The notes under the pieces: generated by a model
What the model saw: the letters and a program-made list of their open reading frames with translations, nothing else
Told to the model about the DNA's origin: nothing
The model's database searches: none
Shown: positions 1 through 64,000 of the stretch, one piece after another
Position numbering within the stretch: the first letter of the stretch is position 1
How the letters are laid out: every line of letters starts with the position of its first letter
Translations under genes and position numbers: made by a program
Virus record (IMG/VR): IMGVR_UViG_3300042691_023936
Span: 22,314 to 86,313 of that record
From: a virus
Reading direction: 5' to 3' (one strand)
DNA: 64,000 nucleotides

Positions 1-17
1 TATAAAAGCATTTTTAG

Positions 18-49
18 GTTTTTAAGTCAAAAAAGCTTTATTATCTTTA
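18..49 (+). promoter_or_regulatory. Boxed promoter, weak upstream box
   Basis: TATCTTTA (42-49) lies 16 bases downstream of GTCAA (26), the spacing shared by the phage's boxed promoters. The TTTGG part is degenerate. CTTTAT (45-50) and ATAAAG (55-60) form an inverted repeat before the first gene. A nearly identical promoter and leader recurs at 60926-60955. Confidence 0.5.
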
Positions 50-65
50 TAAAAATAAAGGTTAT

Positions 66-1367
66 ATGGCATTTTACGTTATAGAAAAACAAGATCAATT
101 AGATAAATTAACATGTTTTGGAGATTGTTTTATTGATTTCATTTCACAAAACAATAATTTTCACCCTAAAATTAGTCCCTTAAGTCTAATATATCTTAGA
201 CCATTAAACGATCATAAAGGTTATATATTCTGCCTAAATCATAGTGAATCGTTTTCTTTAGATAAAGAATATACTATTAATTGGATTAATAACAATACTC
301 AAAAATTATTTACTCCTGATAAGAAAAAGGCTTTATATTATTTTAATAATTTTGATAAGTTATACGATATTAATTTTATAGAAAGTATCCCTTTAGATAA
401 ATTACAAACAAATAACTGTATTGATTTTTATTATAAAAAACATTATGCCTTACCTAATGTAAATTGTTTAATTCCTCTTAGTAAACACTATGAGGAAAAA
501 GAAAATTTATTTGGGTTAGCTAAACCTATTATATCTCAATTTAGAGAAAATAATAATACATATAAATTCAATAATAATCAAACAACACAAGTATTTTTTG
601 AAATAGAGAATAATGGTATAAAAATAGACAAAGATTGTTTTATTGATTGTTATGGTGGCGATTTAAAACACCCAGAATTTAATATATTAAAAGGCAAAAT
701 ATATTCTCATTATAACTTATACACGACTACTAGTAGACCCTCTAATTCATATAACCATATTAATTTTGTTGCTTTAAACAAAAATAACGGTGAACGATTA
801 TGTTACCGTCCCTCAAACGATATGTTTATTGAGTTTGACATTCAGGGATATCACCCACGCATATTAGGAGAAATGATTAATTTTTCATTTTTAAACACCA
901 GAAACACATATGAGACATTAGCTACCATATTAGATGTATCTTATGATGAAGCTAAAGAATTAACATTTAAACAAATATATGGGGGTGTATGGAATGAATA
1001 CAAAAATAAACCATTTTTTAAAGATATAATAAGAATTACAGACGATATTTGGGATACATACCAATTTAGTAAATATTATGAAACTAAAAACAGAATATTT
1101 GCAATAGATAAAGATATGACTCAGTCTAAATTATTAAATTACATAATACAAAGTAAAGAAACATCTATAAATGTTGAAATATTAACAGAAATAATAAATT
1201 ATTTAAAAGATAAACAAACTAAATTAGTGTTATATACTTATGATGCGTTTTTGTTTGATTTTGCAAGGTCAGATGGAAAAGAAACATTAATCGAATTACA
1301 ACGAATAATAAAATATCCAACAAACATTAAAAAAGGCAAAACATACCATAATCTACAAAAAATATAA
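66..1367 (+). CDS. Divergent family A DNA polymerase-like protein
   Basis: A 433-residue protein with a shrunken family A polymerase core. TTSRPSN (221-227) resembles the TGRxSS segment before motif A. Motif A is EFDIQGYHPR with Asp258. Motif B is KELTFKQIYG (297-306), fitting KxxxFxxxYG, but the usual Arg four residues earlier is Tyr. Motif C is TYDAF with Asp393, where HDE is expected. Both metal-binding Asp residues therefore survive. The first 200 residues may hold a decayed exonuclease domain, since FIDF near residue 22 recalls ExoI, but this is weak. It is shorter than usual PolA proteins, and the phage also has a full PolB at 22 kb. A repair, priming or accessory polymerase role is inferred. 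Confidence 0.6.
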   Translation: MAFYVIEKQDQLDKLTCFGDCFIDFISQNNNFHPKISPLSLIYLRPLNDHKGYIFCLNHSESFSLDKEYTINWINNNTQKLFTPDKKKALYYFNNFDKLYDINFIESIPLDKLQTNNCIDFYYKKHYALPNVNCLIPLSKHYEEKENLFGLAKPIISQFRENNNTYKFNNNQTTQVFFEIENNGIKIDKDCFIDCYGGDLKHPEFNILKGKIYSHYNLYTTTSRPSNSYNHINFVALNKNNGERLCYRPSNDMFIEFDIQGYHPRILGEMINFSFLNTRNTYETLATILDVSYDEAKELTFKQIYGGVWNEYKNKPFFKDIIRITDDIWDTYQFSKYYETKNRIFAIDKDMTQSKLLNYIIQSKETSINVEILTEIINYLKDKQTKLVLYTYDAFLFDFARSDGKETLIELQRIIKYPTNIKKGKTYHNLQKI

Positions 1368-1368
1368 T

Positions 1369-1821
1369 ATGAAATTCTCGTTTATAAACAACCCTGATAT
1401 ATTTATTGATAATGAAATTTCATCAATAGACATGGGACAAAAATTATTTTGTACTTTTACATTACATGGTGATTTAGAAAAAACTCTAGATAACATAACA
1501 GATAAATATACAATCTTATATGATAAAATATTTATTTTAGAATCACCACAAAGCGAAGAATTAATGTGTACTTACAACATAGATACACATAATACTAATG
1601 ATATTCCTTTATATCATACTATATTATTACACCGCAAAAAGGAAAGCAATACGTTATATACTATTAATGCATTAAATACATTAATTAAATTATTAAATAA
1701 TGGTGTATTAGACACTAAATACCCCATAAATTGGTTAGAATATAATAATAGTTTATTACTAACTAATGGTAATGATATACGTAAATTAGAAACTAAAATT
1801 TACAATATAATCCATCTTTAA
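1369..1821 (+). CDS. Hypothetical protein, 150 aa
   Basis: The gene starts one base after the PolA-like gene stops and is probably cotranscribed with it. The product has no recognisable motif, signal peptide or membrane segment. It is rich in Asn, Ile, Leu and Thr, like its neighbours. Tight coupling to a polymerase-like gene and a following replication block suggests, but does not show, a DNA-metabolism accessory role. Confidence 0.6.
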   Translation: MKFSFINNPDIFIDNEISSIDMGQKLFCTFTLHGDLEKTLDNITDKYTILYDKIFILESPQSEELMCTYNIDTHNTNDIPLYHTILLHRKKESNTLYTINALNTLIKLLNNGVLDTKYPINWLEYNNSLLLTNGNDIRKLETKIYNIIHL

Positions 1822-1824
1822 AAC

Positions 1825-2400
1825 ATGAAACTAATAAAAGAAGCAAAACGTCTACAAGAATTAGCGGGAATTAATGAGATTAAAGTTGAACCACCAAAGA
1901 GAGAAGAATACTATATATATAATCTAGACGATTCAGAAGGAACAGAACCACCTCTTGGGCCTTTTTCTTTAAATAAAGCAAAAGAGAAATTAAAAATATA
2001 TAATGCCGGATTATCATACCCTGAATGGGGTATAATAGATGCTGAAGAAGCTCGTAAGTGGTATGATTTAGATGAGGTTAAAATTGCTTTTAAAGATAAT
2101 AGAAAAGCTTTAGGAACAGTGTTTTATGAAAATCCTGATACTGAAGAAGCAGAAAAATATGGTTATCTATATGTTTGGAATCAGGAATTTATAGAACAAT
2201 TAGCTAAAGATTTAGGCTACGAAGAAGACTACGAAGATGCAGCAAATGAATTTACAGCATATGTTGAGCCAGGTACTAAAGAAGATATACATTCTCTAGA
2301 GAAGATTTTAAGACTTAAAAATTTAACTGTAGATAAACTTACTGTAGAAATGTATAAACAAGCTATGTTACGTTCACTAAAAAAGATATCTCTTCCTTAA
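1825..2400 (+). CDS. Acidic protein with KRLQELAGI N-terminus
   Basis: A 191-residue acidic protein whose first 17 residues form an amphipathic basic helix, MKLIKEAKRLQELAGI, followed by INEIK. Similar short N-termini occur on otherwise unrelated proteins of T4-like phages; in T4 they act as capsid-targeting peptides cut by the prohead protease after (L/I)xE. LQE and INE here fit that cut rule. The rest is rich in Glu, Tyr and Asp with no known domain. Packaging into the head is inference only. Confidence 0.6.
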   Translation: MKLIKEAKRLQELAGINEIKVEPPKREEYYIYNLDDSEGTEPPLGPFSLNKAKEKLKIYNAGLSYPEWGIIDAEEARKWYDLDEVKIAFKDNRKALGTVFYENPDTEEAEKYGYLYVWNQEFIEQLAKDLGYEEDYEDAANEFTAYVEPGTKEDIHSLEKILRLKNLTVDKLTVEMYKQAMLRSLKKISLP

Positions 2401-2406
2401 AGAATA

Positions 2407-2438
2407 TTTGGGAAGTCAGAATTAAGGTTTTATATTTA
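2407..2438 (+). promoter_or_regulatory. Boxed promoter of the gp32 gene
   Basis: TTTGG (2407), GTC (2415) and TATATTTA (2431-2438) have the spacing of the phage's boxed promoters (24 and 16 bases, start to start). It lies in the only sizeable gap upstream of the gp32-uvsX-rnh-41 block. Confidence 0.7.
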
Positions 2439-2455
2439 TAACAAATAGTTATAAA
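2435..2455 (+). promoter_or_regulatory. Inverted repeat just before gp32 start
   Basis: TTTATAAC (2435-2442) pairs perfectly with GTTATAAA (2448-2455) across a 5-base loop, ending one base before the gp32 ATG. Transcripts entering from upstream could hide the start codon region in this hairpin. Transcripts from the promoter at 2431 would lack most of the 5' arm. T4 gp32 controls its own translation through an AT-rich leader, so an operator role is plausible. Confidence 0.45.
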
Positions 2456-2456
2456 A

Positions 2457-3290
2457 ATGGATTTATCATTAATTAAACAGAAGCTTGCCTCTTCTCAGAA
2501 CAAAGGCAAATTAAAAGAGAAAACAGATTATACTAAAATTTTCTGGAAACCTAAGCCAGGTAAATACCAAATACGTATTTTACCTTCTAAATTCGACAAA
2601 TCTAATCCTTTTCGTGAAATTTATTTTCACTATGGATTTGCAAGAGGTCCAATTTTAGCATTAACAAATTGGAATGAAAAAGATCCTATTGTTGAATTTG
2701 CAAAACAATTACGTAAATCGTCAGACAAAGATGATTGGCAATTAGCTAAAAAAGTTGAACCAAAATTACGTTACTTTGCACCTGTGTTAGTACGTGGAGA
2801 AGAAGATAAAGGTGCTCGTTTATGGGAATTTGGTAAATTAACTTATGAACAATTGTTAGGTATTGCTGCTGACGAAGACTATGGTGATTACACAGATGTT
2901 TCTAATGGACGTGATTTTACTATTGAAGCTATTGAAGATTCAATTGCTGGAAAAAAAAGTATTAAATGCTCTATTCGTCCTAAAGTTAAATCATCATCTA
3001 TTTCAGAAGACGCTACTTTAATACAAAAAGTATTAGATGAACAACCTGATATTTTAACTGTTAATAAACATTATACATTTGAGGAATTACAAGAGGTTCT
3101 TAACAAATGGCTAAACCCAGAAGAAACTGCTGAAGAAACAGAAACACCAGTAGCATCAGCTACGGATGAAGATGAGGATGAAACAAGCGACTTACCTTGG
3201 GAAAAAGAAACATCTTCTCCTTATAAAGTAGAAGCACCTACTAAAACAAGCAACGCGGATAAATTTGATAGTTTATTTAACGAAAACTAA
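2457..3290 (+). CDS. 32: Single-stranded DNA-binding protein (gp32-like)
   Basis: A 277-residue relative of T4 gp32, which coats single-stranded DNA at forks and recombination intermediates. The N-terminal basic helix (MDLSLIKQKLASSQ, then a Lys-rich stretch) matches the cooperativity region. FWKPKPGKYQIRILP near residue 29 begins the OB-fold core as in T4-like homologues. The C-terminal about 70 residues are highly acidic with runs of Asp and Glu and end FDSLFNEN, like the gp32 partner-binding tail. The zinc-binding Cys/His set of T4 gp32 is not evident. It is followed 5 bases later by uvsX and preceded by its own promoter and an inverted repeat. Confidence 0.88.
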   Translation: MDLSLIKQKLASSQNKGKLKEKTDYTKIFWKPKPGKYQIRILPSKFDKSNPFREIYFHYGFARGPILALTNWNEKDPIVEFAKQLRKSSDKDDWQLAKKVEPKLRYFAPVLVRGEEDKGARLWEFGKLTYEQLLGIAADEDYGDYTDVSNGRDFTIEAIEDSIAGKKSIKCSIRPKVKSSSISEDATLIQKVLDEQPDILTVNKHYTFEELQEVLNKWLNPEETAEETETPVASATDEDEDETSDLPWEKETSSPYKVEAPTKTSNADKFDSLFNEN

Positions 3291-3295
3291 TCAAC

Positions 3296-4387
3296 ATGGC
3301 AAAAAAAGACAGTTTAACAGCTGCTATATCAGACGGTTTAAAAAAGCCGTTTGATATAGAAGCATTCAAAAAATCAAAATACTTAGATCAATCATCTAAG
3401 TTTAAAAAACAAAGATGGATTCCTTTTTCATCAGCAATGAATGATGCATTGTCTATCCCGGGAGTACCTATGGGGCATGTGTTTATAGCTCGTGGTGGGT
3501 CAGATACAGGTAAAACAACATTGTTAATCGAAACTGCAGTAGCAGCTCAAAAAATGGGTATATTACCTATATTCATTATTACTGAAATGAAGTGGGATTT
3601 TTCTCATGCTCAGAAAATGGGTTTTGAGTTGAATGAAATAGTTGACGAGGAAACAGGAGAAGTAAATTATACTGGGTTTTTCTTATATGTAGATAGAGCA
3701 TCATTGAATACTATTGAAGATGTAGCTGGATTTATTGCTGATATTTTAAATGAGCAAAAACAAGGAAAATTACCTCACGATTTATTGTTCTTATGGGATT
3801 CAGTTGGTTCTATTCCATGTGAAATGAGTGTTAAACAAGGAAATAATAATCCTATGTGGAATGCCGGCGCTATGGCTACTCAATTTGGTAATTTTATTAA
3901 TCAACAGTTTCCATTATCTCGTAAAGAAAAATATCCTTACACAAATACATTCTTTATTATTAACAAAACGGGTGTACAACCAGCTTTAACACCTATGTCT
4001 CAACCTAGGATGACAAATAAAGGTGGTAATTCAATGTATTGGGATGCTACTATTGTAGCTACGTTTGGTAACGTTACTAATAGTGGTACTTCTAAAATAT
4101 TTGCACAACATAAAGGCAAAAAAGTAGAATTTGCTAAACGTACTAAAATAGCAATTGATAAAATACATGCTGATTGTGGTATAGCAACAGCAACTACAGT
4201 AATTGTAACACCTCATGGTTTTATACCTGATGATAAAGAAGCAGAAAAAGAATATAAAAAACTTCATGCTCATGAGTGGTTTGGTGAAAAAGTAGATATT
4301 GAAAAACTTCAAATAATTGAAGATAATTCCGAGTGGGAAGAAAGTAGCAGAATATCACCAATGATCGAAGTAGATAATGAAGAATAA
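3296..4387 (+). CDS. uvsX: UvsX/RecA-like recombinase
   Basis: A 363-residue RecA-fold ATPase. Walker A is GGSDTGKTT at residues 67-75, and a hydrophobic strand ending LLFLWDSVGS acts as Walker B. The size and the position directly after gp32 match T4 UvsX, the strand-exchange protein of recombination-dependent replication. The C-terminus is acidic (EWEES, VDNEE). The gene overlaps the next by 11 bases, indicating translational coupling. Confidence 0.88.
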   Translation: MAKKDSLTAAISDGLKKPFDIEAFKKSKYLDQSSKFKKQRWIPFSSAMNDALSIPGVPMGHVFIARGGSDTGKTTLLIETAVAAQKMGILPIFIITEMKWDFSHAQKMGFELNEIVDEETGEVNYTGFFLYVDRASLNTIEDVAGFIADILNEQKQGKLPHDLLFLWDSVGSIPCEMSVKQGNNNPMWNAGAMATQFGNFINQQFPLSRKEKYPYTNTFFIINKTGVQPALTPMSQPRMTNKGGNSMYWDATIVATFGNVTNSGTSKIFAQHKGKKVEFAKRTKIAIDKIHADCGIATATTVIVTPHGFIPDDKEAEKEYKKLHAHEWFGEKVDIEKLQIIEDNSEWEESSRISPMIEVDNEE

Positions 4388-5399
4388 GTATGCTCAACTT
4401 TTATCTAATATAAATAATAATCCTCGTACTGCTCAAGATTCAATTTTAATAATTGATGGTTTAAATTGTTTTTTAAGAGCATTCACTATGATTAATCATA
4501 TAAACCCAGATGGAGCCCATATTGGTGGGCTTACTGGGTTTTTAAAATCAATTGGTTATGCTATAAAAATAATAGATCCAACTAAGGTAGTTATTGTATT
4601 TGATGGTATTGGTGGTTCAAATAATAAAAGAAACTTATATCCTGATTACAAAGCAAATAGAAATAAAAGTCGTATGACTAATTATTCTATATTCAGTAAT
4701 AAGGAAGAAGAAAATGAAGCCATCAATAACCAAATAAGTAGATTAATACAATATCTTAAATGTCTTCCAGTTAGTATTATTTGTATAGACGGTATTGAAG
4801 CAGATGATGTTATTGGTTATCTCGCGGTAAAATTCGAGAATTTTGCGTTAACTAAGGAAGTCACCATAATGTCCGCTGATAAAGATTTCTTGCAGTTAAC
4901 AAGCGATAAAACACAAGTTTATTCGCCTATTAAGAAGAAAATATATAAACCTGAAGATGTAAAAACTGAGTATATTGTAGATCATTTAAATTTTATAAAT
5001 TATAAAATATTAATGGGAGATACATCAGATAACTTACCTGGCGTACCTGGTTTAGGTCCTAAAAAACTAATTAAACTATTTCCTATTTTAAATGAAAACA
5101 GAAAAATTAGTTTAGATGAGATAATAGAATATTCTAAAACCAAAATTAACGAACATGCTTTATATTCTTCTGTTATAGAAAGATCATATCAGTTAAGTAT
5201 CAACATGCAATTAATGGATTTACAAAACATTCCTATATCAGATGAAAATAAAAGAGAAATACAACAAAATTTTAATGATCAATTTTCATTAAATAAACAT
5301 GTGTTTATGCAGATGTATTTAGCAGATCATCTAGAAGAAAACATACCTAACACATCAAATTGGCTTAATCAAATTTTTGGAGGGCTAGATAATTTTTAG
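4377..5399 (+). CDS. rnh: 5'-3' exonuclease / RNase H (FEN family)
   Basis: A 340-residue FEN/PIN-fold nuclease, the T4 RNase H type that removes RNA primers. Metal-binding acids are visible: Asp27 in LIIDGLN, Asp76 in VIVFDG, Asp143-Asp144 in EADDVIG, Asp168 and Asp170 in SADKDF, and Asp215 and Asp218 in GDTSDN. The helix-three-turn-helix DNA-binding loop is GVPGLGPKK (222-230). YPDYKANR near 88-95 is the helical-arch segment typical of the family. It overlaps uvsX and precedes the helicase gene. Confidence 0.9.
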   Translation: MKNKYAQLLSNINNNPRTAQDSILIIDGLNCFLRAFTMINHINPDGAHIGGLTGFLKSIGYAIKIIDPTKVVIVFDGIGGSNNKRNLYPDYKANRNKSRMTNYSIFSNKEEENEAINNQISRLIQYLKCLPVSIICIDGIEADDVIGYLAVKFENFALTKEVTIMSADKDFLQLTSDKTQVYSPIKKKIYKPEDVKTEYIVDHLNFINYKILMGDTSDNLPGVPGLGPKKLIKLFPILNENRKISLDEIIEYSKTKINEHALYSSVIERSYQLSINMQLMDLQNIPISDENKREIQQNFNDQFSLNKHVFMQMYLADHLEENIPNTSNWLNQIFGGLDNF

Positions 5400-5419
5400 T
5401 AAATTTAAAATAAAGGTTT

Positions 5420-6808
5420 ATGACAAGTTCAACATTAAATAAATTACAAAACTACGGTAGTGTTTTTCAAGTTAAAGTAATGGGAGCACTATTAACTCAA
5501 CGTGATTTTTTATTAAATATATCAGATTCATTAGATAGTGAATATTTTGAAAATCCATCTCATAAATGGGTTGTTGATTATATTATAAAATATTTTGAAC
5601 AATATCATACTTACCCTACTGCGGAAACCTTATCTATTGAAATTAAAAAAATAGATAATGAAATATTAAGGATATCTTTAGTTGAATCGATTCGTGAAGC
5701 CTATAAATTGGCAGATGCAAGTGATTTAGAATGGGTTGAAAAGGAATTTTCTAATTTCTGTCAAAATCAACAGATGAAAAAAGCAATTATGACATCTGTT
5801 GATTTACTAAGTTTAGGTGATTATGATGGTATTAAACAATTAATTAATCGCGCTCTAAAAGCAGGAGAAGATAAAAACATAGGTCATATATATGAATCGG
5901 ATGTTGAATCTCGTTATAGAGATGATGATAGAAAAGCAATACCTTTTCCTTGGCCTATATTTAATGATTTGACTCAAGGTGGATATGGTAAAGGCGATTT
6001 AGTACTACTATTCGGTAACCCAGGTGGAGGTAAATCTTGGGGTGTAATAGCAATGGGTGCTTATGCTGCTGCTTTAGGATATAATGTAGTACATTATACT
6101 TTAGAACTATCAGAAGGATATGTAGGTAAACGTTATGATGCTGTATTTTCAGGAATACCCGTTGATAAGTTAGATGAACATAGAGTAGAAGTTGAAACTG
6201 CTATTTTAAATGTAAAAGGAAAAATTATAATCAAAGAATATGCTCCTAAACGAGCATCCATAGATACAATTGAATCCCATATTCAACAACTAGAGCATCA
6301 AAATGAATTTAAACCAGATTTAATTATTATTGATTATTTAGATTTATTACGCACTAAAGGAAGAAAAGAACGCAAAGAAGAAATAGATGATGTTTATACT
6401 GATATTAAAGGATTATCTAAAGAATTAGGAATACCAGTAGTATCACCATCACAAGCAAATAGAACGGGCGCTGATAAAGGAATATTACAGGCTGAAAATG
6501 CAGCTGGTTCATATGATAAGATTATGATTGGTGATATCATTATATCATTAGCTCGTGGAAGAAAAGATAAAATAAACGGAACAGGTAATTGGCACTTTAT
6601 TAAAAATCGTTATGGTGCTGATGGATTAACATTTGGTTCTAAAATAAATACCTCAAATGGATATATAGAGATATATGACCAACCTTTAGATGATGAAGAT
6701 ACGCCTGAGTTAAAAGGTAAAAATAAAGCAACAAATCCCTTTTCAGAAGTAGGGACAGAAGACAAACAAATCTTACGAAATAAATTTCTTTCTTATAAAG
6801 AAGGATAA
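5420..6808 (+). CDS. 41: Replicative DNA helicase (gp41/DnaB-like)
   Basis: A 462-residue hexameric helicase. The N-terminal about 150 residues are helical, as in the T4 gp41/DnaB N-domain. Walker A is GNPGGGKS (199-206) and Walker B is LIIIDYLDLL with Asp305. SPSQANRTG near residue 345 matches the sensor segment of DnaB-type ATPases. It should unwind the fork for PolB and bind a primase; no primase gene was found here. The start is preceded by an aaataaagg sequence, one of the few Shine-Dalgarno-like sites. Confidence 0.9.
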   Translation: MTSSTLNKLQNYGSVFQVKVMGALLTQRDFLLNISDSLDSEYFENPSHKWVVDYIIKYFEQYHTYPTAETLSIEIKKIDNEILRISLVESIREAYKLADASDLEWVEKEFSNFCQNQQMKKAIMTSVDLLSLGDYDGIKQLINRALKAGEDKNIGHIYESDVESRYRDDDRKAIPFPWPIFNDLTQGGYGKGDLVLLFGNPGGGKSWGVIAMGAYAAALGYNVVHYTLELSEGYVGKRYDAVFSGIPVDKLDEHRVEVETAILNVKGKIIIKEYAPKRASIDTIESHIQQLEHQNEFKPDLIIIDYLDLLRTKGRKERKEEIDDVYTDIKGLSKELGIPVVSPSQANRTGADKGILQAENAAGSYDKIMIGDIIISLARGRKDKINGTGNWHFIKNRYGADGLTFGSKINTSNGYIEIYDQPLDDEDTPELKGKNKATNPFSEVGTEDKQILRNKFLSYKEG

Positions 6809-6833
6809 TATTTATAAACCCAAATAAAAAAAT

Positions 6834-7094
6834 ATGATTACAGTTAAACGTTACACAGCATCTTGGTGTAGTCCTTGCAAAGTATTAGCACCTGTTATGG
6901 ATGAAATAAAAAATGAATTATCAGATGTTAATTTTGTTACAATTGATGTAGAATTACATAAAGAAGCAGCAATGAATGATAATATTGCGTCAATACCAAC
7001 CGTTGTAATATCAAAAAACGGACAAGAACTACACCGATTTACCGGAGTTATACCTAAGCATTCTATATTACAATTAATTAAACAATTTTCTTAA
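6834..7094 (+). CDS. Thioredoxin
   Basis: An 86-residue minimal thioredoxin fold with active site WCSPCK near residues 11-16 and the cis-Pro segment SIPTVVIS near residue 53. It lies two genes upstream of the class II ribonucleotide reductase, which needs dithiol reduction at its C-terminal cysteines, so it is probably its electron donor. The host thioredoxin reductase would have to recharge it. No signal peptide is present, so it is cytoplasmic. Confidence 0.9.
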   Translation: MITVKRYTASWCSPCKVLAPVMDEIKNELSDVNFVTIDVELHKEAAMNDNIASIPTVVISKNGQELHRFTGVIPKHSILQLIKQFS

Positions 7095-7121
7095 TATAAC
7101 ATATATAAAATTGAAAGAAAA

Positions 7122-7676
7122 ATGGGATTTAAACGATTTGACCATCAACGATGGATAGAGTTATCTTTTATAGAGGATTGCAAAATATTAAAGAAAGCTA
7201 AATCACTAAAAGAATACTATAACAAAGCAAACACAGGATTATATGAATTTTTAAATCCTTCTTTATCATATCCATACGAAACTATAGATATGGTTGGTGG
7301 ACAAAAAATATGGAAAGTAGAAAAACAAAATAATGATCCTATATTAGTAGTAACCTTAAAAAAAGGAGGATTAAACAATAACCATTATTGGATTATAGAT
7401 TTTTATTTTCCTGAAACTGAAAAGGGATTTGATAAAAAACAAGGATTAGAAGGCAAAAATTATCTAGACACAATATCTAAGATTTTTATAGATGAATTAT
7501 TACCTTATATTGAACAATCAGAATATAATACTTTATTGTTTAAAGCGTATATAAATGATGGGGCAGGTAACCAAAGAAAAACTGTTTTTAAAAAAATGGT
7601 AGATAAATTTCTGCCTAAAGATAAATTTACATTTAGCGAAGAACATAATAATTTTATAATTAAAAAAAAACAATAA
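7122..7676 (+). CDS. Hypothetical protein, 184 aa
   Basis: A cytoplasmic-looking protein with alternating hydrophobic strands (PILVVTLKKGG, WIIDFYF) and a basic C-terminal end. The segment around residues 150-175 (RKTVFKKMVDKFLP) recalls helices at the end of acetyltransferase-like folds, but no diagnostic motif is visible. It sits between thioredoxin and ribonucleotide reductase, two bases before the latter. Confidence 0.6.
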   Translation: MGFKRFDHQRWIELSFIEDCKILKKAKSLKEYYNKANTGLYEFLNPSLSYPYETIDMVGGQKIWKVEKQNNDPILVVTLKKGGLNNNHYWIIDFYFPETEKGFDKKQGLEGKNYLDTISKIFIDELLPYIEQSEYNTLLFKAYINDGAGNQRKTVFKKMVDKFLPKDKFTFSEEHNNFIIKKKQ

Positions 7677-7678
7677 CA

Positions 7679-9532
7679 ATGAACATAACACAAGAAATCT
7701 TGTCGGAAATAACGACTTACATGAAATATGCTAAATTCAAACCAGAAGTAAACAGACGAGAAACATGGGAAGAATTAGTAACAAGAAATAAGGAAATGCA
7801 TCAAACAAAATTTCCTCAATTACATGATGAAATTGAAAAAGCATATAAAATGGTCTACGATAAAAAAGTACTACCATCGATGCGTTCATTACAATTCGCA
7901 GGTAAACCTATTGAGCTTAATAATTCTCGTATATTTAATTGTTCTTTTCTTCCTATTGATGACTGGAGATCATTTAGTGAAATAATGTTTTTATTACTTT
8001 CAGGATGTGGAGTAGGATACAGTGTACAAACACATCATGTAGATAATTTACCTGAAATTACAACACCTGTAAAACACAAACGTTATTTAGTAGGTGATAG
8101 TATTGAAGGATGGGCAGATGCAATTAGAATGCTTTGTAAAGCATATTTTACAGGTGGTTCTTTACCAATATTTGATTTTAGAGATATCCGTCCTAAAGGA
8201 GCCCAATTAATTACTGTAGGTGGTAAAGCACCTGGTCCTGAACCATTAAAAGAATGTCTGTTTAACTTACAAAAAATACTTGATAGAAAAAAAACAGGCG
8301 ATAAATTAACATCATTAGAAGCACATGATATGGCTTGTCATATAGCAGATGCTGTACTATCAGGTGGTATTAGACGTGCAGCATTAATAGCATTATTTAA
8401 TCTTGATGATGAAGATATGTTAACATGTAAATTTGGAAATTGGTGGGAAGAAAATCCTCAACGCGGTAGAGCAAATAATAGTGCTGTGGTAATGCGTCAT
8501 AAGATTGACGAAGAAGAGTTTTTTAAATTATGGAAGAAAATCGAGTTAAGTGGATCTGGTGAACCAGGTATCTACTTCAGCAATGATAAAGATTGGGGAA
8601 CAAACCCATGTTGCGAAATCGCTTTAAGACCATTTCAATTCTGTAACTTATGTGAGGTAAATGTATCAGATGTAGTTGATCAAGCAGATTTAAACGCAAG
8701 AGTAGAAGCAGCAGCATTTATAGGTACATTACAAGCCGCATACACTGATTTCCATTATTTAAGAGATATCTGGCGTAAAACAACTGAAAAAGACGCTTTA
8801 TTAGGTGTTGGAATGACAGGTATTGGATCAGGTGCTGTATTAGGATTGGATTTAAAATCAGCAGCTGATTTAGCTAAAACAGAAAACGCTCGTGTTGCTG
8901 AAATAATTGGTGTTAATAAAGCAGCTCGTGTCACTACAGTAAAACCATCAGGTACATCATCATTAGTATTAGGAAGTAGCAGTGGTATTCATAGCTGGCA
9001 TGATAAGCATTACATCAGACGTATCAGAGTAGGTAAAAATGAAGCAATTTATACTCACCTAGCAATTTACCATCCAGAACTATTAGAAGACGATTTCTTT
9101 AAACCTACTATCCAAGCTGTAATATCTATTCCACAAAAAGCACCAGAAGGCGCTATTATACGTAGTGAAGAATCAGCATTAATGTTGTTAGAACGTGTTA
9201 GAAAGTTTAATATGGAATGGGTAAGAAAAGGTCATCGTAAGGGAGCTAATACAAATAATGTATCTGCAACTATATCTGTTAGAAATGAAGAATGGAAAGA
9301 AGTAGGAGAATGGATGTGGAAATATAAAGACACATTTAATGGATTATCAGTTCTGCCTTTCTCAGATCATACTTACACTCAAGCACCTTTTGAAACAATC
9401 ACTGAAGAACACTTTAACGAAATGGTAAATCATCTTCATTCTGTAGATTTGAGCCAAGTAATTGAATTTGATGACAATACTGCATTAGGTGATAGCGTCG
9501 CCTGCGGAGGAGGAGCTTGTGAAATAGTGTAA
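7679..9532 (+). CDS. nrdJ: Class II (B12-dependent) ribonucleotide reductase
   Basis: A 617-residue adenosylcobalamin-dependent reductase of the monomeric RTPR type, which makes deoxynucleotides without a separate radical subunit. The five expected cysteine positions are present: NCSF near residue 88, NPCCEI and CNLCEV near 310-325, and a C-terminal CGGGAC (CX4C), the shuttle pair reduced by thioredoxin. GGIRRAAL and VKPSGTSSL are family segments. It is shorter than the about 740 residues of the Lactobacillus enzyme. Activity depends on B12 from the host. A homing endonuclease gene follows the 3' end. Confidence 0.9.
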   Translation: MNITQEILSEITTYMKYAKFKPEVNRRETWEELVTRNKEMHQTKFPQLHDEIEKAYKMVYDKKVLPSMRSLQFAGKPIELNNSRIFNCSFLPIDDWRSFSEIMFLLLSGCGVGYSVQTHHVDNLPEITTPVKHKRYLVGDSIEGWADAIRMLCKAYFTGGSLPIFDFRDIRPKGAQLITVGGKAPGPEPLKECLFNLQKILDRKKTGDKLTSLEAHDMACHIADAVLSGGIRRAALIALFNLDDEDMLTCKFGNWWEENPQRGRANNSAVVMRHKIDEEEFFKLWKKIELSGSGEPGIYFSNDKDWGTNPCCEIALRPFQFCNLCEVNVSDVVDQADLNARVEAAAFIGTLQAAYTDFHYLRDIWRKTTEKDALLGVGMTGIGSGAVLGLDLKSAADLAKTENARVAEIIGVNKAARVTTVKPSGTSSLVLGSSSGIHSWHDKHYIRRIRVGKNEAIYTHLAIYHPELLEDDFFKPTIQAVISIPQKAPEGAIIRSEESALMLLERVRKFNMEWVRKGHRKGANTNNVSATISVRNEEWKEVGEWMWKYKDTFNGLSVLPFSDHTYTQAPFETITEEHFNEMVNHLHSVDLSQVIEFDDNTALGDSVACGGGACEIV

Positions 9533-9559
9533 GTAAAGGTAGCGCTTGTGATATTTTCA

Positions 9560-9567
9560 TATATTTA
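9560..9567 (+). promoter_or_regulatory. Bare TATATTTA promoter element
   Basis: CATATATTTATTGAC precedes the homing endonuclease ATG by 5 bases, with no TTTGG/GTCAA box. It is nearly identical to the element before the holin-like gene at 54780, suggesting the same (probably late) class. Confidence 0.5.
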
Positions 9568-9572
9568 TTGAC

Positions 9573-10199
9573 ATGATAGGAATATATAAAATTACAAGCC
9601 CCACTAATAAAATATATATTGGACAAAGTGTAGATATAGATGATAGATTTAGAAAATACAAAAATTTAAATTGTAACAGACAAACTATCATCTATAACTC
9701 TCTTAAAAAATATGGATGGGAACAACACATATTTGAAATTATTGAAGAATGTCCGGCTGATAAATTACTAGAACGCGAAACCTATTGGAAAGAATATTAT
9801 AAAGTTTTAGAAGTACCTAGTTTATGTTGTAGAATAGACGGAAAAGGAGGCTATATGAATGAAGAAACTAAAGCTAAAATAGGCTTAAAACATAAGGGTA
9901 AAATAATGTCTAACGAAGCTAAGACTAAAATATCTAAAGCTCTTAAAGGACGTAAAGTAACATGGGATTGTAAAGGACCTAAAGATTATAAATACACAGA
10001 GGAACAAAAACAAAAAATGAGAAAACCTCGTGTGAATAGATGGGAACGAGAAAAATTAGTATCTCCATCTATAGTTAAAGAAATAAGGAGTAAATTTAAT
10101 CTAGGACACAAACGCTCAGATTTAAGTAGAGAATATAATGTAAGTTGGGGTACTATTAAAAATATAACTGATCATATAAATTCATATAAATTCATATAA
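9573..10199 (+). CDS. GIY-YIG homing endonuclease with NUMOD3
   Basis: A 208-residue mobile endonuclease. The GIY-YIG catalytic domain spans about 1-85 (GIYKITSP, then KIYIGQS, and ERETYWKEYY with the catalytic Glu). Tandem NUMOD3-like DNA-binding motifs follow at about 95-130 (MNEETKAKIGLKHKG, SNEAKTKISKALKG), then a helix-turn-helix-like C-terminus. It sits right after the ribonucleotide reductase gene, a favourite homing site in T4-like phages, with its own promoter element. It is one of four GIY-YIG genes here. Confidence 0.88.
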   Translation: MIGIYKITSPTNKIYIGQSVDIDDRFRKYKNLNCNRQTIIYNSLKKYGWEQHIFEIIEECPADKLLERETYWKEYYKVLEVPSLCCRIDGKGGYMNEETKAKIGLKHKGKIMSNEAKTKISKALKGRKVTWDCKGPKDYKYTEEQKQKMRKPRVNRWEREKLVSPSIVKEIRSKFNLGHKRSDLSREYNVSWGTIKNITDHINSYKFI

Positions 10200-10841
10200 A
10201 TGATAAAATTACTAGATATATTAAATGAAGCTATAAATGGAGGTATTGTTTATACCTATAGAAGTCAAAAAAGCTTACCCGATATTGAAGCTAATGGCAT
10301 AAAAATGTCAGATAAAAATAAACAAAATTCTGAAGATTATAATATCCCTGATTATGGGTATACTTATTATACCTCTACTAGTAAAGATTCTAATTGGATT
10401 GATAGAAACCCATATGGAAATGCTGATAATCCGTATACTGTAAGAGTATCTATAGACTTAAATAAAATAAAAAACGATAAAAATTATAGTTTTAAAGATT
10501 TAAATAATATAGAAGGATGGAACTACCCAGAATATCAAGAAGTAAGAATATATTCTAATACAAAAGATAGAATACCTCCGGAATATATTAGTTCTATTGA
10601 TATACTTAGAAGAAGATCAGGAGATGAATATGGGTGGGATTTTATAGGTACACTTGACTTAGAACCAGAAGTAAAAACATATATTGATAATACTTTTAAA
10701 GAAAATCCAGAGTTAGATGAAGATTCGTTCCCATACGATAAAATGTATGATTATTTTACAGAATTTTGGAATCATGAAGATGAATCTTATGATGATGTTT
10801 CTCAAGAAGTTATGAACTATATAAGCTCTAAAGTTAGTTAA
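10200..10841 (+). CDS. ADP-ribosyltransferase-like protein, possible injected protein
   Basis: A 213-residue protein starting MIKLLDILNEA, which resembles T4 capsid-targeting peptides and contains a fitting prohead-protease site (LNE before Ala). Beyond it, VYTYRSQKSL (an Arg strand), YTSTSKDS (an STS motif) and YQEVRIYS (a Glu strand) occur in the order of the R-S-E motifs of ADP-ribosyltransferases. The last motif departs from ExE, so the fold is tentative. T4 Alt is a packaged and injected ADP-ribosyltransferase, so an analogous job is possible. It begins one base after the homing endonuclease stop. Confidence 0.45.
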   Translation: MIKLLDILNEAINGGIVYTYRSQKSLPDIEANGIKMSDKNKQNSEDYNIPDYGYTYYTSTSKDSNWIDRNPYGNADNPYTVRVSIDLNKIKNDKNYSFKDLNNIEGWNYPEYQEVRIYSNTKDRIPPEYISSIDILRRRSGDEYGWDFIGTLDLEPEVKTYIDNTFKENPELDEDSFPYDKMYDYFTEFWNHEDESYDDVSQEVMNYISSKVS

Positions 10842-11155
10842 TGTCTAAATTCATAGAAGATATTCATTACTATAAAGACGGAGATAGGGTAGTTTTCACT
10901 GCCCTATTTCACGTTCAACGCGGTTATTGTTGTGGTTGTAAATGTCTTAATTGTGCTTATATTCCCAAACATGAAAAAAATAATAATATTATGGATATAG
11001 AAATATTAAAAACTTTAAAAGAACAAGCAGAATTTTTAAAAAAAAATCAAGATGCTTTTACTTTACCTGAAAAAATAGAAAAAACAAACGAAATACATCA
11101 AAAATTAGAACAACTATTATCTACAATAAATGTAAATATTGAAGAAACTGAGTAG
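10841..11155 (+). CDS. DUF5522-like cysteine protein
   Basis: A 104-residue protein. Residues 1-45 carry FTALFHVQRGYCCGCKCLNC, matching the short cysteine-rich proteins (DUF5522 type) common in Bacteroidota genomes; the CC-x-C-x-C-x2-C arrangement suggests a metal site. The C-terminal half is a Lys/Glu-rich helix, probably coiled coil. Its ATG overlaps the previous stop codon (taATG). The function is unknown; the family supports a Bacteroidota host. Confidence 0.65.
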   Translation: MSKFIEDIHYYKDGDRVVFTALFHVQRGYCCGCKCLNCAYIPKHEKNNNIMDIEILKTLKEQAEFLKKNQDAFTLPEKIEKTNEIHQKLEQLLSTINVNIEETE

Positions 11156-11171
11156 GAATATTATATTTTTT

Positions 11172-11180
11172 AATATTTAT
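11172..11180 (+). promoter_or_regulatory. Bare AATATTTAT promoter element
   Basis: An ATATTTATTGG element about 20 bases upstream of the fibre gene, without a TTTGG/GTCAA box. It matches the bare elements before the other fibre, the holin-like gene and the homing endonucleases. Confidence 0.4.
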
Positions 11181-11199
11181 TGGCAAATAAAATAATAAT

Positions 11200-13146
11200 A
11201 TGCCAATAACATATAGATTAACTAAAGAATCCCCATTAACTTATGAAGAGTTAGATGGAAACTTTCAATTTCTTACAGCATCTATCAATGCTATATCAGG
11301 AGCATACGCTACTACTGGTTCAAATACTTTTATAGGTAATCAAATATTTCAAGGTAATATATCTGTATTAGGCACAGCTTCATTTACATATACTACTTCA
11401 TCTGTTAATGCAATCAGTGCTTCAAGCTTTAATATAGCTATTTCAAGTCCTACAGTACGTTATGGTTTTTATAATGTTATTGATTCTGGATCATATAAAA
11501 CAACATCATCTCTTGCTTGGGATTCTACAAATCAACGTTGGATATATCAAAAAGTAACAGGTTCTATTACAAGTAGTGCTGTATTATTAACAGGTCCTAT
11601 AAGTACAGGAGGTTTAGGAACAGAAACTAATATTCCTCAATATGTGATTCCTATATCAAATGGTACTCAATCATTAGCAAGTTCTAATATATATTCAAGT
11701 GGTTCAATCCATATTGTAACAGGTTCTCTAACAATCACTCAGGGAATAACAGGATCGTTATTAGGTACAGCTTCGTTTGCTTTAACTGCTTCAAATTATT
11801 TATTATTAAGTAATACAGGTTCATTTGCAACTACAGGTTCAAATTCATTTAATGGAAATCAAATAATAACTGGTAGTTTAAATAATGGAATTAGTAATAC
11901 AACTATTGGTATTTATTCTCACGCAGAAGGTTCGGGTACAATAGCATCTGGTTCTTATTCTCATGCAGAAGGTAATAACACAAATGCAAAAGGAGATTAT
12001 TCACACGCAGAAGGTCTTAATACAACAGCATCTGGTTCTTATTCCCATGCAGAAGGAGGAGCTACTCAAACAACAGGAGCTCTTTCACACGCAGAAGGGG
12101 ATACTACAAGAGCAGTAGGATATGCAGCTCATTCCGAGGGTACATCTACAATAGCATTAGGACAATCATCTCACGCAGAAGGTGGTAATACAATATCATT
12201 TAAATTAGGATCACACGCAGAAGGTTATCAAACAATATCATCTGGTTCTTACTCACATGCTGAAGGCTTCAATACAACGGCATCAGGAGATTATTCACAC
12301 GCAGAAGGTAATAACACAACTGCAAACGGAGAAACATCACATGCGGAAGGATATAACACAATAGCAAATGGATATTTTTCTCACGCAGAAGGTTCAGGTA
12401 CAACAACAAATGGATATGGAACTCATGCAGAAGGTTTCAATACAACAGCAAACGGAAACTATTCTCATGCAGAAGGTAATAACACAACTGCAAACGGAAC
12501 TTATTCTCATGCAGAGGGTGAAGGAACTATAGCATCAGGTTCAGGACAAACAGTAGTAGGCAAATATAATAAACAAAACAATACAAGTTCTTTATTCATT
12601 GTTGGTAATGGTGTAGATAGTAGTAATAGAAATGATATTGTATTAGTAAATACTGGTAGTGTAGCTATTAACGGAAGTTTATATATACAAGGAGTACAAC
12701 AAACATCAAGTTCTATAGAAACTCATACAGCTTTTGTATCTAGATTAGATTCTCAAACAGCATTTAGTAGTAGCAGAACAAGTGTATTATTCCAGTATTC
12801 TCAGTCTATGTATTTAGGTGGATCTTTAGATATACACGTAATAGAAAATGATTCTACATTTGGTATAGTTAATGTACTTATAGCAAGTAATACTGGATCT
12901 TCAACTGTATTAACAGTCACAGGAAGTAAAATTGGAAGTCCTATAAATAATTTATCATTTACTGGTAGTATATCAAGTAGTTATGTACAACTTAGAGTAG
13001 TAAATAGTTCTGCAAATGATTACACTGTAAGAATATTCCCAAAATTAATTGCTGTTTCTTCTGATATAAATTATACTGACTACTCTCAGGATTATTTACA
13101 AGGAGAGGTAGGAATAGGTGGAGAAGCTGAGACCCCAGTAGTATAA
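11200..13146 (+). CDS. Tail fibre/adhesin with SHAEG repeats
   Basis: A 648-residue structural protein. The N-terminus (TKESPLTYEELDGNFQFL) resembles that of the second fibre at 21080 and is probably the virion attachment part. Residues about 40-235 are Ser/Thr/Gly-rich with recurring TGS and TASF segments. Residues 239-447 hold fifteen 14-residue repeats centred on SHAEG, the pattern of YadA-type trimeric adhesin heads (left-handed beta-roll). The C-terminal about 200 residues form a non-repetitive tip. It probably forms a trimeric fibre that binds the host surface or glycans. No chaperone follows it. Confidence 0.8.
   Translation: MPITYRLTKESPLTYEELDGNFQFLTASINAISGAYATTGSNTFIGNQIFQGNISVLGTASFTYTTSSVNAISASSFNIAISSPTVRYGFYNVIDSGSYKTTSSLAWDSTNQRWIYQKVTGSITSSAVLLTGPISTGGLGTETNIPQYVIPISNGTQSLASSNIYSSGSIHIVTGSLTITQGITGSLLGTASFALTASNYLLLSNTGSFATTGSNSFNGNQIITGSLNNGISNTTIGIYSHAEGSGTIASGSYSHAEGNNTNAKGDYSHAEGLNTTASGSYSHAEGGATQTTGALSHAEGDTTRAVGYAAHSEGTSTIALGQSSHAEGGNTISFKLGSHAEGYQTISSGSYSHAEGFNTTASGDYSHAEGNNTTANGETSHAEGYNTIANGYFSHAEGSGTTTNGYGTHAEGFNTTANGNYSHAEGNNTTANGTYSHAEGEGTIASGSGQTVVGKYNKQNNTSSLFIVGNGVDSSNRNDIVLVNTGSVAINGSLYIQGVQQTSSSIETHTAFVSRLDSQTAFSSSRTSVLFQYSQSMYLGGSLDIHVIENDSTFGIVNVLIASNTGSSTVLTVTGSKIGSPINNLSFTGSISSSYVQLRVVNSSANDYTVRIFPKLIAVSSDINYTDYSQDYLQGEVGIGGEAETPVV
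11914..12540 (+). repeat. Fifteen 42-bp coding repeats (SHAEG)
   Basis: Fifteen in-frame units, the first of 39 bases and the others of 42 bases, encoding variants of SHAEG followed by Thr/Ala/Gly-rich residues. One unit has AHSEG and one THAEG. Units differ at silent sites and at the two to four residues on either side of SHAEG. Repeat number could change by recombination and alter fibre length. Confidence 0.9.
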
Positions 13147-13165
13147 ATAATTTATTTAATTAAAA

Positions 13166-13197
13166 TTTGGCTTTTATATAATATTTTTTTATATTTA
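13166..13197 (+). promoter_or_regulatory. Boxed promoter of the dpdA-like gene
   Basis: TTTGG (13166) is followed 24 bases later by TATATTTA (13190-13197). The inner GTC box is not recognisable. The ATG is at 13214. Confidence 0.55.
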
Positions 13198-13213
13198 CAA
13201 AAAAAAATAAAAT

Positions 13214-13999
13214 ATGAAAGTTTTTCATGAATTACCTTTAAGTATGCTTTATAAAGCATATTCTATTACAGATGGGGATTATTGTTTACCACATTTATTA
13301 GATAAGTATGAAATATATAAAAACTATTTTTTACAATCTAAACGTGACAAACGTTTTATAATTATGGATAATGGTTTATTTGAAGGTGTAATTCATACAA
13401 ATAAAGATTTAATTGAAAAAATTAATTTAATTAAACCTAATATTTTTATTACGCCGGATGAATGGAATGATTCTTCTGCTACTTATAAAAATGCTAAGTA
13501 TTGGATGAATACTTTTAAAACACAATTACCACCAGAAACTAATTTAATGGTAGTATTACAGGGTAAAACATTAGATGACTTTATTAATTTATATAATAAT
13601 TGTATTGATTTAGGTTTTAAACATTTTGCTTTTAATCATTCATCTGAAGTATATCAGACCCTATTTTCTCACCCAAATAAACTAATAAATCAGATGATGG
13701 GTAGAATTAAATTAGTTACTTTATTTAAAAAGCAAGGTTATATTTTAGATAGCCACTACATACATCTCTTAGGATGTAGTTTACCACAGGAATTTATTTA
13801 TTATAAAGGATTAGACCACATTAATTCAGTAGATACATCTTCACCTATTATAAATGGTGCTTTAGGTATTACATATAAAGAGTATGGTTTATTAACTAAA
13901 CCATTAAATAAGATTGAAGAATTTTTTGAAGATAGTTTAAAAGACCAAATAGAAGATATTATATTCAATATAAATAAATTTAAAGAATATTCATATTAA
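13214..13999 (+). CDS. dpdA: DpdA-like DNA transglycosylase (TGT fold)
   Basis: A 261-residue protein resembling the phage DpdA branch of tRNA-guanine transglycosylases, which swap guanine in DNA for a 7-deazaguanine. The strand FIIMDNGLFEG near residues 47-57 matches the DpdA substrate-binding Asp region. KPNIFITPDEW, LMVVLQGK and FKHFAFNHSS follow the barrel-strand order of the family, and HLLGCSLPQEF matches the HxLG segment. It is shorter than full DpdA. Genes for making preQ0 lie within the next 6 kb, strongly supporting the call. It has its own boxed promoter. Confidence 0.72.
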   Translation: MKVFHELPLSMLYKAYSITDGDYCLPHLLDKYEIYKNYFLQSKRDKRFIIMDNGLFEGVIHTNKDLIEKINLIKPNIFITPDEWNDSSATYKNAKYWMNTFKTQLPPETNLMVVLQGKTLDDFINLYNNCIDLGFKHFAFNHSSEVYQTLFSHPNKLINQMMGRIKLVTLFKKQGYILDSHYIHLLGCSLPQEFIYYKGLDHINSVDTSSPIINGALGITYKEYGLLTKPLNKIEEFFEDSLKDQIEDIIFNINKFKEYSY

Positions 14000-14253
14000 T
14001 GAAAGATTTAATTATAAAATATTTTAAAGGTCAACCATTAAATATAAATGAATGTGTTAGTTTAATGGAAGCTTATATGATTAAAACAAAAAAAACGGAT
14101 TCAACTATTATACAAAAAATAATAGATCCTATGAATCCTTTTGGTCAAGGAATGCTACAACAAGCCGTAAATACATCTGTTATTTTATTGGCAGAAGAAT
14201 ATAATATAATAAAATTATATTCAAAAGAAGGACAATTATTGATGGTATATTAA
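13999..14253 (+). CDS. Hypothetical protein, 84 aa
   Basis: A small soluble protein overlapping the dpdA-like gene by one base (taATG), so probably translated with it. It is mostly helical by composition, with a hydrophobic C-terminal end (IIKLYSKEGQLLMVY). No motif is recognised. The coupling makes a role in DNA modification possible but unproven. Confidence 0.6.
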   Translation: MKDLIIKYFKGQPLNINECVSLMEAYMIKTKKTDSTIIQKIIDPMNPFGQGMLQQAVNTSVILLAEEYNIIKLYSKEGQLLMVY

Positions 14254-14272
14254 AAATAAAATGCTCCTTTCA

Positions 14273-14280
14273 TATATTTA
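14273..14280 (+). promoter_or_regulatory. Bare TATATTTA promoter element
   Basis: CATATATTTATTGAT, nearly the same as the element before the homing endonuclease at 9573, lies 8 bases before the membrane protein start at 14288. Confidence 0.45.
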
Positions 14281-14287
14281 TTGATAT

Positions 14288-14659
14288 ATGATATCTTTAA
14301 TTTTAGTAATACTTGCTGCTATTTTCAATTCTATAATGGACGTTGTATCTTTAAAATATGAAAAAAGCAGATTTATTAATTACCCTAGTTTACGTTATTT
14401 TATAGATCCTGAAATTTCATGGAAAAATAAATATAAAAACAATAATCCAAAGCGAGGAGAAAAATTTTTTGGTTCAAGTACCTTTTTAGTATGGACAACA
14501 GATTTATGGCATCTAGCTAAAACTTTAATGTTGGTTTGTTTCTCAATAGCTATTATTACTTATATACCAATTATTTATCCAATTGTAGATGCTATAATAT
14601 ATTGGATATTATTTGGAGTTGTATTTGAATTATTTTGGAGTAAAATTTTTATAAAATAA
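14288..14659 (+). CDS. Small membrane protein, 123 aa
   Basis: Hydrophobic segments at about 2-18 and 78-118 (TLMLVCFSIAIITYIPIIY, AIIYWILFGVVFELF) flank a charged loop rich in Lys and Asn, giving probably three membrane passes. The family is not recognised. Its bare promoter element suggests expression with fibre and lysis genes; an inner-membrane role such as superinfection exclusion is only a guess. It ends just before a terminator. Confidence 0.6.
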   Translation: MISLILVILAAIFNSIMDVVSLKYEKSRFINYPSLRYFIDPEISWKNKYKNNNPKRGEKFFGSSTFLVWTTDLWHLAKTLMLVCFSIAIITYIPIIYPIVDAIIYWILFGVVFELFWSKIFIK

Positions 14660-14668
14660 AATTTAGTA

Positions 14669-14694
14669 GGTTTGGTAGTCCAAACCTTTTTTTT
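14669..14694 (+). terminator. Intrinsic terminator inside a promoter
   Basis: GGTTTGG (14669-14675) pairs with CCAAACC (14680-14686) across the loop TAGT, followed by eight T residues. The stem contains the TTTGG and GTC boxes of the promoter whose TATCTTTA ends at 14701. Confidence 0.8.
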
Positions 14695-14701
14695 ATCTTT
14701 A
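14671..14701 (+). promoter_or_regulatory. Boxed promoter overlapping a terminator
   Basis: TTTGG (14671), GTC (14678) and TATCTTTA (14694-14701), with the GTC-to-TAT distance of 16. The same hairpin-plus-promoter design occurs before PolB and the phosphoesterase at 58542. Confidence 0.7.
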
Positions 14702-14720
14702 CATCCTAATAAAATAAGTT

Positions 14721-14963
14721 ATGTTACAAGAAAATTTTATGTCACTTTATGATTATCTAGGTAAAGCAGCTGGAACCAGTCTAGGTAAAAAAGTATCTGA
14801 TGTTGCTAAAGAACAAAACCAACCTTACCAATTTAGAGAAGTATCAAATTTAAAATATAAGGGTAAAGTTCTTCTTTACACTAAATCATTTTTAGATTCT
14901 TATTTTAACAAACCTACAACAAATCATAGTGATACTTTACAAGACGATAATTTACCCTTCTAA
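14721..14963 (+). CDS. Small protein with SSB-type C-terminal tail
   Basis: An 80-residue basic protein ending DDNLPF, almost the conserved acidic tip of bacterial SSB (DDDLPF-like), which recruits primase, RecO, RecQ and other repair proteins. There is no OB fold; the body is Lys/Gln-rich with one strand pair (YKGKVLLYTKSFLDSY). It might recruit or block host SSB-tail binding proteins. A second in-frame ATG at 14739 could be the true start. It has its own boxed promoter. Confidence 0.6.
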   Translation: MLQENFMSLYDYLGKAAGTSLGKKVSDVAKEQNQPYQFREVSNLKYKGKVLLYTKSFLDSYFNKPTTNHSDTLQDDNLPF

Positions 14964-15006
14964 TAAAATAATCTAAAATTAAAAAATAATTAATTACATT
15001 AAAGTT

Positions 15007-15942
15007 ATGGATAAAAATAAAAAATACGCGGTAATCGCATTATCAGGAGGAATGGATTCAAGTACATTATTAATTAAACTCCTATCAGAAAACTATCAAG
15101 TAGTTGCACTCTCTTTTGATTATGGACAAAAACACAAAGTTGAATTAGAACGTGCTACTGAATTAGTAGAGTATATTAATAATAGGTCTGGTCAAATAAT
15201 TGGAGATGAAGCACAATTAATATATCCTCCAGTTACTCATCAAATCATTAAATTAGATGGTTTATCACAGTTGTTAGTAAGTGGATTAGTAGATAATGAC
15301 TCTATGGAAATGAAAACTGGACATTATGCTCATGAAAATGCTTTAACAACAGTGGTTCCAAATCGTAATGCTATATTTTCTTCAATCATATATGCCGTCG
15401 CCTTATCTATAGTGAAAAGAACAGGAAATCACTGTAATATTTCTTTAGGTACACATATGGGTGATTTTGATAATAAAAAACAAAGTGGAATTTATCCTGA
15501 TTGTTCTGAAGAATTTAAGCAAGCTATTGAATATGCTTTCAAAATAGGAAATTGGGATTCTGATAAAGTAGACTATTATGCTCCTTACAATATAACTGAT
15601 AAAACAGGAGTATTAAAAGATGGAATAGAATGCTGTGAAAAATTAGGTCTAGACTATAAAGAAATTTACAAACGTACCAACACTAGTTATGCTCCAATAT
15701 ATGTCGCTCCTAAAGACAAAGTAGAAGACGGTCTTCTTCTTATAGAAACTAAAGGTAGATGGTATTCTGATTACAAATCAGGTGCTAGTATTGAACGAAT
15801 TATTAGTTTTATTATTCTAGGTTTGGAAGATCCAATTCAATATGCTGAAGAAGATGGAACATTAGTGTCTTGGGATTTTGTAAAAAACTATGCTATTAAA
15901 ATAGAAGAAGAATTTACTGGAGAAAAATTCGATTTTCAATAA
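15007..15942 (+). CDS. queC: QueC-like 7-cyano-7-deazaguanine synthase
   Basis: A 311-residue PP-loop ATPase that converts carboxydeazaguanine to preQ0. The ATP loop SGGMDS is at 13-18, followed by LSFDYGQKH (35-43) and VVPNRNAIF (116-124). It is longer than usual QueC (about 230 residues) because of an insertion around 60-105 and a C-terminal extension. The four zinc Cys of QueC are all missing: the TCY equivalent is TSY (225-228 region) and the CGxCxxC equivalent is DYKSGAS (255-261), although the following IER is kept. It is still expected to act in the pathway because the active-site loop is intact. Confidence 0.85.
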   Translation: MDKNKKYAVIALSGGMDSSTLLIKLLSENYQVVALSFDYGQKHKVELERATELVEYINNRSGQIIGDEAQLIYPPVTHQIIKLDGLSQLLVSGLVDNDSMEMKTGHYAHENALTTVVPNRNAIFSSIIYAVALSIVKRTGNHCNISLGTHMGDFDNKKQSGIYPDCSEEFKQAIEYAFKIGNWDSDKVDYYAPYNITDKTGVLKDGIECCEKLGLDYKEIYKRTNTSYAPIYVAPKDKVEDGLLLIETKGRWYSDYKSGASIERIISFIILGLEDPIQYAEEDGTLVSWDFVKNYAIKIEEEFTGEKFDFQ

Positions 15943-15959
15943 AAAAAGATTTAAAAAAT

Positions 15960-16052
15960 ATGTTAAAAAAAGATATTCTTAAAAAATACAACATCAAAGA
16001 TTATTCAACTCTAAATAAAATACTGTCAAATCATTTGGAAGGTCAAGACTAA
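15960..16052 (+). CDS. Possible 30-aa peptide
   Basis: A 30-residue Lys-rich reading frame after queC, starting MLKKDILKKYNIKD. Its last codons overlap the TTTGG and GTCAA boxes of the next promoter, so the end is constrained by another signal. It may be real, but there is little support beyond an AT-rich start region. Confidence 0.3.
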   Translation: MLKKDILKKYNIKDYSTLNKILSNHLEGQD

Positions 16053-16065
16053 AATCTTATATTTA
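16034..16065 (+). promoter_or_regulatory. Boxed promoter before 16082 gene
   Basis: TTTGG (16034), GTCAA (16042) and TATATTTA (16058-16065) show the full consensus with 24- and 16-base spacing. It probably drives the small DNA-binding protein gene. Confidence 0.75.
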
Positions 16066-16081
16066 AATAAATAAATAAGTT

Positions 16082-16282
16082 ATGGATAGATTAAACAAAA
16101 ACGAAAAGCTAGCATTTTACAATGCTCGCAAACGCAATGGAGATGTTAAAAGATTAGCAGAAACCACAGAATTTACAACACGTTTTATTAACTATGTTAT
16201 GCGTGGTGAAAGAAATGTAAATGATACATTAGCAAACGCTATGTATAACATTTCTCGTAGACGTCAAATGGCTAATGCCTAA
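16082..16282 (+). CDS. Small helix-turn-helix-like protein
   Basis: A 66-residue basic protein (many Arg, Lys and Asn). Residues about 18-48 (GDVKRLAETTEFTTRFINYV) look like the recognition helices of a small HTH fold, followed by an Arg-rich tail. It is monocistronic, between a boxed promoter and a strong terminator, so it is probably made in quantity. A transcription regulator or nucleoid-type protein is inferred. Confidence 0.6.
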   Translation: MDRLNKNEKLAFYNARKRNGDVKRLAETTEFTTRFINYVMRGERNVNDTLANAMYNISRRRQMANA

Positions 16283-16292
16283 GTATTAACAT

Positions 16293-16324
16293 ACACCTCC
16301 TTCATTTTGAGGGAGGTGTTTTTT
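16293..16324 (+). terminator. Strong intrinsic terminator
   Basis: ACACCTCC pairs with GGAGGTGT and the stem continues inward through TTCA/TGAG to about 12 bp with a short T loop, followed by six T residues. It separates the HTH-like gene from queD. Confidence 0.9.
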
Positions 16325-16344
16325 ATTTAATTGTATAAAGAATT

Positions 16345-16869
16345 ATGAGAAAATATCAATCAACAAAAGTATTCGATGGTTTTAGTTGTATATTCCGTCA
16401 ATGGAAAGCAGAAGGAACGCATTGTAGATTCTTACATGGGTATGGAATATCATTTAAAGTGACATTTGAAGGTGAATTGGACGAACGTAACTGGGTTTGG
16501 GATTTTGGAGGTATGAAACGTGCTAAAGGTACTATTGACGGAATGAATCCTAAAGCCTGGATGGATGATATGTTTGATCACACTACTATTATAGCAGAAG
16601 ATGATCCACATTTAGGAAATTTTATAAAGATGTGGAAAGATGGTATCATCCAACTTCGTATTATACCAGCAACAGGAGCAGAGCAATTTGCTAAATATAT
16701 CTACGAAAAATTAAATACATTTGTTCAAGAAGAAACTAACGGACGTGTAAAAGTAGTACGAGTTAAATTTATGGAAAATAATAAAAACAGCTCAGTATAT
16801 TACGAAGATAACTCTAAAATAAATAATACAAATCAAACAATTAATCACGAACAACATTACGGTTGTTAA
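16345..16869 (+). CDS. queD: QueD 6-carboxytetrahydropterin synthase
   Basis: A 174-residue QueD/PTPS-fold enzyme making carboxytetrahydropterin from dihydroneopterin triphosphate, the second step to preQ0. The catalytic Cys27 (GTHCRFLHGYG), the MFDHTTII segment with His79, and Glu113 (ATGAEQFAKYI) are present. The usual HGH zinc pair reads HGY (31-33) and the usual first His (SAAH) is replaced in FSCIFRQW. The last about 25 residues extend past the family and end NHEQHYGC, encoded by a 45-bp repeat that also ends the gene at 17110. Confidence 0.85.
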   Translation: MRKYQSTKVFDGFSCIFRQWKAEGTHCRFLHGYGISFKVTFEGELDERNWVWDFGGMKRAKGTIDGMNPKAWMDDMFDHTTIIAEDDPHLGNFIKMWKDGIIQLRIIPATGAEQFAKYIYEKLNTFVQEETNGRVKVVRVKFMENNKNSSVYYEDNSKINNTNQTINHEQHYGC

Positions 16870-16879
16870 TAAAAAAATT
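16835..16879 (+). repeat. 45-bp direct repeat, copy 1
   Basis: Identical over 45 bases to 17306-17350. It encodes the last residues of QueD (TINHEQHYGC), the stop codon and the A-rich leader of the next gene. The repeat unit is 471 bp and carries two small genes. Confidence 0.95.
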
Positions 16880-17113
16880 ATGGCCGATTTTAGTAAACAA
16901 TGGTGTGAACAAAATGATTTTGGTATGCCCGGAGATTTTGATATTTTAAAAGAAGCAGATGCCTTACAATCTAATTCATATGTTTCTATGATATGTGAAG
17001 GATATGGATTTAATGCAATTGGTAAAGATATTGAAAATAACATAATGTTAGCTTTTCATAATTGGCAAGACGGTACTACAAAATGGGTACCATATAATCA
17101 AATAGTAAAATGA
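16880..17113 (+). CDS. Hypothetical protein, 77 aa
   Basis: A small acidic soluble protein immediately after the first copy of the 45-bp repeat; its ATG directly abuts the repeat. Trp- and Asn-rich segments (FHNWQDGTTKWVPYNQIVK) resemble a small beta domain. It overlaps the next gene by 4 bases (ATGA). Part of a two-gene module flanked by direct repeats inside the deazaguanine region. Function unknown. Confidence 0.6.
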   Translation: MADFSKQWCEQNDFGMPGDFDILKEADALQSNSYVSMICEGYGFNAIGKDIENNIMLAFHNWQDGTTKWVPYNQIVK

Positions 17114-17340
17114 AAGGAATACTTAAAAATACAAAAGCGGGTTGGTTCGTATTGTATCAAGTAATGAGAGATGAACTAACATCAGGTTATGATTCTATTC
17201 CATTACATCCTGATAGTCAAACTTGGATGGATGGATATAATCTATATGAAGGTAAAGAAGTAGAATTTGAAGTAAGGGTTTATCCAAGTGGTTCTCGTTA
17301 CGCTAAAACAATTAATCACGAACAACATTACGGTTGTTAA
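17110..17340 (+). CDS. Hypothetical protein ending NHEQHYGC
   Basis: A 76-residue protein whose final residues KTINHEQHYGC are encoded by copy 2 of the 45-bp repeat and equal the QueD C-terminus. The body (WFVLYQVMRDELTSGYDSIP, YEGKEVEFEVRVYP) looks like a small beta fold. The shared tail suggests either a C-terminus swapped by recombination or a common tag. Translational coupling with the preceding gene (ATGA). Confidence 0.6.
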   Translation: MKGILKNTKAGWFVLYQVMRDELTSGYDSIPLHPDSQTWMDGYNLYEGKEVEFEVRVYPSGSRYAKTINHEQHYGC

Positions 17341-17350
17341 TAAAAAAATT
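17306..17350 (+). repeat. 45-bp direct repeat, copy 2
   Basis: Perfect second copy of 16835-16879, again covering the 3' end of a gene, its stop and the following A-run. The copies diverge immediately outside. Confidence 0.95.
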
Positions 17351-17378
17351 TATTATATATTTAAGTAAATAAAAAGTT

Positions 17379-17684
17379 ATGAACAAGATTAAAATAAAAA
17401 AATATATAGAGTATATCCAAAGTGATAATCCAATAACTTGGAAAGATATTAAAGATTTTCAGTTTGAGGATGATGATATAATAGGTATCGGATATGAGGA
17501 AGGACATTATAGTGAAAGTAATTCGTGGGGTGGGTATTACTATTATTGCGTCGAACGAATGGTTGAAGAAACTGACGAAGAATATGAGGATAGAATGGAA
17601 AGAAAACGTTCTACCGAATCAATATTAAAAAAGAATAGATACGAACAATATCTTAAACTAAAAAAAGAATTCGAAATCGAATAA
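17379..17684 (+). CDS. Hypothetical acidic protein, 101 aa
   Basis: A charged protein with a Tyr/Gly-rich centre (SNSWGGYYYYCVERM) and a long Glu/Arg/Lys C-terminal helix, probably coiled coil. TATATTTA at 17356-17363 could serve as its promoter. No family is recognised. It ends 15 bases before queE. Confidence 0.6.
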   Translation: MNKIKIKKYIEYIQSDNPITWKDIKDFQFEDDDIIGIGYEEGHYSESNSWGGYYYYCVERMVEETDEEYEDRMERKRSTESILKKNRYEQYLKLKKEFEIE

Positions 17685-17699
17685 AATAAATAAAAAGTT

Positions 17700-18533
17700 A
17701 TGAGTAAAATAGACCCAAATAAATTATTAATCTCCTCAGATTTTTACAGCATTCAAGGGGAGGGTATATCAACAGGAGTACCATCATATTTCGTAAGATT
17801 AGGAATATGTAATTTAACCTGCGGTATGTCTCGTAAGTTTGCAAATCAATTAGCAAAAGATAAATCATTAGAAGATGGAGAGATATTCAAAGGTGATTTA
17901 GAGCTAGAAGGTAAAGCAACTTGGACTTGCGATTCAACATCACAATGGTTATGGAGAGGTGAAGATAAAGACTTCCAATACCTAATTGATAGATGGAAAG
18001 AGCAAGGTATCTATGAAGATATATTAAATGGTACTATCCACATTATTTGGACTGGTGGTGAACCTACTATTAAACAACATCAGGAAGCTATTGCTAATTT
18101 CCATGAATATTGGAGTGAGCAAGATGCACCTATATTTAATTCTTATAGTGAAATTGAAACAAATGGTACTATAGTAATTGAAGATGATTTGTTTAGTATT
18201 ATTAATCAAATTAACTGCTCACCAAAACTATCTAACTCAGGTATGACTGAGAAACAACGTATTAATCCAGATGCTATTAAACGTATTATGGAACATTCCA
18301 ATTACCAATTTAAATTTGTTATTTCAACGGAAGAAGATGTACAGGAATTATTTAGAGACTTTATAGAACCCTTCAATATACCTCTTAAAAACGTAGTGTG
18401 TATGCCTGGTTTAGATGATGCTGCTAACTTTGAAGAGCGTACTCAATTTGTATTGGAGATGGCTAAGAAATATAAGTTCCGTGGATTGACTCGTTTGCAT
18501 ATTGCAGCTTGGAATAAAACATTAAACGTATAA
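17700..18533 (+). CDS. queE: QueE radical SAM enzyme (CDG synthase)
   Basis: A 277-residue QueE-type radical SAM enzyme, converting carboxytetrahydropterin to carboxydeazaguanine. FYSIQGEG (15-22) and TGGEPT (118-123) are diagnostic. The iron-sulphur cysteines are Cys37 and Cys41 (CNLTC) and Cys77 (WTCDS), giving CX3CX35C: the usual CX3CX2C loop carries a long charged insert of about 33 residues. WTCD aligns with the family's WCDT. The remainder (CSPKLSNSG, FVISTEEDV) is QueE-like. Confidence 0.88.
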   Translation: MSKIDPNKLLISSDFYSIQGEGISTGVPSYFVRLGICNLTCGMSRKFANQLAKDKSLEDGEIFKGDLELEGKATWTCDSTSQWLWRGEDKDFQYLIDRWKEQGIYEDILNGTIHIIWTGGEPTIKQHQEAIANFHEYWSEQDAPIFNSYSEIETNGTIVIEDDLFSIINQINCSPKLSNSGMTEKQRINPDAIKRIMEHSNYQFKFVISTEEDVQELFRDFIEPFNIPLKNVVCMPGLDDAANFEERTQFVLEMAKKYKFRGLTRLHIAAWNKTLNV

Positions 18534-18536
18534 GTT

Positions 18537-18674
18537 ATGAAAATAAAAATTAAGCATAACGATACTTTAATTGAGATTGAAGAAGAAGGTAATCGATTTG
18601 TCTATCCAAATAGCGATGCTATTATGAGAATAATAAAAGAGACTATTGCCGAAATTATAAAACTAAAACAATAA
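18537..18674 (+). CDS. Hypothetical small protein, 45 aa
   Basis: A short frame right after queE, starting MKIKIKHNDTLIEIEEE and ending in a Lys/Ile helix. Spacing of 3 bases upstream and 4 bases downstream, and a natural A-rich start, support it as a real small gene. Function unknown. Confidence 0.5.
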   Translation: MKIKIKHNDTLIEIEEEGNRFVYPNSDAIMRIIKETIAEIIKLKQ

Positions 18675-18678
18675 AATA

Positions 18679-19137
18679 ATGCAAGAACTAAACAATTACT
18701 TAAATGTATTTCAAATCATCATTGATGATTTAGTAGAATTATCACCATCAGCGAAAAATGTTAGATTAGGTGGTTCGTTAATCCTTAAATTACATGGATT
18801 AAATTTTTCAAGATCAATAGGTGATCTAGATATTGTACTTACTAACCCAACAGAAAAACAAAAGGATTATTTAAAAGCTCTTCGATTTTTTGATTGCGAA
18901 AATGATGGAGCATATTTAAATGAAACAAACTATAAATTCAAAAAGAATGGATATATTTTGAATATATTAGTTGTTGATCCATATACATTACCTATCCCAT
19001 CTACTTTCTATAGTCACAATAATAAGTACTATGGTATTGTATCTATTAACGAAATTATAGATGCTAAAAAACGATATAAACGTACTAAAGATATTAGCGA
19101 CTTTTTATTATTAAAAAATGAAAATTTTAACATGTAA
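18679..19137 (+). CDS. Nucleotidyltransferase-fold protein
   Basis: A 152-residue protein with the nucleotidyltransferase pattern: RLGGSLILKLHG (Gly-Gly-Ser) then SIGDLDIVL (Asp-x-Asp) near residues 52-57. This matches MNT/AbiEii-like enzymes, which transfer nucleotides to protein or RNA. It overlaps the HPRT start codon by one base. A role in modifying tRNA or protein, or as an antitoxin-like remnant, cannot be told apart here; no partner toxin is seen. Confidence 0.6.
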   Translation: MQELNNYLNVFQIIIDDLVELSPSAKNVRLGGSLILKLHGLNFSRSIGDLDIVLTNPTEKQKDYLKALRFFDCENDGAYLNETNYKFKKNGYILNILVVDPYTLPIPSTFYSHNNKYYGIVSINEIIDAKKRYKRTKDISDFLLLKNENFNM

Positions 19138-19652
19138 TGAAAATATTATATAACCAAGTACAAATTCAAGCTGCTGTAAATAAAGTAGCAGCGGAGATCT
19201 ATAGAAAACATTATAACGATCCTAGCCCACCAGTAATGATCTGTGTGTTAAATGGAGCGTTTATGTTCTTTACTGACTTAGTAAAACATATAAACATAGA
19301 TTGTGAAATAGATTTTATTCAAGCTAAATCATACCAAGGCCAAGAACAATTTACAGTTAATATTACTAAAGATATCACTACTGATATTACAGGAAAAAAT
19401 GTATATGTGATAGATGATATTTTAGACTCAGGTAACACATTAACTAAATTAATAGATCACTTAGGAAAATACCATAAACCTCGTTCTATTACTCCTGTAG
19501 TACTATTCAAAAAACACACAAGTCAGTGGCCTGTATTACATGGTATAGAATTAACGGATGAAGCTTGGCTATGTGGTTATGGATTAGATGGTGAAAAAGG
19601 ACTTTATAGAAATCGTTCTGTAATATTTGGAAAGTCAGAAGAAATAGATTAA
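19137..19652 (+). CDS. hpt: Hypoxanthine phosphoribosyltransferase
   Basis: A 171-residue type I phosphoribosyltransferase. The PRPP loop VYVIDDILDSGNTL (about residues 87-100) and the flexible-loop segment ending in SYQGQ fit the HPRT family, which salvages hypoxanthine or guanine to IMP/GMP. It lies between the nucleotidyltransferase-like gene and folE. It may feed GTP to the deazaguanine route, or salvage bases from degraded host DNA. Confidence 0.85.
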   Translation: MKILYNQVQIQAAVNKVAAEIYRKHYNDPSPPVMICVLNGAFMFFTDLVKHINIDCEIDFIQAKSYQGQEQFTVNITKDITTDITGKNVYVIDDILDSGNTLTKLIDHLGKYHKPRSITPVVLFKKHTSQWPVLHGIELTDEAWLCGYGLDGEKGLYRNRSVIFGKSEEID

Positions 19653-19661
19653 ATTTAAAGT

Positions 19662-20297
19662 ATGGAAAAAATAAAAAAATCGAATGGTAATTTACCTCGT
19701 ACATCTGAGGAAATTGAAAATATGATAACAGAAGCTACTATTCATTATGGTAAGTTCTTAGAAGCCTTAGGTTTTGATTATCAAGCTGATCCTCAAACAA
19801 TTGATACTCCTAAAAGGGTCTCAAAAGCTTGGTTAAAAGACTTAATTATAGGGTCAGTATCTAACGAACCTAATATTACTACCTTTCCTAATGAAGATAA
19901 CTATGATGGTTTAGTAGTACAAGGTGGTATTCCCGTTACATCAATGTGTGCTCACCATAATTTAGCATTTACAGGTTATGCTACAGTAGCATATTTACCT
20001 GGTAAACAAGTAGTAGGTTTAAGTAAATTAAATCGTATTGTAGAATGGTTTTCTCGTAGACCGCAAATGCAAGAATCATTAACTCAACAAATCCATGATT
20101 ATATAGCAAACAAATTAGATTGTCATTCGGTAGCTGTAAGTATCGCTTGTAAACATACTTGTTGCTCACATAGAGGAATTAAACATCCATCTGTAATGAC
20201 TACTAATAAGTTCTCAGGAGCCTTTATGGAAAAAGATAATTTAATTCGCGAAGAATTCCTCCACGCTATAGAAAAAAACGGAACTACATTAAAATAG
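19662..20297 (+). CDS. folE: GTP cyclohydrolase I
   Basis: A 211-residue FolE, making dihydroneopterin triphosphate from GTP, the first step to preQ0. Zinc ligands are visible in SMCAHHNL (Cys, His) and KHTCCSHRG (Cys). VGLSKLNRIVEWFSRRPQMQE is near the family signature and the length is typical. With QueD, QueE, QueC and the DpdA-like enzyme it completes the route. It starts 9 bases after hpt. Confidence 0.93.
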   Translation: MEKIKKSNGNLPRTSEEIENMITEATIHYGKFLEALGFDYQADPQTIDTPKRVSKAWLKDLIIGSVSNEPNITTFPNEDNYDGLVVQGGIPVTSMCAHHNLAFTGYATVAYLPGKQVVGLSKLNRIVEWFSRRPQMQESLTQQIHDYIANKLDCHSVAVSIACKHTCCSHRGIKHPSVMTTNKFSGAFMEKDNLIREEFLHAIEKNGTTLK

Positions 20298-20301
20298 TAA
20301 T

Positions 20302-20472
20302 ATGCAACCAAAAGAATCAAAAACAAACAAACACTTTGTAACTAGTATAGCTAAATCTATAATAAGAATTATGGGTTACATTGCATTGATGCATGTTAAT
20401 AATACATGGATTATAACATCAGCAATAATATTAACAACAGCAGAAATATTAGGGATTATTGAAGAATTGTAA
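20302..20472 (+). CDS. Small membrane protein, 56 aa
   Basis: Starts 4 bases after the folE stop. A basic N-terminus is followed by one or two hydrophobic segments (IMGYIALMHV, IITSAIILTTAEILGII). Likely a one- or two-pass inner-membrane peptide of unknown role. Confidence 0.5.
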   Translation: MQPKESKTNKHFVTSIAKSIIRIMGYIALMHVNNTWIITSAIILTTAEILGIIEEL

Positions 20473-20493
20473 AATAGTAAAATAAATAAAATT

Positions 20494-20997
20494 ATGCTTA
20501 ATTCATCTCAAATTATAGACGAAGGTCTATTAAAATTAGAACACACTAAAGGAAAGCCAAGTCAAGTTGGTTATGATCTTTCAATTAAATCAGTACAACA
20601 AGTAGTATCTAATACTAAAATGGGATTTATCTTAAAAGATAAAACTATATTAGCCCATTACGAACCTCTACAACCTACTAAGTTAGACGGTTATAATGGT
20701 TGGATATTATATCCAGGAGTATACGATATTACTTTTCATGAAGGATGCAAAATACCAGCAGATCGTACGGCTTTCATTAAACAACGCTCATCGTTGTATC
20801 GTAATGGTGCAATAATTAACAGCCCAGTATTTGATCCGGGATTCGAAACACAACACATGGGTAGTTTAATGTATGTACATGAAACTGTATTTATTGAACA
20901 AGATGCGCGTGTAGCTCAAATATATTTCCACCCATCTACAACAACCGATAATTTATATAGCGGTCAATTTCAGTTTGACTCACAGCGTAGCCGCTAA
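20494..20997 (+). CDS. dCTP deaminase / dUTPase-family protein
   Basis: A 167-residue trimeric dUTPase-fold protein. KQRSSLYRNGAIINSPVFDPGF is the conserved dCTP deaminase region (Arg-Ser-Ser, then Asp-Pro-Gly-Phe), and the C-terminus is Gln/Ser/Arg-rich (GQFQFDSQRSR). It would supply dUMP/dUTP for thymidylate or keep dUTP low. The catalytic Glu cannot be fixed with certainty, so dUTPase is an alternative. A terminator follows. Confidence 0.75.
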   Translation: MLNSSQIIDEGLLKLEHTKGKPSQVGYDLSIKSVQQVVSNTKMGFILKDKTILAHYEPLQPTKLDGYNGWILYPGVYDITFHEGCKIPADRTAFIKQRSSLYRNGAIINSPVFDPGFETQHMGSLMYVHETVFIEQDARVAQIYFHPSTTTDNLYSGQFQFDSQRSR

Positions 20998-21022
20998 ATA
21001 AATAAATCAATAATATTACTAC

Positions 21023-21050
21023 AAACCCCTCAATTGAGGGGTTTTATTTT
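21023..21050 (+). terminator. Intrinsic terminator
   Basis: AAACCCCTC pairs with GAGGGGTTT across the loop AATT, followed by T-rich sequence. It ends the deazaguanine/nucleotide block before the second fibre gene. Confidence 0.9.
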
Positions 21051-21067
21051 ACATATTTATATGTAAA
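21048..21067 (+). promoter_or_regulatory. Bare promoter element in inverted repeat
   Basis: CATATTTA (21052-21059) lies within TTTACATA (21048-21055) / TATGTAAA (21060-21067), a perfect 8-bp inverted repeat, 12 bases before the fibre ATG. It combines a bare promoter element with a leader hairpin that only read-through transcripts could form. Confidence 0.5.
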
Positions 21068-21079
21068 TAATTATAAATA

Positions 21080-21955
21080 ATGGCATACCCTATAACACGA
21101 CAGTTTGGTCCTAATGCAAAAGGTTCAGAATTAACATTCGCAGATATGGATAATAATTTATTATACCTAGATGCAAAAGCATCAGGTTCTAATAATTATA
21201 TTGCTATGTTTAGCGGATCTACACATCTTGTTACAAGTTCCCTAAATCAATTTGGTAATTATATTACAATTTCAGGATATGATTTAAAGATAGACAATGC
21301 TTCTCCTACAATATTTTTTTCTGATTCTTCTAATTCTTCTTTTATTAATATTAAGAGCGAAAGTGATTCCATTAATATAGTTAATAACAGTACTGGTTAC
21401 ACAGCAATGAGTATTAGTGCTAATGGAAATAATATTTACATTAATGATGATACTATAGTATCAGGTTCATTAACTGTAACAGGTTCATTATTACAATCAG
21501 GATCAACTACATTAAGGGGCAATAGTACAATAACAGGTTCATTAACTGTAACAGGTTCATTAAGAATAACAGGATCTATTACATCTACAGACTCATTAAC
21601 TGTAACTGGATCCATTACATCTACTGGTTTAATAGGATACGGAACAGGATCGACAGTAACTCAAACAACATCTACATCATCAGCCGTAAGTATAAATGCT
21701 GTTAGCGGAAGAATAACTACATTGACAACTACATATGATGCAGGATCTATTTTTTATTTTACAGTAAATAATAACCAAGTTAATACAGATGATATAATAA
21801 TATTAAATATTAAATCAGCTCCTAATAATGATTTTGAATGTAAAATATACTCAGTAAGTGGTAATCGATTTGATATTCGCGTAAAAAATGATGGTACTAC
21901 TCAATCGGGAACTGTAGTTATTAGTTTTGCTGTTCTAAAAGGAGCTTCTTCTTAA
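21080..21955 (+). CDS. Second tail fibre/structural protein
   Basis: A 291-residue protein with an N-terminus (GSELTFADMDNNLLYLDAKASGS) related to that of the SHAEG fibre at 11200. Residues about 130-200 contain repeated SGSLTVTGS units, typical of beta-structured shafts, and the C-terminal 80 residues form a compact beta-rich end (IILNIKSAPNNDFECKIYSV). Probably a tail-tip or short-fibre component. It is monocistronic between a terminator with bare promoter and the next hairpin. Confidence 0.7.
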   Translation: MAYPITRQFGPNAKGSELTFADMDNNLLYLDAKASGSNNYIAMFSGSTHLVTSSLNQFGNYITISGYDLKIDNASPTIFFSDSSNSSFINIKSESDSINIVNNSTGYTAMSISANGNNIYINDDTIVSGSLTVTGSLLQSGSTTLRGNSTITGSLTVTGSLRITGSITSTDSLTVTGSITSTGLIGYGTGSTVTQTTSTSSAVSINAVSGRITTLTTTYDAGSIFYFTVNNNQVNTDDIIILNIKSAPNNDFECKIYSVSGNRFDIRVKNDGTTQSGTVVISFAVLKGASS

Positions 21956-21980
21956 TATAATAAACAAAAATAAATGAAAG

Positions 21981-22010
21981 AGAGGTTTGGTTGTCCAAGC
22001 CTCTTTTTTT
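21981..22010 (+). terminator. Terminator overlapping the PolB promoter
   Basis: A 10-bp stem (21981-21990 with 21995-22004, one G-U pair, loop TTGT) followed by seven T residues. Its arms contain the TTTGG and GTC boxes of the promoter at 21986-22017. Confidence 0.9.
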
Positions 22011-22017
22011 ATCTTTA
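21986..22017 (+). promoter_or_regulatory. Boxed promoter of PolB
   Basis: TTTGG (21986), GTC (21993) and TATCTTTA (22010-22017). The PolB ATG follows 5 bases later, so the transcript is expected to be leaderless or nearly so. Confidence 0.75.
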
Positions 22018-22021
22018 CAAA

Positions 22022-24604
22022 ATGTATCAATCCGCATATTACGATAGAACATCCTACACTTATTATTTAAAAGATGATGAGAGAGGATGGATAGATTTTA
22101 AATACACACCTGAACTTTATAAAATAGATCCTAGTGGTCCATTAGAAACATTAGATGGTAAAAGAGCATATGCTGTACAAAAATACGACTGGAAAGATAC
22201 TTCACTATATGAAAAAGATGTAGATAAATTAACTCGAGTATTAATAGATCTATACAAAGATAGTGATGATGCTCCTAAATTCCATAATGTAGTTTATTTT
22301 GATATCGAGTGTGAAATTGGAGGAGCACTAACACCAGAATACATCAAAACAGCTCCTAAAAAAATGACATCTGTATCAGTTTATGATCATACCACTAAAC
22401 GTTACTATTGTTATATATTAGATGAAAAAAATCAACTAAAATTTACCGAAAACGAAAATAGAACCATAGTACCATTCACTACAGAAGCAGAAATGCTTCG
22501 TAAGTTTCTAGATTTATGGGAGGAATTAGATCCTACTATCATCACAGGATGGAATAGTGGATCTTTTGATATTCCTTACATGTATTACAGAATATTAAAT
22601 GTATTAGGTTACGATGAAGCCCAACGTTTATCTCCTCTACGTAAATTAAATTTTACTGAGTGGGATATTGCTCAACCAATAGAGCTAGGCGGTATTAATC
22701 ATCTAGATTATATGTTATTATTTAAAAAGTTCATTGTAAAACAAGAACCATCATATAAATTAGGTGATATAGGTACAAAATATGTTAAATTAGGTAAAGT
22801 TGAATATGAAGATAGTTTAGACCGTTTATTCCAGGATGATATTAATAAATTCATTGAGTATAACTTACGAGATGTTGAAATTATCATTGAATTAGAGAAA
22901 AAACTTAAATTTATTGACTTAACAGTAGCTATCTGTCATTTATGCCATGTACCTTACGAGCAAATCTATTTATCAACAGTACTGAATGATGGAGCTATAT
23001 TAACATATCTAAAACGACAAGATATAGTTTCACCAAACAAACCAACTACAATAAATCCATCACTAAAAGATAGTACAGATGATGATTATGCAGGTGGTTA
23101 TTTAAAGGATCCTATACCAGGACTATATGAGTGGGTTATTGATCTCGATTTTACTTCGCTGTATCCGTCGATTATTCGTTCACTCAATATAGGTATTGAA
23201 ACGCTCGTAGGACGCATAGTAAACAACGATAAATACGATAATCAATGGACGTATGAAGAGTTGTTAAACATGAAACCTGATACTTTAGTCACTATTGAAA
23301 AATTAAAAGAAAATTTTACATTATCACGAGCACAAGTACCTGTAAGTAAAATTATTAAATTAATTGAAGATAATAAGTGGATAACAGCAGCTAGTGGAGC
23401 TATATTCAGAACAGATAAATCATCAGTAGTATGTGAGGTATTAACAGACTGGTTTAATAAACGTAAACATTATAAAAAATTAATGTCTCAAGCATATAAA
23501 GCAGGAGATTCTAATTTAGGTGACCATTATCATCGATTACAACACGCTTATAAGATTAAATTGAATGACGTTTATGGTTGCTACGCTATTAATGGATGGC
23601 GCTATACAGATGGACATAAGATGATTTCATCAGCAATCACACTAACTGGTCAACGACTTTTACAGGAAAGTATATCATATATGAATGAACATATAGATAA
23701 AATATTAAGTACAACCAATGTAGATAGGATTATAACTAGTGATACCGATTCTTTATTTATCCATGTAAAAGATATATTACTTGATAGAGGAGTAGATTTA
23801 ACTAATAAAGAAGAATGTATTAGAGTAACATTAGAAATTGCTACTGAATTACAAACTGCCGCTAATAATTTTATAGGTGAGTTTGCTATGAGATCATTTA
23901 ATATACCTAATGATAGAACTCATTTCTTCGAATTAAAACAAGAAGTAGTAATCGAAAGAAGTTACCATTCAGGTAAACGTAGATATGCTATGTTAATTGT
24001 GAATAAGGAAGGAGTACCTGTAGAGGAGTTAGTAATGATGGGATTAGATTTGATGAAGTCAAATATGCCACCACTATATAAAAAATTCGGACAAAATCTA
24101 TTATCTGAAATAATGTCAGGTAAACCTAAAAATGAAATAGATACTAGTATAATAAACTTTAAATCATCTCTAAACAAACTACCTTGGTCAGATATTGCTA
24201 AACCAACAGGAGTAAAACAAATTGGTTCATATATAGCTAAACGCCCTTCACCTGGAGAAATATTTAGTGAATTAAAATTAAAATGTCCTATTAATACTAA
24301 AGCGGCTGTATATTATAATGACATTCTACGATTTAAACGATTAGATAAGCAATATTCTTGTTTTACTGAGGGTGATAAAATGAAATATGTTACTTTAAAA
24401 CCTAATCCGTTTGAAATAAATGTAATTGGATTTAATGGGAATGATCCTCAGTTCATCACGGATTTTATTGATAAATATGTTGATAGAGAAGATGCATTTA
24501 ACTCAGTATTATTAAATAAACTACAAGGTGTATATAATGATATAGGATGGGGTAGTGAATTCCCTGTATTAGATAAAATGATTTCAAAATTCTTTCGGTT
24601 TTAG
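22022..24604 (+). CDS. 43: Family B DNA polymerase (gp43-like)
   Basis: An 860-residue replicative polymerase. Proofreading exonuclease: ExoI FDIECE (Asp94, Glu96), ExoII GWNSGSFDIP (Asp183), ExoIII YNLRD (Tyr280, Asp284). Polymerase: motif A DLDFTSLYPS (Asp376), motif B around KIKLNDVYG (511-519), motif C SDTDS (Asp574, Asp576). The length is close to T4 gp43. The start at 22022 is chosen because upstream codons run through the terminator and promoter. The clamp gene follows with its own boxed promoter. Confidence 0.95.
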   Translation: MYQSAYYDRTSYTYYLKDDERGWIDFKYTPELYKIDPSGPLETLDGKRAYAVQKYDWKDTSLYEKDVDKLTRVLIDLYKDSDDAPKFHNVVYFDIECEIGGALTPEYIKTAPKKMTSVSVYDHTTKRYYCYILDEKNQLKFTENENRTIVPFTTEAEMLRKFLDLWEELDPTIITGWNSGSFDIPYMYYRILNVLGYDEAQRLSPLRKLNFTEWDIAQPIELGGINHLDYMLLFKKFIVKQEPSYKLGDIGTKYVKLGKVEYEDSLDRLFQDDINKFIEYNLRDVEIIIELEKKLKFIDLTVAICHLCHVPYEQIYLSTVLNDGAILTYLKRQDIVSPNKPTTINPSLKDSTDDDYAGGYLKDPIPGLYEWVIDLDFTSLYPSIIRSLNIGIETLVGRIVNNDKYDNQWTYEELLNMKPDTLVTIEKLKENFTLSRAQVPVSKIIKLIEDNKWITAASGAIFRTDKSSVVCEVLTDWFNKRKHYKKLMSQAYKAGDSNLGDHYHRLQHAYKIKLNDVYGCYAINGWRYTDGHKMISSAITLTGQRLLQESISYMNEHIDKILSTTNVDRIITSDTDSLFIHVKDILLDRGVDLTNKEECIRVTLEIATELQTAANNFIGEFAMRSFNIPNDRTHFFELKQEVVIERSYHSGKRRYAMLIVNKEGVPVEELVMMGLDLMKSNMPPLYKKFGQNLLSEIMSGKPKNEIDTSIINFKSSLNKLPWSDIAKPTGVKQIGSYIAKRPSPGEIFSELKLKCPINTKAAVYYNDILRFKRLDKQYSCFTEGDKMKYVTLKPNPFEINVIGFNGNDPQFITDFIDKYVDREDAFNSVLLNKLQGVYNDIGWGSEFPVLDKMISKFFRF

Positions 24605-24622
24605 TAACTACCTTAAAATCTA

Positions 24623-24654
24623 TTTGGTAAATCAAAATAAAAATTATATATTTA
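24623..24654 (+). promoter_or_regulatory. Boxed promoter of the sliding clamp
   Basis: TTTGG (24623), ATCAA (24631) and TATATTTA (24647-24654), only 4 bases before the clamp ATG, suggesting a leaderless transcript. Confidence 0.75.
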
Positions 24655-24658
24655 AGTT

Positions 24659-25384
24659 ATGAAAAAGTTATATTTGTTAGATGTTATTGAAAAATACCAT
24701 TTAGGTGGTTTAGTAGAACGTATTAAAATTTCTGTAAATAATAAAACATTAGAATCTAAATTTATCACTACTAATAAAAATTTAGTAGGAAACATAACTG
24801 CTCCTAATATTGAATTAAATGATTGTGAATTTGGTATTTATGATACTTCACAATTACTAAAATTAATAGGTATTACAGATGCTTTACTTAAGTTAAGTAT
24901 TGAAAAACAAGGTAAAGTTTCTAACAAATTATTAATAGCAGATGCTGAATATAATTTAGAGTATGCTTTAGCGGATACAATGTTAACCCCTACGATTCCT
25001 ACTTTTGATGAACCTCAATATGAGATGGAAGCGTTAATTAATAGAGAATTCATTGACAAGTTTGTTAAAGCTAAAAAAGCATTAACATCTGAAATATTTA
25101 CTATATCTTCTGGTACTGATTCATTATTGAATAATGCCTTACTGTTTAATTTAGGAGGTACAGAAGGATACACAAATAAAATTAATTTCCACATCCCGGC
25201 AGTTAAAACTACTGTTATAGAAACACCAGTAAAATTTGCATTAGAAGAATTTAATGAGATTCTATTAGCTAATAAAGATTTAAAATCAGGAATATTATAT
25301 GTTAGTGAGCAAGGATTATTAAAAATAAATTTTGAAAATGAGGAAGGTGTAAAAGTTAGTTACGTCTTAGTAGGAAAAGAATAA
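24659..25384 (+). CDS. 45: Sliding clamp (gp45-like)
   Basis: A 241-residue protein matching T4 gp45 in length and segment order: CEFGIYDTSQLLKLIG resembles the gp45 FDVAIYDL segment, and LLIADAEYNLEYALADTML the IADARSTIFW region. It would form the ring that holds PolB on DNA and, in T4, also activates late transcription. Placement between PolB and chaperonin genes, and a nearby clamp loader, supports this. Sequence similarity is low, so the fold is partly inferred. Confidence 0.82.
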   Translation: MKKLYLLDVIEKYHLGGLVERIKISVNNKTLESKFITTNKNLVGNITAPNIELNDCEFGIYDTSQLLKLIGITDALLKLSIEKQGKVSNKLLIADAEYNLEYALADTMLTPTIPTFDEPQYEMEALINREFIDKFVKAKKALTSEIFTISSGTDSLLNNALLFNLGGTEGYTNKINFHIPAVKTTVIETPVKFALEEFNEILLANKDLKSGILYVSEQGLLKINFENEEGVKVSYVLVGKE

Positions 25385-25415
25385 AAATTATATATTTATA
25401 TACAAACACAAAGTT

Positions 25416-25820
25416 ATGAAAATTAAACCGTTACACAATCACGTTGTTATCAAACAACAAGACGAAACAGAAACAATGTATGGAAATATTATTGTTCCAG
25501 ATGCTGGTAAAGAAAAAGCATTAATGGGTGAGGTAGTGGCTGTAGGCCCTGGTCTTATAAACATGAATGGAGTATTAATTCCTAACACAGTAGAAGTAGG
25601 ACAAAAAGTATCATTCCCTGCATTTGGTGGACAAAAATTATCTATCCAAGGTGAAGATTTCCTTATTTATAAAGAGCAAGACATCTTTGCTGTTTTAGAA
25701 GGAAACTATTTACCATACAGACTTTCTCCAGAAACAATTGAGGAATTAGTTGGATTAAAAGAAACTGTTACTATCCCTAAAAACGAATATAATAAACTTA
25801 CAAACAACAAATATGAGTAA
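25416..25820 (+). CDS. groS: GroES-like co-chaperonin
   Basis: A 134-residue GroES. LHNHVVIKQQDETETMYGNIIVP is the start of the fold with its mobile loop, and GEVVAVGPG and EDFLIYKEQDIFAVL are conserved strands. It has a C-terminal extension of about 35 residues (PETIEELVGLKETVTIP) beyond normal GroES (about 97). It overlaps groEL by 8 bases. T4 uses gp31 with host GroEL; here the phage carries both partners. TATATTTA at 25391-25398 is the likely promoter. Confidence 0.9.
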   Translation: MKIKPLHNHVVIKQQDETETMYGNIIVPDAGKEKALMGEVVAVGPGLINMNGVLIPNTVEVGQKVSFPAFGGQKLSIQGEDFLIYKEQDIFAVLEGNYLPYRLSPETIEELVGLKETVTIPKNEYNKLTNNKYE

Positions 25821-27426
25821 AATAATCAGTTTTGATCGCGAAGCTAAAGAAAAGCTAAAGGCAGGTATTGACAAGGTCAATAAAGCTGTATCAGTAACAA
25901 TGGGACCTTTTGGTCGTAATGTTTTAATTGAAAAAGAATATGGACAGGTATCATCTACTAAGGACGGTGTTACTGTAGCTAAAACAATCACATTGGAAGA
26001 TCCAATTGAAAATATGGCAGCAACCGTTATTAAACAGGCTGCCCAAAAAACAGTTGATGCTGCTGGTGATGGTACTACGACTTCTACCGTTTTAGCGCAT
26101 AATATTGCGACTCAAGCCTTAGAGGCAACGACTTACGCATCTACAAATGCTACGCAAATTAAACGCGGAATAGAGCAAGCTGTTAAAGAAGTAGTATCGG
26201 AATTAAAGAAAATATCAACCGATATTGTAGATGAAACACAAATTAAACAAATTGCTACATTATCAGCTAATGGTGATGAAGAAATAGGTAATTTAGTTGC
26301 TACCGCTTTAGAAAAAGTAGGCAGAGATGGTGTAGTAACAGTAGAAGAATCACGCTCAGGTGAAACATCACTTGAAGTAGTAGAAGGTTTACAATTTGAT
26401 CGTGGTTACAAATCACCATTCTTTGTTACTGATAATAATACAATGAATTCAGTATTAAATGATGCCCTATTATTAATAATCGATGGTAAAATTAATCAAG
26501 TTAAAGATTTATTACCTATTTTAGAATCAGTATCTCAACAACAAAAATCATTAATAATAATTGCTGAAGATTTCGGTGATGAGGTATTATCAACTTTAGT
26601 TGTAAATAAAATGAGAGGTATTTTAAAAGTAGTTGCGGTTAAGGCTCCTGATTTTGGAGACCGTAGAACTTTAATTTTAGAAGATATTGCTACTTTAACA
26701 GGAGGTAGTGTTGTATCTCAGATTAAAGGTATGAAATTAGACAAATTTAATAAGGATTGGTTTGGTACTGCTCGTACAATAACTGTAGGAAAAGATACAA
26801 CTACTATTGTTGATGGTAAAGGAGATGCTGATAAAATTGAGACTCGTATTTTAGAATTAAAAGCTCAAATTGATAAATCAAGTTCACCTTATGAAATTGA
26901 AAAATTACAAGAACGTTTATCTAAAATGGTAGGTGGTGTAGCAATTATAAACGTAGGTGGTGGAACTGAAATCGAAATGAAAGAGAAGAAAGATCGTTTA
27001 GATGATGCTTTACAAGCTACTAAAGCTGCTCTTGAAGAAGGTATCTTACCTGGTGCTGGTGTTGCTTTATTGCATGCTAGAAATGCTATTAATTTAGATG
27101 GAAAAGACGATAAAGCAAAAGGCGCACAAATTGTGTATAATGCATGTGCTGCTCCTTCTAAACAAATTTTAGCTAATGCCGGTGAAGATACTAACCAATG
27201 GTGGTTAAAATTATATAACCAAGAACCATCGATGGTACCTGATTTAGTAAATAATACTACTGTTAATGCTTATGAATCAGGTATTATCGACCCAACTAAA
27301 GTAGTACGCTCAGCTATTCAAAATGCAGCGGCCGCAGCAGTAACATTACTTATGACCGAATGTGTAATACACGACAAACCATCTGATAAAAAGGATAATA
27401 ATCCTATGATGGATTTAGGAATGTAA
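25813..27426 (+). CDS. groL: GroEL chaperonin
   Basis: A 537-residue full-length chaperonin. N-terminal VTMGPFGRNVLIE and the ATP site DGTTTSTVLA (about 85-95), apical-domain DRGYKSPFF, and EEGILPGAGVALL near residue 400 are all present. The C-terminus ends NPMMDLGM without the usual GGM repeats. Phage-encoded GroEL is uncommon. It probably folds capsid or other large proteins with the matching GroES, independent of the host pair. Confidence 0.95.
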   Translation: MSKIISFDREAKEKLKAGIDKVNKAVSVTMGPFGRNVLIEKEYGQVSSTKDGVTVAKTITLEDPIENMAATVIKQAAQKTVDAAGDGTTTSTVLAHNIATQALEATTYASTNATQIKRGIEQAVKEVVSELKKISTDIVDETQIKQIATLSANGDEEIGNLVATALEKVGRDGVVTVEESRSGETSLEVVEGLQFDRGYKSPFFVTDNNTMNSVLNDALLLIIDGKINQVKDLLPILESVSQQQKSLIIIAEDFGDEVLSTLVVNKMRGILKVVAVKAPDFGDRRTLILEDIATLTGGSVVSQIKGMKLDKFNKDWFGTARTITVGKDTTTIVDGKGDADKIETRILELKAQIDKSSSPYEIEKLQERLSKMVGGVAIINVGGGTEIEMKEKKDRLDDALQATKAALEEGILPGAGVALLHARNAINLDGKDDKAKGAQIVYNACAAPSKQILANAGEDTNQWWLKLYNQEPSMVPDLVNNTTVNAYESGIIDPTKVVRSAIQNAAAAAVTLLMTECVIHDKPSDKKDNNPMMDLGM

Positions 27427-27427
27427 T

Positions 27428-28039
27428 ATGGAAATACATTATATTTGGATAGGGAACAATAATATACCTAAAAAATACATATCAAATTACCAAAAATGTG
27501 TTGAGTTAAACAAAGGTTTTAAATTCAATATATGGCAAACGGAAGATTGTTTAAAATTGGTAGAATATTATGATTTAGGGAACATATTTAGTTCCCTATC
27601 TTTTATAAGTAAATGTAATTTGTTAAAATACATAATACTTCAAAGATATGGAGGGATATACACTGATTTTGATATTGTATGGAAGCAACCATTTACTAAA
27701 ATAATGAATAATTTTAATTTTCCTAATGTTGATGTGGTATTAACATCTACAAATGAAAATACTTTAATAGATGATCCTTTTATAATAAGCAAACCTAATA
27801 TTTTTGGTAGTTGTATTACATACTGTAAAAATAGAATTAATTTAAAGTATGATGGTGAAATATATAAAAAAACAAAGCAATTAGTTGTACATTCTTTAGA
27901 ACCTTTTGGTCCGTTTGGATTAACAGAATGGTTAAATGCCAATCGAATTAGTTATAGCTATTTTCCACAAGAAATGTTATTAAACAATAATGGGTTTTTA
28001 GGTGTTCATGAACAAAAAAGTATTTGGAAAGCAAAGTAA
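27428..28039 (+). CDS. Glycosyltransferase, DXD sugar-binding family
   Basis: A 203-residue protein of the Gly_transf_sug (OCH1-like) type: IHYIWIGNNNIPKKY at the start, NIWQTEDC, then YIILQRYGGIYTDFDIVWKQP with Asp-Phe-Asp as the DXD motif. It would transfer a sugar from a nucleotide sugar. It starts one base after groEL ends and its 3' end carries the boxed promoter of the clamp loader gene. It lies apart from the main glycan locus but is probably related to it. Confidence 0.8.
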   Translation: MEIHYIWIGNNNIPKKYISNYQKCVELNKGFKFNIWQTEDCLKLVEYYDLGNIFSSLSFISKCNLLKYIILQRYGGIYTDFDIVWKQPFTKIMNNFNFPNVDVVLTSTNENTLIDDPFIISKPNIFGSCITYCKNRINLKYDGEIYKKTKQLVVHSLEPFGPFGLTEWLNANRISYSYFPQEMLLNNNGFLGVHEQKSIWKAK

Positions 28040-28054
28040 AAAATATTATATTTA
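28023..28054 (+). promoter_or_regulatory. Boxed promoter of the clamp loader gene
   Basis: TTTGG (28023), AGCAAAG (28030) and TATATTTA (28047-28054), nearly the same sequence as the promoter at 52921. The clamp loader ATG follows after 4 bases. The TTTGG box lies within the end of the preceding glycosyltransferase gene. Confidence 0.75.
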
Positions 28055-28058
28055 CAAT

Positions 28059-28973
28059 ATGAAAAAAGTACATACACTTTGGGTTGAAAAATACCGTAGT
28101 CAAACATTAGATCAGTATATTGGTAATGAAGAGATTAAAAATCGTATTTCTGATTGCATTACCTCTAATGATATTCCTCATTTTATATTTGCAGGAACAG
28201 CAGGTACTGGTAAAACTACATTAGCTAAATTAATCGTTAATAATCTTAAATGTGATTATCTTTATTTAAATGCTAGTGATGAAAACGGCATAGATATGAT
28301 CCGTGAAAAAGTAAAAGGCTTTGCATCATCAGCATCATTTAATCCTATTAAAATAATAATATTAGATGAAGCAGATTTTTTAACTCAACCAGCACAAGCC
28401 GCCTTACGTAATATAATTGAAGAATATTCAATAAATACTCGTTTTGTATTAACTTGTAATTATATCGAGCGTTTAATTGAACCTCTTCAATCACGTTGTG
28501 AAATTCATAAATTAATTCCTCCATCTAAAGGCGAAGTAGCAAAACACGTTTGCATTAATGTATTAGACATAGAAGAAATTACTTATAATATTAAAGATGT
28601 AGCTCAAGTAATTAAACAACACTATCCAGATATTCGTTCTATTATTAAAAATTTACAAGCTAGTATTAAAGATAATAAGTTTATATTTACAGAAGCTAAT
28701 ATTAATTGGTGTAATAAAATTATAGAAGTACTACAAAAACCTACTAAAGATAGTTGGATAAATATGCGACAAATTGTATTAAACGCTCAGGTAGATGATT
28801 ACCAACCATTAATTGAACATTTATTTGAAAATATTAATGTATATGGTAAAGGTTATGAAGCTGAAATTACTATTGAATTAGATGAGGCTCAATGGAGATC
28901 AAGAACAGTACCTGATAAAGAAATCAATATTGCCTCTTTATTAAGTAAAATATTAACAATATTAAAAAAATAA
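28059..28973 (+). CDS. 44: Clamp loader ATPase (gp44/RFC-like)
   Basis: A 304-residue AAA+ protein that opens and loads the clamp. VEKYRS at the start, Walker A AGTAGTGKTT, Walker B IIILDEADF, sensor 1 TCNY and the SRC arginine finger (LQSRCE) are all visible. Upstream in-frame ATGs are rejected because they sit within the previous gene and the promoter. The C-terminal third is a helical collar domain. It should work with a gp62-like partner, probably the protein at 30221. Confidence 0.92.
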   Translation: MKKVHTLWVEKYRSQTLDQYIGNEEIKNRISDCITSNDIPHFIFAGTAGTGKTTLAKLIVNNLKCDYLYLNASDENGIDMIREKVKGFASSASFNPIKIIILDEADFLTQPAQAALRNIIEEYSINTRFVLTCNYIERLIEPLQSRCEIHKLIPPSKGEVAKHVCINVLDIEEITYNIKDVAQVIKQHYPDIRSIIKNLQASIKDNKFIFTEANINWCNKIIEVLQKPTKDSWINMRQIVLNAQVDDYQPLIEHLFENINVYGKGYEAEITIELDEAQWRSRTVPDKEINIASLLSKILTILKK

Positions 28974-29021
28974 CATTTAATAAAAGGATAAACTATGTTC
29001 CTGTAAGAAATCGAAATTTCA

Positions 29022-29049
29022 TATATTTATATACGTAAACATATATAAA
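29022..29049 (+). promoter_or_regulatory. Bare promoter element and leader hairpin
   Basis: TATATTTA (29022-29029) precedes a homing endonuclease. TTTATATA (29026-29033) pairs perfectly with TATATAAA (29042-29049), ending 2 bases before the ATG. Transcripts read through from upstream could form it; transcripts starting at this promoter could not. T4 I-TevI is controlled this way. Confidence 0.5.
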
Positions 29050-29051
29050 AT

Positions 29052-29744
29052 ATGAAAAAAACAACATTTATATACTTAATAAAATTATTAGATAATAAAG
29101 TATACATAGGAAAAACTATAAATATAAAACATAGAGAATCGGCTCATAGAAAAACATTTGGTTCTATTATTAAATTAAATATCATAGATGAAATTGAATC
29201 TTTAGATCGTGAGGACTGGAAGCCCTTAGAAATAAAATGGATTCAATATTATAAAGATTTAGGGTATGATGTTATAAATAAAAATAAAGGAGGAGGAGGT
29301 CCTGAATTTGTTAATGATGATATAAGAAAAAAAATAGGATCTAAAAATAGATGTCCTAAACCTGATGGATTTGGAGGTAAACTATCTTTAGCTTTAAAAG
29401 GTAGGAAATTTAAAACTAATTATGTTTGTACTGAAGAACATAAAGAAGCTATAAGAAAATCTAATAGTAAACCCAACACAGAAGAAACAAAACAGAAAAT
29501 ATCAAATTCATTATTAAGTAATGGTGGAAATAAAAGAATTAGCCAGAAAAAAAAAGAATGGTTTGAAAACAATAAACATCCATTACTTAGACAAGTAGTA
29601 CAAATTAATCCTATTAGTAATAAAATAATTAAAATATGGAACTCTAGATCTGAATTGATAAATAATGGATATACAGGAATACAATATGCTTTAAGTAAAG
29701 AAAATCACATATATAAAAACTCACTTTGGAAATATAACAATTAA
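29052..29744 (+). CDS. GIY-YIG homing endonuclease
   Basis: A 230-residue endonuclease. The catalytic domain at 1-90 shows FIYLIKLLDNKVYIGKT (the YIG-like motif) and REDWKPLEIKWIQYYK. NUMOD3-like motifs follow (DDIRKKIGSKNR, TEETKQKISNS), then a NUMOD1-like end (VVQINPISNKIIKIWNS). It sits between the clamp loader gene and a small zinc-ribbon gene and has its own promoter and hairpin. Confidence 0.88.
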   Translation: MKKTTFIYLIKLLDNKVYIGKTINIKHRESAHRKTFGSIIKLNIIDEIESLDREDWKPLEIKWIQYYKDLGYDVINKNKGGGGPEFVNDDIRKKIGSKNRCPKPDGFGGKLSLALKGRKFKTNYVCTEEHKEAIRKSNSKPNTEETKQKISNSLLSNGGNKRISQKKKEWFENNKHPLLRQVVQINPISNKIIKIWNSRSELINNGYTGIQYALSKENHIYKNSLWKYNN

Positions 29745-29751
29745 AAATAAA

Positions 29752-29982
29752 ATGGAAAATAATATTAATGTCTCATTAGACAAAACAACGGAAATTAAAT
29801 GTAATCAGTGTAATAATAATACATTTATTGATGGAGTTATGTTACGTAAAGTATCTAAATTTTTAGTTGGTTCTCCCCAAGATGCTTTAATACCAATCCA
29901 AATTATGATTTGTACTAAATGTCAAACCCCACTAGAAGAAACACTACCAATCCAGTTAAAACAATTACAAAACGCAGAATAA
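29752..29982 (+). CDS. Small zinc-ribbon-like protein
   Basis: A 76-residue protein with two CxxC pairs (KCNQCN near 17-22 and ICTKCQ near 53-58), the pattern of a zinc ribbon. It may bind DNA, RNA or a polymerase. The last base of its stop codon is the first base of the next ATG (taATG). Confidence 0.6.
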   Translation: MENNINVSLDKTTEIKCNQCNNNTFIDGVMLRKVSKFLVGSPQDALIPIQIMICTKCQTPLEETLPIQLKQLQNAE

Positions 29983-30221
29983 TGTTCTGGAGAAAATTAA
30001 AAATGATAAAAGCAGAATTAGAACAAGAAGTAAAAATTTTAAGGCAATACGTAATCAATCTTAAAGCAGATAAAGATAATCTAACTAGCCAACTTCAACA
30101 GGCAGAGGGCCAACTTAAAATGATGTCATTATCTTTAGAATCCCTTAATGAGGAATTGAGAATGCGTAGATCACAAGAGGAAGTGGATAAAAGATTTAAT
30201 GATGATTCAAAATATTATTAA
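29982..30221 (+). CDS. Coiled-coil protein, 79 aa
   Basis: A highly charged helical protein, with heptad-like Leu/Ile spacing from about residue 10 to 65 (KAELEQEVKILRQYVINL). The start MFWRKLKM at 29982 is preferred over an in-frame ATG at 29919 because it couples to the previous stop. It overlaps the next ATG by one base. Probably a small oligomerisation or scaffold partner in the replication operon. Confidence 0.6.
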   Translation: MFWRKLKMIKAELEQEVKILRQYVINLKADKDNLTSQLQQAEGQLKMMSLSLESLNEELRMRRSQEEVDKRFNDDSKYY

Positions 30222-30610
30222 TGGAAGATAAAAAAATTACTATCTGGGATCATATTAAAAACATAACCGTTCAAAAAGGAGAATACTTAGGAGATGAAGG
30301 TTTTAATAATTGGATGTGTAACAGGATATTAAGTATGAATAGAGATTATTGTGAAGTAGTAAATTATATTCAAAAAAATACATGGCAGATAAAAGGTGAG
30401 TATTTATATAACTTATATAAAGATATTATTCCTACACAATATGTGTATTCAAAGTATATTAAAGCACAAAATAAAAAGGAATATAAGGAAGATATATTAG
30501 AAGCTGTACAATTATATTTTGAGGTAAGTAAAAGAGAAGCTAAAGAATATATTGAAATGTTACCAGAAAACGAATTAAATAGTGTTGTATTACAAGTAAA
30601 TGGAAAATAA
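30221..30610 (+). CDS. 62: Probable clamp loader small subunit (gp62-like)
   Basis: A 129-residue protein. FNNWMCNRILSMNRDYCEVVNYIQ and the C-terminal SKREAKEYIEMLPENEL resemble gp62-like proteins of T4-type phages, which have a small N-terminal domain, the conserved RxLSM segment and a helical end of the KEYxxxS.REAxE type. It is shorter than T4 gp62 (187 residues). Co-occurrence with gp44 and gp45 in the same block supports the call; similarity is modest. Confidence 0.6.
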   Translation: MEDKKITIWDHIKNITVQKGEYLGDEGFNNWMCNRILSMNRDYCEVVNYIQKNTWQIKGEYLYNLYKDIIPTQYVYSKYIKAQNKKEYKEDILEAVQLYFEVSKREAKEYIEMLPENELNSVVLQVNGK

Positions 30611-30644
30611 ATAATTAAAAAATTTTAAAACATAATATAAAAAT

Positions 30645-30953
30645 ATGAGCGTTATAGGAGAATTTTGGGAAGAAAAAGTAAACAGAGAGTATATTCAAAA
30701 ACCAGAAGATGCTATTACTACATCGGTAATGGAAGATTTAAAACGTAGAGCTGATCTAGGTATTAAAAAATATGGTACTACTTTATCTTCTAATAATAAC
30801 GATGATTTTATAAACCATGCTTATGAAGAAGCACTTGATCTTGCTCAATATTTAAAAAAAGAAATGTCTATTATTCCTATATTGAAACAAACAATTAATC
30901 AATATCCTAATGATATTGAATTAGGAAAAATAATCAGACAAATTTATGGCTAA
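30645..30953 (+). CDS. MazG-like nucleotide pyrophosphohydrolase
   Basis: A 102-residue all-helical protein. KRRADLGIKKYGTTL and HAYEEALDLAQYLKKE carry the ExxE...ExxD metal-binding type helices of MazG/phage dNTP pyrophosphohydrolases. These enzymes clean up non-standard dNTPs or lower host alarmone, so it may exclude unwanted nucleotides alongside the base modification pathway. It overlaps the next gene by 8 bases. Confidence 0.6.
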   Translation: MSVIGEFWEEKVNREYIQKPEDAITTSVMEDLKRRADLGIKKYGTTLSSNNNDDFINHAYEEALDLAQYLKKEMSIIPILKQTINQYPNDIELGKIIRQIYG

Positions 30954-31917
30954 ATATATTAAATCAAATACAGATTTTAATGGTTTACCTAAACCTAATA
31001 GAGTTAAATCTAAAAACAAATTACCTTTATGGAAATTTATTCCTAAAGATATTGATTTCTCTTATCAAAAAGTAATATCATTTTCACAATATCAAACATA
31101 TGAACAATGTAATTACAAATGGTATAAACAAAGTGTAGAAAAGGTAATACCCTTTATTCCAAATATGAATCTAGTATTTGGTACAGCTATACATCATGTC
31201 TTTCAACATTATTTAAAAACAGGTTATGAGATTTCATTTACTGCGGCAGATAAAGAAGACATATTTGGTTTATTACAAACTAAATTAACAGAGGAATATC
31301 AAACTCAATACAAAAAATATGGTAAACATTTTTCGAATCCTGAAGAAATGGCTGAGTTTTATGATGATGGTGTTGCTATATTAGAGTGGTTTAAGAAAAA
31401 ACGTAAAATATATTTTTCTAGTAAAGGTTCTCAATTAGTAGGTATTGAAATGCCACTACAAAAAGAAATAAGTAAAAATGTAATATATCAAGGTTATATT
31501 GATTTAGTTATGTATGATGAAGATTTAGATAAAGTAAAAATATATGATATAAAAACCTCTACTAAAGGTTGGAATAACTATGATAAGAAAAATGAATATA
31601 AAATAGCACAAGTATTATTATATAAACAATTTTTTTCTGAATTATATTGTTATCCAATAGATAAAATTGATGTTGAATTCTTAATATTAAAACGTAAAGC
31701 AGAACCAAATGAATTTACTGATTATCCTAAAAGAATACAAGAATTTAAACCAGCTAATGGTAAAATAAAACTTAAACAGAGTCAGGAAAGATTTAATAGT
31801 TTTGTTAAAAATTGTTTTGATAATAATGGCAAACCTATAGTTAAAGAACACACTAAAAACATAAGTAAATTATGTGAGTGGTGTCCTATAAATAATACTA
31901 ATCTTTGTATAAAATAA
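30946..31917 (+). CDS. PD-(D/E)XK nuclease (RecB/Cas4-like)
   Basis: A 323-residue nuclease. Residues about 45-70 contain SFSQYQTYEQCNYKWYK with the first Cys of an iron-sulphur cluster, and the C-terminus has CEWCPINNTNLC with three more. The active site reads IDLVMYDE, then VKIYDIKTS (Asp-x-Lys) near residue 200. This is the Cas4/AddB arrangement. It may process DNA ends in recombination or degrade host DNA. No CRISPR genes are near. Confidence 0.8.
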   Translation: MAKYIKSNTDFNGLPKPNRVKSKNKLPLWKFIPKDIDFSYQKVISFSQYQTYEQCNYKWYKQSVEKVIPFIPNMNLVFGTAIHHVFQHYLKTGYEISFTAADKEDIFGLLQTKLTEEYQTQYKKYGKHFSNPEEMAEFYDDGVAILEWFKKKRKIYFSSKGSQLVGIEMPLQKEISKNVIYQGYIDLVMYDEDLDKVKIYDIKTSTKGWNNYDKKNEYKIAQVLLYKQFFSELYCYPIDKIDVEFLILKRKAEPNEFTDYPKRIQEFKPANGKIKLKQSQERFNSFVKNCFDNNGKPIVKEHTKNISKLCEWCPINNTNLCIK

Positions 31918-31935
31918 TTGTTGTTTTTGTATTTT

Positions 31936-31953
31936 TGTATATATTTATATACA
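31936..31953 (+). promoter_or_regulatory. Palindrome around a promoter element
   Basis: TGTATA (31936-31941) and TATACA (31948-31953) flank TATTTA, overlapping TATATTTA (31940-31947). It lies 15 bases before a ribbon-helix-helix-like gene, an arrangement typical of autoregulation. Confidence 0.5.
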
Positions 31954-31967
31954 TCAAATATATAATT

Positions 31968-32174
31968 ATGAATAAAAATAAAGACATGGTACTAACTTCA
32001 GTAAAACTTCCAGAAAAGTTATTTGAAGATTTTAAAGTAAATTGCATTAAAAATAAATTTAGCATCCAAAAATTAACAGAAAGATCAATGTATTTATACA
32101 TGACTAATCCTGAATTTAAAAAAGAAATACACAATGTTTTAGACACGTTTTTTACGGGTAGCTCAGAAAATTAA
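31968..32174 (+). CDS. Ribbon-helix-helix-like regulator
   Basis: A 68-residue protein. MVLTSVKLPEKLFEDFKVNC fits the ribbon strand and first helix of a ribbon-helix-helix repressor, followed by SIQKLTERSMYLYM as the second helix. An in-frame upstream ATG at 31905 is rejected because it overlaps the previous gene and reads through the promoter. It could repress its own promoter and those of nearby glycan genes. Confidence 0.6.
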   Translation: MNKNKDMVLTSVKLPEKLFEDFKVNCIKNKFSIQKLTERSMYLYMTNPEFKKEIHNVLDTFFTGSSEN

Positions 32175-32193
32175 TTAATAAAGTATATAAGTT

Positions 32194-33654
32194 ATGGAAA
32201 AAAAAGGTTATATCCCTAAGGATCAACGTAAAAAAATACTTCTTTTATGTGACGATATTAGAATGCACTCAGGTATTTCTACTATGGCTCGCGAATTAGT
32301 AGTAGGTACAGCCCATGTATTTAATTGGGTTAATATTGGAGGAGCAATCCAGCACTCTGAAGCAGGTAAACGATTAGATTTAAGTGAGGATAGTAGTAAA
32401 ATAACAGGAATTAAAGATGCTAGTGTATTTTTATATCCAACAAATGGATATGGAGATCAATCATTAGTAACTCAAATTATGAATATTGAAAAGCCGGATG
32501 CATTAATGATATTTACTGATCCTAGATATTGGGTTTGGTTATTCCAGATGGAACATGAGATTCGTATTAAAACTCCTATAATATATCTTAATATATGGGA
32601 CGACTTACCTTATCCTATGTATAATAAGTCGTTTTATGAGTCATGTGATGCTTTATTAGCTATAAGTAAACAAACAGAAAATATTAACAAAGTAGTATTA
32701 GGTGAATTAAGTAAAGACAAAGTAATTAAATATGTACCTCATGGTATAAATGAAGACCATTTCTTCCCTATCACTACAGATAAACCAGAATACCTATCAT
32801 TACAAGAATTTAAAAAACGTTTATTTAATAATAAACAGTATGATTTTACTTTATTATATAACGCTAGAAATATTCGTCGCAAATCAGTTCCAGATCTAAT
32901 GTTAGCATGGAAAATGTTTGTTGATGAATTACCAGAGGATAAAGCAAAGAAAACAGCATTTGTTTTACACACCCAAGCAATTGATGAAAACGGTACAGAT
33001 TTAATAGCTGTAAAAGAAATGTTATTTGGAAACCATGATAAATACAATATTATATTTTCAAATCAAAAATTAGAAGTTAATGGAATGAATTTATTATACA
33101 ATTCAGCAGATGCTATTGCTTTAATAAGTTCAAATGAAGGATGGGGATTATCATTAACAGAAGCAATGATGTGTGGTAAACCAATTATAGCAACTGTTAC
33201 AGGTGGTATGCAAGATCAAATGCGTTTTGAAGACGAAAATGGTGAATGGATTAAGTTTACTGAAGAATTTGGCTCAAACCATAAAGGTAAATTTAAAAAA
33301 CATGGTAAATGGGCGTTTCCTATATTCCCTAGCAATGTCAGCTTAATCGGCTCAGTTCCAACACCTTACATTTATGATGATAGAGCCCAACCAGAAGATG
33401 TAGCTACCGAAATACAAAAAATATATACTATTAAAACCAATTCTCCTGCGGAATATAATGAGATAGCTCAAGAGGCACGTAAGTGGGTGATTTCGGATGA
33501 ATCGATGATGTCTGCGCGTTTAATGTGCAAAAATTTTATTGATGGGGTTAATGAAACATTTACTAAATGGACACCAAGAGAATTATTTTCATTCACTAAA
33601 GTAGAACAATTAGATCAACCAAAACATTACGTTAAACACCCAATTTCAAAATAA
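32194..33654 (+). CDS. Glycosyltransferase, GT4-like
   Basis: A 486-residue GT-B glycosyltransferase. The N-terminal domain has LLLCDDIRMHSGISTMAREL. The C-terminal domain contains VPHGINEDHF and LISSNEGWGLSLTEAMMCGKPIIATVTGG, the EX7E-type donor site of GT4. It is probably cytoplasmic, transferring a nucleotide-activated sugar. It starts a glycan locus that runs to about 50.6 kb and is followed 10 bases later by a second GT4. Confidence 0.88.
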   Translation: MEKKGYIPKDQRKKILLLCDDIRMHSGISTMARELVVGTAHVFNWVNIGGAIQHSEAGKRLDLSEDSSKITGIKDASVFLYPTNGYGDQSLVTQIMNIEKPDALMIFTDPRYWVWLFQMEHEIRIKTPIIYLNIWDDLPYPMYNKSFYESCDALLAISKQTENINKVVLGELSKDKVIKYVPHGINEDHFFPITTDKPEYLSLQEFKKRLFNNKQYDFTLLYNARNIRRKSVPDLMLAWKMFVDELPEDKAKKTAFVLHTQAIDENGTDLIAVKEMLFGNHDKYNIIFSNQKLEVNGMNLLYNSADAIALISSNEGWGLSLTEAMMCGKPIIATVTGGMQDQMRFEDENGEWIKFTEEFGSNHKGKFKKHGKWAFPIFPSNVSLIGSVPTPYIYDDRAQPEDVATEIQKIYTIKTNSPAEYNEIAQEARKWVISDESMMSARLMCKNFIDGVNETFTKWTPRELFSFTKVEQLDQPKHYVKHPISK

Positions 33655-33664
33655 GAATAAAAAT

Positions 33665-34981
33665 ATGAATAAACCATTATTTGTTATATCATGCCCAATA
33701 GACTGCTATAGCGGATATTCAGCGCGCTCAAGAGACATCGTTAAAGCTTTACTAAAAACAAACAAATACGATATCAAAATTCTACCTCAGAGATGGGGTT
33801 CAACATCATTTGGATTTTTAAAAGCAGATAATCCTGAACATAAACAAATTCTAGATTGTATTTTACCTCAACCCCAGTTACCTAAACAACCTGATGTATG
33901 GATGCAAATTACAGTTCCAAATGAATTTCAAGCTGTAGGTAAATTTAATATAGGCGTAACCGCAGGTATTGAAACTACTATTTGTGATTCTAGTTGGATT
34001 GAAGGTTTAAATAGAATGAATCTAAATTTAGTATCATCAGAACATGCTAAAGCAGTATTTAAAAATTCTAAATTTGAAGCTCGTAATCAACAAACAGGCC
34101 AAGTTGAAAAAGTAATTGAACTAACATCACCGGTAGAGGTATTATTCGAAGGAGCAGATATTAATATCTATAAAAAGTTAGATACCTTGTCTGAGAATGA
34201 TTTAACTCAAACATTAGATGCTATCCCTGAAAAGTTTGCTTTCTTATTTGTAGGACATTGGTTACAAGGTGCTTTAGGTGAAGATAGAAAAAATGTAGGA
34301 ATGATGATTAAAACGTTTTTAGAAACATTTAAAAATATTAAAGACAAACCAGCATTAATTATAAAAACACAAGGAGCTACTGCATCTATTATAGATAAAA
34401 ATGAAATACTAGATAAAATTAGACAAATACAAGCGTTAGTAGACAGTAAAGACTTACCTAATATATATTTGTTACATGGTATGTTTGATGATGAAGAAAT
34501 GAATATGTTATATAATCATCCAAAAATAAAAGCGCATGTAACCTTTACTAAAGGTGAAGGGTTTGGTCGTCCATTATTAGAAGCATCTATTTCAGCTAAA
34601 CCAGTAATAGCTCCTAATTGGAGTGGACATATAGATTTCTTACATAAAGATTTCTCAGTATTATTACCAGGTCAAGTAACTCAAATTCATCCATCTGCAG
34701 TAATACAAAATATGCTTATTCCGGAATCAGGTTGGTTTACAGTAGATTATAAAATAGTCTCTGACAATTTAAGAGATGTTCATAAAAACTATAAAAATTA
34801 TGTTGAAGGAGCCAAAAGACAAGCGTATCATTCAAGAACAGAATTTAATTTGGATAAAATGGGTATTGCTTTGGATAATCTTACGGATAGTAAAATTCCT
34901 AAATTAACTGTTCTTAAACTTCCTACTCTTAAACGTATTGAGCTTCCCAAAACAGATAAAATTAAATCCCAAATCAAGTAA
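33665..34981 (+). CDS. Glycosyltransferase, GT4-like
   Basis: A 438-residue GT-B enzyme. The donor site is HVTFTKGEGFGRPLLEASISAKPVIAPNWSGH, with Glu-x7-Glu, and FLFVGHWLQGALGEDRKNV precedes it. The N-terminus (CPIDCYSGYSARSRDIVKALL) is a Gly-rich acceptor or nucleotide loop. The pair of GT4 enzymes could add successive sugars to one acceptor, phage DNA included. A homing endonuclease gene follows. Confidence 0.88.
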   Translation: MNKPLFVISCPIDCYSGYSARSRDIVKALLKTNKYDIKILPQRWGSTSFGFLKADNPEHKQILDCILPQPQLPKQPDVWMQITVPNEFQAVGKFNIGVTAGIETTICDSSWIEGLNRMNLNLVSSEHAKAVFKNSKFEARNQQTGQVEKVIELTSPVEVLFEGADINIYKKLDTLSENDLTQTLDAIPEKFAFLFVGHWLQGALGEDRKNVGMMIKTFLETFKNIKDKPALIIKTQGATASIIDKNEILDKIRQIQALVDSKDLPNIYLLHGMFDDEEMNMLYNHPKIKAHVTFTKGEGFGRPLLEASISAKPVIAPNWSGHIDFLHKDFSVLLPGQVTQIHPSAVIQNMLIPESGWFTVDYKIVSDNLRDVHKNYKNYVEGAKRQAYHSRTEFNLDKMGIALDNLTDSKIPKLTVLKLPTLKRIELPKTDKIKSQIK

Positions 34982-34994
34982 AGTTAAATTTTTG

Positions 34995-35002
34995 TATATT
35001 TA
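34995..35002 (+). promoter_or_regulatory. Bare TATATTTA promoter element
   Basis: TTTTTGTATATTTATTG lies 15 bases before the homing endonuclease ATG, without a TTTGG/GTCAA box. Confidence 0.45.
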
Positions 35003-35017
35003 TTGTAAATAACAATT

Positions 35018-35686
35018 ATGATAATTATATATGTTTTAGAAAAAAATAATGTTCCTTTTTATGTAGGTAAATGTAATAATATTAATGTAAGATTTTGTCA
35101 ACATAAAAAAACATATGGTTTGGATATTAATATTAAAGTACTGGAGTTAGTAGATGATAAAGAATGGAAAGATAAAGAAAGATATTATATATTGTTACAT
35201 GAATCTAAAGGATTTAAATTAGAAAATAAGAATAAAGGTGGAGGTGGTCCTACTAATTTAAATGATATATCTAGACAAAAAATAACAGATAGTAAAACAG
35301 GAAATCATTATAAATTAAAAAATATTCCTGAAGGAGAAATAGAAAAATTATATGAATATAATAATATCCAACAAATATCAGAATTATTAAATTTAACATT
35401 TCCTACTGTAAAAAAATATCTAATAAATAAAAATATTTATATTAAGTATAAAAATAAACCTTCCATAAATGAAGAAACAAAAAGAAATTTTAAAAATAGA
35501 AAACATAGAGATGGAAAACCAATAATTCAATTAGATAAAAATAATAATATAATTAATGATTTTAATAGTATATCTGAAGCATGTATATATCTTAATAAAC
35601 CAAAACGAGAAGGAGATATAACAGCTGCTTGTCAAGGTAAACAAAAAACAGCTTTTGGATATAAATGGAAATATAAAGAAAAATAA
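35018..35686 (+). CDS. GIY-YIG homing endonuclease with NUMOD1
   Basis: A 222-residue endonuclease. IIYVLEKNNVPFYVGKC is the GIY-YIG core, and KDKERYYILLHES carries the catalytic Glu region. A central helix-turn-helix-like part (QQISELLNLTFPTVKKYL) and a C-terminal NUMOD1 (PIIQLDKNNNIINDFNSI) give DNA recognition. NUMOD1 ends KQKTAFGYKWKY, close to the homologous end of the endonuclease at 37235. It is inserted between glycan genes. Confidence 0.88.
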   Translation: MIIIYVLEKNNVPFYVGKCNNINVRFCQHKKTYGLDINIKVLELVDDKEWKDKERYYILLHESKGFKLENKNKGGGGPTNLNDISRQKITDSKTGNHYKLKNIPEGEIEKLYEYNNIQQISELLNLTFPTVKKYLINKNIYIKYKNKPSINEETKRNFKNRKHRDGKPIIQLDKNNNIINDFNSISEACIYLNKPKREGDITAACQGKQKTAFGYKWKYKEK

Positions 35687-35696
35687 GATAAATAAA

Positions 35697-35888
35697 ATGG
35701 AAAAAATAGAAATAATCAAAACATTTTTTATTAATTTTAATTATTTAAAAGATCAATTTGTTAATAGTCTGATGACATTAAATAATGAGAGACTTTTAGT
35801 TAATGAAATTAAAAAGAAACAATATTTAGTATCTGATACTAAACCTAATCCTGAGTTATTTGATAAATATAAAAAAATCATAAAATGA
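35697..35888 (+). CDS. Hypothetical protein, 63 aa
   Basis: A small Lys- and Asn-rich helical protein with the sequence type of a short bundle (MEKIEIIKTFFINFNYLKDQ). The start at 35697 (aaataaaATGg) is chosen over an upstream frame lying in the endonuclease gene. It overlaps the next gene by 4 bases (ATGA). Confidence 0.5.
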   Translation: MEKIEIIKTFFINFNYLKDQFVNSLMTLNNERLLVNEIKKKQYLVSDTKPNPELFDKYKKIIK

Positions 35889-36283
35889 AGGAACAACTAA
35901 TTAATTGCCCACGTTGTAATTCAAACGCATGCTCAGAAATGTCAGATGGAAATATAACCATCTGGCAATGTATGGGTTGTGGGTTTACATCTAACACCTT
36001 CTTAACAGAAGAGAACTCAGTAAAGTATAAAGAAGTATTACCTGAATTGTATAAGGATCTTGAATTTATAGACGAAAAAGGATTACATTGGTACCCAACA
36101 TCAGTAGCAATGGATGATAAATCAATGGTATTTGCTGAAGGTATTTCTATAGAAAATTGGAAATGGTCTGCAGTACAATCGAAAGATGGTAAACCTGATA
36201 TGACTACTAAAAAAGAATTTGATGGAAATGATTTCCTTGAAGCTTTAGATTATGTAGGTTATTTTAAATCTAATTCAAAATAA
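35885..36283 (+). CDS. Zinc-ribbon protein of unknown function
   Basis: A 132-residue acidic protein. The N-terminal ribbon is CPRCNSNAC then CMGCGF near residues 8-32, so one zinc site. The remainder (LHWYPTSVAMDDKSMVFAEG) forms a small acidic domain common as hypothetical protein in phages. It is cytoplasmic and starts in coupling with the previous gene. Function unknown. Confidence 0.6.
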   Translation: MKEQLINCPRCNSNACSEMSDGNITIWQCMGCGFTSNTFLTEENSVKYKEVLPELYKDLEFIDEKGLHWYPTSVAMDDKSMVFAEGISIENWKWSAVQSKDGKPDMTTKKEFDGNDFLEALDYVGYFKSNSK

Positions 36284-36284
36284 T

Positions 36285-36656
36285 ATGACTCCTCAAGAAT
36301 TTACTATCTGGCTAAAAGGATTTTTAGCTGCCATAACTCAAATTGAAAATCATCATGTAGCAAAGATTAAAGATACTTTGAAAACTGTAGGAGATAAAAA
36401 GGGCGTTCTTTTGAATCCTGAATATCCATGTATGCCAGTTACTCCTAATGCTCCTGATGTATCTAATGAAAAATTAGTTCCATATAATACTATTTGCGGA
36501 TGTAACCCAACAAATGGTGGTAGTGGTATTTGCGGATGTATAATGGGTAATAAACTAGTACCTAGAAATAGCAAATCTAATATATACACTACTACAACTG
36601 ATAATATTCCTTTTAATTGGCAATACGAAAATTCTAAACAAATTCTAAACGATTAA
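36285..36656 (+). CDS. Hypothetical protein, 123 aa
   Basis: The N-terminus (MTPQEFTIWLKGFLAAI, then HHVAKIKDTLKTV) is a helical pair often seen in small phage proteins. The C-terminal half is Pro-, Asn- and Cys-rich (CGCNPTNGGSGICGCIMG), possibly a metal-binding or disordered segment. It starts one base after the preceding stop. Confidence 0.55.
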   Translation: MTPQEFTIWLKGFLAAITQIENHHVAKIKDTLKTVGDKKGVLLNPEYPCMPVTPNAPDVSNEKLVPYNTICGCNPTNGGSGICGCIMGNKLVPRNSKSNIYTTTTDNIPFNWQYENSKQILND

Positions 36657-36661
36657 GTTTT

Positions 36662-37204
36662 ATGAAAATAAGTTATGGTATCACAGTATGTGATGAATAT
36701 GAGGAATTAGATCACTTACTTTATAGTATGCATCCTCTATTAGAAGATAGCGATGAAATAATAATTTTACGCGATATAAGCAAGACAAATTCTAAAGTCA
36801 CCAAAGTCATTGAATCCCATAGAGATATATATAAAAATCAACTTATAGTAGTAGAAGCTCGTTTAAATAATGACTTTGCTACATTTAAAAATCAATTATT
36901 AACTTGGGCTACTGGTGATTATCTATTTCAAATTGATGCTGATGAAACCCCTAACCCAATATTAATTGGAAATCTAAAATCAATATTAGAAGCAAATAAA
37001 GAGATTGATTGTTATTACATTCCACGAATTAATGTTGTGTGGGGGTTAACTCAAGACCATATTCAAAAATGGGGTTGGAAAATATCTAAATTAGAAAACC
37101 ATACCTCAGAAGATATACTAGATTTAGATAATCCTAAAGATAGAGATAGATATGAACTTTACAAAAAATATAATTTAATTATTGAAGAAAGTAAACTTTC
37201 CTGA
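36662..37204 (+). CDS. GT2 glycosyltransferase, N-terminal part (split gene)
   Basis: A 180-residue GT-A domain: ISYGITVCDEYEELDHLL, IIILRDISKTN, and DYLFQIDADETPNP with the DxD metal site. It stops soon after YELYKKYNLIIEESK, before the acceptor part of the family. The missing C-terminal part appears at 37879, after a homing endonuclease gene. The two together equal one GT2 of about 250 residues. Whether the halves assemble, as with the split NrdA of phage Aeh1, is unknown. Confidence 0.75.
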   Translation: MKISYGITVCDEYEELDHLLYSMHPLLEDSDEIIILRDISKTNSKVTKVIESHRDIYKNQLIVVEARLNNDFATFKNQLLTWATGDYLFQIDADETPNPILIGNLKSILEANKEIDCYYIPRINVVWGLTQDHIQKWGWKISKLENHTSEDILDLDNPKDRDRYELYKKYNLIIEESKLS

Positions 37205-37210
37205 TATTTA
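37203..37210 (+). promoter_or_regulatory. Bare GATATTTA promoter element
   Basis: GATATTTAT immediately follows the premature stop of the GT2 fragment, within an inverted repeat (GATATT at 37203, AATATC further downstream). It precedes the inserted homing endonuclease gene and was probably brought in with it. Confidence 0.45.
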
Positions 37211-37234
37211 TAATAAATAATATCTGGGTAATTT

Positions 37235-37891
37235 ATGAAATCTTATATATATTCTTATTTTGATAAGAAAAAACAAAAAATTTGTTATGTAGGTAAAACT
37301 AATGGTAATGAAAAAACATATAGAACTGGGAGTAAAATATTGAAACGTTATATATCTTTATATGGATATGATGTTTTTGATAATAGGTTTGATAGAAATG
37401 TTATTGAATATTATTCTATAGAACAGTTAGATAAAAGAGAAGAATATTGGATTGAATATTATGATACTTTTAATAATGGTTTAAATTTAACAAAAGGAGG
37501 TAGATATGATTGGAAACGGAGTTATTTTAAACCTGTATTACAATATGATTTAAAAGGTAACTTTATTAAAGAATGGGAATGTGGAAAATGGGCAGCTATA
37601 GAATTAAAAATACAAATTGACGGTATTAGTGCTTGCTGTATGGGAAAACAAAAAACAGCGGGAGGTTATATTTGGATGCATAAAACAAAGAAAACAATAA
37701 TACAATATATAACCCCAATTGTAAGAAAACAATATAAAAATAAGGTTACTCGGATTAAAAATCAAGCAATAGAAATAGAAAACAAACAATACAAAAGTAT
37801 TACCCAGGCTGCAAAAGATTTAAATATGACCTTTGGTAAATTAAATGGAAAAATAAAAAATAATCAAATTAAGTATAAATGGCTAAAATAA
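37235..37891 (+). CDS. GIY-YIG homing endonuclease splitting a GT2 gene
   Basis: A 218-residue endonuclease. SYIYSYFDKKKQKICYVGKT is the catalytic core and REEYWIEYYDTF has the catalytic Glu. NUMOD1 follows (PVLQYDLKGNFIKEWECG) and a C-terminal helix-turn-helix-like end (SITQAAKDLNMTFGKLNG). It overlaps the downstream GT2 fragment by 13 bases, whose ATG was created inside this gene. The insert holds almost nothing but this gene, so it is not a group I intron. Confidence 0.88.
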   Translation: MKSYIYSYFDKKKQKICYVGKTNGNEKTYRTGSKILKRYISLYGYDVFDNRFDRNVIEYYSIEQLDKREEYWIEYYDTFNNGLNLTKGGRYDWKRSYFKPVLQYDLKGNFIKEWECGKWAAIELKIQIDGISACCMGKQKTAGGYIWMHKTKKTIIQYITPIVRKQYKNKVTRIKNQAIEIENKQYKSITQAAKDLNMTFGKLNGKIKNNQIKYKWLK

Positions 37892-38109
37892 AAATTAAAT
37901 ATTACGAACCAATAATAAATTGGTGTGACCCCCAAATGCGCCTATTTAAATTAAATCAAGGTATTAAGTGGAAAAATAAAGTTCATGAAGTGTTGGAAGG
38001 ACACAGTACCCTTAGTACATTACCATATGATACAGAAGATTTTTGTTTATATCATATTAAATCAATAGAAAAACAGGAAAAACAAAATAATTTTTATAAT
38101 ACTATTTAA
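37879..38109 (+). CDS. GT2 glycosyltransferase, C-terminal part
   Basis: A 76-residue fragment: IKYYEPIINWCDPQMRLFK, GIKWKNKVHEVL and LYHIKSIEKQEKQNNFY match the acceptor-side end of GT2 enzymes that carry a (W/V)-H-E motif. It continues directly from LIIEESK of the fragment ending at 37204. It is expressed, if at all, by an ATG inside the endonuclease gene. Confidence 0.7.
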   Translation: MAKIKIKYYEPIINWCDPQMRLFKLNQGIKWKNKVHEVLEGHSTLSTLPYDTEDFCLYHIKSIEKQEKQNNFYNTI

Positions 38110-38111
38110 TT

Positions 38112-38750
38112 ATGGCAAACGGAATTTATAAAGTAACAGAAGATTTTGAAACAGCATTAGGAAAATATACTGGTGCTCCTTATGTTATAACTGTTGATAA
38201 TCAATCAAATGCTCTATTTTTAGCATTGATGTATGAAAATGTTAAAGGAAAAGAAATTACTATTCCTTGTCGTACATACCCCTCAGTACCTTGTGAAATA
38301 ATTCATGCCGGTGCTAAAGTAAATTTCAAACCAGTTAAAGGCACTACAATCAAAGGAGCATACCAGTTAGAACCAACCAACGTTTGGGATTCAGCATTAT
38401 CATTTACTGCGGATATGTACAAACCTGGTACTCATATGTGTGTTTCATTTACAGGTCCCTATAAACATTTTAAATTATCCAAAGGAGGAGCTATATTGAC
38501 TGATAATGAAGAAGCATATCTTTGGTTTAAAAGAGCAAGATACTCAGGACGTAGAGAGTGTTCATATCATGAAGATAATCTTGATATGATAGGTTGGAAT
38601 TTTTATATGATGCCTGAATTAGCTGCTAGAGGATTACTTTTAATTGGACAGTTTTATAATATGGATGGTACTAAAAAACATAATGCTGATTTAGAATTAC
38701 CATACCCAGATTTATCACAATTTGAAGTTTATATAAAAGCTAATAGATGA
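38112..38750 (+). CDS. DegT/DnrJ-like sugar aminotransferase, short
   Basis: A 212-residue PLP-fold protein. ALGKYTGAPYVITVDNQSNALFLAL is the start of the DegT family fold, and SFTGPYKHFKLSKGGAIL carries the PLP Lys segment. The small C-terminal domain is cut short compared with about 370 residues. It would install an amino group on a keto-sugar, or be a variant. It overlaps the next gene by 4 bases. Confidence 0.7.
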   Translation: MANGIYKVTEDFETALGKYTGAPYVITVDNQSNALFLALMYENVKGKEITIPCRTYPSVPCEIIHAGAKVNFKPVKGTTIKGAYQLEPTNVWDSALSFTADMYKPGTHMCVSFTGPYKHFKLSKGGAILTDNEEAYLWFKRARYSGRRECSYHEDNLDMIGWNFYMMPELAARGLLLIGQFYNMDGTKKHNADLELPYPDLSQFEVYIKANR

Positions 38751-39628
38751 AAAATAAAGTAGTTATACAAATATTCCCTATGGTAAATGAAATAGATTAC
38801 CTAGAACGAACTTTATTATTACTTAAACAATCGTCAGTATACGTAGACAAAGAAAAATTTCATATTATACTAGACATAACACTCCCCACATCAGATTATC
38901 TTACAAATTGGAATGATTCTATTTTAAAACAAGATTATTTTATTAATAAATTTAAAAATCTTGAAAAATACGCTGATTGGTGTGATGAATATTATTTTAA
39001 TGTAGATGATAAAGTAAAAGGATGTGTAGATTGTTGTATAAACAATATCTACAAGTATCCTAATGTAGATGATATGATATGGTTAGATATAGATATAGTA
39101 TTTAATCCTTATACGTTAAATTTAGTTTTAGAATCATCTTTAGAAGTTAAACAAATTCAACAAAATTATATTATTACTCCTGAGTATGTTAAATTATGGG
39201 ATAGTACCTGGGATTCTGTAGTTAGTGATACTTTTATGAATGAACCATATGGTTATGAAAAAACTAATGATTCTATAATTGATACTATTACTACCTATGG
39301 TGATATAACCCTGGAATCATCTGGGGTGTATAAATGGGGTGGTTCTTGGTTTACTTTATATTCTAAAAAATTACTAGACTACATCCAGTTTCCTAGAGAC
39401 ATAGAAGGATACAGTCCTATAGATACTTTTATAATGGAGTGCTGCAAATACATTCCTAATACTACTCAATATAAAATAAAAAATCTTGTAGTAGCCGAAG
39501 ATTATAAATACATTGATAGAACATTATATAGCACCTATTTAAAATCTATCAATAGAAAACAAGATCTATCTCAGATAGGATGGGATAAAATGGTTAATCA
39601 TCTAAAAAATAATATACTTAAACGATGA
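38747..39628 (+). CDS. GT-A-like glycosyltransferase
   Basis: A 293-residue protein with GT-A features: VVIQIFPMVNEIDYLERTLLL at the start and DDMIWLDIDIVFNPYT with an Asp-x-Asp near residue 113. The remainder does not match a named family clearly, so the activity is inferred. It overlaps the adjoining genes by 4 bases on both sides, consistent with one operon for surface sugar assembly. Confidence 0.6.
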   Translation: MKNKVVIQIFPMVNEIDYLERTLLLLKQSSVYVDKEKFHIILDITLPTSDYLTNWNDSILKQDYFINKFKNLEKYADWCDEYYFNVDDKVKGCVDCCINNIYKYPNVDDMIWLDIDIVFNPYTLNLVLESSLEVKQIQQNYIITPEYVKLWDSTWDSVVSDTFMNEPYGYEKTNDSIIDTITTYGDITLESSGVYKWGGSWFTLYSKKLLDYIQFPRDIEGYSPIDTFIMECCKYIPNTTQYKIKNLVVAEDYKYIDRTLYSTYLKSINRKQDLSQIGWDKMVNHLKNNILKR

Positions 39629-40212
39629 AAAGAGCATTAATAGGAGCAGGAGGTCATGCACAAGAAGTAAGAGCACATATGGGTGATTTTACTATGAAAT
39701 GCTTTGTAGATGATCAATATTGGGAATTAAATAAAGATTATATTTTTCCTTTATCTAAATTTGATCCTAATGAATATGAAGTACTAGTTGCTGTAAGTAA
39801 TAGTAAAGATAGATATAACATAGTTAATAAATTACCCAAGGAAACAAAATACTTTACATACATTCACCCTTCAGCTCAAATATTATCTCCAGTTAGTATA
39901 GGAGAAGGTTCATTTGTAGGAGCTAATTGTATTTTAACTTATAATATAACCATAGGTAAACATGCTATATTAAACAGAGCAATTCATGTTGGACATGATT
40001 GTAAAATAGGTAATTACTTTAGCGCTATGCCTGGATCTATAGTATCAGGTAATGTAACAATACAAGATTATGTCTATTTAGGTACCAATTCATCAATTAG
40101 AGAAAAATTATCAATCCATAATTCAGTAACAATAGGATTAAATTCCGGGGTAATAAAAAATATTGAAGAACCAGGGACATATGTTGGTGCTCCCGCTAAA
40201 AAAATAAAATAA
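39625..40212 (+). CDS. PglD/NeuD-like sugar acyltransferase
   Basis: A 195-residue protein starting MKRALIGAGGHAQEV, the typical PglD/NeuD nucleotide-binding N-terminus, followed by left-handed beta-helix hexapeptides (ILSPVSIGEGSFVGANC, AILNRAIHVGHDCKIG). The catalytic His lies in HVGHDC. It would acetylate an amino or hydroxyl sugar, fitting a neighbouring aminotransferase. It overlaps the next gene by one base. Confidence 0.88.
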   Translation: MKRALIGAGGHAQEVRAHMGDFTMKCFVDDQYWELNKDYIFPLSKFDPNEYEVLVAVSNSKDRYNIVNKLPKETKYFTYIHPSAQILSPVSIGEGSFVGANCILTYNITIGKHAILNRAIHVGHDCKIGNYFSAMPGSIVSGNVTIQDYVYLGTNSSIREKLSIHNSVTIGLNSGVIKNIEEPGTYVGAPAKKIK

Positions 40213-41108
40213 TGAAAATATTCGCTAATTTTCGATCAGCTGAAGAAGATGTAACATTTAATATACTAAAAGAAAAATTTAGTGATAAACCTATTACTTT
40301 CTTTTATGATTATATCCCTCAAAATATATCTGAACTACAATTAAATCCTTATAATTTTATTATGGTTCATGAACCAAATGAATTTTTTGGAATGCATAGT
40401 TGGGTAAAACAAAATCATCATTTGTTTAATATAATATTAACATGGAATAGAGATATATTAGACAATTGTGAAAATGCTTATACATTTACTTGTAATTATC
40501 AACAAGATTCTCATGAATATTATAACTCACTATTAAATACTGAAAAAATCTTTGAAGTATCATTTTTAAGTGGTACCAAAACTATATCAGATGGACATAA
40601 ATTTAGAAATGAATTATATCAAATAAAAGATCAAATTCTTATACCTAAAAAATGGTTTTACGTACTAGAAGATTTTGATACAGAACATAATGTTAGACCA
40701 GGATATAATGAATACTCCAAAGATCTATCTCATTTACCAGAACATCTAAAAAAGATTCCTCAAGTATATGGTAAAAGAATATGTTATGATAAACCAATGT
40801 TTCATGTTTGCGTTGAAAATGTAAAACAAGATAATTGGTATACTGAAAAAATAGGAGAAGCTTTTTGTACTAAAACAGTCCCAATTTACTGGGGTTGTTC
40901 GAATATAGGGGATTATTATGATTCAAGAGGTATCATTACATTTGATACTAAAGAAGAATTAATAGACATAGTTAATAATTTAACTCCTGAAAAATATTAT
41001 AAAATGAAACCATATGTTGATTTTAATTTTGAAGTTGCATTACATGATTCATTTACAAGTAAACTAGTTATGTTTTTTGAAGAAATAACTAAAATTAATA
41101 ATATCTAA
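40212..41108 (+). CDS. Fucosyltransferase-like GT10
   Basis: A 298-residue GT10 enzyme: FHVCVENVKQDNWYTEKIGEAF, then KTVPIYWGCSNIGDYY, is the GT10 GDP-sugar motif (TEKI...PIYWG). It normally adds fucose in alpha-1,3 linkage. GDP-fucose would have to come from the host or from the sugar genes next door, none of which is an obvious GMD. Monocistronic spacing to the following gene is 13 bases. Confidence 0.85.
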   Translation: MKIFANFRSAEEDVTFNILKEKFSDKPITFFYDYIPQNISELQLNPYNFIMVHEPNEFFGMHSWVKQNHHLFNIILTWNRDILDNCENAYTFTCNYQQDSHEYYNSLLNTEKIFEVSFLSGTKTISDGHKFRNELYQIKDQILIPKKWFYVLEDFDTEHNVRPGYNEYSKDLSHLPEHLKKIPQVYGKRICYDKPMFHVCVENVKQDNWYTEKIGEAFCTKTVPIYWGCSNIGDYYDSRGIITFDTKEELIDIVNNLTPEKYYKMKPYVDFNFEVALHDSFTSKLVMFFEEITKINNI

Positions 41109-41121
41109 ACAATAAAAATAT

Positions 41122-41856
41122 ATGACCTCTATTAAAAAATTAACCATTGAAACTACAGAATCTACATCTGAATTATGCCATATAATGGCTTCTTATAAAA
41201 CAGATAAGTCCCCATTAGTAAGTCCTCTTCTTGGGCGCCTTGAAAATGATAATCGAAACTTTATGGTTGACGATTACTTTTATCCATCTGCTGAATATGC
41301 ACACGCCTATACTGGTGTTTATGATTTCTTATTTTCTCCTTTTAGAAATAAAAAAATAAAATTAGGTGAAATAGGAGTTCATTTTAATCACTCAATACGA
41401 GGATGGAGAGAATGGTTTCCTAATGCTGAAATTCACGGATTTGAATGGGTAGAACAGTTTATAACAAATGCTAGAGCTGAGAATATACCTAATGTTTATT
41501 ATCATTATACAAATGTATTTGAAAAAGATGCTATTGATAAATCAATGATTGAAGCTGGGGGTGGGTTTGATATTATTATTGAAGACAGTTGCCATCTTTT
41601 AGAAACTCAAGTAAATGTTGTAGAAACAGCACACAAATATCTCAATCCAGGAGGAATATTAATTATTGAAGACATCTACCCCATTATAAAAAATAAAGAT
41701 GATAGAGGCCATGGAGATTACTTAGAAGAAGAATTCTCAGATGCTATAGAACCATTTAAACAATATTATTCTAATATTATATTTGTAAATGCTCAGCATA
41801 AATACAAATATACTGGATTATATGGAGATGTTAGAATGTTAGTTTTGTACAAATAA
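41122..41856 (+). CDS. SAM-dependent O-methyltransferase
   Basis: A 244-residue class I methyltransferase, similar in pattern to sugar O-methyltransferases such as macrocin-type: LGEIGVHFNHSIRGWREWFP (SAM loop), IHGFEWVE and FDIIIEDSCHLLE with the Asp and Cys-His, and LNPGGILIIEDIY. It would methylate a sugar hydroxyl. A SAM user beside a nucleosidase (47619) and APRT (47147). Confidence 0.75.
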   Translation: MTSIKKLTIETTESTSELCHIMASYKTDKSPLVSPLLGRLENDNRNFMVDDYFYPSAEYAHAYTGVYDFLFSPFRNKKIKLGEIGVHFNHSIRGWREWFPNAEIHGFEWVEQFITNARAENIPNVYYHYTNVFEKDAIDKSMIEAGGGFDIIIEDSCHLLETQVNVVETAHKYLNPGGILIIEDIYPIIKNKDDRGHGDYLEEEFSDAIEPFKQYYSNIIFVNAQHKYKYTGLYGDVRMLVLYK

Positions 41857-41869
41857 AAATAAATAAAAA

Positions 41870-42808
41870 ATGAAAAAAGTTTTAATTACAGGAGGAGCTG
41901 GTTATTTAGGCTCCGTATTAACAGAGGTATTATTAAATAAGGGATACCAAGTAACAGTAATAGATAATATTACATATAAACAAACATCAGTAGCACCTTT
42001 TACTTATAACAAAAATTTTAAATTTGTTTTAGGTGATGTTAGAGATGAAAATTTACTATCATCATTAGTAACAACACATGATATTATTATTCCATTAGCT
42101 GCTATTGTAGGAATGCCAGCGTGTGAAGCTAATCCTCAATTAACTATTGATGTTAATTACAAACAAGTAAAAAACATTACAAAATGGGTTACCAAAGATC
42201 AAGTAGTATTAATCCCTAATACTAATAGTCAATACGGTTCATCAACTGAAATTATTACAGAAGATTCACCATTTAAACCACTTTCATTATATGCTGAAAC
42301 TAAATGCGATGCTGAAAAAGCAGTATTAGATTCAGGTAATGGAATTGCTTTAAGATTAGCAACAGTATTTGGTATGTCATATAGAATGAGAATGGATTTA
42401 TTAGTCAATGATTTTGTTTATAAGGCAGTAACAGATGGTTATTTAGTATTATTTGAATCTCATTTTATTCGTAACTACATTCATATTAGAGATATTGCTA
42501 ATACATTCTTATTTATGATTGAAAACTATGAAAAATGTAATAACAATGCCTTTAATGTTGGATTAACCTCAGCTAATTGTACTAAATTAGAATTAGCTCA
42601 TAAAATCCAAAAATTCGTTCCTGATTTGGTTATTGTTGAAAATAATTTTAAGCAAGATTTTGATCAAAGAAATTATATGGTTTCAAATACTAAGTTGGAA
42701 AGTCAAGGTTGGGTACCTACATTTACACTTGAAGATGGTATTGAAGAACTTATTAGTGGATACAAATTAATTACTAAATTTAAAAACAAAGACTTTACAA
42801 ACTTATAA
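41870..42808 (+). CDS. NAD-dependent epimerase/dehydratase (SDR)
   Basis: A 312-residue extended SDR. The NAD loop is TGGAGYLGS (residues 7-15), and the catalytic Tyr-Lys pair lies in SLYAETKCDAEKAV. It is the typical nucleotide-sugar epimerase or dehydratase. Substrate not readable from sequence; the nearby RmlC-like and ColD-like enzymes suggest a deoxysugar. It overlaps the next gene by one base. Confidence 0.88.
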   Translation: MKKVLITGGAGYLGSVLTEVLLNKGYQVTVIDNITYKQTSVAPFTYNKNFKFVLGDVRDENLLSSLVTTHDIIIPLAAIVGMPACEANPQLTIDVNYKQVKNITKWVTKDQVVLIPNTNSQYGSSTEIITEDSPFKPLSLYAETKCDAEKAVLDSGNGIALRLATVFGMSYRMRMDLLVNDFVYKAVTDGYLVLFESHFIRNYIHIRDIANTFLFMIENYEKCNNNAFNVGLTSANCTKLELAHKIQKFVPDLVIVENNFKQDFDQRNYMVSNTKLESQGWVPTFTLEDGIEELISGYKLITKFKNKDFTNL

Positions 42809-44349
42809 TGGATGTTTTATTTATAACCCCCGGAAACGCTAGTGGTATTTACCAAAATTTAGCAAATGATTATGCTGCTATTGAACCACCAACATGGGCT
42901 TTACTATTAGCCGAATCTTGCCGATCAGTAGGGTATAAAGTAGGGTTAATAGATATTAATGCTGAACAGTTAGATAAAGATGAGGTAATAAATAGAATTA
43001 ATACTTTTCAACCCCGTTTAATTTGTTTTGTAGTTTATGGACAGAATGTAAACGCAGGCACCGTAAATATGAGCGGTGCTACGTTTATGTCTAAGTATAT
43101 TAAAGAAAAAAACATTAATATTCCTATTAGTTACTTAGGATCTTATCTTCAAGCATTGCCTATTAAAGCTATGAATGATGAACAATCAATTGATTTTGCT
43201 TTTACTAATGAAGGTGTTTATGCATTACGTAATGTACTCTCTAGACCTAATTTCATGAATGAATTGAGTGATATTAAAGGTATAATATGGAGAGACAATA
43301 ATATTCCTAAAATAAATCTATCTGAAATAGTAGTACCTAATGGAAAAATGGATACTGATCTTCCAGGCTATGCTTGGGATTTATTACCATTTAAAGAAAA
43401 ACCACTTGATTTATATAGAGCACCTATGTGGCATGCTGAGTATGATCAAAATAAGCGTTCACCATATGCTGCTATTCAAACCTCATTAGGGTGTCAATTT
43501 GGATGTGATTTCTGTATGATTAATATATTAAATAGAAATAATGAAGATGAAATAGGTGTAGCTGGTAACTATAGTAATATGCGTCACTGGTCACCTGAGT
43601 TTATTATAAAAGAATTTGATAAATTAGTTGAATTAGGGGTACATACAATTAAAATAACAGATGAAATGTTTTTACTTAATAGGAAATATTATGTTCCTTT
43701 ATGTGAAATGCTTCGAGATAGAGGATATGGTAAATTTTTAAGAATGTGGGCTTATTCACGTGTTGATACAATTAAACATCCTGATTTACTTAAATTAGTA
43801 AGAGAAGCTGGTATTAAGTGGTTGGCATTAGGGATTGAAAGTGGTGATAAAACAGTACGTTTGGAAGTATCTAAAGGTAGATTTGAAGATGTTGATATTG
43901 ATAAAGTAATCCAACATGTTCATGATGCTGATATTGAAGTAATGGCCAACTATATCTTTGGACTCCCAGGCGATAATAAAGAAAGCATGCAGAAAACCTT
44001 GGATTTGTCAAAGGAATTATGTACATTCGGGTGGAATGCATATGCTGCTATGGCACTACCAGGAAGTAAATTATATAAAGAAGCTATTGATAAAGGAATC
44101 CCATTACCTGATACCTATGAAGGATTCTCATTTCATGGTTACAATACATTCCCTTTACCTACAGAAACACTAACAGCAGCTGAAGTATTGGAATTTAGAG
44201 ATAAAGCATTTGATGAATATCACTCATATCCTCCGTTTTTAGAAAAAATTAAAAATAAATTTGGTTCTATAGCAGTTGATAATATTAATAAAATGTTACA
44301 AATTAAACTAACACGTAAAATTATAGAAAATGAAAAATCTTCTAACTAA
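42808..44349 (+). CDS. B12-binding radical SAM enzyme
   Basis: A 513-residue protein with an N-terminal cobalamin-binding domain (residues 1-170) and a radical SAM core at 215-480. LGCQFGCDFC gives Cys229, Cys233 and Cys236. LALGIESGDKTV, ANYIFGLPGDN and ALPGSKLYKEA are typical of B12-radical SAM enzymes that methylate or rearrange unreactive carbons. Together with B12-dependent RNR it means two B12 users in one phage. It produces 5'-deoxyadenosine, a substrate for MTA/SAH nucleosidase. Confidence 0.9.
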   Translation: MDVLFITPGNASGIYQNLANDYAAIEPPTWALLLAESCRSVGYKVGLIDINAEQLDKDEVINRINTFQPRLICFVVYGQNVNAGTVNMSGATFMSKYIKEKNINIPISYLGSYLQALPIKAMNDEQSIDFAFTNEGVYALRNVLSRPNFMNELSDIKGIIWRDNNIPKINLSEIVVPNGKMDTDLPGYAWDLLPFKEKPLDLYRAPMWHAEYDQNKRSPYAAIQTSLGCQFGCDFCMINILNRNNEDEIGVAGNYSNMRHWSPEFIIKEFDKLVELGVHTIKITDEMFLLNRKYYVPLCEMLRDRGYGKFLRMWAYSRVDTIKHPDLLKLVREAGIKWLALGIESGDKTVRLEVSKGRFEDVDIDKVIQHVHDADIEVMANYIFGLPGDNKESMQKTLDLSKELCTFGWNAYAAMALPGSKLYKEAIDKGIPLPDTYEGFSFHGYNTFPLPTETLTAAEVLEFRDKAFDEYHSYPPFLEKIKNKFGSIAVDNINKMLQIKLTRKIIENEKSSN

Positions 44350-44938
44350 AGAACAATTAATTGCTTTTGAAACAGATATAGCAGATTGTTTTAATAATGC
44401 TATGATAAAAGCTCCTGTTCATCTATATGATGGAAATGAAGAACAAATGATTGATATTTTTAAAAAAGTCCAATCAGATGATTGGGTTTTTTGTACTTGG
44501 CGTTCACACTATCAATGTTTATTAAAAGGTGTACCTCAAGAACAAGTTAAAAAAGATATTATAGATGGAAAATCTATTACATTATGTTATCCTGAATATA
44601 ATGTATATTCATCTGCTATAGTAACAGGAAATATTCCTATTGCTACTGGTGTTGCTTTAGATATTAAACGTAAAAAAGGAACTAATCATGTTTGGTGTTT
44701 TGTAGGAGACATGACATCTGAAACAGGTACTTTTTTTGAAAATTGGAAATATGCTGTTAATTATGATTTACCTATTACGTATGTAATTGAAGACAACAGC
44801 AAATCAGTTTGTACTGAAACTAAAAAAACATGGAACTCAGATAACTTGTTTTTTTCTAATGAAACAAGAAAAATTATTTATTATCAATACGAAACAAAAT
44901 ACCCTCACGCAGGTGCTGGTAAAAGAATCCAATTTTAA
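44330..44938 (+). CDS. TPP enzyme alpha subunit (E1/transketolase N-half)
   Basis: A 202-residue thiamine diphosphate-binding half. CTWRSHYQCLLKGVP and GDMTSETGTFFENWKYAV then LPITYVIEDNSKSV carry the GDx(25-30)N TPP motif. Together with the next gene it forms a complete E1-like or transketolase-like enzyme. It overlaps the radical SAM gene by 20 bases. In deoxysugar loci such pairs can supply carbon-carbon bond formation or oxidation; the substrate is unknown. Confidence 0.8.
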   Translation: MKNLLTKEQLIAFETDIADCFNNAMIKAPVHLYDGNEEQMIDIFKKVQSDDWVFCTWRSHYQCLLKGVPQEQVKKDIIDGKSITLCYPEYNVYSSAIVTGNIPIATGVALDIKRKKGTNHVWCFVGDMTSETGTFFENWKYAVNYDLPITYVIEDNSKSVCTETKKTWNSDNLFFSNETRKIIYYQYETKYPHAGAGKRIQF

Positions 44939-44940
44939 TT

Positions 44941-45477
44941 ATGAAATATTTTGATGAATTAAAGCGATCTATGGATTGGCTTAGTGAAAAACCAGACACC
45001 CTATTCTTAGGACAGGCTGTGGAATATGCTGGAACTGCAATTACTAATACATTAAAAGATGTAGACAGAAATAAAATGCTTGAAATGCCCGTAAATGAAG
45101 ATATGCAAATGGGCATGACATTAGGTATGGCTTTAAATAACACAGTACCTATTTCTATTTACCCTAGATGGAATTTTTTATTATTAGCAGCTAACCAGTT
45201 AGTAAACCATATAGATAAAATTAAAATTATGTCTGATGGTGGGTATGCACCTAAAATCATTATTAGAACATCTATTGGTGCACAACGCCCACTTCATCCT
45301 CAGCACCAACATATTGCTGATTTTACACCTGGTTTTAAAGCTATGTGTGATTGGGTTGATTTTATTAGATTAGATGAACCTTACCAAATTTTTGATGCAT
45401 TTAAATATGCATATGAAAGAACAGATAACCGTCCAACTGTACTAGTTGAATGGGGAGATTACTACGGAGAAAAATAA
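44941..45477 (+). CDS. TPP enzyme beta subunit (transketolase C-half)
   Basis: A 178-residue pyrimidine-binding half: LFLGQAVEYAGTA, EMPVNEDMQMGMTLGMAL (with the Glu that activates TPP), and IYPRWNFLLLAANQLVNHI, PKIIIRTSIGAQRPLHPQHQ. The third domain of transketolases is absent. It follows the alpha gene with two bases between them, so the two are made together. Confidence 0.8.
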   Translation: MKYFDELKRSMDWLSEKPDTLFLGQAVEYAGTAITNTLKDVDRNKMLEMPVNEDMQMGMTLGMALNNTVPISIYPRWNFLLLAANQLVNHIDKIKIMSDGGYAPKIIIRTSIGAQRPLHPQHQHIADFTPGFKAMCDWVDFIRLDEPYQIFDAFKYAYERTDNRPTVLVEWGDYYGEK

Positions 45478-45480
45478 CAT

Positions 45481-46656
45481 ATGAATAACTTTTATTTACC
45501 TTTAATGAGTGATAATATTGATAAAGAAGATATCAATTCACTAATTGACTTTTTAAGTCAAGATCAAATACCTAAATTAACCAACGGACCTAAAGTCATT
45601 GAATTTGAAAACAAATGGGGTGAATGGTTAGGAACTAAATATAATCTAATGGTTAACTCAGGAGCATCTGCTAATGAATTAACAATGTTAGCTTTAAATT
45701 ACATACACGGCCAAGGTGAAATTATAGTACCACCACTTACTTGGATTTCAGATATTTCATCTGTTATTTTTAGTGGATTTAAACCTGTATTTTGTGATAT
45801 TAATTTAAAGAATTTCTCATTTGATATTGATAAATTAAAACAAACAATCACACCTGATACTAAAGCTATATTCTTAACTCATGTATTAGGTATTAATGCT
45901 TTAACTGATGAGTTAATTCAGTTATGTAAAGATAACAATATATTATTGATTGAAGATGTTTGTGAATCACACGGTGTAACATTTAAAGGACAAAAAGCTG
46001 GTTCAATTGGTTTTGCTTCTAATTTTAGTTTTTATTTTGCACATCATATGTCTACTATTGAAGGTGGAATGATCTGTACTAATGATGAATATTTTTATCA
46101 AGTATGTAGAGCATTACGTTCTCATGGTATGACTAGAGAAATGACTGATAATAATTTAAAACAAGAAATCATTGAAAACCACCCTGATTTAAATCCAGAT
46201 TTTATTTTCCTACACCCAGCACATAATTTTAGAAGTACTGAAATCAATGCAGTAATTGGTTTATCTCAAATTAAAAAATTAGATTCAAATAACACACATA
46301 GAATAGATAATTTTAATTATTTTATGAGTAAACTAGATTCTAACAAATACCATACTGATATTGAATTAGAAGGTCAATGTAACTATGCTTTTATAATTGT
46401 ATTAAAAGATGGTTCATTTGAAATGAGAGATAAAGTAGAATCAACATTACGAGAAAAAGGTATTGAATTTAGAAGAGGCTTATCAGGTGGTGGTAATCAA
46501 TTAAGACAACCATATTTTAAGAAAAACTATAACATCAACTATGATGATTTTAAAAATATGGATCATGTTCATCATTTTGGTTGGTATGTTGGTAATTACC
46601 CAACATTAGAAAGAGAAAAAATTGATACATTAATTAAAACACTAAACAATCTATGA
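45481..46656 (+). CDS. ColD/RfbH-like PLP sugar dehydratase
   Basis: A 391-residue DegT-fold enzyme. PLP-site features: VNSGASANELTML, LIEDVCESHG and FSFYFAHHMSTIEGGM (182-197). At the position of the usual PLP Lys stands His (188-189, HH), as in ColD and RfbH, which remove a 3-hydroxyl from a nucleotide sugar rather than aminate it. It would make a 3-deoxysugar. It overlaps the next gene by 4 bases. Confidence 0.85.
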   Translation: MNNFYLPLMSDNIDKEDINSLIDFLSQDQIPKLTNGPKVIEFENKWGEWLGTKYNLMVNSGASANELTMLALNYIHGQGEIIVPPLTWISDISSVIFSGFKPVFCDINLKNFSFDIDKLKQTITPDTKAIFLTHVLGINALTDELIQLCKDNNILLIEDVCESHGVTFKGQKAGSIGFASNFSFYFAHHMSTIEGGMICTNDEYFYQVCRALRSHGMTREMTDNNLKQEIIENHPDLNPDFIFLHPAHNFRSTEINAVIGLSQIKKLDSNNTHRIDNFNYFMSKLDSNKYHTDIELEGQCNYAFIIVLKDGSFEMRDKVESTLREKGIEFRRGLSGGGNQLRQPYFKKNYNINYDDFKNMDHVHHFGWYVGNYPTLEREKIDTLIKTLNNL

Positions 46657-47147
46657 GAATACCAGTACACCCAGATGTAAAGATTTATAACCACGATGTC
46701 CATTATGATTTTAGAGGTGAATTATGGACATTATGGAAAGAAGGCGAATTTCCTAGAACTGATGTTAAATTCAATCATGATAAGATTTCTACCTCAAGAA
46801 AACATGTTTTAAGGGGAATCCATGGTGATTCTAAAGCATGGAAGTTAGTAGAATGTCTTTATGGTGAGCTATATTTTGTTGTTGTAGATAATAGACCTGA
46901 ATCAAAAAACTACAAGAATTGGACAGGTATGATGCTCTCAGACAAAACAAGACAATCAGTATTACTCCCCCCAGGATTTGGAAACGGATTTTTAGTAATG
47001 AGTGATCATTCAGTATTTCATTATAAATGGGCATATGAAGGAAAATACCCAGATGTTGATGAACAATTTACATTAAAATGGAATGATCCTGAATTAGATA
47101 TTGAATGGCCTATTGATAACCCAATTTTACAAAAAAGAGATAAATAA
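46653..47147 (+). CDS. rmlC: RmlC-like 3,5-epimerase
   Basis: A 164-residue cupin. KHVLRGIHGDSKAWKLV carries the RmlC catalytic His region (RGIH) and the Lys, and SVLLPPGFGNGFLVMSD is the conserved Pro-Gly loop. A Tyr proton donor may be in FHYKWAYEG. It would epimerise a 4-keto-sugar at C3 and C5, consistent with deoxysugar synthesis. It overlaps apt by one base. Confidence 0.85.
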   Translation: MRIPVHPDVKIYNHDVHYDFRGELWTLWKEGEFPRTDVKFNHDKISTSRKHVLRGIHGDSKAWKLVECLYGELYFVVVDNRPESKNYKNWTGMMLSDKTRQSVLLPPGFGNGFLVMSDHSVFHYKWAYEGKYPDVDEQFTLKWNDPELDIEWPIDNPILQKRDK

Positions 47148-47626
47148 TGAATTTTAAAAATTTTATTAGAGAAGTTCCTGATTTCCCTAAACCAGGGGTT
47201 TCATTTAAGGATATATCGCCTTTATTGCAATCACCTATGTTTCCTTATATTATTGCACAAATAAAAGCACTATCATCTATTCCTAATTATTGGGTAGGTA
47301 TTGATTCTAGAGGCTTTATATTCGCCTCAGCCTTATCTATGTCTAGTGGAGGTGGATTAGTAATGTGTAGGAAAAAAGGTAAATTACCTCCTCCAGTTGT
47401 AAGTGAAACATACAGTTTGGAATATGGTGAAGATACATTAGAAATGCAACCTGGTAGAGGTACTGTAGTAATAGTAGATGATGTTTATGCTACTGGTGGT
47501 ACTATGGATGCTGTTGAAAAATTATGTATTAAAGCAGGGTATAATGTTATAGATAAATTAGTATTAATTGATTTAAAATTTCTTCATGAACCCACAAATG
47601 TTAAGAGTTTAATACAGTATGAGTAA
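47147..47626 (+). CDS. apt: Adenine phosphoribosyltransferase
   Basis: A 159-residue APRT: VPDFPKPGVSFKDISPLL is the family N-terminus, VGIDSRGFIFASAL the adenine region, RGTVVIVDDVYATGGTMDA the PRPP loop. It converts adenine to AMP. Unexpected inside a sugar locus, but the next gene releases adenine. It overlaps that gene by 8 bases. Confidence 0.9.
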   Translation: MNFKNFIREVPDFPKPGVSFKDISPLLQSPMFPYIIAQIKALSSIPNYWVGIDSRGFIFASALSMSSGGGLVMCRKKGKLPPPVVSETYSLEYGEDTLEMQPGRGTVVIVDDVYATGGTMDAVEKLCIKAGYNVIDKLVLIDLKFLHEPTNVKSLIQYE

Positions 47627-48173
47627 AGTTTTTATAATAGCACTAACAGATGAAACAGGTGGTGTTGGAGAGATAGGAAATTATCCTATTATATATAGTG
47701 GTGTTGGTAAAATTAATGCTACTATGGCTGCTTATAATGCCTTTACTAAAGGATATACTGAGGTTATTAATATTGGGTCTTGTGGGTCATTAAAACATAA
47801 ACCAGGAACAATAATTAAAGTAGGATCTGTATTTCAAGATATAGATGCTAGACCTTTATGTGAATATGGAGAAACACCATTTGAACCACAATATAAACAA
47901 GTAGTTTTAGATAGAACTACCCTTTCTACTTGTTTTTCTACAGATTATTTCATAGATTTATCTCAGAAAGAAAAATATTCTAAAGAATACATCAAAATGG
48001 TAAATAATTGTGATATATTTGATATGGAATGTTTTGCTTTAGCTAAAGTATGTCATCGTTTCAACATTAAATTTAGCTCATATAAATGGGTTTCAGATAA
48101 TGGTGATGGTGGTGATTGGAAAGAAAATTGTAAAATAGGTTTTGAACAAGTAAAACGATTATTGAATGAGTAA
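47619..48173 (+). CDS. MTA/SAH nucleosidase-like enzyme
   Basis: A 184-residue protein of the purine nucleoside phosphorylase/MTAN superfamily: YSGVGKINATMAAY, VINIGSCGSL, FDMECFALAKVC (Asp-Met-Glu ribose site), YKWVSDNGDGG (catalytic Asp). It is shorter than MTAN (about 230). It would cleave SAH, methylthioadenosine or 5'-deoxyadenosine and release adenine. It overlaps the flanking genes by 8 bases. Confidence 0.8.
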   Translation: MSKVFIIALTDETGGVGEIGNYPIIYSGVGKINATMAAYNAFTKGYTEVINIGSCGSLKHKPGTIIKVGSVFQDIDARPLCEYGETPFEPQYKQVVLDRTTLSTCFSTDYFIDLSQKEKYSKEYIKMVNNCDIFDMECFALAKVCHRFNIKFSSYKWVSDNGDGGDWKENCKIGFEQVKRLLNE

Positions 48174-48948
48174 TCTAAAAAAAGAAGAATTTAAAAATTT
48201 TAATGTATTAATTATAGGTGATACATGTATAGATCAATTTATTTATGGTTCTGCTGTTCGTTTAGCACCCGAAGCACCTGTACCTGTATTTAATCCGTTA
48301 AATGAAGAAACTAATGCAGGAATGGCAGGCAATGTTGTTGCTAATCTAAAAGCATTAGGCATCCATACTTATTTTATATGCAACCCAGAAATTGTTACTA
48401 AAACAAGATATGTTGATGATAGATCCGGACAAATTTTATTACGTGTAGATAAAAATGATAAAATAGCTCCAATTGAACCTGGTACAATTAAATCTATAAA
48501 AAACAATATGGTTAATGGTACTAAATTAGATGCTATTATTGTTAGTGATTATGATAAAGGTTTTCTAGGAGAAGAAGATATTCAATTTATTTGTGAAAAT
48601 AATACTAATGTATTCATCGATACTAAAAAAATACTAGATAAATGGTGTGTTAATGCTTCATTTATTAAAATAAATCATGTTGAGTATGAACACACAGAAT
48701 ATTCTTTAAAAGACTTAAACATTGAAGACAAATTAATCATTACTTTATCAAACAAAGGATGCCAGTATAAAGGTAAATTATTTCCCGTTAATAAAGTTCA
48801 AATTAAAGACGTATCTGGAGCAGGAGATACTTTCCTTTCAGGATTAGTAGCAGAATATGTTTTAACTAAAAATATAGAAAAATCAATTAAATTTGCCCAA
48901 GAATGTGCTACTGTAGTAGTACAAAAACAAGGCGTAGCAACAGTATAA
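48166..48948 (+). CDS. PfkB/HldE-type sugar kinase
   Basis: A 260-residue ribokinase-fold kinase. IIGDTCIDQFIYGSAVRLAPEAPVPVF, then GMAGNVVANLKALG is the HldE (heptose-7-phosphate kinase) signature, and DVSGAGDTFLSGL the catalytic Asp region. It is slightly shorter than the HldE kinase domain and lacks the adenylyltransferase half. It would phosphorylate a sugar, perhaps a heptose. Confidence 0.85.
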   Translation: MSNLKKEEFKNFNVLIIGDTCIDQFIYGSAVRLAPEAPVPVFNPLNEETNAGMAGNVVANLKALGIHTYFICNPEIVTKTRYVDDRSGQILLRVDKNDKIAPIEPGTIKSIKNNMVNGTKLDAIIVSDYDKGFLGEEDIQFICENNTNVFIDTKKILDKWCVNASFIKINHVEYEHTEYSLKDLNIEDKLIITLSNKGCQYKGKLFPVNKVQIKDVSGAGDTFLSGLVAEYVLTKNIEKSIKFAQECATVVVQKQGVATV

Positions 48949-48950
48949 TT

Positions 48951-50630
48951 ATGGTCACGTATAACATAGAATCAGTAGGCAATGTATCTTTTCATGAGCC
49001 ACTCAATGCAGAAGCATTTAAATTTAAACATGAAAAATTTTCAGAATTAATTCCCAAAGGCTCAATTGTTTTAGATATTGGTGCTCACGTTGGTGGATTT
49101 AGTATTGTATTTGGGAGTTGTGTAGGTGAAAATGGTAAAGTACTTGCTTTTGAACCTAATCCTAAAACGTATGGTGTGTTAGTAGAAAATGCAAAAAATA
49201 ACCCTACTTTTAATATCATTCCTCACAATTTAGCTAGCACCCCTGAAACCAAAAAATACACATTTAATTATTCAGATCCTACTTTATATAATAATGGAAT
49301 GAATGGTGGTTATTTTGATGAACTAAAATATGGGGAACAAATAAAACAATTTCATGGTTATAAAGTAGAAGTAAATGGAGTAAATACTATTGATTTCTTA
49401 AAAGAAAAATATAGTGATTTAGTTGATAAAATTAACTTTATTAAAACCGATACTGAAGGGTTAGATAAAGAAGTGTTAAAAACATTAGCACCGCTTATCA
49501 AGAAAAATAAACCTGTATTAATGGTTGAAGCATTTAGAAGTTTAAATGAGGAAGAAATTGAAGATTTTTATAATGTTTTAAAATCGTTTGATTATGAAAT
49601 ATATGATGTATCTCCTTTGGATAATAAAACAGATTGTACTGGTCCCTTAACTAAAGAAGAATTTGGACATTATGTTCATCACGTAGTAGATAATGGTAAT
49701 TTTTTCTGTTTCCATAAAGATGAAGTTCATAAATATAATTTGCCTCTTACTAAACCTGGTAAAACAGCAGTTGTTGTTTTTGGTAGAAATGATGGATATA
49801 AAGAAAAAGAACGATTTGCCATTCACTTAACTACAATGTTGGAAACATTTGATGAAGTAATTTATGTAGATTGGAATTCACCAACTCATAGTTTTTTATA
49901 TGATGTTATGGATTTAATTCCTAAAACTGGTAGATTAAAACATTTTGCTATTCCACCTGAATATGCGGATATGATGACCATGAATGATCCTAAAGCCCAA
50001 GTATGTAATACAGTTTTAGCATTTAATCTAGGTATAAGGCGCACTGATGCTGAATGGATTGTATTATCTACTACTGATATTATTCCTCCAACTAAAGAAG
50101 CATTAAATGATTTTATTTTTAAAGCAAATAAAAATGCAATGTATTCGTTTAGTAGAAGAGATATTGAGTATGATGATGTAATTGCTAATCTAAATAATTT
50201 AAATGAACATAGAAAACATCTAGATGCAACCACAGAACCAAGATATTTCCCAACTAAAGTAACCCCTAATGATAATTACAGTATGTTTAACTGCTGTGGT
50301 GATTTTCAATTAGCAACTAAGAATCTATGGTTTAAAATTAGAGGATATGAAGAACCTATGTTATATGCTTGTTTTGTAGATACAAATGCTCAAAAGAAAG
50401 CTGTTTTATACGGATTTGATTTAGTACCAGTATATGATGTTCCTTTGTATCATATGTCTCATAAAGGTATGGGGAATGATGGAGCATCACCTTCAAAACA
50501 ATTTTATAACGATGCTGGAGAATGGGTAGAATATTTTGACAAATACATAGAACATGATCATATTATGTTTTCACGTAATGCTGATACTTGGGGATTTTCA
50601 AATGTTGAAATTGAGTATGAGGTGATTTAA
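48951..50630 (+). CDS. FkbM methyltransferase fused to GT-like domain
   Basis: A 559-residue two-domain protein. Residues 1-245 are an FkbM-type methyltransferase: IVLDIGAHVGGFSIVFG (SAM loop), VLAFEPNPKTYGVL, and INFIKTDTEGLDKEVL. Residues about 265-559 start AVVVFGRNDGYKEKERFAIHL and contain WIVLSTTDIIPP, a GT-A-like domain. It would methylate and glycosylate the same substrate. The start is taken at 48951 because upstream codons lie in the kinase gene. Confidence 0.78.
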   Translation: MVTYNIESVGNVSFHEPLNAEAFKFKHEKFSELIPKGSIVLDIGAHVGGFSIVFGSCVGENGKVLAFEPNPKTYGVLVENAKNNPTFNIIPHNLASTPETKKYTFNYSDPTLYNNGMNGGYFDELKYGEQIKQFHGYKVEVNGVNTIDFLKEKYSDLVDKINFIKTDTEGLDKEVLKTLAPLIKKNKPVLMVEAFRSLNEEEIEDFYNVLKSFDYEIYDVSPLDNKTDCTGPLTKEEFGHYVHHVVDNGNFFCFHKDEVHKYNLPLTKPGKTAVVVFGRNDGYKEKERFAIHLTTMLETFDEVIYVDWNSPTHSFLYDVMDLIPKTGRLKHFAIPPEYADMMTMNDPKAQVCNTVLAFNLGIRRTDAEWIVLSTTDIIPPTKEALNDFIFKANKNAMYSFSRRDIEYDDVIANLNNLNEHRKHLDATTEPRYFPTKVTPNDNYSMFNCCGDFQLATKNLWFKIRGYEEPMLYACFVDTNAQKKAVLYGFDLVPVYDVPLYHMSHKGMGNDGASPSKQFYNDAGEWVEYFDKYIEHDHIMFSRNADTWGFSNVEIEYEVI

Positions 50631-50636
50631 TATTTA
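50629..50636 (+). promoter_or_regulatory. Bare AATATTTA promoter element
   Basis: AATATTTATTTAAA overlaps the FkbM stop codon and precedes the clpP-like start by 14 bases, with no TTTGG box. Confidence 0.35.
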
Positions 50637-50650
50637 TTTAAAATAAATTT

Positions 50651-51196
50651 ATGACAAAAAATAAACGTATTTTAGATAAATCAAGTAGAGTAATAACTTT
50701 AGGTGATATAAACAACGATAATGCGTGTTCTGTAATAAATTTTATTTATGATATAAATAACGAAGATGAACCTAAAGAAGCAGACAAACGCAAACCAATT
50801 CAATTAATTATAAACTCACAAGGAGGAAGTGTATATGATGGTATAGGAATAGTAGACGTTATTGAACAATCTATAACACCTATACATATATATGTTCATG
50901 GTCAGGCACAATCAATGGCTTTTGCTATAGTTACATCAGGACATTATAGATATGCAGGAAAACGTGCAGTTTTTATGTATCATCAAGTAAGTTGGGAAAT
51001 GGCTCAAGAAAAACTTATACAACATGAACAAGAAGTAAAAGAAGGAAAACGTTTGTGGAAAGTATATGATGATATTGTTTTAACTAATACTAAAATACAA
51101 TTAAAACAATTAAAACAAATCCATAAGGAACGTAAAGAATGGTATCTGACTGCAGAAGAAGCACTTAAATTAGGTGTAATTGACGAAATTCTTTAA
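50651..51196 (+). CDS. ClpP-like serine protease
   Basis: A 181-residue ClpP-fold protease. NSQGGSVYDGIGI is the family Gly loop, GQAQSMAFA has the catalytic Ser88 and VFMYHQVS the catalytic His111; a following Asp in KVYDDIV (about 140) completes the triad. In T4-like phages ClpP-type enzymes can be prohead proteases, but no capsid gene is near. It is preceded by a bare promoter element. Confidence 0.82.
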   Translation: MTKNKRILDKSSRVITLGDINNDNACSVINFIYDINNEDEPKEADKRKPIQLIINSQGGSVYDGIGIVDVIEQSITPIHIYVHGQAQSMAFAIVTSGHYRYAGKRAVFMYHQVSWEMAQEKLIQHEQEVKEGKRLWKVYDDIVLTNTKIQLKQLKQIHKERKEWYLTAEEALKLGVIDEIL

Positions 51197-51201
51197 TATT
51201 A

Positions 51202-51209
51202 TATATTTA
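51202..51209 (+). promoter_or_regulatory. Bare TATATTTA promoter element
   Basis: ATTATATATTTATTAATG lies about 48 bases before the 51257 gene, in the only gap of that operon. Confidence 0.35.
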
Positions 51210-51256
51210 TTAATGTGTTAAAATAGGAAAACTAAATAACAATAAATACAAATAAT

Positions 51257-51541
51257 ATGAACCCAAAATTAATAGTAGATATAAACAAAAACGAAACAAA
51301 AAAGGGTATTAAAGTACAATTCGTGTTTCCTGAGCAACTTCAAGGTGATCAAAAAGCTGAAATGACTCAAAAGATACAACAAAAGTTAACTCAAGGGTTA
51401 ATGCCCTATAAATTAACTGTAAGTCAAGACACAGATGTACCTTATGAAAACATAATAGGATTTTTAATTCCTATATCAGACATAAAACTACTAATTAAAG
51501 ATGCAATAATGGGTACCGATAAAGTACCAAATAATATGTAA
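51257..51541 (+). CDS. Hypothetical protein, 94 aa
   Basis: A small soluble protein with an alternating strand-helix pattern (KGIKVQFVFPEQL, a Gln/Lys-rich helix, IGFLIPISDIKLLIK). No family is recognised. It is the first of four closely packed genes leading to an HNH-like protein and may belong to a transcription or DNA-binding set. Confidence 0.6.
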   Translation: MNPKLIVDINKNETKKGIKVQFVFPEQLQGDQKAEMTQKIQQKLTQGLMPYKLTVSQDTDVPYENIIGFLIPISDIKLLIKDAIMGTDKVPNNM

Positions 51542-51544
51542 TAT

Positions 51545-51880
51545 ATGAAAAAAAGAAAAATACCAATTCTTAAATTATCTATATCTTCGGATACAGATTA
51601 TTCTGAAATGATAAATATCCCTGGTGTAAAAGACGTTGTGATAGATGAGTTGGTATTAGCTATTAAAGAAGGAGTACTAAATAAAAAGAAAAGTATATCC
51701 TTATTTGCCTTAGCAAACACAGAATATTATATTAATGTAGATAAAGAGCAATGGAATGCTTCTTTAAACAATGCTTTAAATTATTATGTTAATATAGAAA
51801 ATTACAATAAATGTATTGAATGTAGAGATATTATAAATCAATTAAGTTATGAACAACCATCCAGAAAATCAGACAAATAA
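51545..51880 (+). CDS. Hypothetical protein, 111 aa
   Basis: A soluble, mostly helical protein ending NIENYNKCIECRDIINQL, similar in arrangement to short phage proteins that bind each other. It overlaps the next gene by 32 bases in another frame, unusually long for this phage. No motif is seen. Confidence 0.6.
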   Translation: MKKRKIPILKLSISSDTDYSEMINIPGVKDVVIDELVLAIKEGVLNKKKSISLFALANTEYYINVDKEQWNASLNNALNYYVNIENYNKCIECRDIINQLSYEQPSRKSDK

Positions 51881-52274
51881 AATTAAAAACACCATAGAGA
51901 ATATTATAGGCGCTAATACTACTCTTAAACGCAAAAGAAAAACAGAAGAAGACGTTAATCGAGAATGCTTTGAAAAACTAATTACATCATTAGAAGAAAT
52001 AGAAGTACGCTCAGTTTTATTAGAAGAAGAGTTTGAGTTAGGATTACATAAATATGAAGAAAACTTCTATTCAGTTATAAATTCTTTGTTACTTTTATAC
52101 CTAGGAAAAGAGGCTTTATCCGTAGTAAATTTTTATCTATTTGATAGATTTAATTTAGACGGTTCAGAAAATCATATTACTGATAAAGAAGGGAATATAA
52201 TACCCTTACAAAATCCTACTGATTTATGGGATGTTGTTCAGTTTATAAAAGGAAACGTATCTAAAAATGAGTAA
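51849..52274 (+). CDS. Hypothetical protein, 141 aa
   Basis: A soluble protein with a basic N-terminal part (TLKRKRKTEEDV) and helical acidic remainder (LITSLEEIEVRSVLLEEEFEL). The start at 51849 inside the previous gene is consistent with translational coupling; MNNHPENQTNK is a low-complexity start. It overlaps the HNH-like gene by 8 bases. Function unknown. Confidence 0.6.
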   Translation: MNNHPENQTNKIKNTIENIIGANTTLKRKRKTEEDVNRECFEKLITSLEEIEVRSVLLEEEFELGLHKYEENFYSVINSLLLLYLGKEALSVVNFYLFDRFNLDGSENHITDKEGNIIPLQNPTDLWDVVQFIKGNVSKNE

Positions 52275-52920
52275 ACCTAAGGGATCTAAAGGAGCACCAT
52301 CTAAACATTATTCAAAAGCAGATTTATTACGAGCAATGCGCTTTACTAAATCAATAAAAGCGGCTGCTCGTTATCTAGGGTGTAGTTATCAACATATAAA
52401 ACCATACTTTAAAATGTATAGGTTAGATGATAGTGATATAAATTCACCTACCTTATTTGAAGTACATAAAAATCAACAAGGTAAAGGTATACCTAAATAT
52501 TTACCTAATAGGCGTAAAGAACCAAATGTTAAAAATATTGTAACAACGGGTACTGGTTGGGAATCATTTAGTGAAAATAAAATAAAAGCAAGATTAATTG
52601 CTGAGGGTTATGTTAAAGATGAGTGTTATAAATGTGGGTTTTGTGAAAAACGAATGACTGATTATAAAACACCACTATTACTAAATTTCAAAGATGGCAG
52701 TAAATTAAACTATCTATTAGATAATCTAGAATTAGTATGTTATAATTGCTATTTTCTATATGTAGCCGATCCTATGTCATCAGATCAAATTAGAGATATT
52801 GAAAGTAACCAACAAGTAAAAACAATATCGTTTGATTGGGAAACAGAAAAATATGTTCCTTCTACAATAATAGATGATGAACATCTTGAAAATATGAAAG
52901 CTTTAGGTTTATTAGTTTAG
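52267..52920 (+). CDS. HTH plus degenerate HNH-like protein
   Basis: A 217-residue basic protein. The N-terminal SKADLLRAMRFTKSIKAAARYLG is a helix-turn-helix-like region. The C-terminal half has CYKCGFCEKR then LDNLELVCYNCYF, a zinc-binding Cys arrangement like HNH endonucleases, but the catalytic His is replaced (LLLNFKDG). It is therefore probably a DNA-binding protein rather than a nuclease, perhaps a transcription factor. Confidence 0.55.
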   Translation: MSKPKGSKGAPSKHYSKADLLRAMRFTKSIKAAARYLGCSYQHIKPYFKMYRLDDSDINSPTLFEVHKNQQGKGIPKYLPNRRKEPNVKNIVTTGTGWESFSENKIKARLIAEGYVKDECYKCGFCEKRMTDYKTPLLLNFKDGSKLNYLLDNLELVCYNCYFLYVADPMSSDQIRDIESNQQVKTISFDWETEKYVPSTIIDDEHLENMKALGLLV

Positions 52921-52952
52921 TTTGGAAAAGCAAAGAAAAAATTTTATATTTA
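52921..52952 (+). promoter_or_regulatory. Boxed promoter before 52970
   Basis: TTTGG (52921), AGCAAAG (52929) and TATATTTA (52945-52952), almost the same as the clamp loader promoter at 28023. Confidence 0.75.
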
Positions 52953-52969
52953 ATTAAATAAAAAAAAAT

Positions 52970-53260
52970 ATGAGTTACGATTTATCAGAAAAATTTAATG
53001 ATTTTACAATTCCTAAAGAGGCACTTGAACAAATCAAAACAGGTTTAATTACAATCCCTAAAAATATGCTTAAAACAATATTATTTGCAGGAGAAAATAA
53101 ACTGACCAATTATGATATTGATTATTGGGTAGCAGTAAAACCTAAGCGTCAATCCGATGAAAATTTACCTACTTATAAAGCAAGACGTAAATTTCAAAAT
53201 GCCTTAACAAAGTATAGACCATATCTTTACGATTACTCAGAAAACAATATAATAATATAA
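52970..53260 (+). CDS. Hypothetical protein, 96 aa
   Basis: A small basic protein. Segments such as EALEQIKTGLITIPKNMLKTILFA and YWVAVKPKRQSDEN look like a helical pair then an Arg/Lys-rich loop. It is the first gene after a boxed promoter and is followed by a DUF4494-like gene. Function unknown. Confidence 0.6.
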   Translation: MSYDLSEKFNDFTIPKEALEQIKTGLITIPKNMLKTILFAGENKLTNYDIDYWVAVKPKRQSDENLPTYKARRKFQNALTKYRPYLYDYSENNIII

Positions 53261-53265
53261 TAAAC

Positions 53266-53490
53266 ATGAAATACTATCAAGTACAAGTACAATTTACCTT
53301 AGATGAAGGTAAAAAACAAAAATTAGCATATTTAGTAGACGCTGAAAGTTGCATCGAAGCAGAAACAAATACTGTAAAACACTTAATGGGTGCTGGAGAG
53401 CATAATTTTGAAGTAAAATCAGTAGTAGAATCTAAAATAGTAGATGTAATATATGTATCAACAGTAACAGAAAATAAAGAAGAAGAATAA
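53266..53490 (+). CDS. DUF4494-like protein
   Basis: A 74-residue protein matching the short Bacteroidota family DUF4494 in pattern: YYQVQVQFTLDEGKK, then AYLVDAESCIEAETNT, and a final acidic tail. The family occurs in Bacteroidota and their phages; role unknown. Ends one base before a lipoprotein gene. Confidence 0.65.
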   Translation: MKYYQVQVQFTLDEGKKQKLAYLVDAESCIEAETNTVKHLMGAGEHNFEVKSVVESKIVDVIYVSTVTENKEEE

Positions 53491-53491
53491 A

Positions 53492-53656
53492 ATGAAAAAA
53501 GTAGCAATCTTAGTATTATTAGCGGCAACTATTGTTGCTTGCCAATCAACAGAAAATAAAACAGTATCAACAACCGATTCAACATTTATTGAAGTAGATT
53601 CAATGGAATTTGAACCAATAGTTCAAGATACCTTCACTACAGAAGTAGTAAACTAA
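53492..53656 (+). CDS. Small lipoprotein, 54 aa
   Basis: A short gene. MKKVAILVLLAATIVAC is a signal peptide with lipobox (IVAC, Cys17); the rest is a Thr/Asp/Glu-rich tail with QSTENKTVSTTDST. It is likely anchored in a membrane, perhaps the outer one, since phage lipoproteins can block superinfection. It is followed by a structured, terminated RNA segment. Confidence 0.7.
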   Translation: MKKVAILVLLAATIVACQSTENKTVSTTDSTFIEVDSMEFEPIVQDTFTTEVVN

Positions 53657-53800
53657 CAATTAGGTACCACGATGCTTCCCGTAAGATCAGCACACTGTCA
53701 GTGGTCATTTAGTGACATAAACGAATAGCCCAAGGTATAAGTTACAGTCACATCCCCAACAAAGACTAGAAGACGTTCTAGAAACTGGTTGGGTTTTTTA
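53657..53800 (+). ncRNA. Candidate structured RNA with terminator
   Basis: A 144-base gap with higher GC than its surroundings and no convincing coding frame. Possible helices: ACCAC (53666) with GTGGT (53701); GTGAC (53712) with GTCAC (53747); a short hairpin between 53726 and 53737; and the terminator helices at 53755-53793. It may be a small RNA, a regulatory 3' UTR of the lipoprotein mRNA, or a leader for the next gene. It is not a recognisable tRNA. Confidence 0.45.
53755..53799 (+). terminator. Two-step intrinsic terminator
   Basis: CCCAAC (53755) pairs with GTTGGG (53788), enclosing CTAGAA (53766) / TTCTAG (53776) with loop GACG, then six T residues. The nested stems are unusual for a plain terminator. 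Confidence 0.8.
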
Positions 53801-53810
53801 TTTTAAAACA

Positions 53811-54101
53811 ATGAATATAGGAAGTATAGTAGAATGTATAAATGATTCATTTGATTCAAAATCAATTGAATTAATACCCAATAGACCTAAAAAAGGAAAA
53901 ATTTATACTATTAAAGGTATTAAAGATTATCCTGATAAAAATTCTACAGGGGTGTTATTAGAGGAAATAATCAATGAACCTTTAATGTTACCTAATTTAG
54001 AGGGATTATTTGAACCTACATTCAATATTGAACGATTCAGAGAATTACCAGAAGTAAATATTGAAGAATTAATTGAAGAATTAACATTAACTCATGACTA
54101 A
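53811..54101 (+). CDS. Hypothetical protein, 96 aa
   Basis: A soluble acidic protein with a small beta-barrel-like N-terminus (GSIVECINDSF, GKIYTIKGIKDY), similar to many short phage proteins that begin with a VxCxxD strand, and a helical acidic end. It overlaps the phosphoesterase gene by 8 bases. Confidence 0.6.
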   Translation: MNIGSIVECINDSFDSKSIELIPNRPKKGKIYTIKGIKDYPDKNSTGVLLEEIINEPLMLPNLEGLFEPTFNIERFRELPEVNIEELIEELTLTHD

Positions 54102-54762
54102 AATAGTTTTTATAAGTGATACACATACAATGCATGAAGACTTAGTATTACCTCAAGGTGATATTTTAGTCCATGCTGGTGATTTTACCGGAAGAGGTAA
54201 ACCACACGAGGTAGAAAATTTTTTTAGTTGGTTAGAAAAACAATCTAAATTCTTTAAACATATTATTTTTATTGCTGGTAACCATGATATATGCTTTGAA
54301 TATAAAAGTACTTGGGTTGTAGATGCAATAAAATCTCTACCAGATAACATACATTACTTAGAAGATTCTGAGGTTATTATTGATGATATTAAATTTTATG
54401 GTTCACCATGGCAACCTGAATTTTTTAATTGGGCATTCAACTTACCAAGAGGAAAAGCATTAGAAGAAAAATGGGATATGATTCCACAAGATGTTGATGT
54501 ATTAATCACTCATGGCCCTCCAATGTATATATTAGATTATACTATAAGAGATATGTGGAATGTAGGGTGTTTAGCTTTATACAACAAAGTATTACAAATT
54601 AAACCAAAACTTCATGTATTTGGGCATATTCACGAAGGATATGGTGTAAAAGAGCATGAAGGTATTACATTTGTAAATGCAAGTAGTGCAACAATTGGAT
54701 ATTCTTTAACAAATAAACCCATTGAAATTAAATATACTAAAGAAAATATAGAATTTTTTTAA
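54094..54762 (+). CDS. Metallophosphoesterase
   Basis: A 222-residue calcineurin-like phosphoesterase: FISDTHTMH (metal Asp and His), LVHAGDFTGRG, IAGNHDICF, ITHGPPM and VFGHIHEGYG. All family metal motifs are present. It would hydrolyse phosphomonoesters or diesters, possibly cyclic nucleotides or nucleic-acid ends. A second such gene lies at 58542. Confidence 0.9.
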   Translation: MTKIVFISDTHTMHEDLVLPQGDILVHAGDFTGRGKPHEVENFFSWLEKQSKFFKHIIFIAGNHDICFEYKSTWVVDAIKSLPDNIHYLEDSEVIIDDIKFYGSPWQPEFFNWAFNLPRGKALEEKWDMIPQDVDVLITHGPPMYILDYTIRDMWNVGCLALYNKVLQIKPKLHVFGHIHEGYGVKEHEGITFVNASSATIGYSLTNKPIEIKYTKENIEFF

Positions 54763-54779
54763 TGATTTTAAATAGTTAT

Positions 54780-54787
54780 TATATTTA
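54780..54787 (+). promoter_or_regulatory. Bare TATATTTA promoter element
   Basis: TTATATTTATTGAC, the same as before the homing endonuclease at 9573 apart from position, 38 bases upstream of the holin-like gene. Confidence 0.5.
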
Positions 54788-54825
54788 TTGACAATCAAGT
54801 TTGTAGATAATTAAAATATAAAACT

Positions 54826-55113
54826 ATGATTAAAATTTTTAAAGAATTATTTAACGATAACAACTCTATCAACGAAAAAGCGGTGGTAGGTTTTATCGCT
54901 TTTTTTATGCTTGTCGTGGCATTAGGGGTAGATCTTATTACAGGTTACTTTGGTTCACCCTTAGTATTAAATGAATTCATATTTGATGGATTTATGGTTA
55001 TTGTTTTAGGTTCATTTGGTATAGCATCTGTGGATAAATGGATGAATAAAAAAGATAAACGTAATGGTGAAGAAAATAACAACAGCAACAACGATAACAA
55101 AGGAGACGAGTAA
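54826..55113 (+). CDS. Holin-like membrane protein
   Basis: A 95-residue protein with two hydrophobic segments (AVVGFIAFFMLVVALGVDLI and FIFDGFMVIVLGSFGIASVD) and a highly charged Lys/Asn-rich C-terminus, the usual holin layout. Similar small proteins precede spanin-like genes in phages. It is followed by coiled-coil membrane proteins, supporting a lysis role. A bare promoter element precedes it. Confidence 0.55.
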   Translation: MIKIFKELFNDNNSINEKAVVGFIAFFMLVVALGVDLITGYFGSPLVLNEFIFDGFMVIVLGSFGIASVDKWMNKKDKRNGEENNNSNNDNKGDE

Positions 55114-55123
55114 CATAGTGAAA

Positions 55124-55372
55124 ATGCCTATTTCATTTGAACAATTTTCAAAAGACCCAGTTAAAGGGTTATTATTTATAGTTCTTATTGCTATTGGTTA
55201 CTTATATGTTGATGGTAAAATGAATTACCAATCACAAATAGAAAAACATGAAGCAAAAATAGTATTATTAGAAAATAAAACTGAACTATTATACACAGCC
55301 CTTAAACGTAGCGATAGTGCTCTAGCAGTAACTGTTACTAAATTAGAAATCTTAACTCAAATGTCTAAATAA
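55124..55372 (+). CDS. Membrane-anchored coiled-coil protein (spanin-like)
   Basis: An 82-residue protein with one N-terminal membrane segment (GLLFIVLIAIGYLYVDG) and a coiled-coil periplasmic part (QIEKHEAKIVLLENKTELL). It fits an inner-membrane spanin (Rz-like). An upstream GTG at 55118 could be an alternative start; an in-frame ATG further upstream lies in the holin gene. It overlaps the next gene by one base. Confidence 0.5.
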   Translation: MPISFEQFSKDPVKGLLFIVLIAIGYLYVDGKMNYQSQIEKHEAKIVLLENKTELLYTALKRSDSALAVTVTKLEILTQMSK

Positions 55373-55707
55373 TGAAAATAATCTCAATCTTTTTTTTAAT
55401 AGCTATATTAGCTATAACAACCTCCGAACCAGTAAGAAAAAAAGAATCGGAAGTTGATGTAGAAGCAATCTTAGTTAAATGCGATAAAAACTTAATTAAA
55501 GCATCAACAATAACTAAAAAAGCAGATCAACAACAAAAATCTAAAATGATTGAGTTACATGAAACTGTAACTAAATTAAAAGAAGAAAAAAAAGAATTAG
55601 AAACTACATTAATTAAAACAAAACATGAACTACAAACTGTTAAAGAAGTTATCAATAACAATGTTGTTGATACTGGTGAGCGCTTCGACTTATTCCCAAA
55701 GGACTAG
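55372..55707 (+). CDS. Secreted coiled-coil protein (lysis cassette)
   Basis: A 111-residue protein with an N-terminal hydrophobic segment (IISIFFLIAILAITTSEP) and a long Lys/Glu coiled coil to residue 95. It fits a periplasmic or membrane-anchored spanin-type protein. Its last 83 bases overlap the next gene in another frame, like nested spanin genes of other phages. Confidence 0.5.
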   Translation: MKIISIFFLIAILAITTSEPVRKKESEVDVEAILVKCDKNLIKASTITKKADQQQKSKMIELHETVTKLKEEKKELETTLIKTKHELQTVKEVINNNVVDTGERFDLFPKD

Positions 55708-56440
55708 AACAATAGGCTCAGATACATTTGTAGTGTTTACTCGTGAGCAAGCAAAAGCTATTAGCGATACATTTGTATCTCAAAGACAAACCATAAAAAA
55801 ATTAAAACAAACTGATAGTCTTTATATTATTAAAGAAAAACAATATAATACACAAGACAGTACTAAAAGAATAAAAGACAGCCTCACTTACTTTGAACAA
55901 ATAATCCCAACGCTAACTGAAATAAAAGAGTTATTAGCAATTCAAGTTGAGGTACCATTTAGAAATAATTTTGAAATTGGAGTTGGAGTTGGGGCATCAA
56001 CATATTTTGGAGCGTATCGATCATTTAATACCTTAATAAATACTAAATACTATATTCCGTTAAGTATAGGTATATTGAAATATAATTATCACAAACATTT
56101 AACAACACGGTTTGAAATAATATCTACTCAAGTATCAACAGGTCCAATCAATAAACAAATAGTAGCGGGTGCATTACTCGCAGATTATAACATTGCCCCA
56201 AACATTTATAGTATTCGAGTAGGTATGATCCCCTTAATAAGTATTGGATATACAGTCTTTGGATTACCAAATGAATCACTGATTATTGGTGCTGGGTTGA
56301 AAGGGTATTTTACATCTAAAACAGCACTTGAATTAAATATCAGATACCAATTAACAGATTTAGATAATATAGGTAGTAATGATCATTTTATATGGGGTCA
56401 TTTAATGATAACAAGAAAAATAAATCATAAAAATAAATAA
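55625..56440 (+). CDS. Outer-membrane beta-barrel-like protein
   Basis: A 271-residue protein with a signal peptide (KKLSITMLLILVSASTYSQ, cut near Gln25). The mature part begins with a helical Gln/Lys-rich region to residue 120, then alternating amphipathic strands (NFEIGVGVGASTYFGAY, TTRFEIISTQVS) ending in the aromatic strand LMITRKINHK. This fits a small outer-membrane barrel. It starts inside the preceding gene. A lysis partner or a receptor-blocking protein are both possible. Confidence 0.55.
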   Translation: MNYKLLKKLSITMLLILVSASTYSQRTRTIGSDTFVVFTREQAKAISDTFVSQRQTIKKLKQTDSLYIIKEKQYNTQDSTKRIKDSLTYFEQIIPTLTEIKELLAIQVEVPFRNNFEIGVGVGASTYFGAYRSFNTLINTKYYIPLSIGILKYNYHKHLTTRFEIISTQVSTGPINKQIVAGALLADYNIAPNIYSIRVGMIPLISIGYTVFGLPNESLIIGAGLKGYFTSKTALELNIRYQLTDLDNIGSNDHFIWGHLMITRKINHKNK

Positions 56441-56470
56441 AAGTAAATTATTTAAAATATTTATTAAATT

Positions 56471-56496
56471 AAGCTTTGCTACGCAAGGCTTTTTTT
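56471..56496 (+). terminator. Intrinsic terminator
   Basis: AAGCTTTGC pairs with GCAAGGCTT (9 bp with one G-U, loop TAC), followed by seven T residues. It ends the lysis-like cassette. Confidence 0.85.
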
Positions 56497-56511
56497 GTAT
56501 TATTACATAAA

Positions 56512-56970
56512 ATGGAATTAATAAGCACACATATATGTAAAGCATCAGATATTGGTATACATAACAATATGTTTGGAGGTACATTAGTTGGCTGGGTAGA
56601 TGAAGCCTCAGCAGTATATTCTGCTCAAATCTGTGATACACCTAGAATGATTACTATTAAAGTAGATGAATTTATCTTTAAAAAACCAATAAAGTTAGGA
56701 AATATTATAAAGATTTATGGGAAAGTAGCAGAGTTCGGAAATACATCTATAACATTATACATTGAAGCTAGAAAACATAATGTATATACAGGCATTCAAG
56801 AAGTCGTAACTCATACAAAAATGAAATTTGTAAGAATAGATGATGAAGGTAATCCTCTTCGTATATCTAACCGTGTAAAAGAACGATATTGGGGTCGTTT
56901 AAAAACTTTTGGTAAAGGACTTCTTTCTACAGAAGAAAAAGAATTAGAAATAATTCCAAAACTAAAATAA
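56512..56970 (+). CDS. Acyl-CoA thioesterase (hotdog fold)
   Basis: A 152-residue hotdog-fold protein. MFGGTLVGWVDEASAVYSAQIC, then FKKPIKLGNIIKIYGKV and GIQEVVTHTKMKFVRID match YciA-type acyl-CoA thioesterases, with Asp in WVDEA as the catalytic residue. It would hydrolyse a CoA thioester. The start is 56512 because the upstream frame lies in the terminator. Unusual in a phage; a link to membrane lipid change is speculative. Confidence 0.78.
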   Translation: MELISTHICKASDIGIHNNMFGGTLVGWVDEASAVYSAQICDTPRMITIKVDEFIFKKPIKLGNIIKIYGKVAEFGNTSITLYIEARKHNVYTGIQEVVTHTKMKFVRIDDEGNPLRISNRVKERYWGRLKTFGKGLLSTEEKELEIIPKLK

Positions 56971-56983
56971 AATATTTAAAAAT

Positions 56984-57070
56984 ATGATGATAGTAATTTT
57001 AACAATAATAATATGGGAAATAATAAAACCATATTTAATAAAAATGTTTTATAAAATATTAGGAGAATAA
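56984..57070 (+). CDS. Possible 28-aa membrane peptide
   Basis: A very short frame with a hydrophobic stretch (MMIVILTIIIWEIIKPYL) preceded by an A-rich start region. It could be a small membrane toxin or regulator, or a chance frame. Confidence 0.3.
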   Translation: MMIVILTIIIWEIIKPYLIKMFYKILGE

Positions 57071-57090
57071 TAAATTTTATATTTAAAAAT

Positions 57091-57675
57091 ATGATAACAT
57101 TAATTCAACAATTTAAAACTTGGCTTTGGAAAAACATTGGATGGAATATTCAGTGGATATATATGAGATTTTATAATCTATATAGATGGCTTCCAATAAT
57201 CTGGAAAGATCGTGATTGGGATGATTGGTATATATTTAATATACTTCAAATTAAATTAAAACATCAAGCAGAGTATATTGGAACTAAAGATCGTCATACT
57301 AGAGCTCAATATGATGCTCAACGTATGAGAACATGTGTGCGATTAATAGAAAAAATAAAAGAAGAATTTTATCAAGACGAATATATGGAATATCATGACA
57401 CTAAATTTTATTCTGAGCCAGTGGATGATCATCCTGGGTATCATAGTTTACAAATAGAAACTTTATCTGAAAACTTTGATGAATATTTCTTAGCATATCC
57501 GTTAGACTATAAAAGAGTCCTTAATGGAGCTGGGTGGTTAGATATTAATGAATGTAAGGATGATGCTGACAAAAGACATCGAATTGCTATGAATATGTCT
57601 CATTTAAGAGGACAACGAGCAAAGAAAATATTATTCCAGCTCTTAGATAGACATATTGAAGGATGGTGGGATTAG
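57091..57675 (+). CDS. Hypothetical aromatic-rich protein, 194 aa
   Basis: A Trp/Tyr-rich protein. The start (FKTWLWKNIGWNIQWIYMRFYNLYRWLPIIW) is highly aromatic and may associate with membrane; residues 65-90 have Arg-rich helices (RHTRAQYDAQRMRTCVRLIEK), and the end is SHLRGQRAKKILFQLL. Similar proteins of unknown function occur in large phages. TATATTTA at 57078-57085 lies 5 bases before the ATG. Confidence 0.6.
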   Translation: MITLIQQFKTWLWKNIGWNIQWIYMRFYNLYRWLPIIWKDRDWDDWYIFNILQIKLKHQAEYIGTKDRHTRAQYDAQRMRTCVRLIEKIKEEFYQDEYMEYHDTKFYSEPVDDHPGYHSLQIETLSENFDEYFLAYPLDYKRVLNGAGWLDINECKDDADKRHRIAMNMSHLRGQRAKKILFQLLDRHIEGWWD

Positions 57676-57734
57676 TTTAAAAGGCAAGGTAAAAATATTA
57701 TCTTCACATAACTCATTACTAAATAAATAAAAAT

Positions 57735-57986
57735 ATGATTATAGCAATAACAATTTTATCTGTATTATTAGTTATTACAATATTATTTGTAATAGCAGGT
57801 ATAATACACATTCTAAAAATTCAAAAAGAATTAAATTCAATAAGTGAAGAACAGTCACGCCAAAACGAGGACATCAGGAATTTAATGATTGCTCATATGA
57901 CATTAGTTCAAGCATTAAAAGATGCAACAGAAATAGAACAATTAAATAAAGTTTATAATTACAATAAAATAAAAGGAGAAGCATAG
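57735..57986 (+). CDS. Membrane-anchored coiled-coil protein, 83 aa
   Basis: An N-terminal hydrophobic segment (ILSVLLVITILFVIAGIIHIL) then a helical acidic part with LNSISEEQSRQNEDI. One membrane pass, C-terminus inside or periplasmic. It is followed at one base distance by the next gene. Confidence 0.6.
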   Translation: MIIAITILSVLLVITILFVIAGIIHILKIQKELNSISEEQSRQNEDIRNLMIAHMTLVQALKDATEIEQLNKVYNYNKIKGEA

Positions 57987-57987
57987 T

Positions 57988-58257
57988 ATGGTAAATACCA
58001 CAGTTGACATAGACATAGATGATATACTTTGGAGTATGTCTAAGTATAAAAAACAAAAAATGGCTGATGCACTATATGATGATGGAATTATACCTACATA
58101 TCTTAATGCTGATGTTGCTGTTTGGGAAAGTAGAATACCTCAAACTAATCTAGAAAAAGAATTATCTGAAATACTTGATAAAGTATGGGATAACAAAAGA
58201 TTTATTAATAATGATGATTTAGAGGTATTAAGATATCTTTCGAAAAAAGGATTATAA
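57988..58257 (+). CDS. Hypothetical protein, 89 aa
   Basis: A small acidic soluble protein with an Asp-rich N-terminus (VDIDIDDILWSM) and helical rest (ELSEILDKVWDNKRF). No recognisable domain. Part of the run of small accessory genes after 57 kb. Confidence 0.6.
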   Translation: MVNTTVDIDIDDILWSMSKYKKQKMADALYDDGIIPTYLNADVAVWESRIPQTNLEKELSEILDKVWDNKRFINNDDLEVLRYLSKKGL

Positions 58258-58289
58258 TAGGCAAAGCTCTTTAACTACATTTACCTCAA

Positions 58290-58493
58290 ATGGTAAAAAA
58301 ACGTAAAAAATGGATTCCACCAAAAGAGTTTATTGTAATAAGTGACGATGGTTATTTTGTTGGGTTACATAAGGGGGGTAAGTTTAAATGGTCATTTGAA
58401 TTATCTGAAGCTAAACCACTTACCAACATCGAGCAATTTGATACAATAAAAAAAGGTTACATTGGCAAGGAAGTTTTATTAGATTTCATTTAA
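58290..58493 (+). CDS. Hypothetical protein, 67 aa
   Basis: A small basic protein with a strand pattern (FIVISDDGYFVGLHKGGKFKWSF). It may be a small beta fold. Its 3' end sits 15 bases before the promoter/terminator at 58506. Confidence 0.55.
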   Translation: MVKKRKKWIPPKEFIVISDDGYFVGLHKGGKFKWSFELSEAKPLTNIEQFDTIKKGYIGKEVLLDFI

Positions 58494-58505
58494 GAATAAA
58501 AAAGA

Positions 58506-58537
58506 TTAGGATCGTCAAGATCCTTTTCTTATCTTTA
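58506..58537 (+). promoter_or_regulatory. Boxed promoter with embedded hairpin
   Basis: TTAGG (58506) in place of TTTGG, GTCAA (58514) and TATCTTTA (58530-58537). The ATG is 4 bases further, predicting a leaderless transcript. Confidence 0.7.
58508..58530 (+). terminator. Terminator hairpin within promoter
   Basis: AGGATC pairs with GATCCT (6 bp), with GTCAA as the loop, then a T-rich tract. Stem and T-tract sit between the promoter boxes, the same design as at 14669 and 21981. Confidence 0.7.
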
Positions 58538-58541
58538 CACT

Positions 58542-59345
58542 ATGATGAAGATCAAGTTAAATAAAGGTAGAATATTCTTTACAAGTGATACTCACTACGG
58601 TCATACAAACATATGTCGTGGTGTGAGTAACTGGAGAGATGAAAACGGTAATGTACCTATTCATCAAACTCGTGATTTTAAATCACTTGACCATATGAAT
58701 GACTATATCGTTAATTCTATTAACAGTAAAGTAGGAGAAGATGATATTTTGTTTCATTTAGGTGATTGGTCGTTTGGTGGGTTTGATAATGTAGCTAAAT
58801 TTAGAAGTAGAGTTAAATGTAAAAATATTCATTTAATATTAGGTAACCACGATCATCACATTGAACGTAACAAACAATTATTAAACTACTACAAAAATCC
58901 AGAAACATTAAATATAATAGAAGGAGATGCTTCCGAGAATTATTATGAGGAATATAAGTTTGGAGAATATTGGAATAATAAAGTATATGCTCAAGACTTA
59001 TTCAGCTCAGTAAACCAATATCTACGATTACAAGTATATGTTTACCCAAGTACTAAATTGTATGCTGGTGATGTTGATTTAGTATTAATGCATTACCCAA
59101 TCGCAAGTTGGCACAACATGAATGATGGTGTTATACATCTTCACGGACACGTTCATTTGCCTCCAGATAAAAAATTATCACAAGGTAAAGCAATGGATGT
59201 GGGTGTAGATGGAAATAATATGGTACCTTATTCATTAGGTGAGATTATGAATATAATGGATAAACAACCAATTGCTAAGTTATCATTACCTCAAGACCAT
59301 CATGAGGAGAGGTTGATGGGTAGTAAAGGAAGTTCAAGTTTTTAA
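58542..59345 (+). CDS. Metallophosphoesterase
   Basis: A 267-residue calcineurin-like phosphoesterase: FFTSDTHYGHTNIC, LFHLGDWSFGG, LILGNHDHH, LMHYPIASW and HLHGHVH carry the metal ligands. It resembles phage phosphoesterases often annotated as DNA-repair or dNTP enzymes. Start chosen at the first of two ATGs. It has its own promoter and is followed 2 bases later by a lipoprotein gene. Confidence 0.9.
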   Translation: MMKIKLNKGRIFFTSDTHYGHTNICRGVSNWRDENGNVPIHQTRDFKSLDHMNDYIVNSINSKVGEDDILFHLGDWSFGGFDNVAKFRSRVKCKNIHLILGNHDHHIERNKQLLNYYKNPETLNIIEGDASENYYEEYKFGEYWNNKVYAQDLFSSVNQYLRLQVYVYPSTKLYAGDVDLVLMHYPIASWHNMNDGVIHLHGHVHLPPDKKLSQGKAMDVGVDGNNMVPYSLGEIMNIMDKQPIAKLSLPQDHHEERLMGSKGSSSF

Positions 59346-59347
59346 TT

Positions 59348-59632
59348 ATGAATATACTAACAAAAATATTATTTTTATTGTTTATAGTATTAAGTAGTTG
59401 CTCTACAGATGATAATGTTGATTACAATTGCACTCAAGGTACTATTAGAATATTAAATAAAGAAAAATATCCATGTGGTCGAGGTGGAGGATATTGTTCA
59501 TTTATGTTTTATTTATATGATGGTAAAAAGGCTTATTGGTGTGATACTGATAGAGATACTTGGAATAAATATAATATAAACGATACATTACCTACATTAG
59601 TAATAACTAAAACTGTATACAATGATAAATAA
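59348..59632 (+). CDS. Lipoprotein, 94 aa
   Basis: A signal peptide with lipobox (ILFLLFIVLSSC, Cys18) and a mature part with paired Cys (YPCGRGGGYCSFMFY), probably disulphide-bonded. Likely membrane-anchored. It overlaps the next gene by 11 bases. It may act in superinfection exclusion; no direct evidence. Confidence 0.65.
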   Translation: MNILTKILFLLFIVLSSCSTDDNVDYNCTQGTIRILNKEKYPCGRGGGYCSFMFYLYDGKKAYWCDTDRDTWNKYNINDTLPTLVITKTVYNDK

Positions 59633-60026
59633 AGAATTTACCCCTTACGAACAAGCATTAGCTTTAAAAGCAATTGGATTCAATGAACCTTGTTTAAAAT
59701 ATTGGAATGGTATTGGAGAATATTTTGACCAAAAAGATTGGTTTAATTGGAATCAATCTGAAAAGTTTGTTTCTATTCCTCTATACCAACAAGCATTTAG
59801 ATGGTTTAGAGAGAAGTATAATATTCAAGGTTATATCTATTCAAGTACTGTCAGAGGTAATTCGGAAAAAACTAAACAGTTTACAGGGTACATTTGGAAT
59901 ATAAATGGTATTGATATGCCTTTTATTTCTACAGATGCTAGAGATGAATTACATGATACATACGAAGAAGCAGAACTCTATTGTCTTAGAAAATTAATTG
60001 AAATAGTAAAAACAAAAATAAGATGA
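59622..60026 (+). CDS. Hypothetical protein, 134 aa
   Basis: A soluble protein common in phages of Bacteroidota: EFTPYEQALALKAIGFNEPC, QAFRWFREKYNIQGYIY and a helical end (EEAELYCLRKLIEIV). The pattern resembles small nucleic-acid-binding phage proteins of unknown function. It overlaps both neighbours by a few bases. Confidence 0.6.
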   Translation: MINKEFTPYEQALALKAIGFNEPCLKYWNGIGEYFDQKDWFNWNQSEKFVSIPLYQQAFRWFREKYNIQGYIYSSTVRGNSEKTKQFTGYIWNINGIDMPFISTDARDELHDTYEEAELYCLRKLIEIVKTKIR

Positions 60027-60457
60027 AACAAAGAATATATTTAGATGATATCAGAACACCGATCAACCCAAACAACGAATGGGTAGATGGTATTCCAAAT
60101 TGGATTGTAGTAAGAAGCTATGATGAGTTCGTAACCAAAGTAAATGAAATTGGTTTAGATAACATTGAGTTTATTTCTCTCGACCATGACTTAGGTGACA
60201 GCGCTATGAAAGAATGGCATACAAATGTATATCATAACTATAAATTAGATTACAATAACATAACTGAAAAAACAGGTTATGATTGTGCTAAATGGTTAGT
60301 TGAACAATGGTTAGATGGTAAACCAGTAGTTGATGTTTATACGCATTCAGCGAATGCTATCGGAAGTGCTAATATTATGGGTCTTATTAATAATTACAGG
60401 CATATTAACAAATTGCCACAAAATTGTGTTAGAGTACAAATTGAACATACAGTATGA
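60023..60457 (+). CDS. cREC domain, cyclic-phosphate processing
   Basis: A 144-residue receiver-like protein of the cyclic-phosphate processing (cREC) family: RIYLDDIRTP at the start, FISLDHDLGD, and THSANAIGSANIMGLI near the end. The family is predicted to act on 2',3'-cyclic phosphates in RNA repair. It lies in the same part of the genome as a HAD protein and two phosphoesterases. It overlaps neighbours by 4 bases on each side. Confidence 0.72.
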   Translation: MKQRIYLDDIRTPINPNNEWVDGIPNWIVVRSYDEFVTKVNEIGLDNIEFISLDHDLGDSAMKEWHTNVYHNYKLDYNNITEKTGYDCAKWLVEQWLDGKPVVDVYTHSANAIGSANIMGLINNYRHINKLPQNCVRVQIEHTV

Positions 60458-60717
60458 TTTTAAGAAATAAATTATTGCAAGCACTAACATTAGTGCTAAT
60501 AGTTATGGTAGCGGCTATGGTAATCTTTAAAATAGCTGATATGTTACCTGATCACCAAGTTAAAATAACTTATAGTGTAGGTGGTGCACAACGCGTTTAT
60601 ATTGTAAAATCTAGTTCAGTATCACATAAAACTAATAGTGAGTGTATTACATTTACAGATGATAATGGATGTAGTCATACAGTATGCGGAACATTTGAAA
60701 CAGAAATAATAAAATAA
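60454..60717 (+). CDS. Small membrane protein, 87 aa
   Basis: One N-terminal membrane segment (LLQALTLVLIVMVAAMVIFKI) then a small extracytoplasmic domain with a Cys pair (SECITFTDDNGCSHTVCG). It may be disulphide-bonded. Function unknown. Confidence 0.6.
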   Translation: MILRNKLLQALTLVLIVMVAAMVIFKIADMLPDHQVKITYSVGGAQRVYIVKSSSVSHKTNSECITFTDDNGCSHTVCGTFETEIIK

Positions 60718-60727
60718 AAGAATTAAT

Positions 60728-60889
60728 ATGAAAAAAACAGTTATAGATCTTTGCGTAACATTAATAGTCATTGGTAATATGACATACGCCTTACAATGTT
60801 TTAGTATACTTACATTACCGTTATGGATATATACCCTTCCATATGCATTGTTTTTACTTTCATTATTATTTTTTTACATAAAAAAGTAA
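60728..60889 (+). CDS. Small membrane protein, 53 aa
   Basis: A short protein starting MKKTVIDLCVTLIVIGNMTY with at least two hydrophobic segments (the second ending LFLLSLLFFYIKK). It may be a holin-type or antiholin peptide given the glucosaminidase that follows. Confidence 0.5.
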   Translation: MKKTVIDLCVTLIVIGNMTYALQCFSILTLPLWIYTLPYALFLLSLLFFYIKK

Positions 60890-60905
60890 TTATTATATCT
60901 AAAAA

Positions 60906-60937
60906 TAGGGATTGTCAAAATTACTTTATTATCTTTA
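60906..60937 (+). promoter_or_regulatory. Boxed promoter of the glucosaminidase
   Basis: TAGGG (60906, a weak TTTGG), GTCAA (60914) and TATCTTTA (60930-60937). The downstream leader repeats that of the first gene (38-66) almost exactly, including the CTTTAT/ATAAAG inverted repeat. Confidence 0.65.
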
Positions 60938-60952
60938 TAAAAAATAAAGGTT

Positions 60953-61540
60953 ATGAAAAATATTTTTAAAATTGATCCAAAAACACTTGAACTAAAACCA
61001 TTTAATGTTGTTAAAAAAATATTAATAACAGCAACAATAATATCAACTATCCTGAGTTCAGTATTCTTATACTCAGGATATAAGTTAGGTAAAAGTACTT
61101 TAATTAGTCTTTCAGAAGAAGAAAAATTAATTATTATTCAAGAACGTAATAAATTTTCAGAAGAAAAATTAATTGAGAAATTAAAAGAATTAAACATTAA
61201 ATTTCCTCATATAGTATTTGCTCAATCAAAACTTGAAACAGGTAATTTTACAAGTAAAATATTTCGAGAAGGAAATAATTTATTTGGTATGCGTGAAGCT
61301 AAACAACGAATAACAACTGCTAAAGGTACTGAAAATAATCATGCCTTTTATAATACATGGTATGAATCAGTTTTAGATTATTCCTTCTATCAATGTAAAT
61401 ATTTATCAAACATTACAACTGAGGAATTATATTTTGATTATTTATCTCAATCATATGCTGAAAATATTAACTATGTTAGTATATTAAAAAATATGATTAA
61501 TAAAGAAAATTTAAAAGCTAAATTTAGTTTATCAAAATAA
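60953..61540 (+). CDS. Membrane-anchored glucosaminidase (lysin)
   Basis: A 195-residue protein with an N-terminal signal-anchor (KKILITATIISTILSSVFLYSGY, about 21-43) and a glucosaminidase domain at 70-190. FAQSKLETGNFTSKIF has the catalytic Glu95 and EGNNLFGMR is a family segment. It would cut the glycan strands of peptidoglycan. A signal-anchor layout suggests release or activation at the membrane, as with SAR endolysins. No other endolysin was seen in the window. Confidence 0.82.
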   Translation: MKNIFKIDPKTLELKPFNVVKKILITATIISTILSSVFLYSGYKLGKSTLISLSEEEKLIIIQERNKFSEEKLIEKLKELNIKFPHIVFAQSKLETGNFTSKIFREGNNLFGMREAKQRITTAKGTENNHAFYNTWYESVLDYSFYQCKYLSNITTEELYFDYLSQSYAENINYVSILKNMINKENLKAKFSLSK

Positions 61541-61554
61541 AAATATTATATTTA
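61523..61554 (+). promoter_or_regulatory. Boxed promoter before 61575 gene
   Basis: TTTAG (61523), ATCAA (61531) and TATATTTA (61547-61554), very like the clamp promoter at 24623. It overlaps the end of the glucosaminidase gene. Confidence 0.6.
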
Positions 61555-61574
61555 CAAAATTAAAATAAAATAAT

Positions 61575-61901
61575 ATGAGTGGAGGATACTTTGATTATAA
61601 ACAATGGCACATCCAACAAATTGCTGAGGATGTAGAAACTATTATTGAGAAAAATGGTAGGAAAAAAACAAATGAAGAAATCAAAAATGAAGGAAGGTAT
61701 GACCCTGATTGGTATAAAAAATACCCTGAAGATCTCTATCATTATCAATACCCAGATGAAGTAATTGAAAAATTTAAGGAAGGTTTAGTTATACTTAAAG
61801 AAGCAGCTATATACGCTCAACGTATTGACTGGTTATTATCGGGTGATGATGGTGAGGAATCATTCCATAGACGACTAAAAGAAGATTTGGATAAAATATG
61901 A
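61575..61901 (+). CDS. Hypothetical protein, 108 aa (MSGGYFDY)
   Basis: A hydrophilic protein with the start MSGGYFDYKQWHIQQIAED, a recurrent hypothetical family in large phages. Tyr/Asp/Lys-rich middle, helical end. It overlaps the HAD gene by 4 bases. No known function. Confidence 0.62.
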   Translation: MSGGYFDYKQWHIQQIAEDVETIIEKNGRKKTNEEIKNEGRYDPDWYKKYPEDLYHYQYPDEVIEKFKEGLVILKEAAIYAQRIDWLLSGDDGEESFHRRLKEDLDKI

Positions 61902-62503
61902 GTAAAAATTTAAAAATAATATTTTTGGATAACGATGGAGTAATATGCCTATCCAATAATTGGGGCAGTCGTGTTAAAAAACGAAATAGTTGGAGCGGTT
62001 TGAAACTTTCAATGAGTTCAAGAGAAATACCTGTTGAATATCGTTTCGATAACTTTGATGAAAAAGCTATCAAAGTATTAAATGAAATCTTAAAAGAAAC
62101 TGGAGCAGAAATAGTAGTTAGTTCTGATTGGAGACATCATGCAACATTAGAAGAGTTAGGAGAATATTACTTATCTCAAGGAATAATAAAAGCACCTATC
62201 TCTGTTACTTCCGTAACTAGTGATATTAATCCAGAGCTTTGGAAAGTATTAAGACACAGAGCTGATTTAGAATTAGAACGTTCTATTGAAATATTGAATT
62301 GGCTAGATAAGCACCCAGAAGTAACGAATTGGGTTGCTGTTGATGATTTAAATATGTCTGTTAAGTATTTATCTGATCGTTTTACTCATAAAGATGGATT
62401 AGATGAAAAGCCGGGCTTAACTAACTTCGTTCATACAGTAAAATCTAATGAAGGGATAAAGCAAAGTGGTATTAAAGAAAAAATAATAAAGTATTTGATA
62501 TGA
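61898..62503 (+). CDS. HAD-like phosphatase, RNA-repair type
   Basis: A 201-residue HAD protein of the type fused in predicted RNA-repair proteins: IIFLDNDGVICLSN (catalytic Asp-x-Asp), AEIVVSSDWRHHATLEEL, and WVAVDDLNM (metal Asp). It would remove phosphates from nucleic-acid or nucleotide ends. It joins cREC and metallophosphoesterases in this segment. Confidence 0.75.
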   Translation: MSKNLKIIFLDNDGVICLSNNWGSRVKKRNSWSGLKLSMSSREIPVEYRFDNFDEKAIKVLNEILKETGAEIVVSSDWRHHATLEELGEYYLSQGIIKAPISVTSVTSDINPELWKVLRHRADLELERSIEILNWLDKHPEVTNWVAVDDLNMSVKYLSDRFTHKDGLDEKPGLTNFVHTVKSNEGIKQSGIKEKIIKYLI

Positions 62504-62539
62504 AAACAATAACGCAACAAATACAAATAAAAAAATAAC

Positions 62540-62713
62540 ATGAAAGAAACACATATCGCATTATTACAATTATCGTTTGGCAATGATATACTTAAAACAA
62601 TTGATTATATTAAAGAAGCTGGAGTAGAAACGATTATACTTTCTTCTGGAGAAGAAGTGGCTTCGGATAAATTTTGCAATAACATTAAAGAGTATTATAA
62701 TTTAACACACTAA
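62540..62713 (+). CDS. Hypothetical protein, 57 aa
   Basis: A small soluble protein starting MKETHIALLQLSFGNDIL, with a Gly-Glu-Glu pattern (LSSGEEVASDKF) in the second half. Its reading frame fills the gap between HAD and the membrane protein. Unknown function. Confidence 0.5.
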   Translation: MKETHIALLQLSFGNDILKTIDYIKEAGVETIILSSGEEVASDKFCNNIKEYYNLTH

Positions 62714-62725
62714 AACAAAACAAAC

Positions 62726-63208
62726 ATGAATTTAAAATTAAACAGTTGGTATGTATGGTTATGGGATTATACATATTCAGAAAGAGTTCCAAACAATCTT
62801 TGTCCTTTATTTTGGAAATTAGTAGTAGCAGTATTATTATTTATTCCAAATGTTATTTTTAGAATACCTACAGTAATAGTTAATTTATTTTATAGTAAAG
62901 GAAATAAAATAATTGAAGGTAGAACAGGTATAGGTATATTAATTTATATGTTTTTAATTGCTTCTGTATTTGTATTATATTCTATATATAACTATTTATT
63001 ATGGTTATTTGAAGCTTATAGTTATGATAAAGACTGTGCTACTTTTGGAGGGATTGGTTTATGTGTAGCTTTATTCTTTCTTATTAGATATTATTGGTTA
63101 AAGAAAGATGTAGGATATGCTATTAAAGAAACAACAACAGATAATATAATAGTAAATTATGCTTCATCTTGGTATAACAAACATTGCCCTAAAATAAATT
63201 GGAAATAA
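62726..63208 (+). CDS. Membrane protein, 160 aa
   Basis: Three hydrophobic segments: FWKLVVAVLLFIPNVIF, GILIYMFLIASVFVLYSIY and FGGIGLCVALFFLIRYY, with a cytoplasmic or periplasmic C-terminal part. Similar membrane proteins of large phages have no assigned role. Confidence 0.65.
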   Translation: MNLKLNSWYVWLWDYTYSERVPNNLCPLFWKLVVAVLLFIPNVIFRIPTVIVNLFYSKGNKIIEGRTGIGILIYMFLIASVFVLYSIYNYLLWLFEAYSYDKDCATFGGIGLCVALFFLIRYYWLKKDVGYAIKETTTDNIIVNYASSWYNKHCPKINWK

Positions 63209-63213
63209 ATAAC

Positions 63214-63438
63214 ATGAAAGGATTATTAAATAATAATGAAACATCGTTTGTTAATCCTGAACAAAAACAAACAGCAGTTGAATGGTTACATGAAATTGCA
63301 AAACAAAGAGAACCTGATAAGTTTGATTGGCAACAAGCCAAAGCAATGGAGAAAGAACAGATAATCAAAGCTATTGACTATTGTAGAGATAAATACATTG
63401 ATTCGGAAAATTACTACAACGAAACCTATGGAAAATAA
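63214..63438 (+). CDS. Hypothetical protein, 74 aa, YYNET end
   Basis: A helical soluble protein ending DSENYYNETYGK. The start at 63214 is preferred because an in-frame ATG at 63199 lies in the preceding gene. The next gene ends RSEDYYNETFEK, so the two share a C-terminal motif. Overlaps the next gene by 11 bases. Confidence 0.6.
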   Translation: MKGLLNNNETSFVNPEQKQTAVEWLHEIAKQREPDKFDWQQAKAMEKEQIIKAIDYCRDKYIDSENYYNETYGK

Positions 63439-63688
63439 AATAACAGCAATGCAACAACTACTTACTCAACTAAAAGACGAAAGAGCAAAACTTCCAATAC
63501 TTATTGAATGGGATAGATGTTATCAAGCTATTGAGATGGTAATACAAAATACTTATTTACCAATCGAGAAGAAGCAAATAATGTGTGCTTATGTTGAAGG
63601 ATGTAGTGATTCTATTTTAGACGAATCAACAGATAAAACACGGTCAGAAGATTATTATAATGAAACATTTGAAAAAGAAGTAAGATGA
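63428..63688 (+). CDS. Hypothetical protein, 86 aa, YYNET end
   Basis: A helical acidic protein with two Cys (RCYQAIEMV and VEGCSDS), ending SEDYYNETFEKEVR. The start at 63428 (ATGGAAAAT) lies inside the preceding gene and is favoured over an upstream ATG at 63374. Related at the C-terminus to its neighbour. It overlaps the next gene by 4 bases. Confidence 0.6.
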   Translation: MENKITAMQQLLTQLKDERAKLPILIEWDRCYQAIEMVIQNTYLPIEKKQIMCAYVEGCSDSILDESTDKTRSEDYYNETFEKEVR

Positions 63689-64000
63689 AGAGAAATGAAT
63701 TAAGAATTGGTAATTTAGTTGATTTAGGTAATAGAATTGCTAAAATTATTGAAATAAGTAATTTATCTTGTGTAGTTGTTGATTTAGAAGAAACACAAGA
63801 TACAATAGAGGATTATGAACGAACAAAACCAATACCATTAACCGAAGAGTGGTTGTATAAATTTGGGTTTAAGGATATAGATAAAGGTGATCATGATTAT
63901 AATACATATACCGATTCAAACCACGACTACTATTTACAAATTGATGTTAGGAAAAAAGATGGTAAATATAGTATTTTAGATAATTCTTTTGATGATTTAA
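63685..64000 (+). CDS. Hypothetical protein, cut by the window end
   Basis: An open frame of 105 residues reaching the end of the window with no stop. MKRNELRIGNLVDLGNRI and IPLTEEWLYKFGF are typical of a recurrent short protein in Bacteroidota phages. The C-terminus is out of view. Function unknown. Confidence 0.7.
   Translation, partial: MKRNELRIGNLVDLGNRIAKIIEISNLSCVVVDLEETQDTIEDYERTKPIPLTEEWLYKFGFKDIDKGDHDYNTYTDSNHDYYLQIDVRKKDGKYSILDNSFDDL

Follow-up and report, generated by a model that had tools for sequence, protein, structure and literature searches.

Phosphoribosyltransferase genes accompany phage 7-deazaguanine cassettes and may recycle the guanine released from DNA

The DNA analyzed here (the window; 64,000 nucleotides) is from an aquatic phage and comprises bases 22314 through 86313 of an 86,313-base IMG/VR virus record (IMGVR_UViG_3300042691_023936). 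Between positions 13214 and 20297, within 7 kb, its + strand encodes a DpdA-like protein, QueC, QueD, QueE, a hypoxanthine/guanine phosphoribosyltransferase (HPRT) and FolE (Table 1). The initial annotation had recognized FolE, QueD, QueE, QueC and the DpdA-like gene, and both the open reading frames at these positions and the family matches agree with it; the HPRT gene, inside the same interval and beside FolE, had been overlooked. Across ∼100 viral loci the gene order is DpdA, QueC, (QueD), QueE, phosphoribosyltransferase (PRTase) and FolE, often followed by a dCTP deaminase-like gene and then by a DNA polymerase; because so many loci repeat the gene set in identical order, a chance grouping is ruled out. 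Domain searches of the 86.3-kb window record and of a near-identical 116,881-base record, both of which may be incomplete genomes, returned neither QueF, as the annotation had also noted, nor a formyltransferase above cut-off. The sub-threshold QueF matches in the two records reflect the related fold of FolE. A ribonucleotide reductase is also encoded in the window.

Table 1. Coordinates of the cassette genes and associated features in the window
Feature	Position	Strand	Evidence or remark
Transglycosylase candidate, CP220/immuto type	13214..13999	+	261 aa; tblastn, AF2 model, fold matches, invariant residues
Small conserved cassette protein (YDYLGKAAG...)	14721..14963	+	Family in 52 loci, mostly between DpdA and QueC
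QueC, Zn-less phage type (CDG -> ADG -> preQ0)	15007..15942	+	PF06508 1.1e-30
QueD, HGY type	16345..16869	+	PF01242 1.3e-16; phrog_2389 2e-42
QueE radical SAM enzyme	17700..18533	+	phrog_2076 4.7e-42; Pfam: no match
HPRT	19137..19652	+	PF00156 7.8e-23; TIGR01203 8e-35; PDB HGXPRT 7e-27
FolE (GTP cyclohydrolase I)	19662..20297	+	PF01227 3.4e-48; phrog_2197 1.5e-59
dCTP deaminase/dUTPase-fold protein	20494..20997	+	3' of FolE; PF22769 1.5e-13; in 22-24 loci
Adenine PRTase	47147-47626		Outside the cassette, same phage

The 13214 protein has no match to tRNA-guanine transglycosylase (TGT) in Pfam, NCBIfam or PDB sequence searches; it belongs to phrog_19058, a family with no assigned function, and alignment of a 73-sequence profile with Escherichia coli Tgt is weak (hhalign; 11% probability). 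The silence of PF01702 has little meaning, because this model finds no TGT in Flavobacterium phage immuto either. The DpdA assignment therefore needed structure, and fold comparison decided it. An AlphaFold (AF2) model built from the 73 sequences has a mean pLDDT of 95.2 and a pTM of 0.92, and its best 50 fold matches in the PDB are all TGTs (top E value 2.4e-9; TMq 0.63), which places the protein within the fold on which the initial annotation had staked its call beforehand. Viral fold matches include R9TGF0 of phage nt-1, which has the same size as nt-1 DpdA2, and M4SLA5 of phage phiST, which is probably gp65. In the alignment, D89, Q187 and D264 of E. coli Tgt pair with D52, Q116 and D207; the two catalytic Asp residues and the Gln that binds the base do not vary among the 73 sequences. 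Fold and catalytic residues thus support membership of the TGT/DpdA superfamily, with insertion into DNA as the predicted activity.

Searches with tblastn relate the 13214 protein to the immuto protein annotated as DpdA (34% identity, 2e-32) and to the hypothetical protein gp056 of phage CP220 (31.6%, 7e-25). Fourteen Campylobacter phage records carry a homolog at ∼31% identity, annotated as hypothetical, and Bacillus phages give weak matches. On these similarities the protein probably corresponds to the group named DpdA3 in the literature; Cui et al. are said to have given that name, in 2023, to a Campylobacter phage enzyme tied to complete replacement. Campylobacter phages were classed as devoid of DpdA by Hutinet et al. 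(2019). With relatives at more than 580 places in IMG/VR, this family of 260-aa candidate transglycosylases, invisible to the Pfam TGT model, is common in aquatic phages.

The annotation had also called the enzymes unusual. QueC and QueD lack zinc ligands. Canonical QueC has the motifs SGGxDS, YxQxHxxE, VPxRN and YPDC together with a C(x)8CxxCxxC zinc motif (PMC13329287). Cassette QueCs keep the first four (81/81, 80/81, 81/81 and 78/81, respectively); the zinc motif is found in 1 of the 81 and is replaced in the remaining 80 by TNTSYxP, whose Ser adjoins a kept Tyr. It is also missing from QueC of phages Iggy, R5C, RHEph04, ZHS and immuto, and is present with a longer spacer in the CAjan type. 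Cassette QueDs have FRQW...HCxxLHGY in place of the H...HGH zinc ligands (HGY in 74/74, first zinc His replaced); QueDs of phiST, Iggy and RHEph04 are of the same HGY type. Such losses do not imply inactivity, because Iggy shares them and its DNA is reported to contain dPreQ0 (Olsen 2023, as relayed in PMC11008142 and PMC11945000); zinc-less QueC and QueD thus still occur in phages with reportedly modified DNA. The idea that a zinc-less QueC stops at ADG was dropped, as CP220, with the zinc motif, has dADG and zinc-less Iggy is reported with dPreQ0. The window QueE conserves the three [4Fe-4S] cysteines (C37, C41 and C77), with 35 residues between the second and third. Cassette QueEs fall into two types, one with this 35-residue spacer and one with a 7-residue spacer (immuto); a similarly long insertion occurs in QueE of HVTV-1, the DNA of which reportedly contains mainly dPreQ1.

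The overlooked HPRT scores 120 bits against TIGR01203, below the curated equivalog cut-off of 150, with its DDILDSG motif and SY loop intact. The DDxxD and SY-loop motifs are invariant in 18 relatives, and the catalytic Asp (D97) is likewise invariant among relatives. A shorter cassette PRTase is a member of the XGPRT (gpt) family (NF006613, 1.5e-16; E. coli XGPRT in the PDB, ∼5e-11), which is unrelated to the HPRT type. Guanine is the proposed HPRT substrate.

Of 44 complete cassettes, a profile search found 33 with a PRTase in the vicinity of FolE, 18 of the HPRT type, mostly upstream, and 15 of the XGPRT type; the remaining 11 have none nearby. The set dereplicated at 95% DpdA identity gives 28 of 38 (16 HPRT, 12 XGPRT). 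Of 16 records with this DpdA type, 12 have a PF00156 match that passes the cut-off (in one of them, G006, the PRTase sits outside the cassette), vs. 0 of 15 other 7-deazaguanine phages (Fisher p = 1.6e-5), these controls being named phages with other preQ0 cassettes and mostly smaller genomes, chosen after a DpdA1 control scan of viral contigs had yielded three loci. On the DpdA tree the HPRT, XGPRT and empty states need at least 10 changes; the PRTase slot has therefore been refilled repeatedly. In a reciprocal IMG/VR scan by PRTase alone, which kept the 80 nearest relatives of each type, 7-deazaguanine genes lay no more than 6 kb away from 79 of the HPRTs and from every XGPRT; keeping the nearest relatives favors cassette members.

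In an annotated phage collection, XGPRT matches 27 records, 23 of which fall in five lineages: immuto; phiST and its kin; Brevundimonas phages MaInes and StAshley; Synechococcus phage BUCT-ZZ01; and the PA5oct group. The other four are unannotated, three of them shorter than 5 kb. FolE and QueD occur in all five cultured lineages (one representative of each checked): FolE adjoins XGPRT in MaInes, QueE does so in the PA5oct group, and the order in BUCT-ZZ01 is QueE-XGPRT-x-QueD-FolE. MaInes, BUCT-ZZ01 and Pseudomonas phage PA5oct infect different hosts, and a DpdA of the 13214 type was not detected in them. HPRT gave no clear match among cultured phages of this kind. Two relatives without QueC, 157 and 162 kb in length, retain a PRTase, as does phiST; the PRTase is thus independent of the last biosynthetic step and tracks base exchange. 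The association between guanine PRTase and 7-deazaguanine genes is strong and repeated.

We propose that the cassette modifies phage DNA and that HPRT salvages the guanine that DpdA releases, a reading to which we give a probability of about 60%. FolE, QueD, QueE and QueC would make a 7-deazaguanine base (ADG or preQ0) from GTP, and the 13214 transglycosylase would insert it into completed phage DNA in place of guanine. TGT-type exchange frees one guanine each time. With PRPP, HPRT would turn the freed guanine into GMP, refilling the GTP/dGTP pool that supplies FolE and replication, and the removal of competing guanine could let the exchange approach completion. By arithmetic, near-complete replacement in a 150-kb genome of 28.5% GC would free ∼43,000 guanines per copy, and 100 such copies would give roughly 7 mM guanine in a 1-fl cell. 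The PRTase is dispensable, being missing from CP220 and from the neighborhood of the 11 cassettes noted above. Counting against guanine recycling are the HPRT score below the NCBIfam equivalog cut-off and the adenine PRTase, which hints at wider purine salvage.

Such wider salvage is the main alternative: using guanine and hypoxanthine set free as host nucleic acid is degraded, the PRTase would add to the GTP available to FolE and to replication, unlinked to the guanine released by DpdA. FolE consumes GTP, the adjacency of PRTase and FolE suits a supply role, and the adenine PRTase and ribonucleotide reductase fit the same picture. However, the 15 other 7-deazaguanine phages equally need GTP for FolE and none has a PRTase, and the nearest viral PRTase relatives lie almost exclusively beside the 7-deazaguanine pathway, which is not required of a general salvage gene; we consider this explanation unlikely. 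Highly improbable, in our judgment, is a PRTase whose own substrate is the 7-deazaguanine base and whose nucleotide product becomes a dNTP, so that part of the base enters DNA at replication instead of by exchange. Complete replacement would then be explained, and CP220, immuto and the QueC-less relatives have kinase-like P-loop genes close to DpdA. Yet the PRTase-bearing cassettes retain a conserved DpdA, and the PRTase is found with QueC-bearing and QueC-less cassettes alike. In HGPRT catalysis the Asp acts on the purine N7, which 7-deazaguanines lack, so the invariance of D97 argues against a deazaguanine substrate. Least credible is that the cassette raises a queuosine precursor for host tRNA and leaves phage DNA unmodified, as proposed for phages that have preQ0 genes and lack DpdA (PMC6884629), given the TGT-fold protein with conserved catalytic residues in ∼100 cassette loci, the failure to find QueF in either record and the reportedly fully modified DNA of CP220, which has the homolog.

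The initial annotation expected dPreQ0 or a derivative in the DNA. Its reading of the genes as a complete preQ0 route with a DNA transglycosylase and no QueF is supported, but dPreQ0 is neither the sole nor clearly the best candidate. In CP220 and CPt10, 100% of dG is dADG (PMC8306585), and the kinship of the 13214 protein with the CP220 protein makes dADG and near-complete replacement as plausible as dPreQ0. We accordingly weight dPreQ0 and dADG about equally as the probable final base, and others less, and replacement of dG in this phage may be near complete. By comparison with related phages (PMC6884629), the modification would serve anti-restriction.

A postreplicative enzyme that is to replace every guanine in a phage genome faces an obstacle: each exchange frees a guanine, which is a rival to the incoming base and a purine lost. 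Salvage by an enzyme carried in the cassette would be a simple answer, and its gene would be a new marker for such phages. More broadly, a dedicated guanine PRTase could be a general, previously unrecognized part of these systems, recruited at least twice (HPRT and XGPRT) and in at least five lineages, that drives near-complete replacement by recycling; we hold the chances of this to be evenly balanced. In a full-text search of part of the literature, no listed paper, judged by title and occurrence counts, appears to link a PRTase to phage 7-deazaguanine modification.

Among known systems, the Firehammerviruses CP220 and CPt10 resemble the window in encoding a homologous 260-aa transglycosylase candidate, QueC, QueD and QueE. 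In CP220, however, the genes are dispersed, there is no PRTase, QueC keeps its zinc motif and QueD keeps its H and H.H ligands. Escherichia phage CAjan and Pseudomonas phage Iggy (DpdA1 type, dPreQ0) share FolE-QueD-QueE-QueC with a transglycosylase and no QueF, and Iggy also has an HGY QueD and an analogous zinc-less QueC, but their DpdA is of a separate lineage and they lack a PRTase. Modification is reportedly partial in both, covering ∼32% of G in CAjan and one GA motif in phages of the Iggy type. Cellulophaga phage phiST has a DpdA-like fold (M4SLA5, TM 0.85), an HGY QueD, FolE and a genomic PRTase; it has no QueC and therefore a different final base. The immuto cassette likewise has a DpdA homolog (34%), a zinc-less QueC (46%), an HGY QueD (71%) and a PRTase adjoining FolE. 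It differs in its XGPRT-type PRTase, its QueE with the 7-residue spacer (X7 type) and the QueF and formyltransferase genes beside DpdA, which make its base probably a preQ1 derivative.

Pseudomonas phage PA5oct encodes a protein annotated as hypothetical, gp163, that is an XGPRT-like enzyme (XGPRT being a second, unrelated phosphoribosyltransferase family found with 7-deazaguanine genes); its gene directly adjoins QueE. Because the genome also carries FolE and two QueD-family matches besides these genes, PA5oct likely has a 7-deazaguanine pathway with guanine salvage.

Three relatives lacking QueC (L261, L278, and phiST) encode an additional small protein, possibly a T-fold protein like QueD, and a P-loop kinase-like protein; together the two may provide an alternative last step. 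For phiST, the presence of 2'-deoxy-7-deazaguanine in the DNA has been reported.

Phage CP220 gp056 (15001-15777 of locus L016), annotated as hypothetical, is a homolog of the window transglycosylase; a 2019 survey placed CP220 among phages without DpdA (PMC6884629). Binning assigned the contigs of two further DpdA-type cassettes (L097 and L099) to Pelagibacter and Woesearchaeota genomes, but these contigs probably come from phages and were misbinned.

Further genes of the window, within and outside the cassette
Feature	Position	Remarks
GIY-YIG homing endonuclease with NUMOD3	9573-10199	immediately follows ribonucleotide reductase gene
Fibre-like protein	11200-13146	many SHAEG repeats; immediately upstream of DpdA
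Nucleotidyltransferase-like protein	18679-19137	between QueE and HPRT
GroEL-type chaperonin, phage-encoded	25813-27426	
Glycosyltransferase	32194	farther upstream of the 42808-50630 cluster
B12-binding radical SAM enzyme, DegT/DnrJ aminotransferase, FkbM methyltransferase (cluster)	42808-50630	
Adenine phosphoribosyltransferase	47147-47626	NF002636, 166 bits, exceeds curated cut-off

The nucleotidyltransferase-like protein is present in only four close relatives, and a search for family matches to it returned none that was convincing. The radical SAM-aminotransferase-methyltransferase cluster looks like a set of phage-borne sugar- or surface-modification genes. The adenine phosphoribosyltransferase lies outside the cassette, close to the sugar-modification genes; G006, a relative with the same DpdA type, encodes a phosphoribosyltransferase at 146825.

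The SHAEG repeats of the fibre-like protein resemble the head repeats of trimeric adhesins; related loci have similar fibre-like genes, as does the window's own record within its first kilobases. As the window encodes a chaperonin, so Flavobacterium phage immuto has GroES and GroEL genes close to its related cassette.

Follow-up and report, generated by a model that had tools for sequence, protein, structure and literature searches.

That homing endonuclease genes (HEGs) can leave phage genes in pieces is already known from Aeromonas phage Aeh1, in which nrdA is split by mobE (Friedrich et al. 2007, cited in PMC2988022). Genes in pieces of this origin are known from isolated examples among T4-like phages, in which it was unclear whether the HEG had caused the split and what followed. 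In gene 43 of Aeromonas phages 25 (seg43) and 44RR (IC-UTS) the split holds a HEG in one phage and none in the other, and whether the HEG came first is unclear (PMC2988022). A HEG also lies between two parts of one enzyme in the T4 topoisomerase genes 39/60 with mobA (PMC2988022), and in T4-like phages SegH and Hef are reported to take the place of mobC and mobE (cited in PMC2988022). Finally, fractured genes with split inteins and HEGs have reportedly been found (Dassa et al. 2009).

We analyzed a stretch of 64,000 nucleotides of viral DNA (IMG/VR record IMGVR_UViG_3300042691_023936, positions 22,314 to 86,313; hereafter the window), in which a GT2 glycosyltransferase gene is split by a free-standing HEG. 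A second IMG/VR record, IMGVR_UViG_3300008450_000004, has the identical arrangement. As in Aeh1 nrdA/mobE, a free-standing HEG divides one enzyme gene into two ORFs without an intron. Unlike in Aeh1, the host gene is another one and the nuclease in the window is of the GIY-YIG type; moreover, 12 loci carry a split at the GT2 site, the HEG takes its flanking linker along, and in some splits the HEG has decayed. New are the recurrence, the linker-carrying cassette, the turnover of HEGs at a single site, and direct evidence of splits that persist after the HEG is gone. The features of the split locus are as follows.

36662..37204, + strand: N-part of the split GT2 glycosyltransferase, 180 aa, stop included; Pfam Glycos_transf_2, E 7e-10
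37067..37201, + strand: N-tail linker KWGWKISKLENH...IIEESKLS, 45 aa with the KWGW anchor counted; part of the mobile cassette
37205..37234, + strand: HEG leader, with the motif TATTTATAATAAA at 37205-37217 in a hairpin loop; proposed late-expression switch
37235..37891, + strand: free-standing GIY-YIG HEG, 218 aa, with C-terminal NUMOD DNA-binding domains
37529..37684, + strand: NUMOD1 / I-HmuI-NUMOD-like region, common to the GIY-YIG and HNH HEGs at the site
37879..38109, + strand: C-part of the split GT2, 76 aa, stop included; start codon within the 3' end of the HEG
37879..37917, + strand: C-head linker MAKIKIKYYEPII; part of the mobile cassette

A sequence-only reading of the window had proposed a GT2 gene split by a free-standing HEG, and this held, with the ORFs where it had placed them. 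The overlap it described between the C-part ATG and the endonuclease gene also held, the ATG overlapping the last 13 nt of the HEG. The end it gave for the N-part, LIIEESK, had to be corrected, as the N-part runs to LIIEESKLS before its stop, and its statement that the insert is essentially all endonuclease gene held only in part, since a 30-nt leader with a hairpin separates the N-part from the HEG. The criterion of a GT-A fold with a DxD motif was met by the Pfam match, the best PDB neighbors (the glycosyltransferases SunS, ThuS and TarP) and an invariant DAD motif; the C-part gave no match in Pfam. For the HEG, Pfam returned NUMOD domains, and a PHROG homing endonuclease family was matched at E 1.6e-11. 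As a single sequence against Pfam the HEG did not reach the GIY-YIG domain. However, its family profile matched the I-TevI GIY-YIG catalytic domain (1ln0, E 0.0022) and the residues YIY...YVG are present, by which the criterion of a GIY-YIG catalytic domain is met.

HEGs often reside in introns and inteins, and it could be argued that the insert is spliced as a group I or group II intron, or that a split intein or ribosomal bypassing unites the halves. Our results all but exclude this. No credible Rfam match to a group I or II intron was found in the window or in ten split-GT2 loci, in keeping with the earlier claim that the insert is not an intron; with only 30 nt upstream of the HEG, and with the HEG overlapping the C-part, there is no room for a ribozyme core. 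Neither half had a Pfam intein match, and the linker residues are plain coding sequence in intact ORFs. The GT2 site resembles the fractured genes of Dassa et al. (2009) in having a HEG between gene halves, but not in having a split intein, and the criteria for a group I intron and a split intein were both unmet. T4 gene 60 is bypassed. The 39/60-mobA arrangement differs from the GT2 site by this bypass element and by its HNH nuclease; at GT2 there is no evidence of bypassing, which we rejected because the gaps of the split loci without a HEG (71, 72 and 136 nt) share no frame. We retain the reading of two separate ORFs around a free-standing HEG.

The sequence-only reading had called for an intact homologue in related phages, and would have been refuted by homologues that are separate genes. 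Intact homologues were found, and the refutation fails: at 114 of the 119 loci with homologues of both the N- and the C-part, the two lie in one ORF, and the five others are the window (three copies), L063, which is also split, and L082, which is frameshifted. The intact ORFs are usually 200-215 aa long. The closest relatives of the window gene (L055, L057, L058, L061, L062) are intact and of a short form, and the window C-part is 88% identical to the C-terminus of intact L055, the highest value among the nearest relatives. In these nearest intact relatives, ~35 residues of the N-part end and ~10 of the C-part start are missing. The short intact forms have ~8 residues separating the KWGW and N[FW]PDPQ motifs, whereas the split gene has a 41-aa N-tail, then the HEG, then a 13-aa C-head. 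In a smaller set of intact ORFs (L205/L206, L209, L210, L212, L224, L225) the long linker is uninterrupted; in L205 it reads ...FIIEETDTMGKVKIKYYMPIIN... Given the single-ORF relatives and the uninterrupted long linkers, the two ORFs of the window represent parts of a single gene. Among isolate phages blastn gave no match, isolate phage records held only distant intact GT2s (in five records), and nothing was found when genome contigs were scanned with the linker. The earlier suggestion that the C-part ATG was newly gained is probably not correct: an internal Met of the intact long L205 (...IIEETDTMGKVKIKYY...) coincides with the C-part start, and the ATG travels with the cassette. It had also been missed that the insertion is not clean, that the whole unit is mobile and recurrent at one site, and that the HEG has sometimes decayed.

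Twelve distinct loci are split at exactly the point seen in the window. The gap holds a window-type GIY-YIG gene in six (the window, L213 (=L214), L216, L222, L223, L231), another GIY-YIG gene in one (L131), an HNH gene in two (L063, L202), and no intact HEG, only decayed remnants, in three (L123, L204, L207). Full-length window-type HEGs were found in IMG/VR at the GT2 site only; among the HNH relatives of L202 and L063 only those two lie within GT2, and the relatives examined sit elsewhere. On a tree of the gene bodies, with linker and HEG excluded and 11 of the 12 split loci included, split and intact genes are intermixed (10 changes, at least six of them forced by well-supported branches), and split labels cluster no more than shuffled labels. 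The number of changes may be inflated by intragenic recombination. The sequences show that the cassette entered GT2 genes repeatedly.

Co-conversion of flanks is expected of homing (PMC2988022). Upstream and downstream of the shared block L213 and L216 have ~50% DNA identity, compared to 98-100% across ~830 nt, a block running from the KWGW codons via tail, stop, HEG and ATG to the NWSDYQ codons. We interpret this block as the co-conversion footprint expected from homing, an inference from sequence alone in the absence of crosses; as such a footprint, homing with co-conversion of flanks is met in this pair. It should be stressed that the clear footprint belongs to L213/L216 and not to the window copy, whose nearest relatives have diverged so far on the N side that an upstream breakpoint cannot be seen. 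A before/after pair is provided by L213 and the intact L083, in which the gene bodies are 83% and 81.5% identical at the DNA level and only the loop is replaced. In the window lineage a loop of ~8 codons gave way to a 41-codon N-tail, a stop, the HEG, a start and a 13-codon C-head. Thus tail, HEG and C-head move between phages as a block, bounded by KWGW and NWxDxQ. Furthermore, the tails of L131 (GIY-YIG) and L202 (HNH) are 85-95% identical in DNA beside unrelated catalytic domains, so the HEG is exchangeable while the linker ends stay. Swapping of the HEG at one site recalls SegH and Hef; their sites are intergenic, whereas the GT2 site is inside a gene and its linker ends are kept.

In the three split loci without an intact HEG the gap is reduced to 136 nt (L207), 72 nt (L204) and 71 nt (L123), and both halves are still open. 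All three gaps hold decayed pieces matching 3' parts of HEGs. The L207 gap (LGFLXGFKNGEIEKNIKP-KRKEYXK) aligned with LGFIWEFKTEKIKKNIKPGARKEYKK of L223 at a score of 74, reached in 0/300 shuffles (best shuffle 55); the corresponding counts were 1/300 for L204 and 2/300 for L123, and the evidence from these two loci is modest when each is taken singly. With this reservation, the relics indicate that the HEG arrived first in the three lineages and was later lost. The HEG can hence be exchanged or decay with both gene halves intact. The presence of a HEG in some splits and not in others is shared with gene 43 of phages 25 and 44RR; unlike there, the GT2 gaps without a HEG hold HEG relics. Alternatively, the split may have come first, and HEGs may later have invaded a harmless gap between already separate genes. 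This would accommodate the three split loci without an intact HEG and the different HEG families at one site, the latter implying that later HEGs probably replaced earlier ones in an already split gene. However, all three HEG-less gaps carry HEG 3' relics, the split genes form no single clade, and in L213/L216 the split ends move along with the HEG. We therefore regard this alternative as unlikely. It cannot be excluded for every locus, but as a general origin it is opposed by the relics and the L213/L216 footprint, and a split made by the HEG remains our preferred reading.

A further objection would be that the split copy is dead, the HEG having inactivated the glycosyltransferase and the halves being in decay. 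Favoring this, the C-part is short and phages may be able to do without the glycosyltransferases in their islands. This is very unlikely in light of the conservation of both halves. All 12 C-half invariants, as defined from 65 intact proteins, are kept in the ten split C-parts checked, three HEG-less lineages included. Both ORFs are open, and dN/dS pooled over the split loci is low (N-body 0.30, N-tail 0.17, C-head 0.10, C-body 0.20). Nearly all N-half invariants, the DAD motif among them, are kept in the split loci, with the exceptions of column G128, V126I in L207 and A93S in L223, which reads DSDE at the DAD motif. Synonymous divergence is similar among the gene segments and near saturation, and the dN/dS values should be taken as indicative only. 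With that proviso, the linker is the most constrained protein segment of the gene, and recent co-conversion alone would not yield its low dN/dS. The tail of the window copy itself seems less constrained (pN 0.26 and pS 0.34 against L123). The criteria of the Aeh1 nrdA/mobE type, i.e. single-ORF homologues, a free-standing HEG without intron or intein, and retention of the conserved residues of both halves, were all met. The comparison with Aeh1 made in the sequence-only reading was accordingly the right one (PMC2988022), although assembly of the halves remains inferred.

We consider it likely, in the absence of any experiment, that the GIY-YIG HEG is the core of a mobile gene-splitting cassette in the GT2 gene. 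In this explanation the cassette consists, in order, of the N-tail linker with its stop codon, the HEG leader, the HEG, the start codon and the C-head linker. The endonuclease would cut GT2 alleles without the cassette, and double-strand-break repair would copy the cassette in together with its flanks, replacing the short variable loop between KWGW and NWxDxQ. Each half would then be translated on its own, with re-initiation at the overlapping ATG for the C-part, and the two would assemble into one GT-A enzyme with the help of beta-hairpin strands from N-tail and C-head. Expression, cleavage, homing and assembly of the halves are all inferred. An AlphaFold2 model of the intact long L209 (pLDDT 93.8) places the split point at a predicted beta-hairpin turn between strands 173-175 and 179-182, and this hairpin lies in the segment missing from the short forms. 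The N-tail strand may thus pair with the C-head strand of the other chain and aid docking, but assembly has not been shown. A bolder reading, against which we judge the balance to tip slightly, is that the HEG carries its own protein docking module, N-tail and C-head forming a beta-hairpin-based clamp. If true, the clamp would reassemble any recipient GT-A enzyme at once, and naive genes would be split without cost; in contrast to an intron or intein, the element would be a mobile gene-splitting cassette that ensures its own tolerance.

At the GT2 site invasion, replacement of the HEG and its decay can all be followed, the split persists, and intact relatives are there for comparison. The findings suggest permanent division of one protein into two by a selfish element that brings along the sequence making the split tolerable. 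The glycosylation island appears to be a hot spot for HEG-made split genes.

The HEG leader adds a further likeness to Aeh1 mobE, which has a leader with hairpin and promoter; for the window the promoter role is inferred. For I-TevI and segB of T4 and mobE of Aeh1, early transcripts have the HEG start blocked by a hairpin, and translation is restored by use of a late promoter (PMC2988022). In the window the motif TATTTATAATAAA lies in a hairpin loop directly upstream of the HEG start. Across the collected loci it occurs exactly, at most 60 nt upstream, in 18/132 HEGs versus 13/2440 other ORFs. The arms flanking the motif pair with their own partner at a mean of -7.9 kcal/mol, compared to -4.3 with the arms of other leaders, an advantage seen in 0/2000 permutations; the hairpin of the window leader itself is weak. 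By analogy, and with the promoter role of the motif inferred, the HEGs of these phages likely share a late-promoter/hairpin switch. The motif was also noted in the HEG leaders of L055, L213, L222, L231 and L309-L369. Such leaders precede GIY-YIG and HNH HEGs at many genomic sites, and their stems differ yet pair.

Some minor observations concern neighboring genes. A second HEG in the window (35018-35686, GIY-YIG and NUMOD1) is apparently intergenic, between genes for a glycosyltransferase and a zinc-ribbon protein; a 32-nt similarity at ~35689 was dismissed as low complexity. In L338 (3302-5434; also L339) a GIY-YIG HEG (3979-4611) with no Rfam intron divides a homologue of the window glycosyltransferase at 33665-34981 into parts of 175 and 268 aa. 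In L123 (676-2945) a homologue of the window glycosyltransferase at 32194-33654 is likewise in two pieces, of 182 and 306 aa, split by an HNH-like HEG (1231-1902) and a 51-aa ORF. At L223 6824-7660 no stop interrupts the reading frame between the split C-part and a methyltransferase-like ORF; the C-half may be fused to the following gene. Finally, the window carries at 38112-38750 a DegT/WecE-like aminotransferase of just 212 aa, where the families have ~360-400 aa, and a similar short form is present in Flavobacterium phage immuto.
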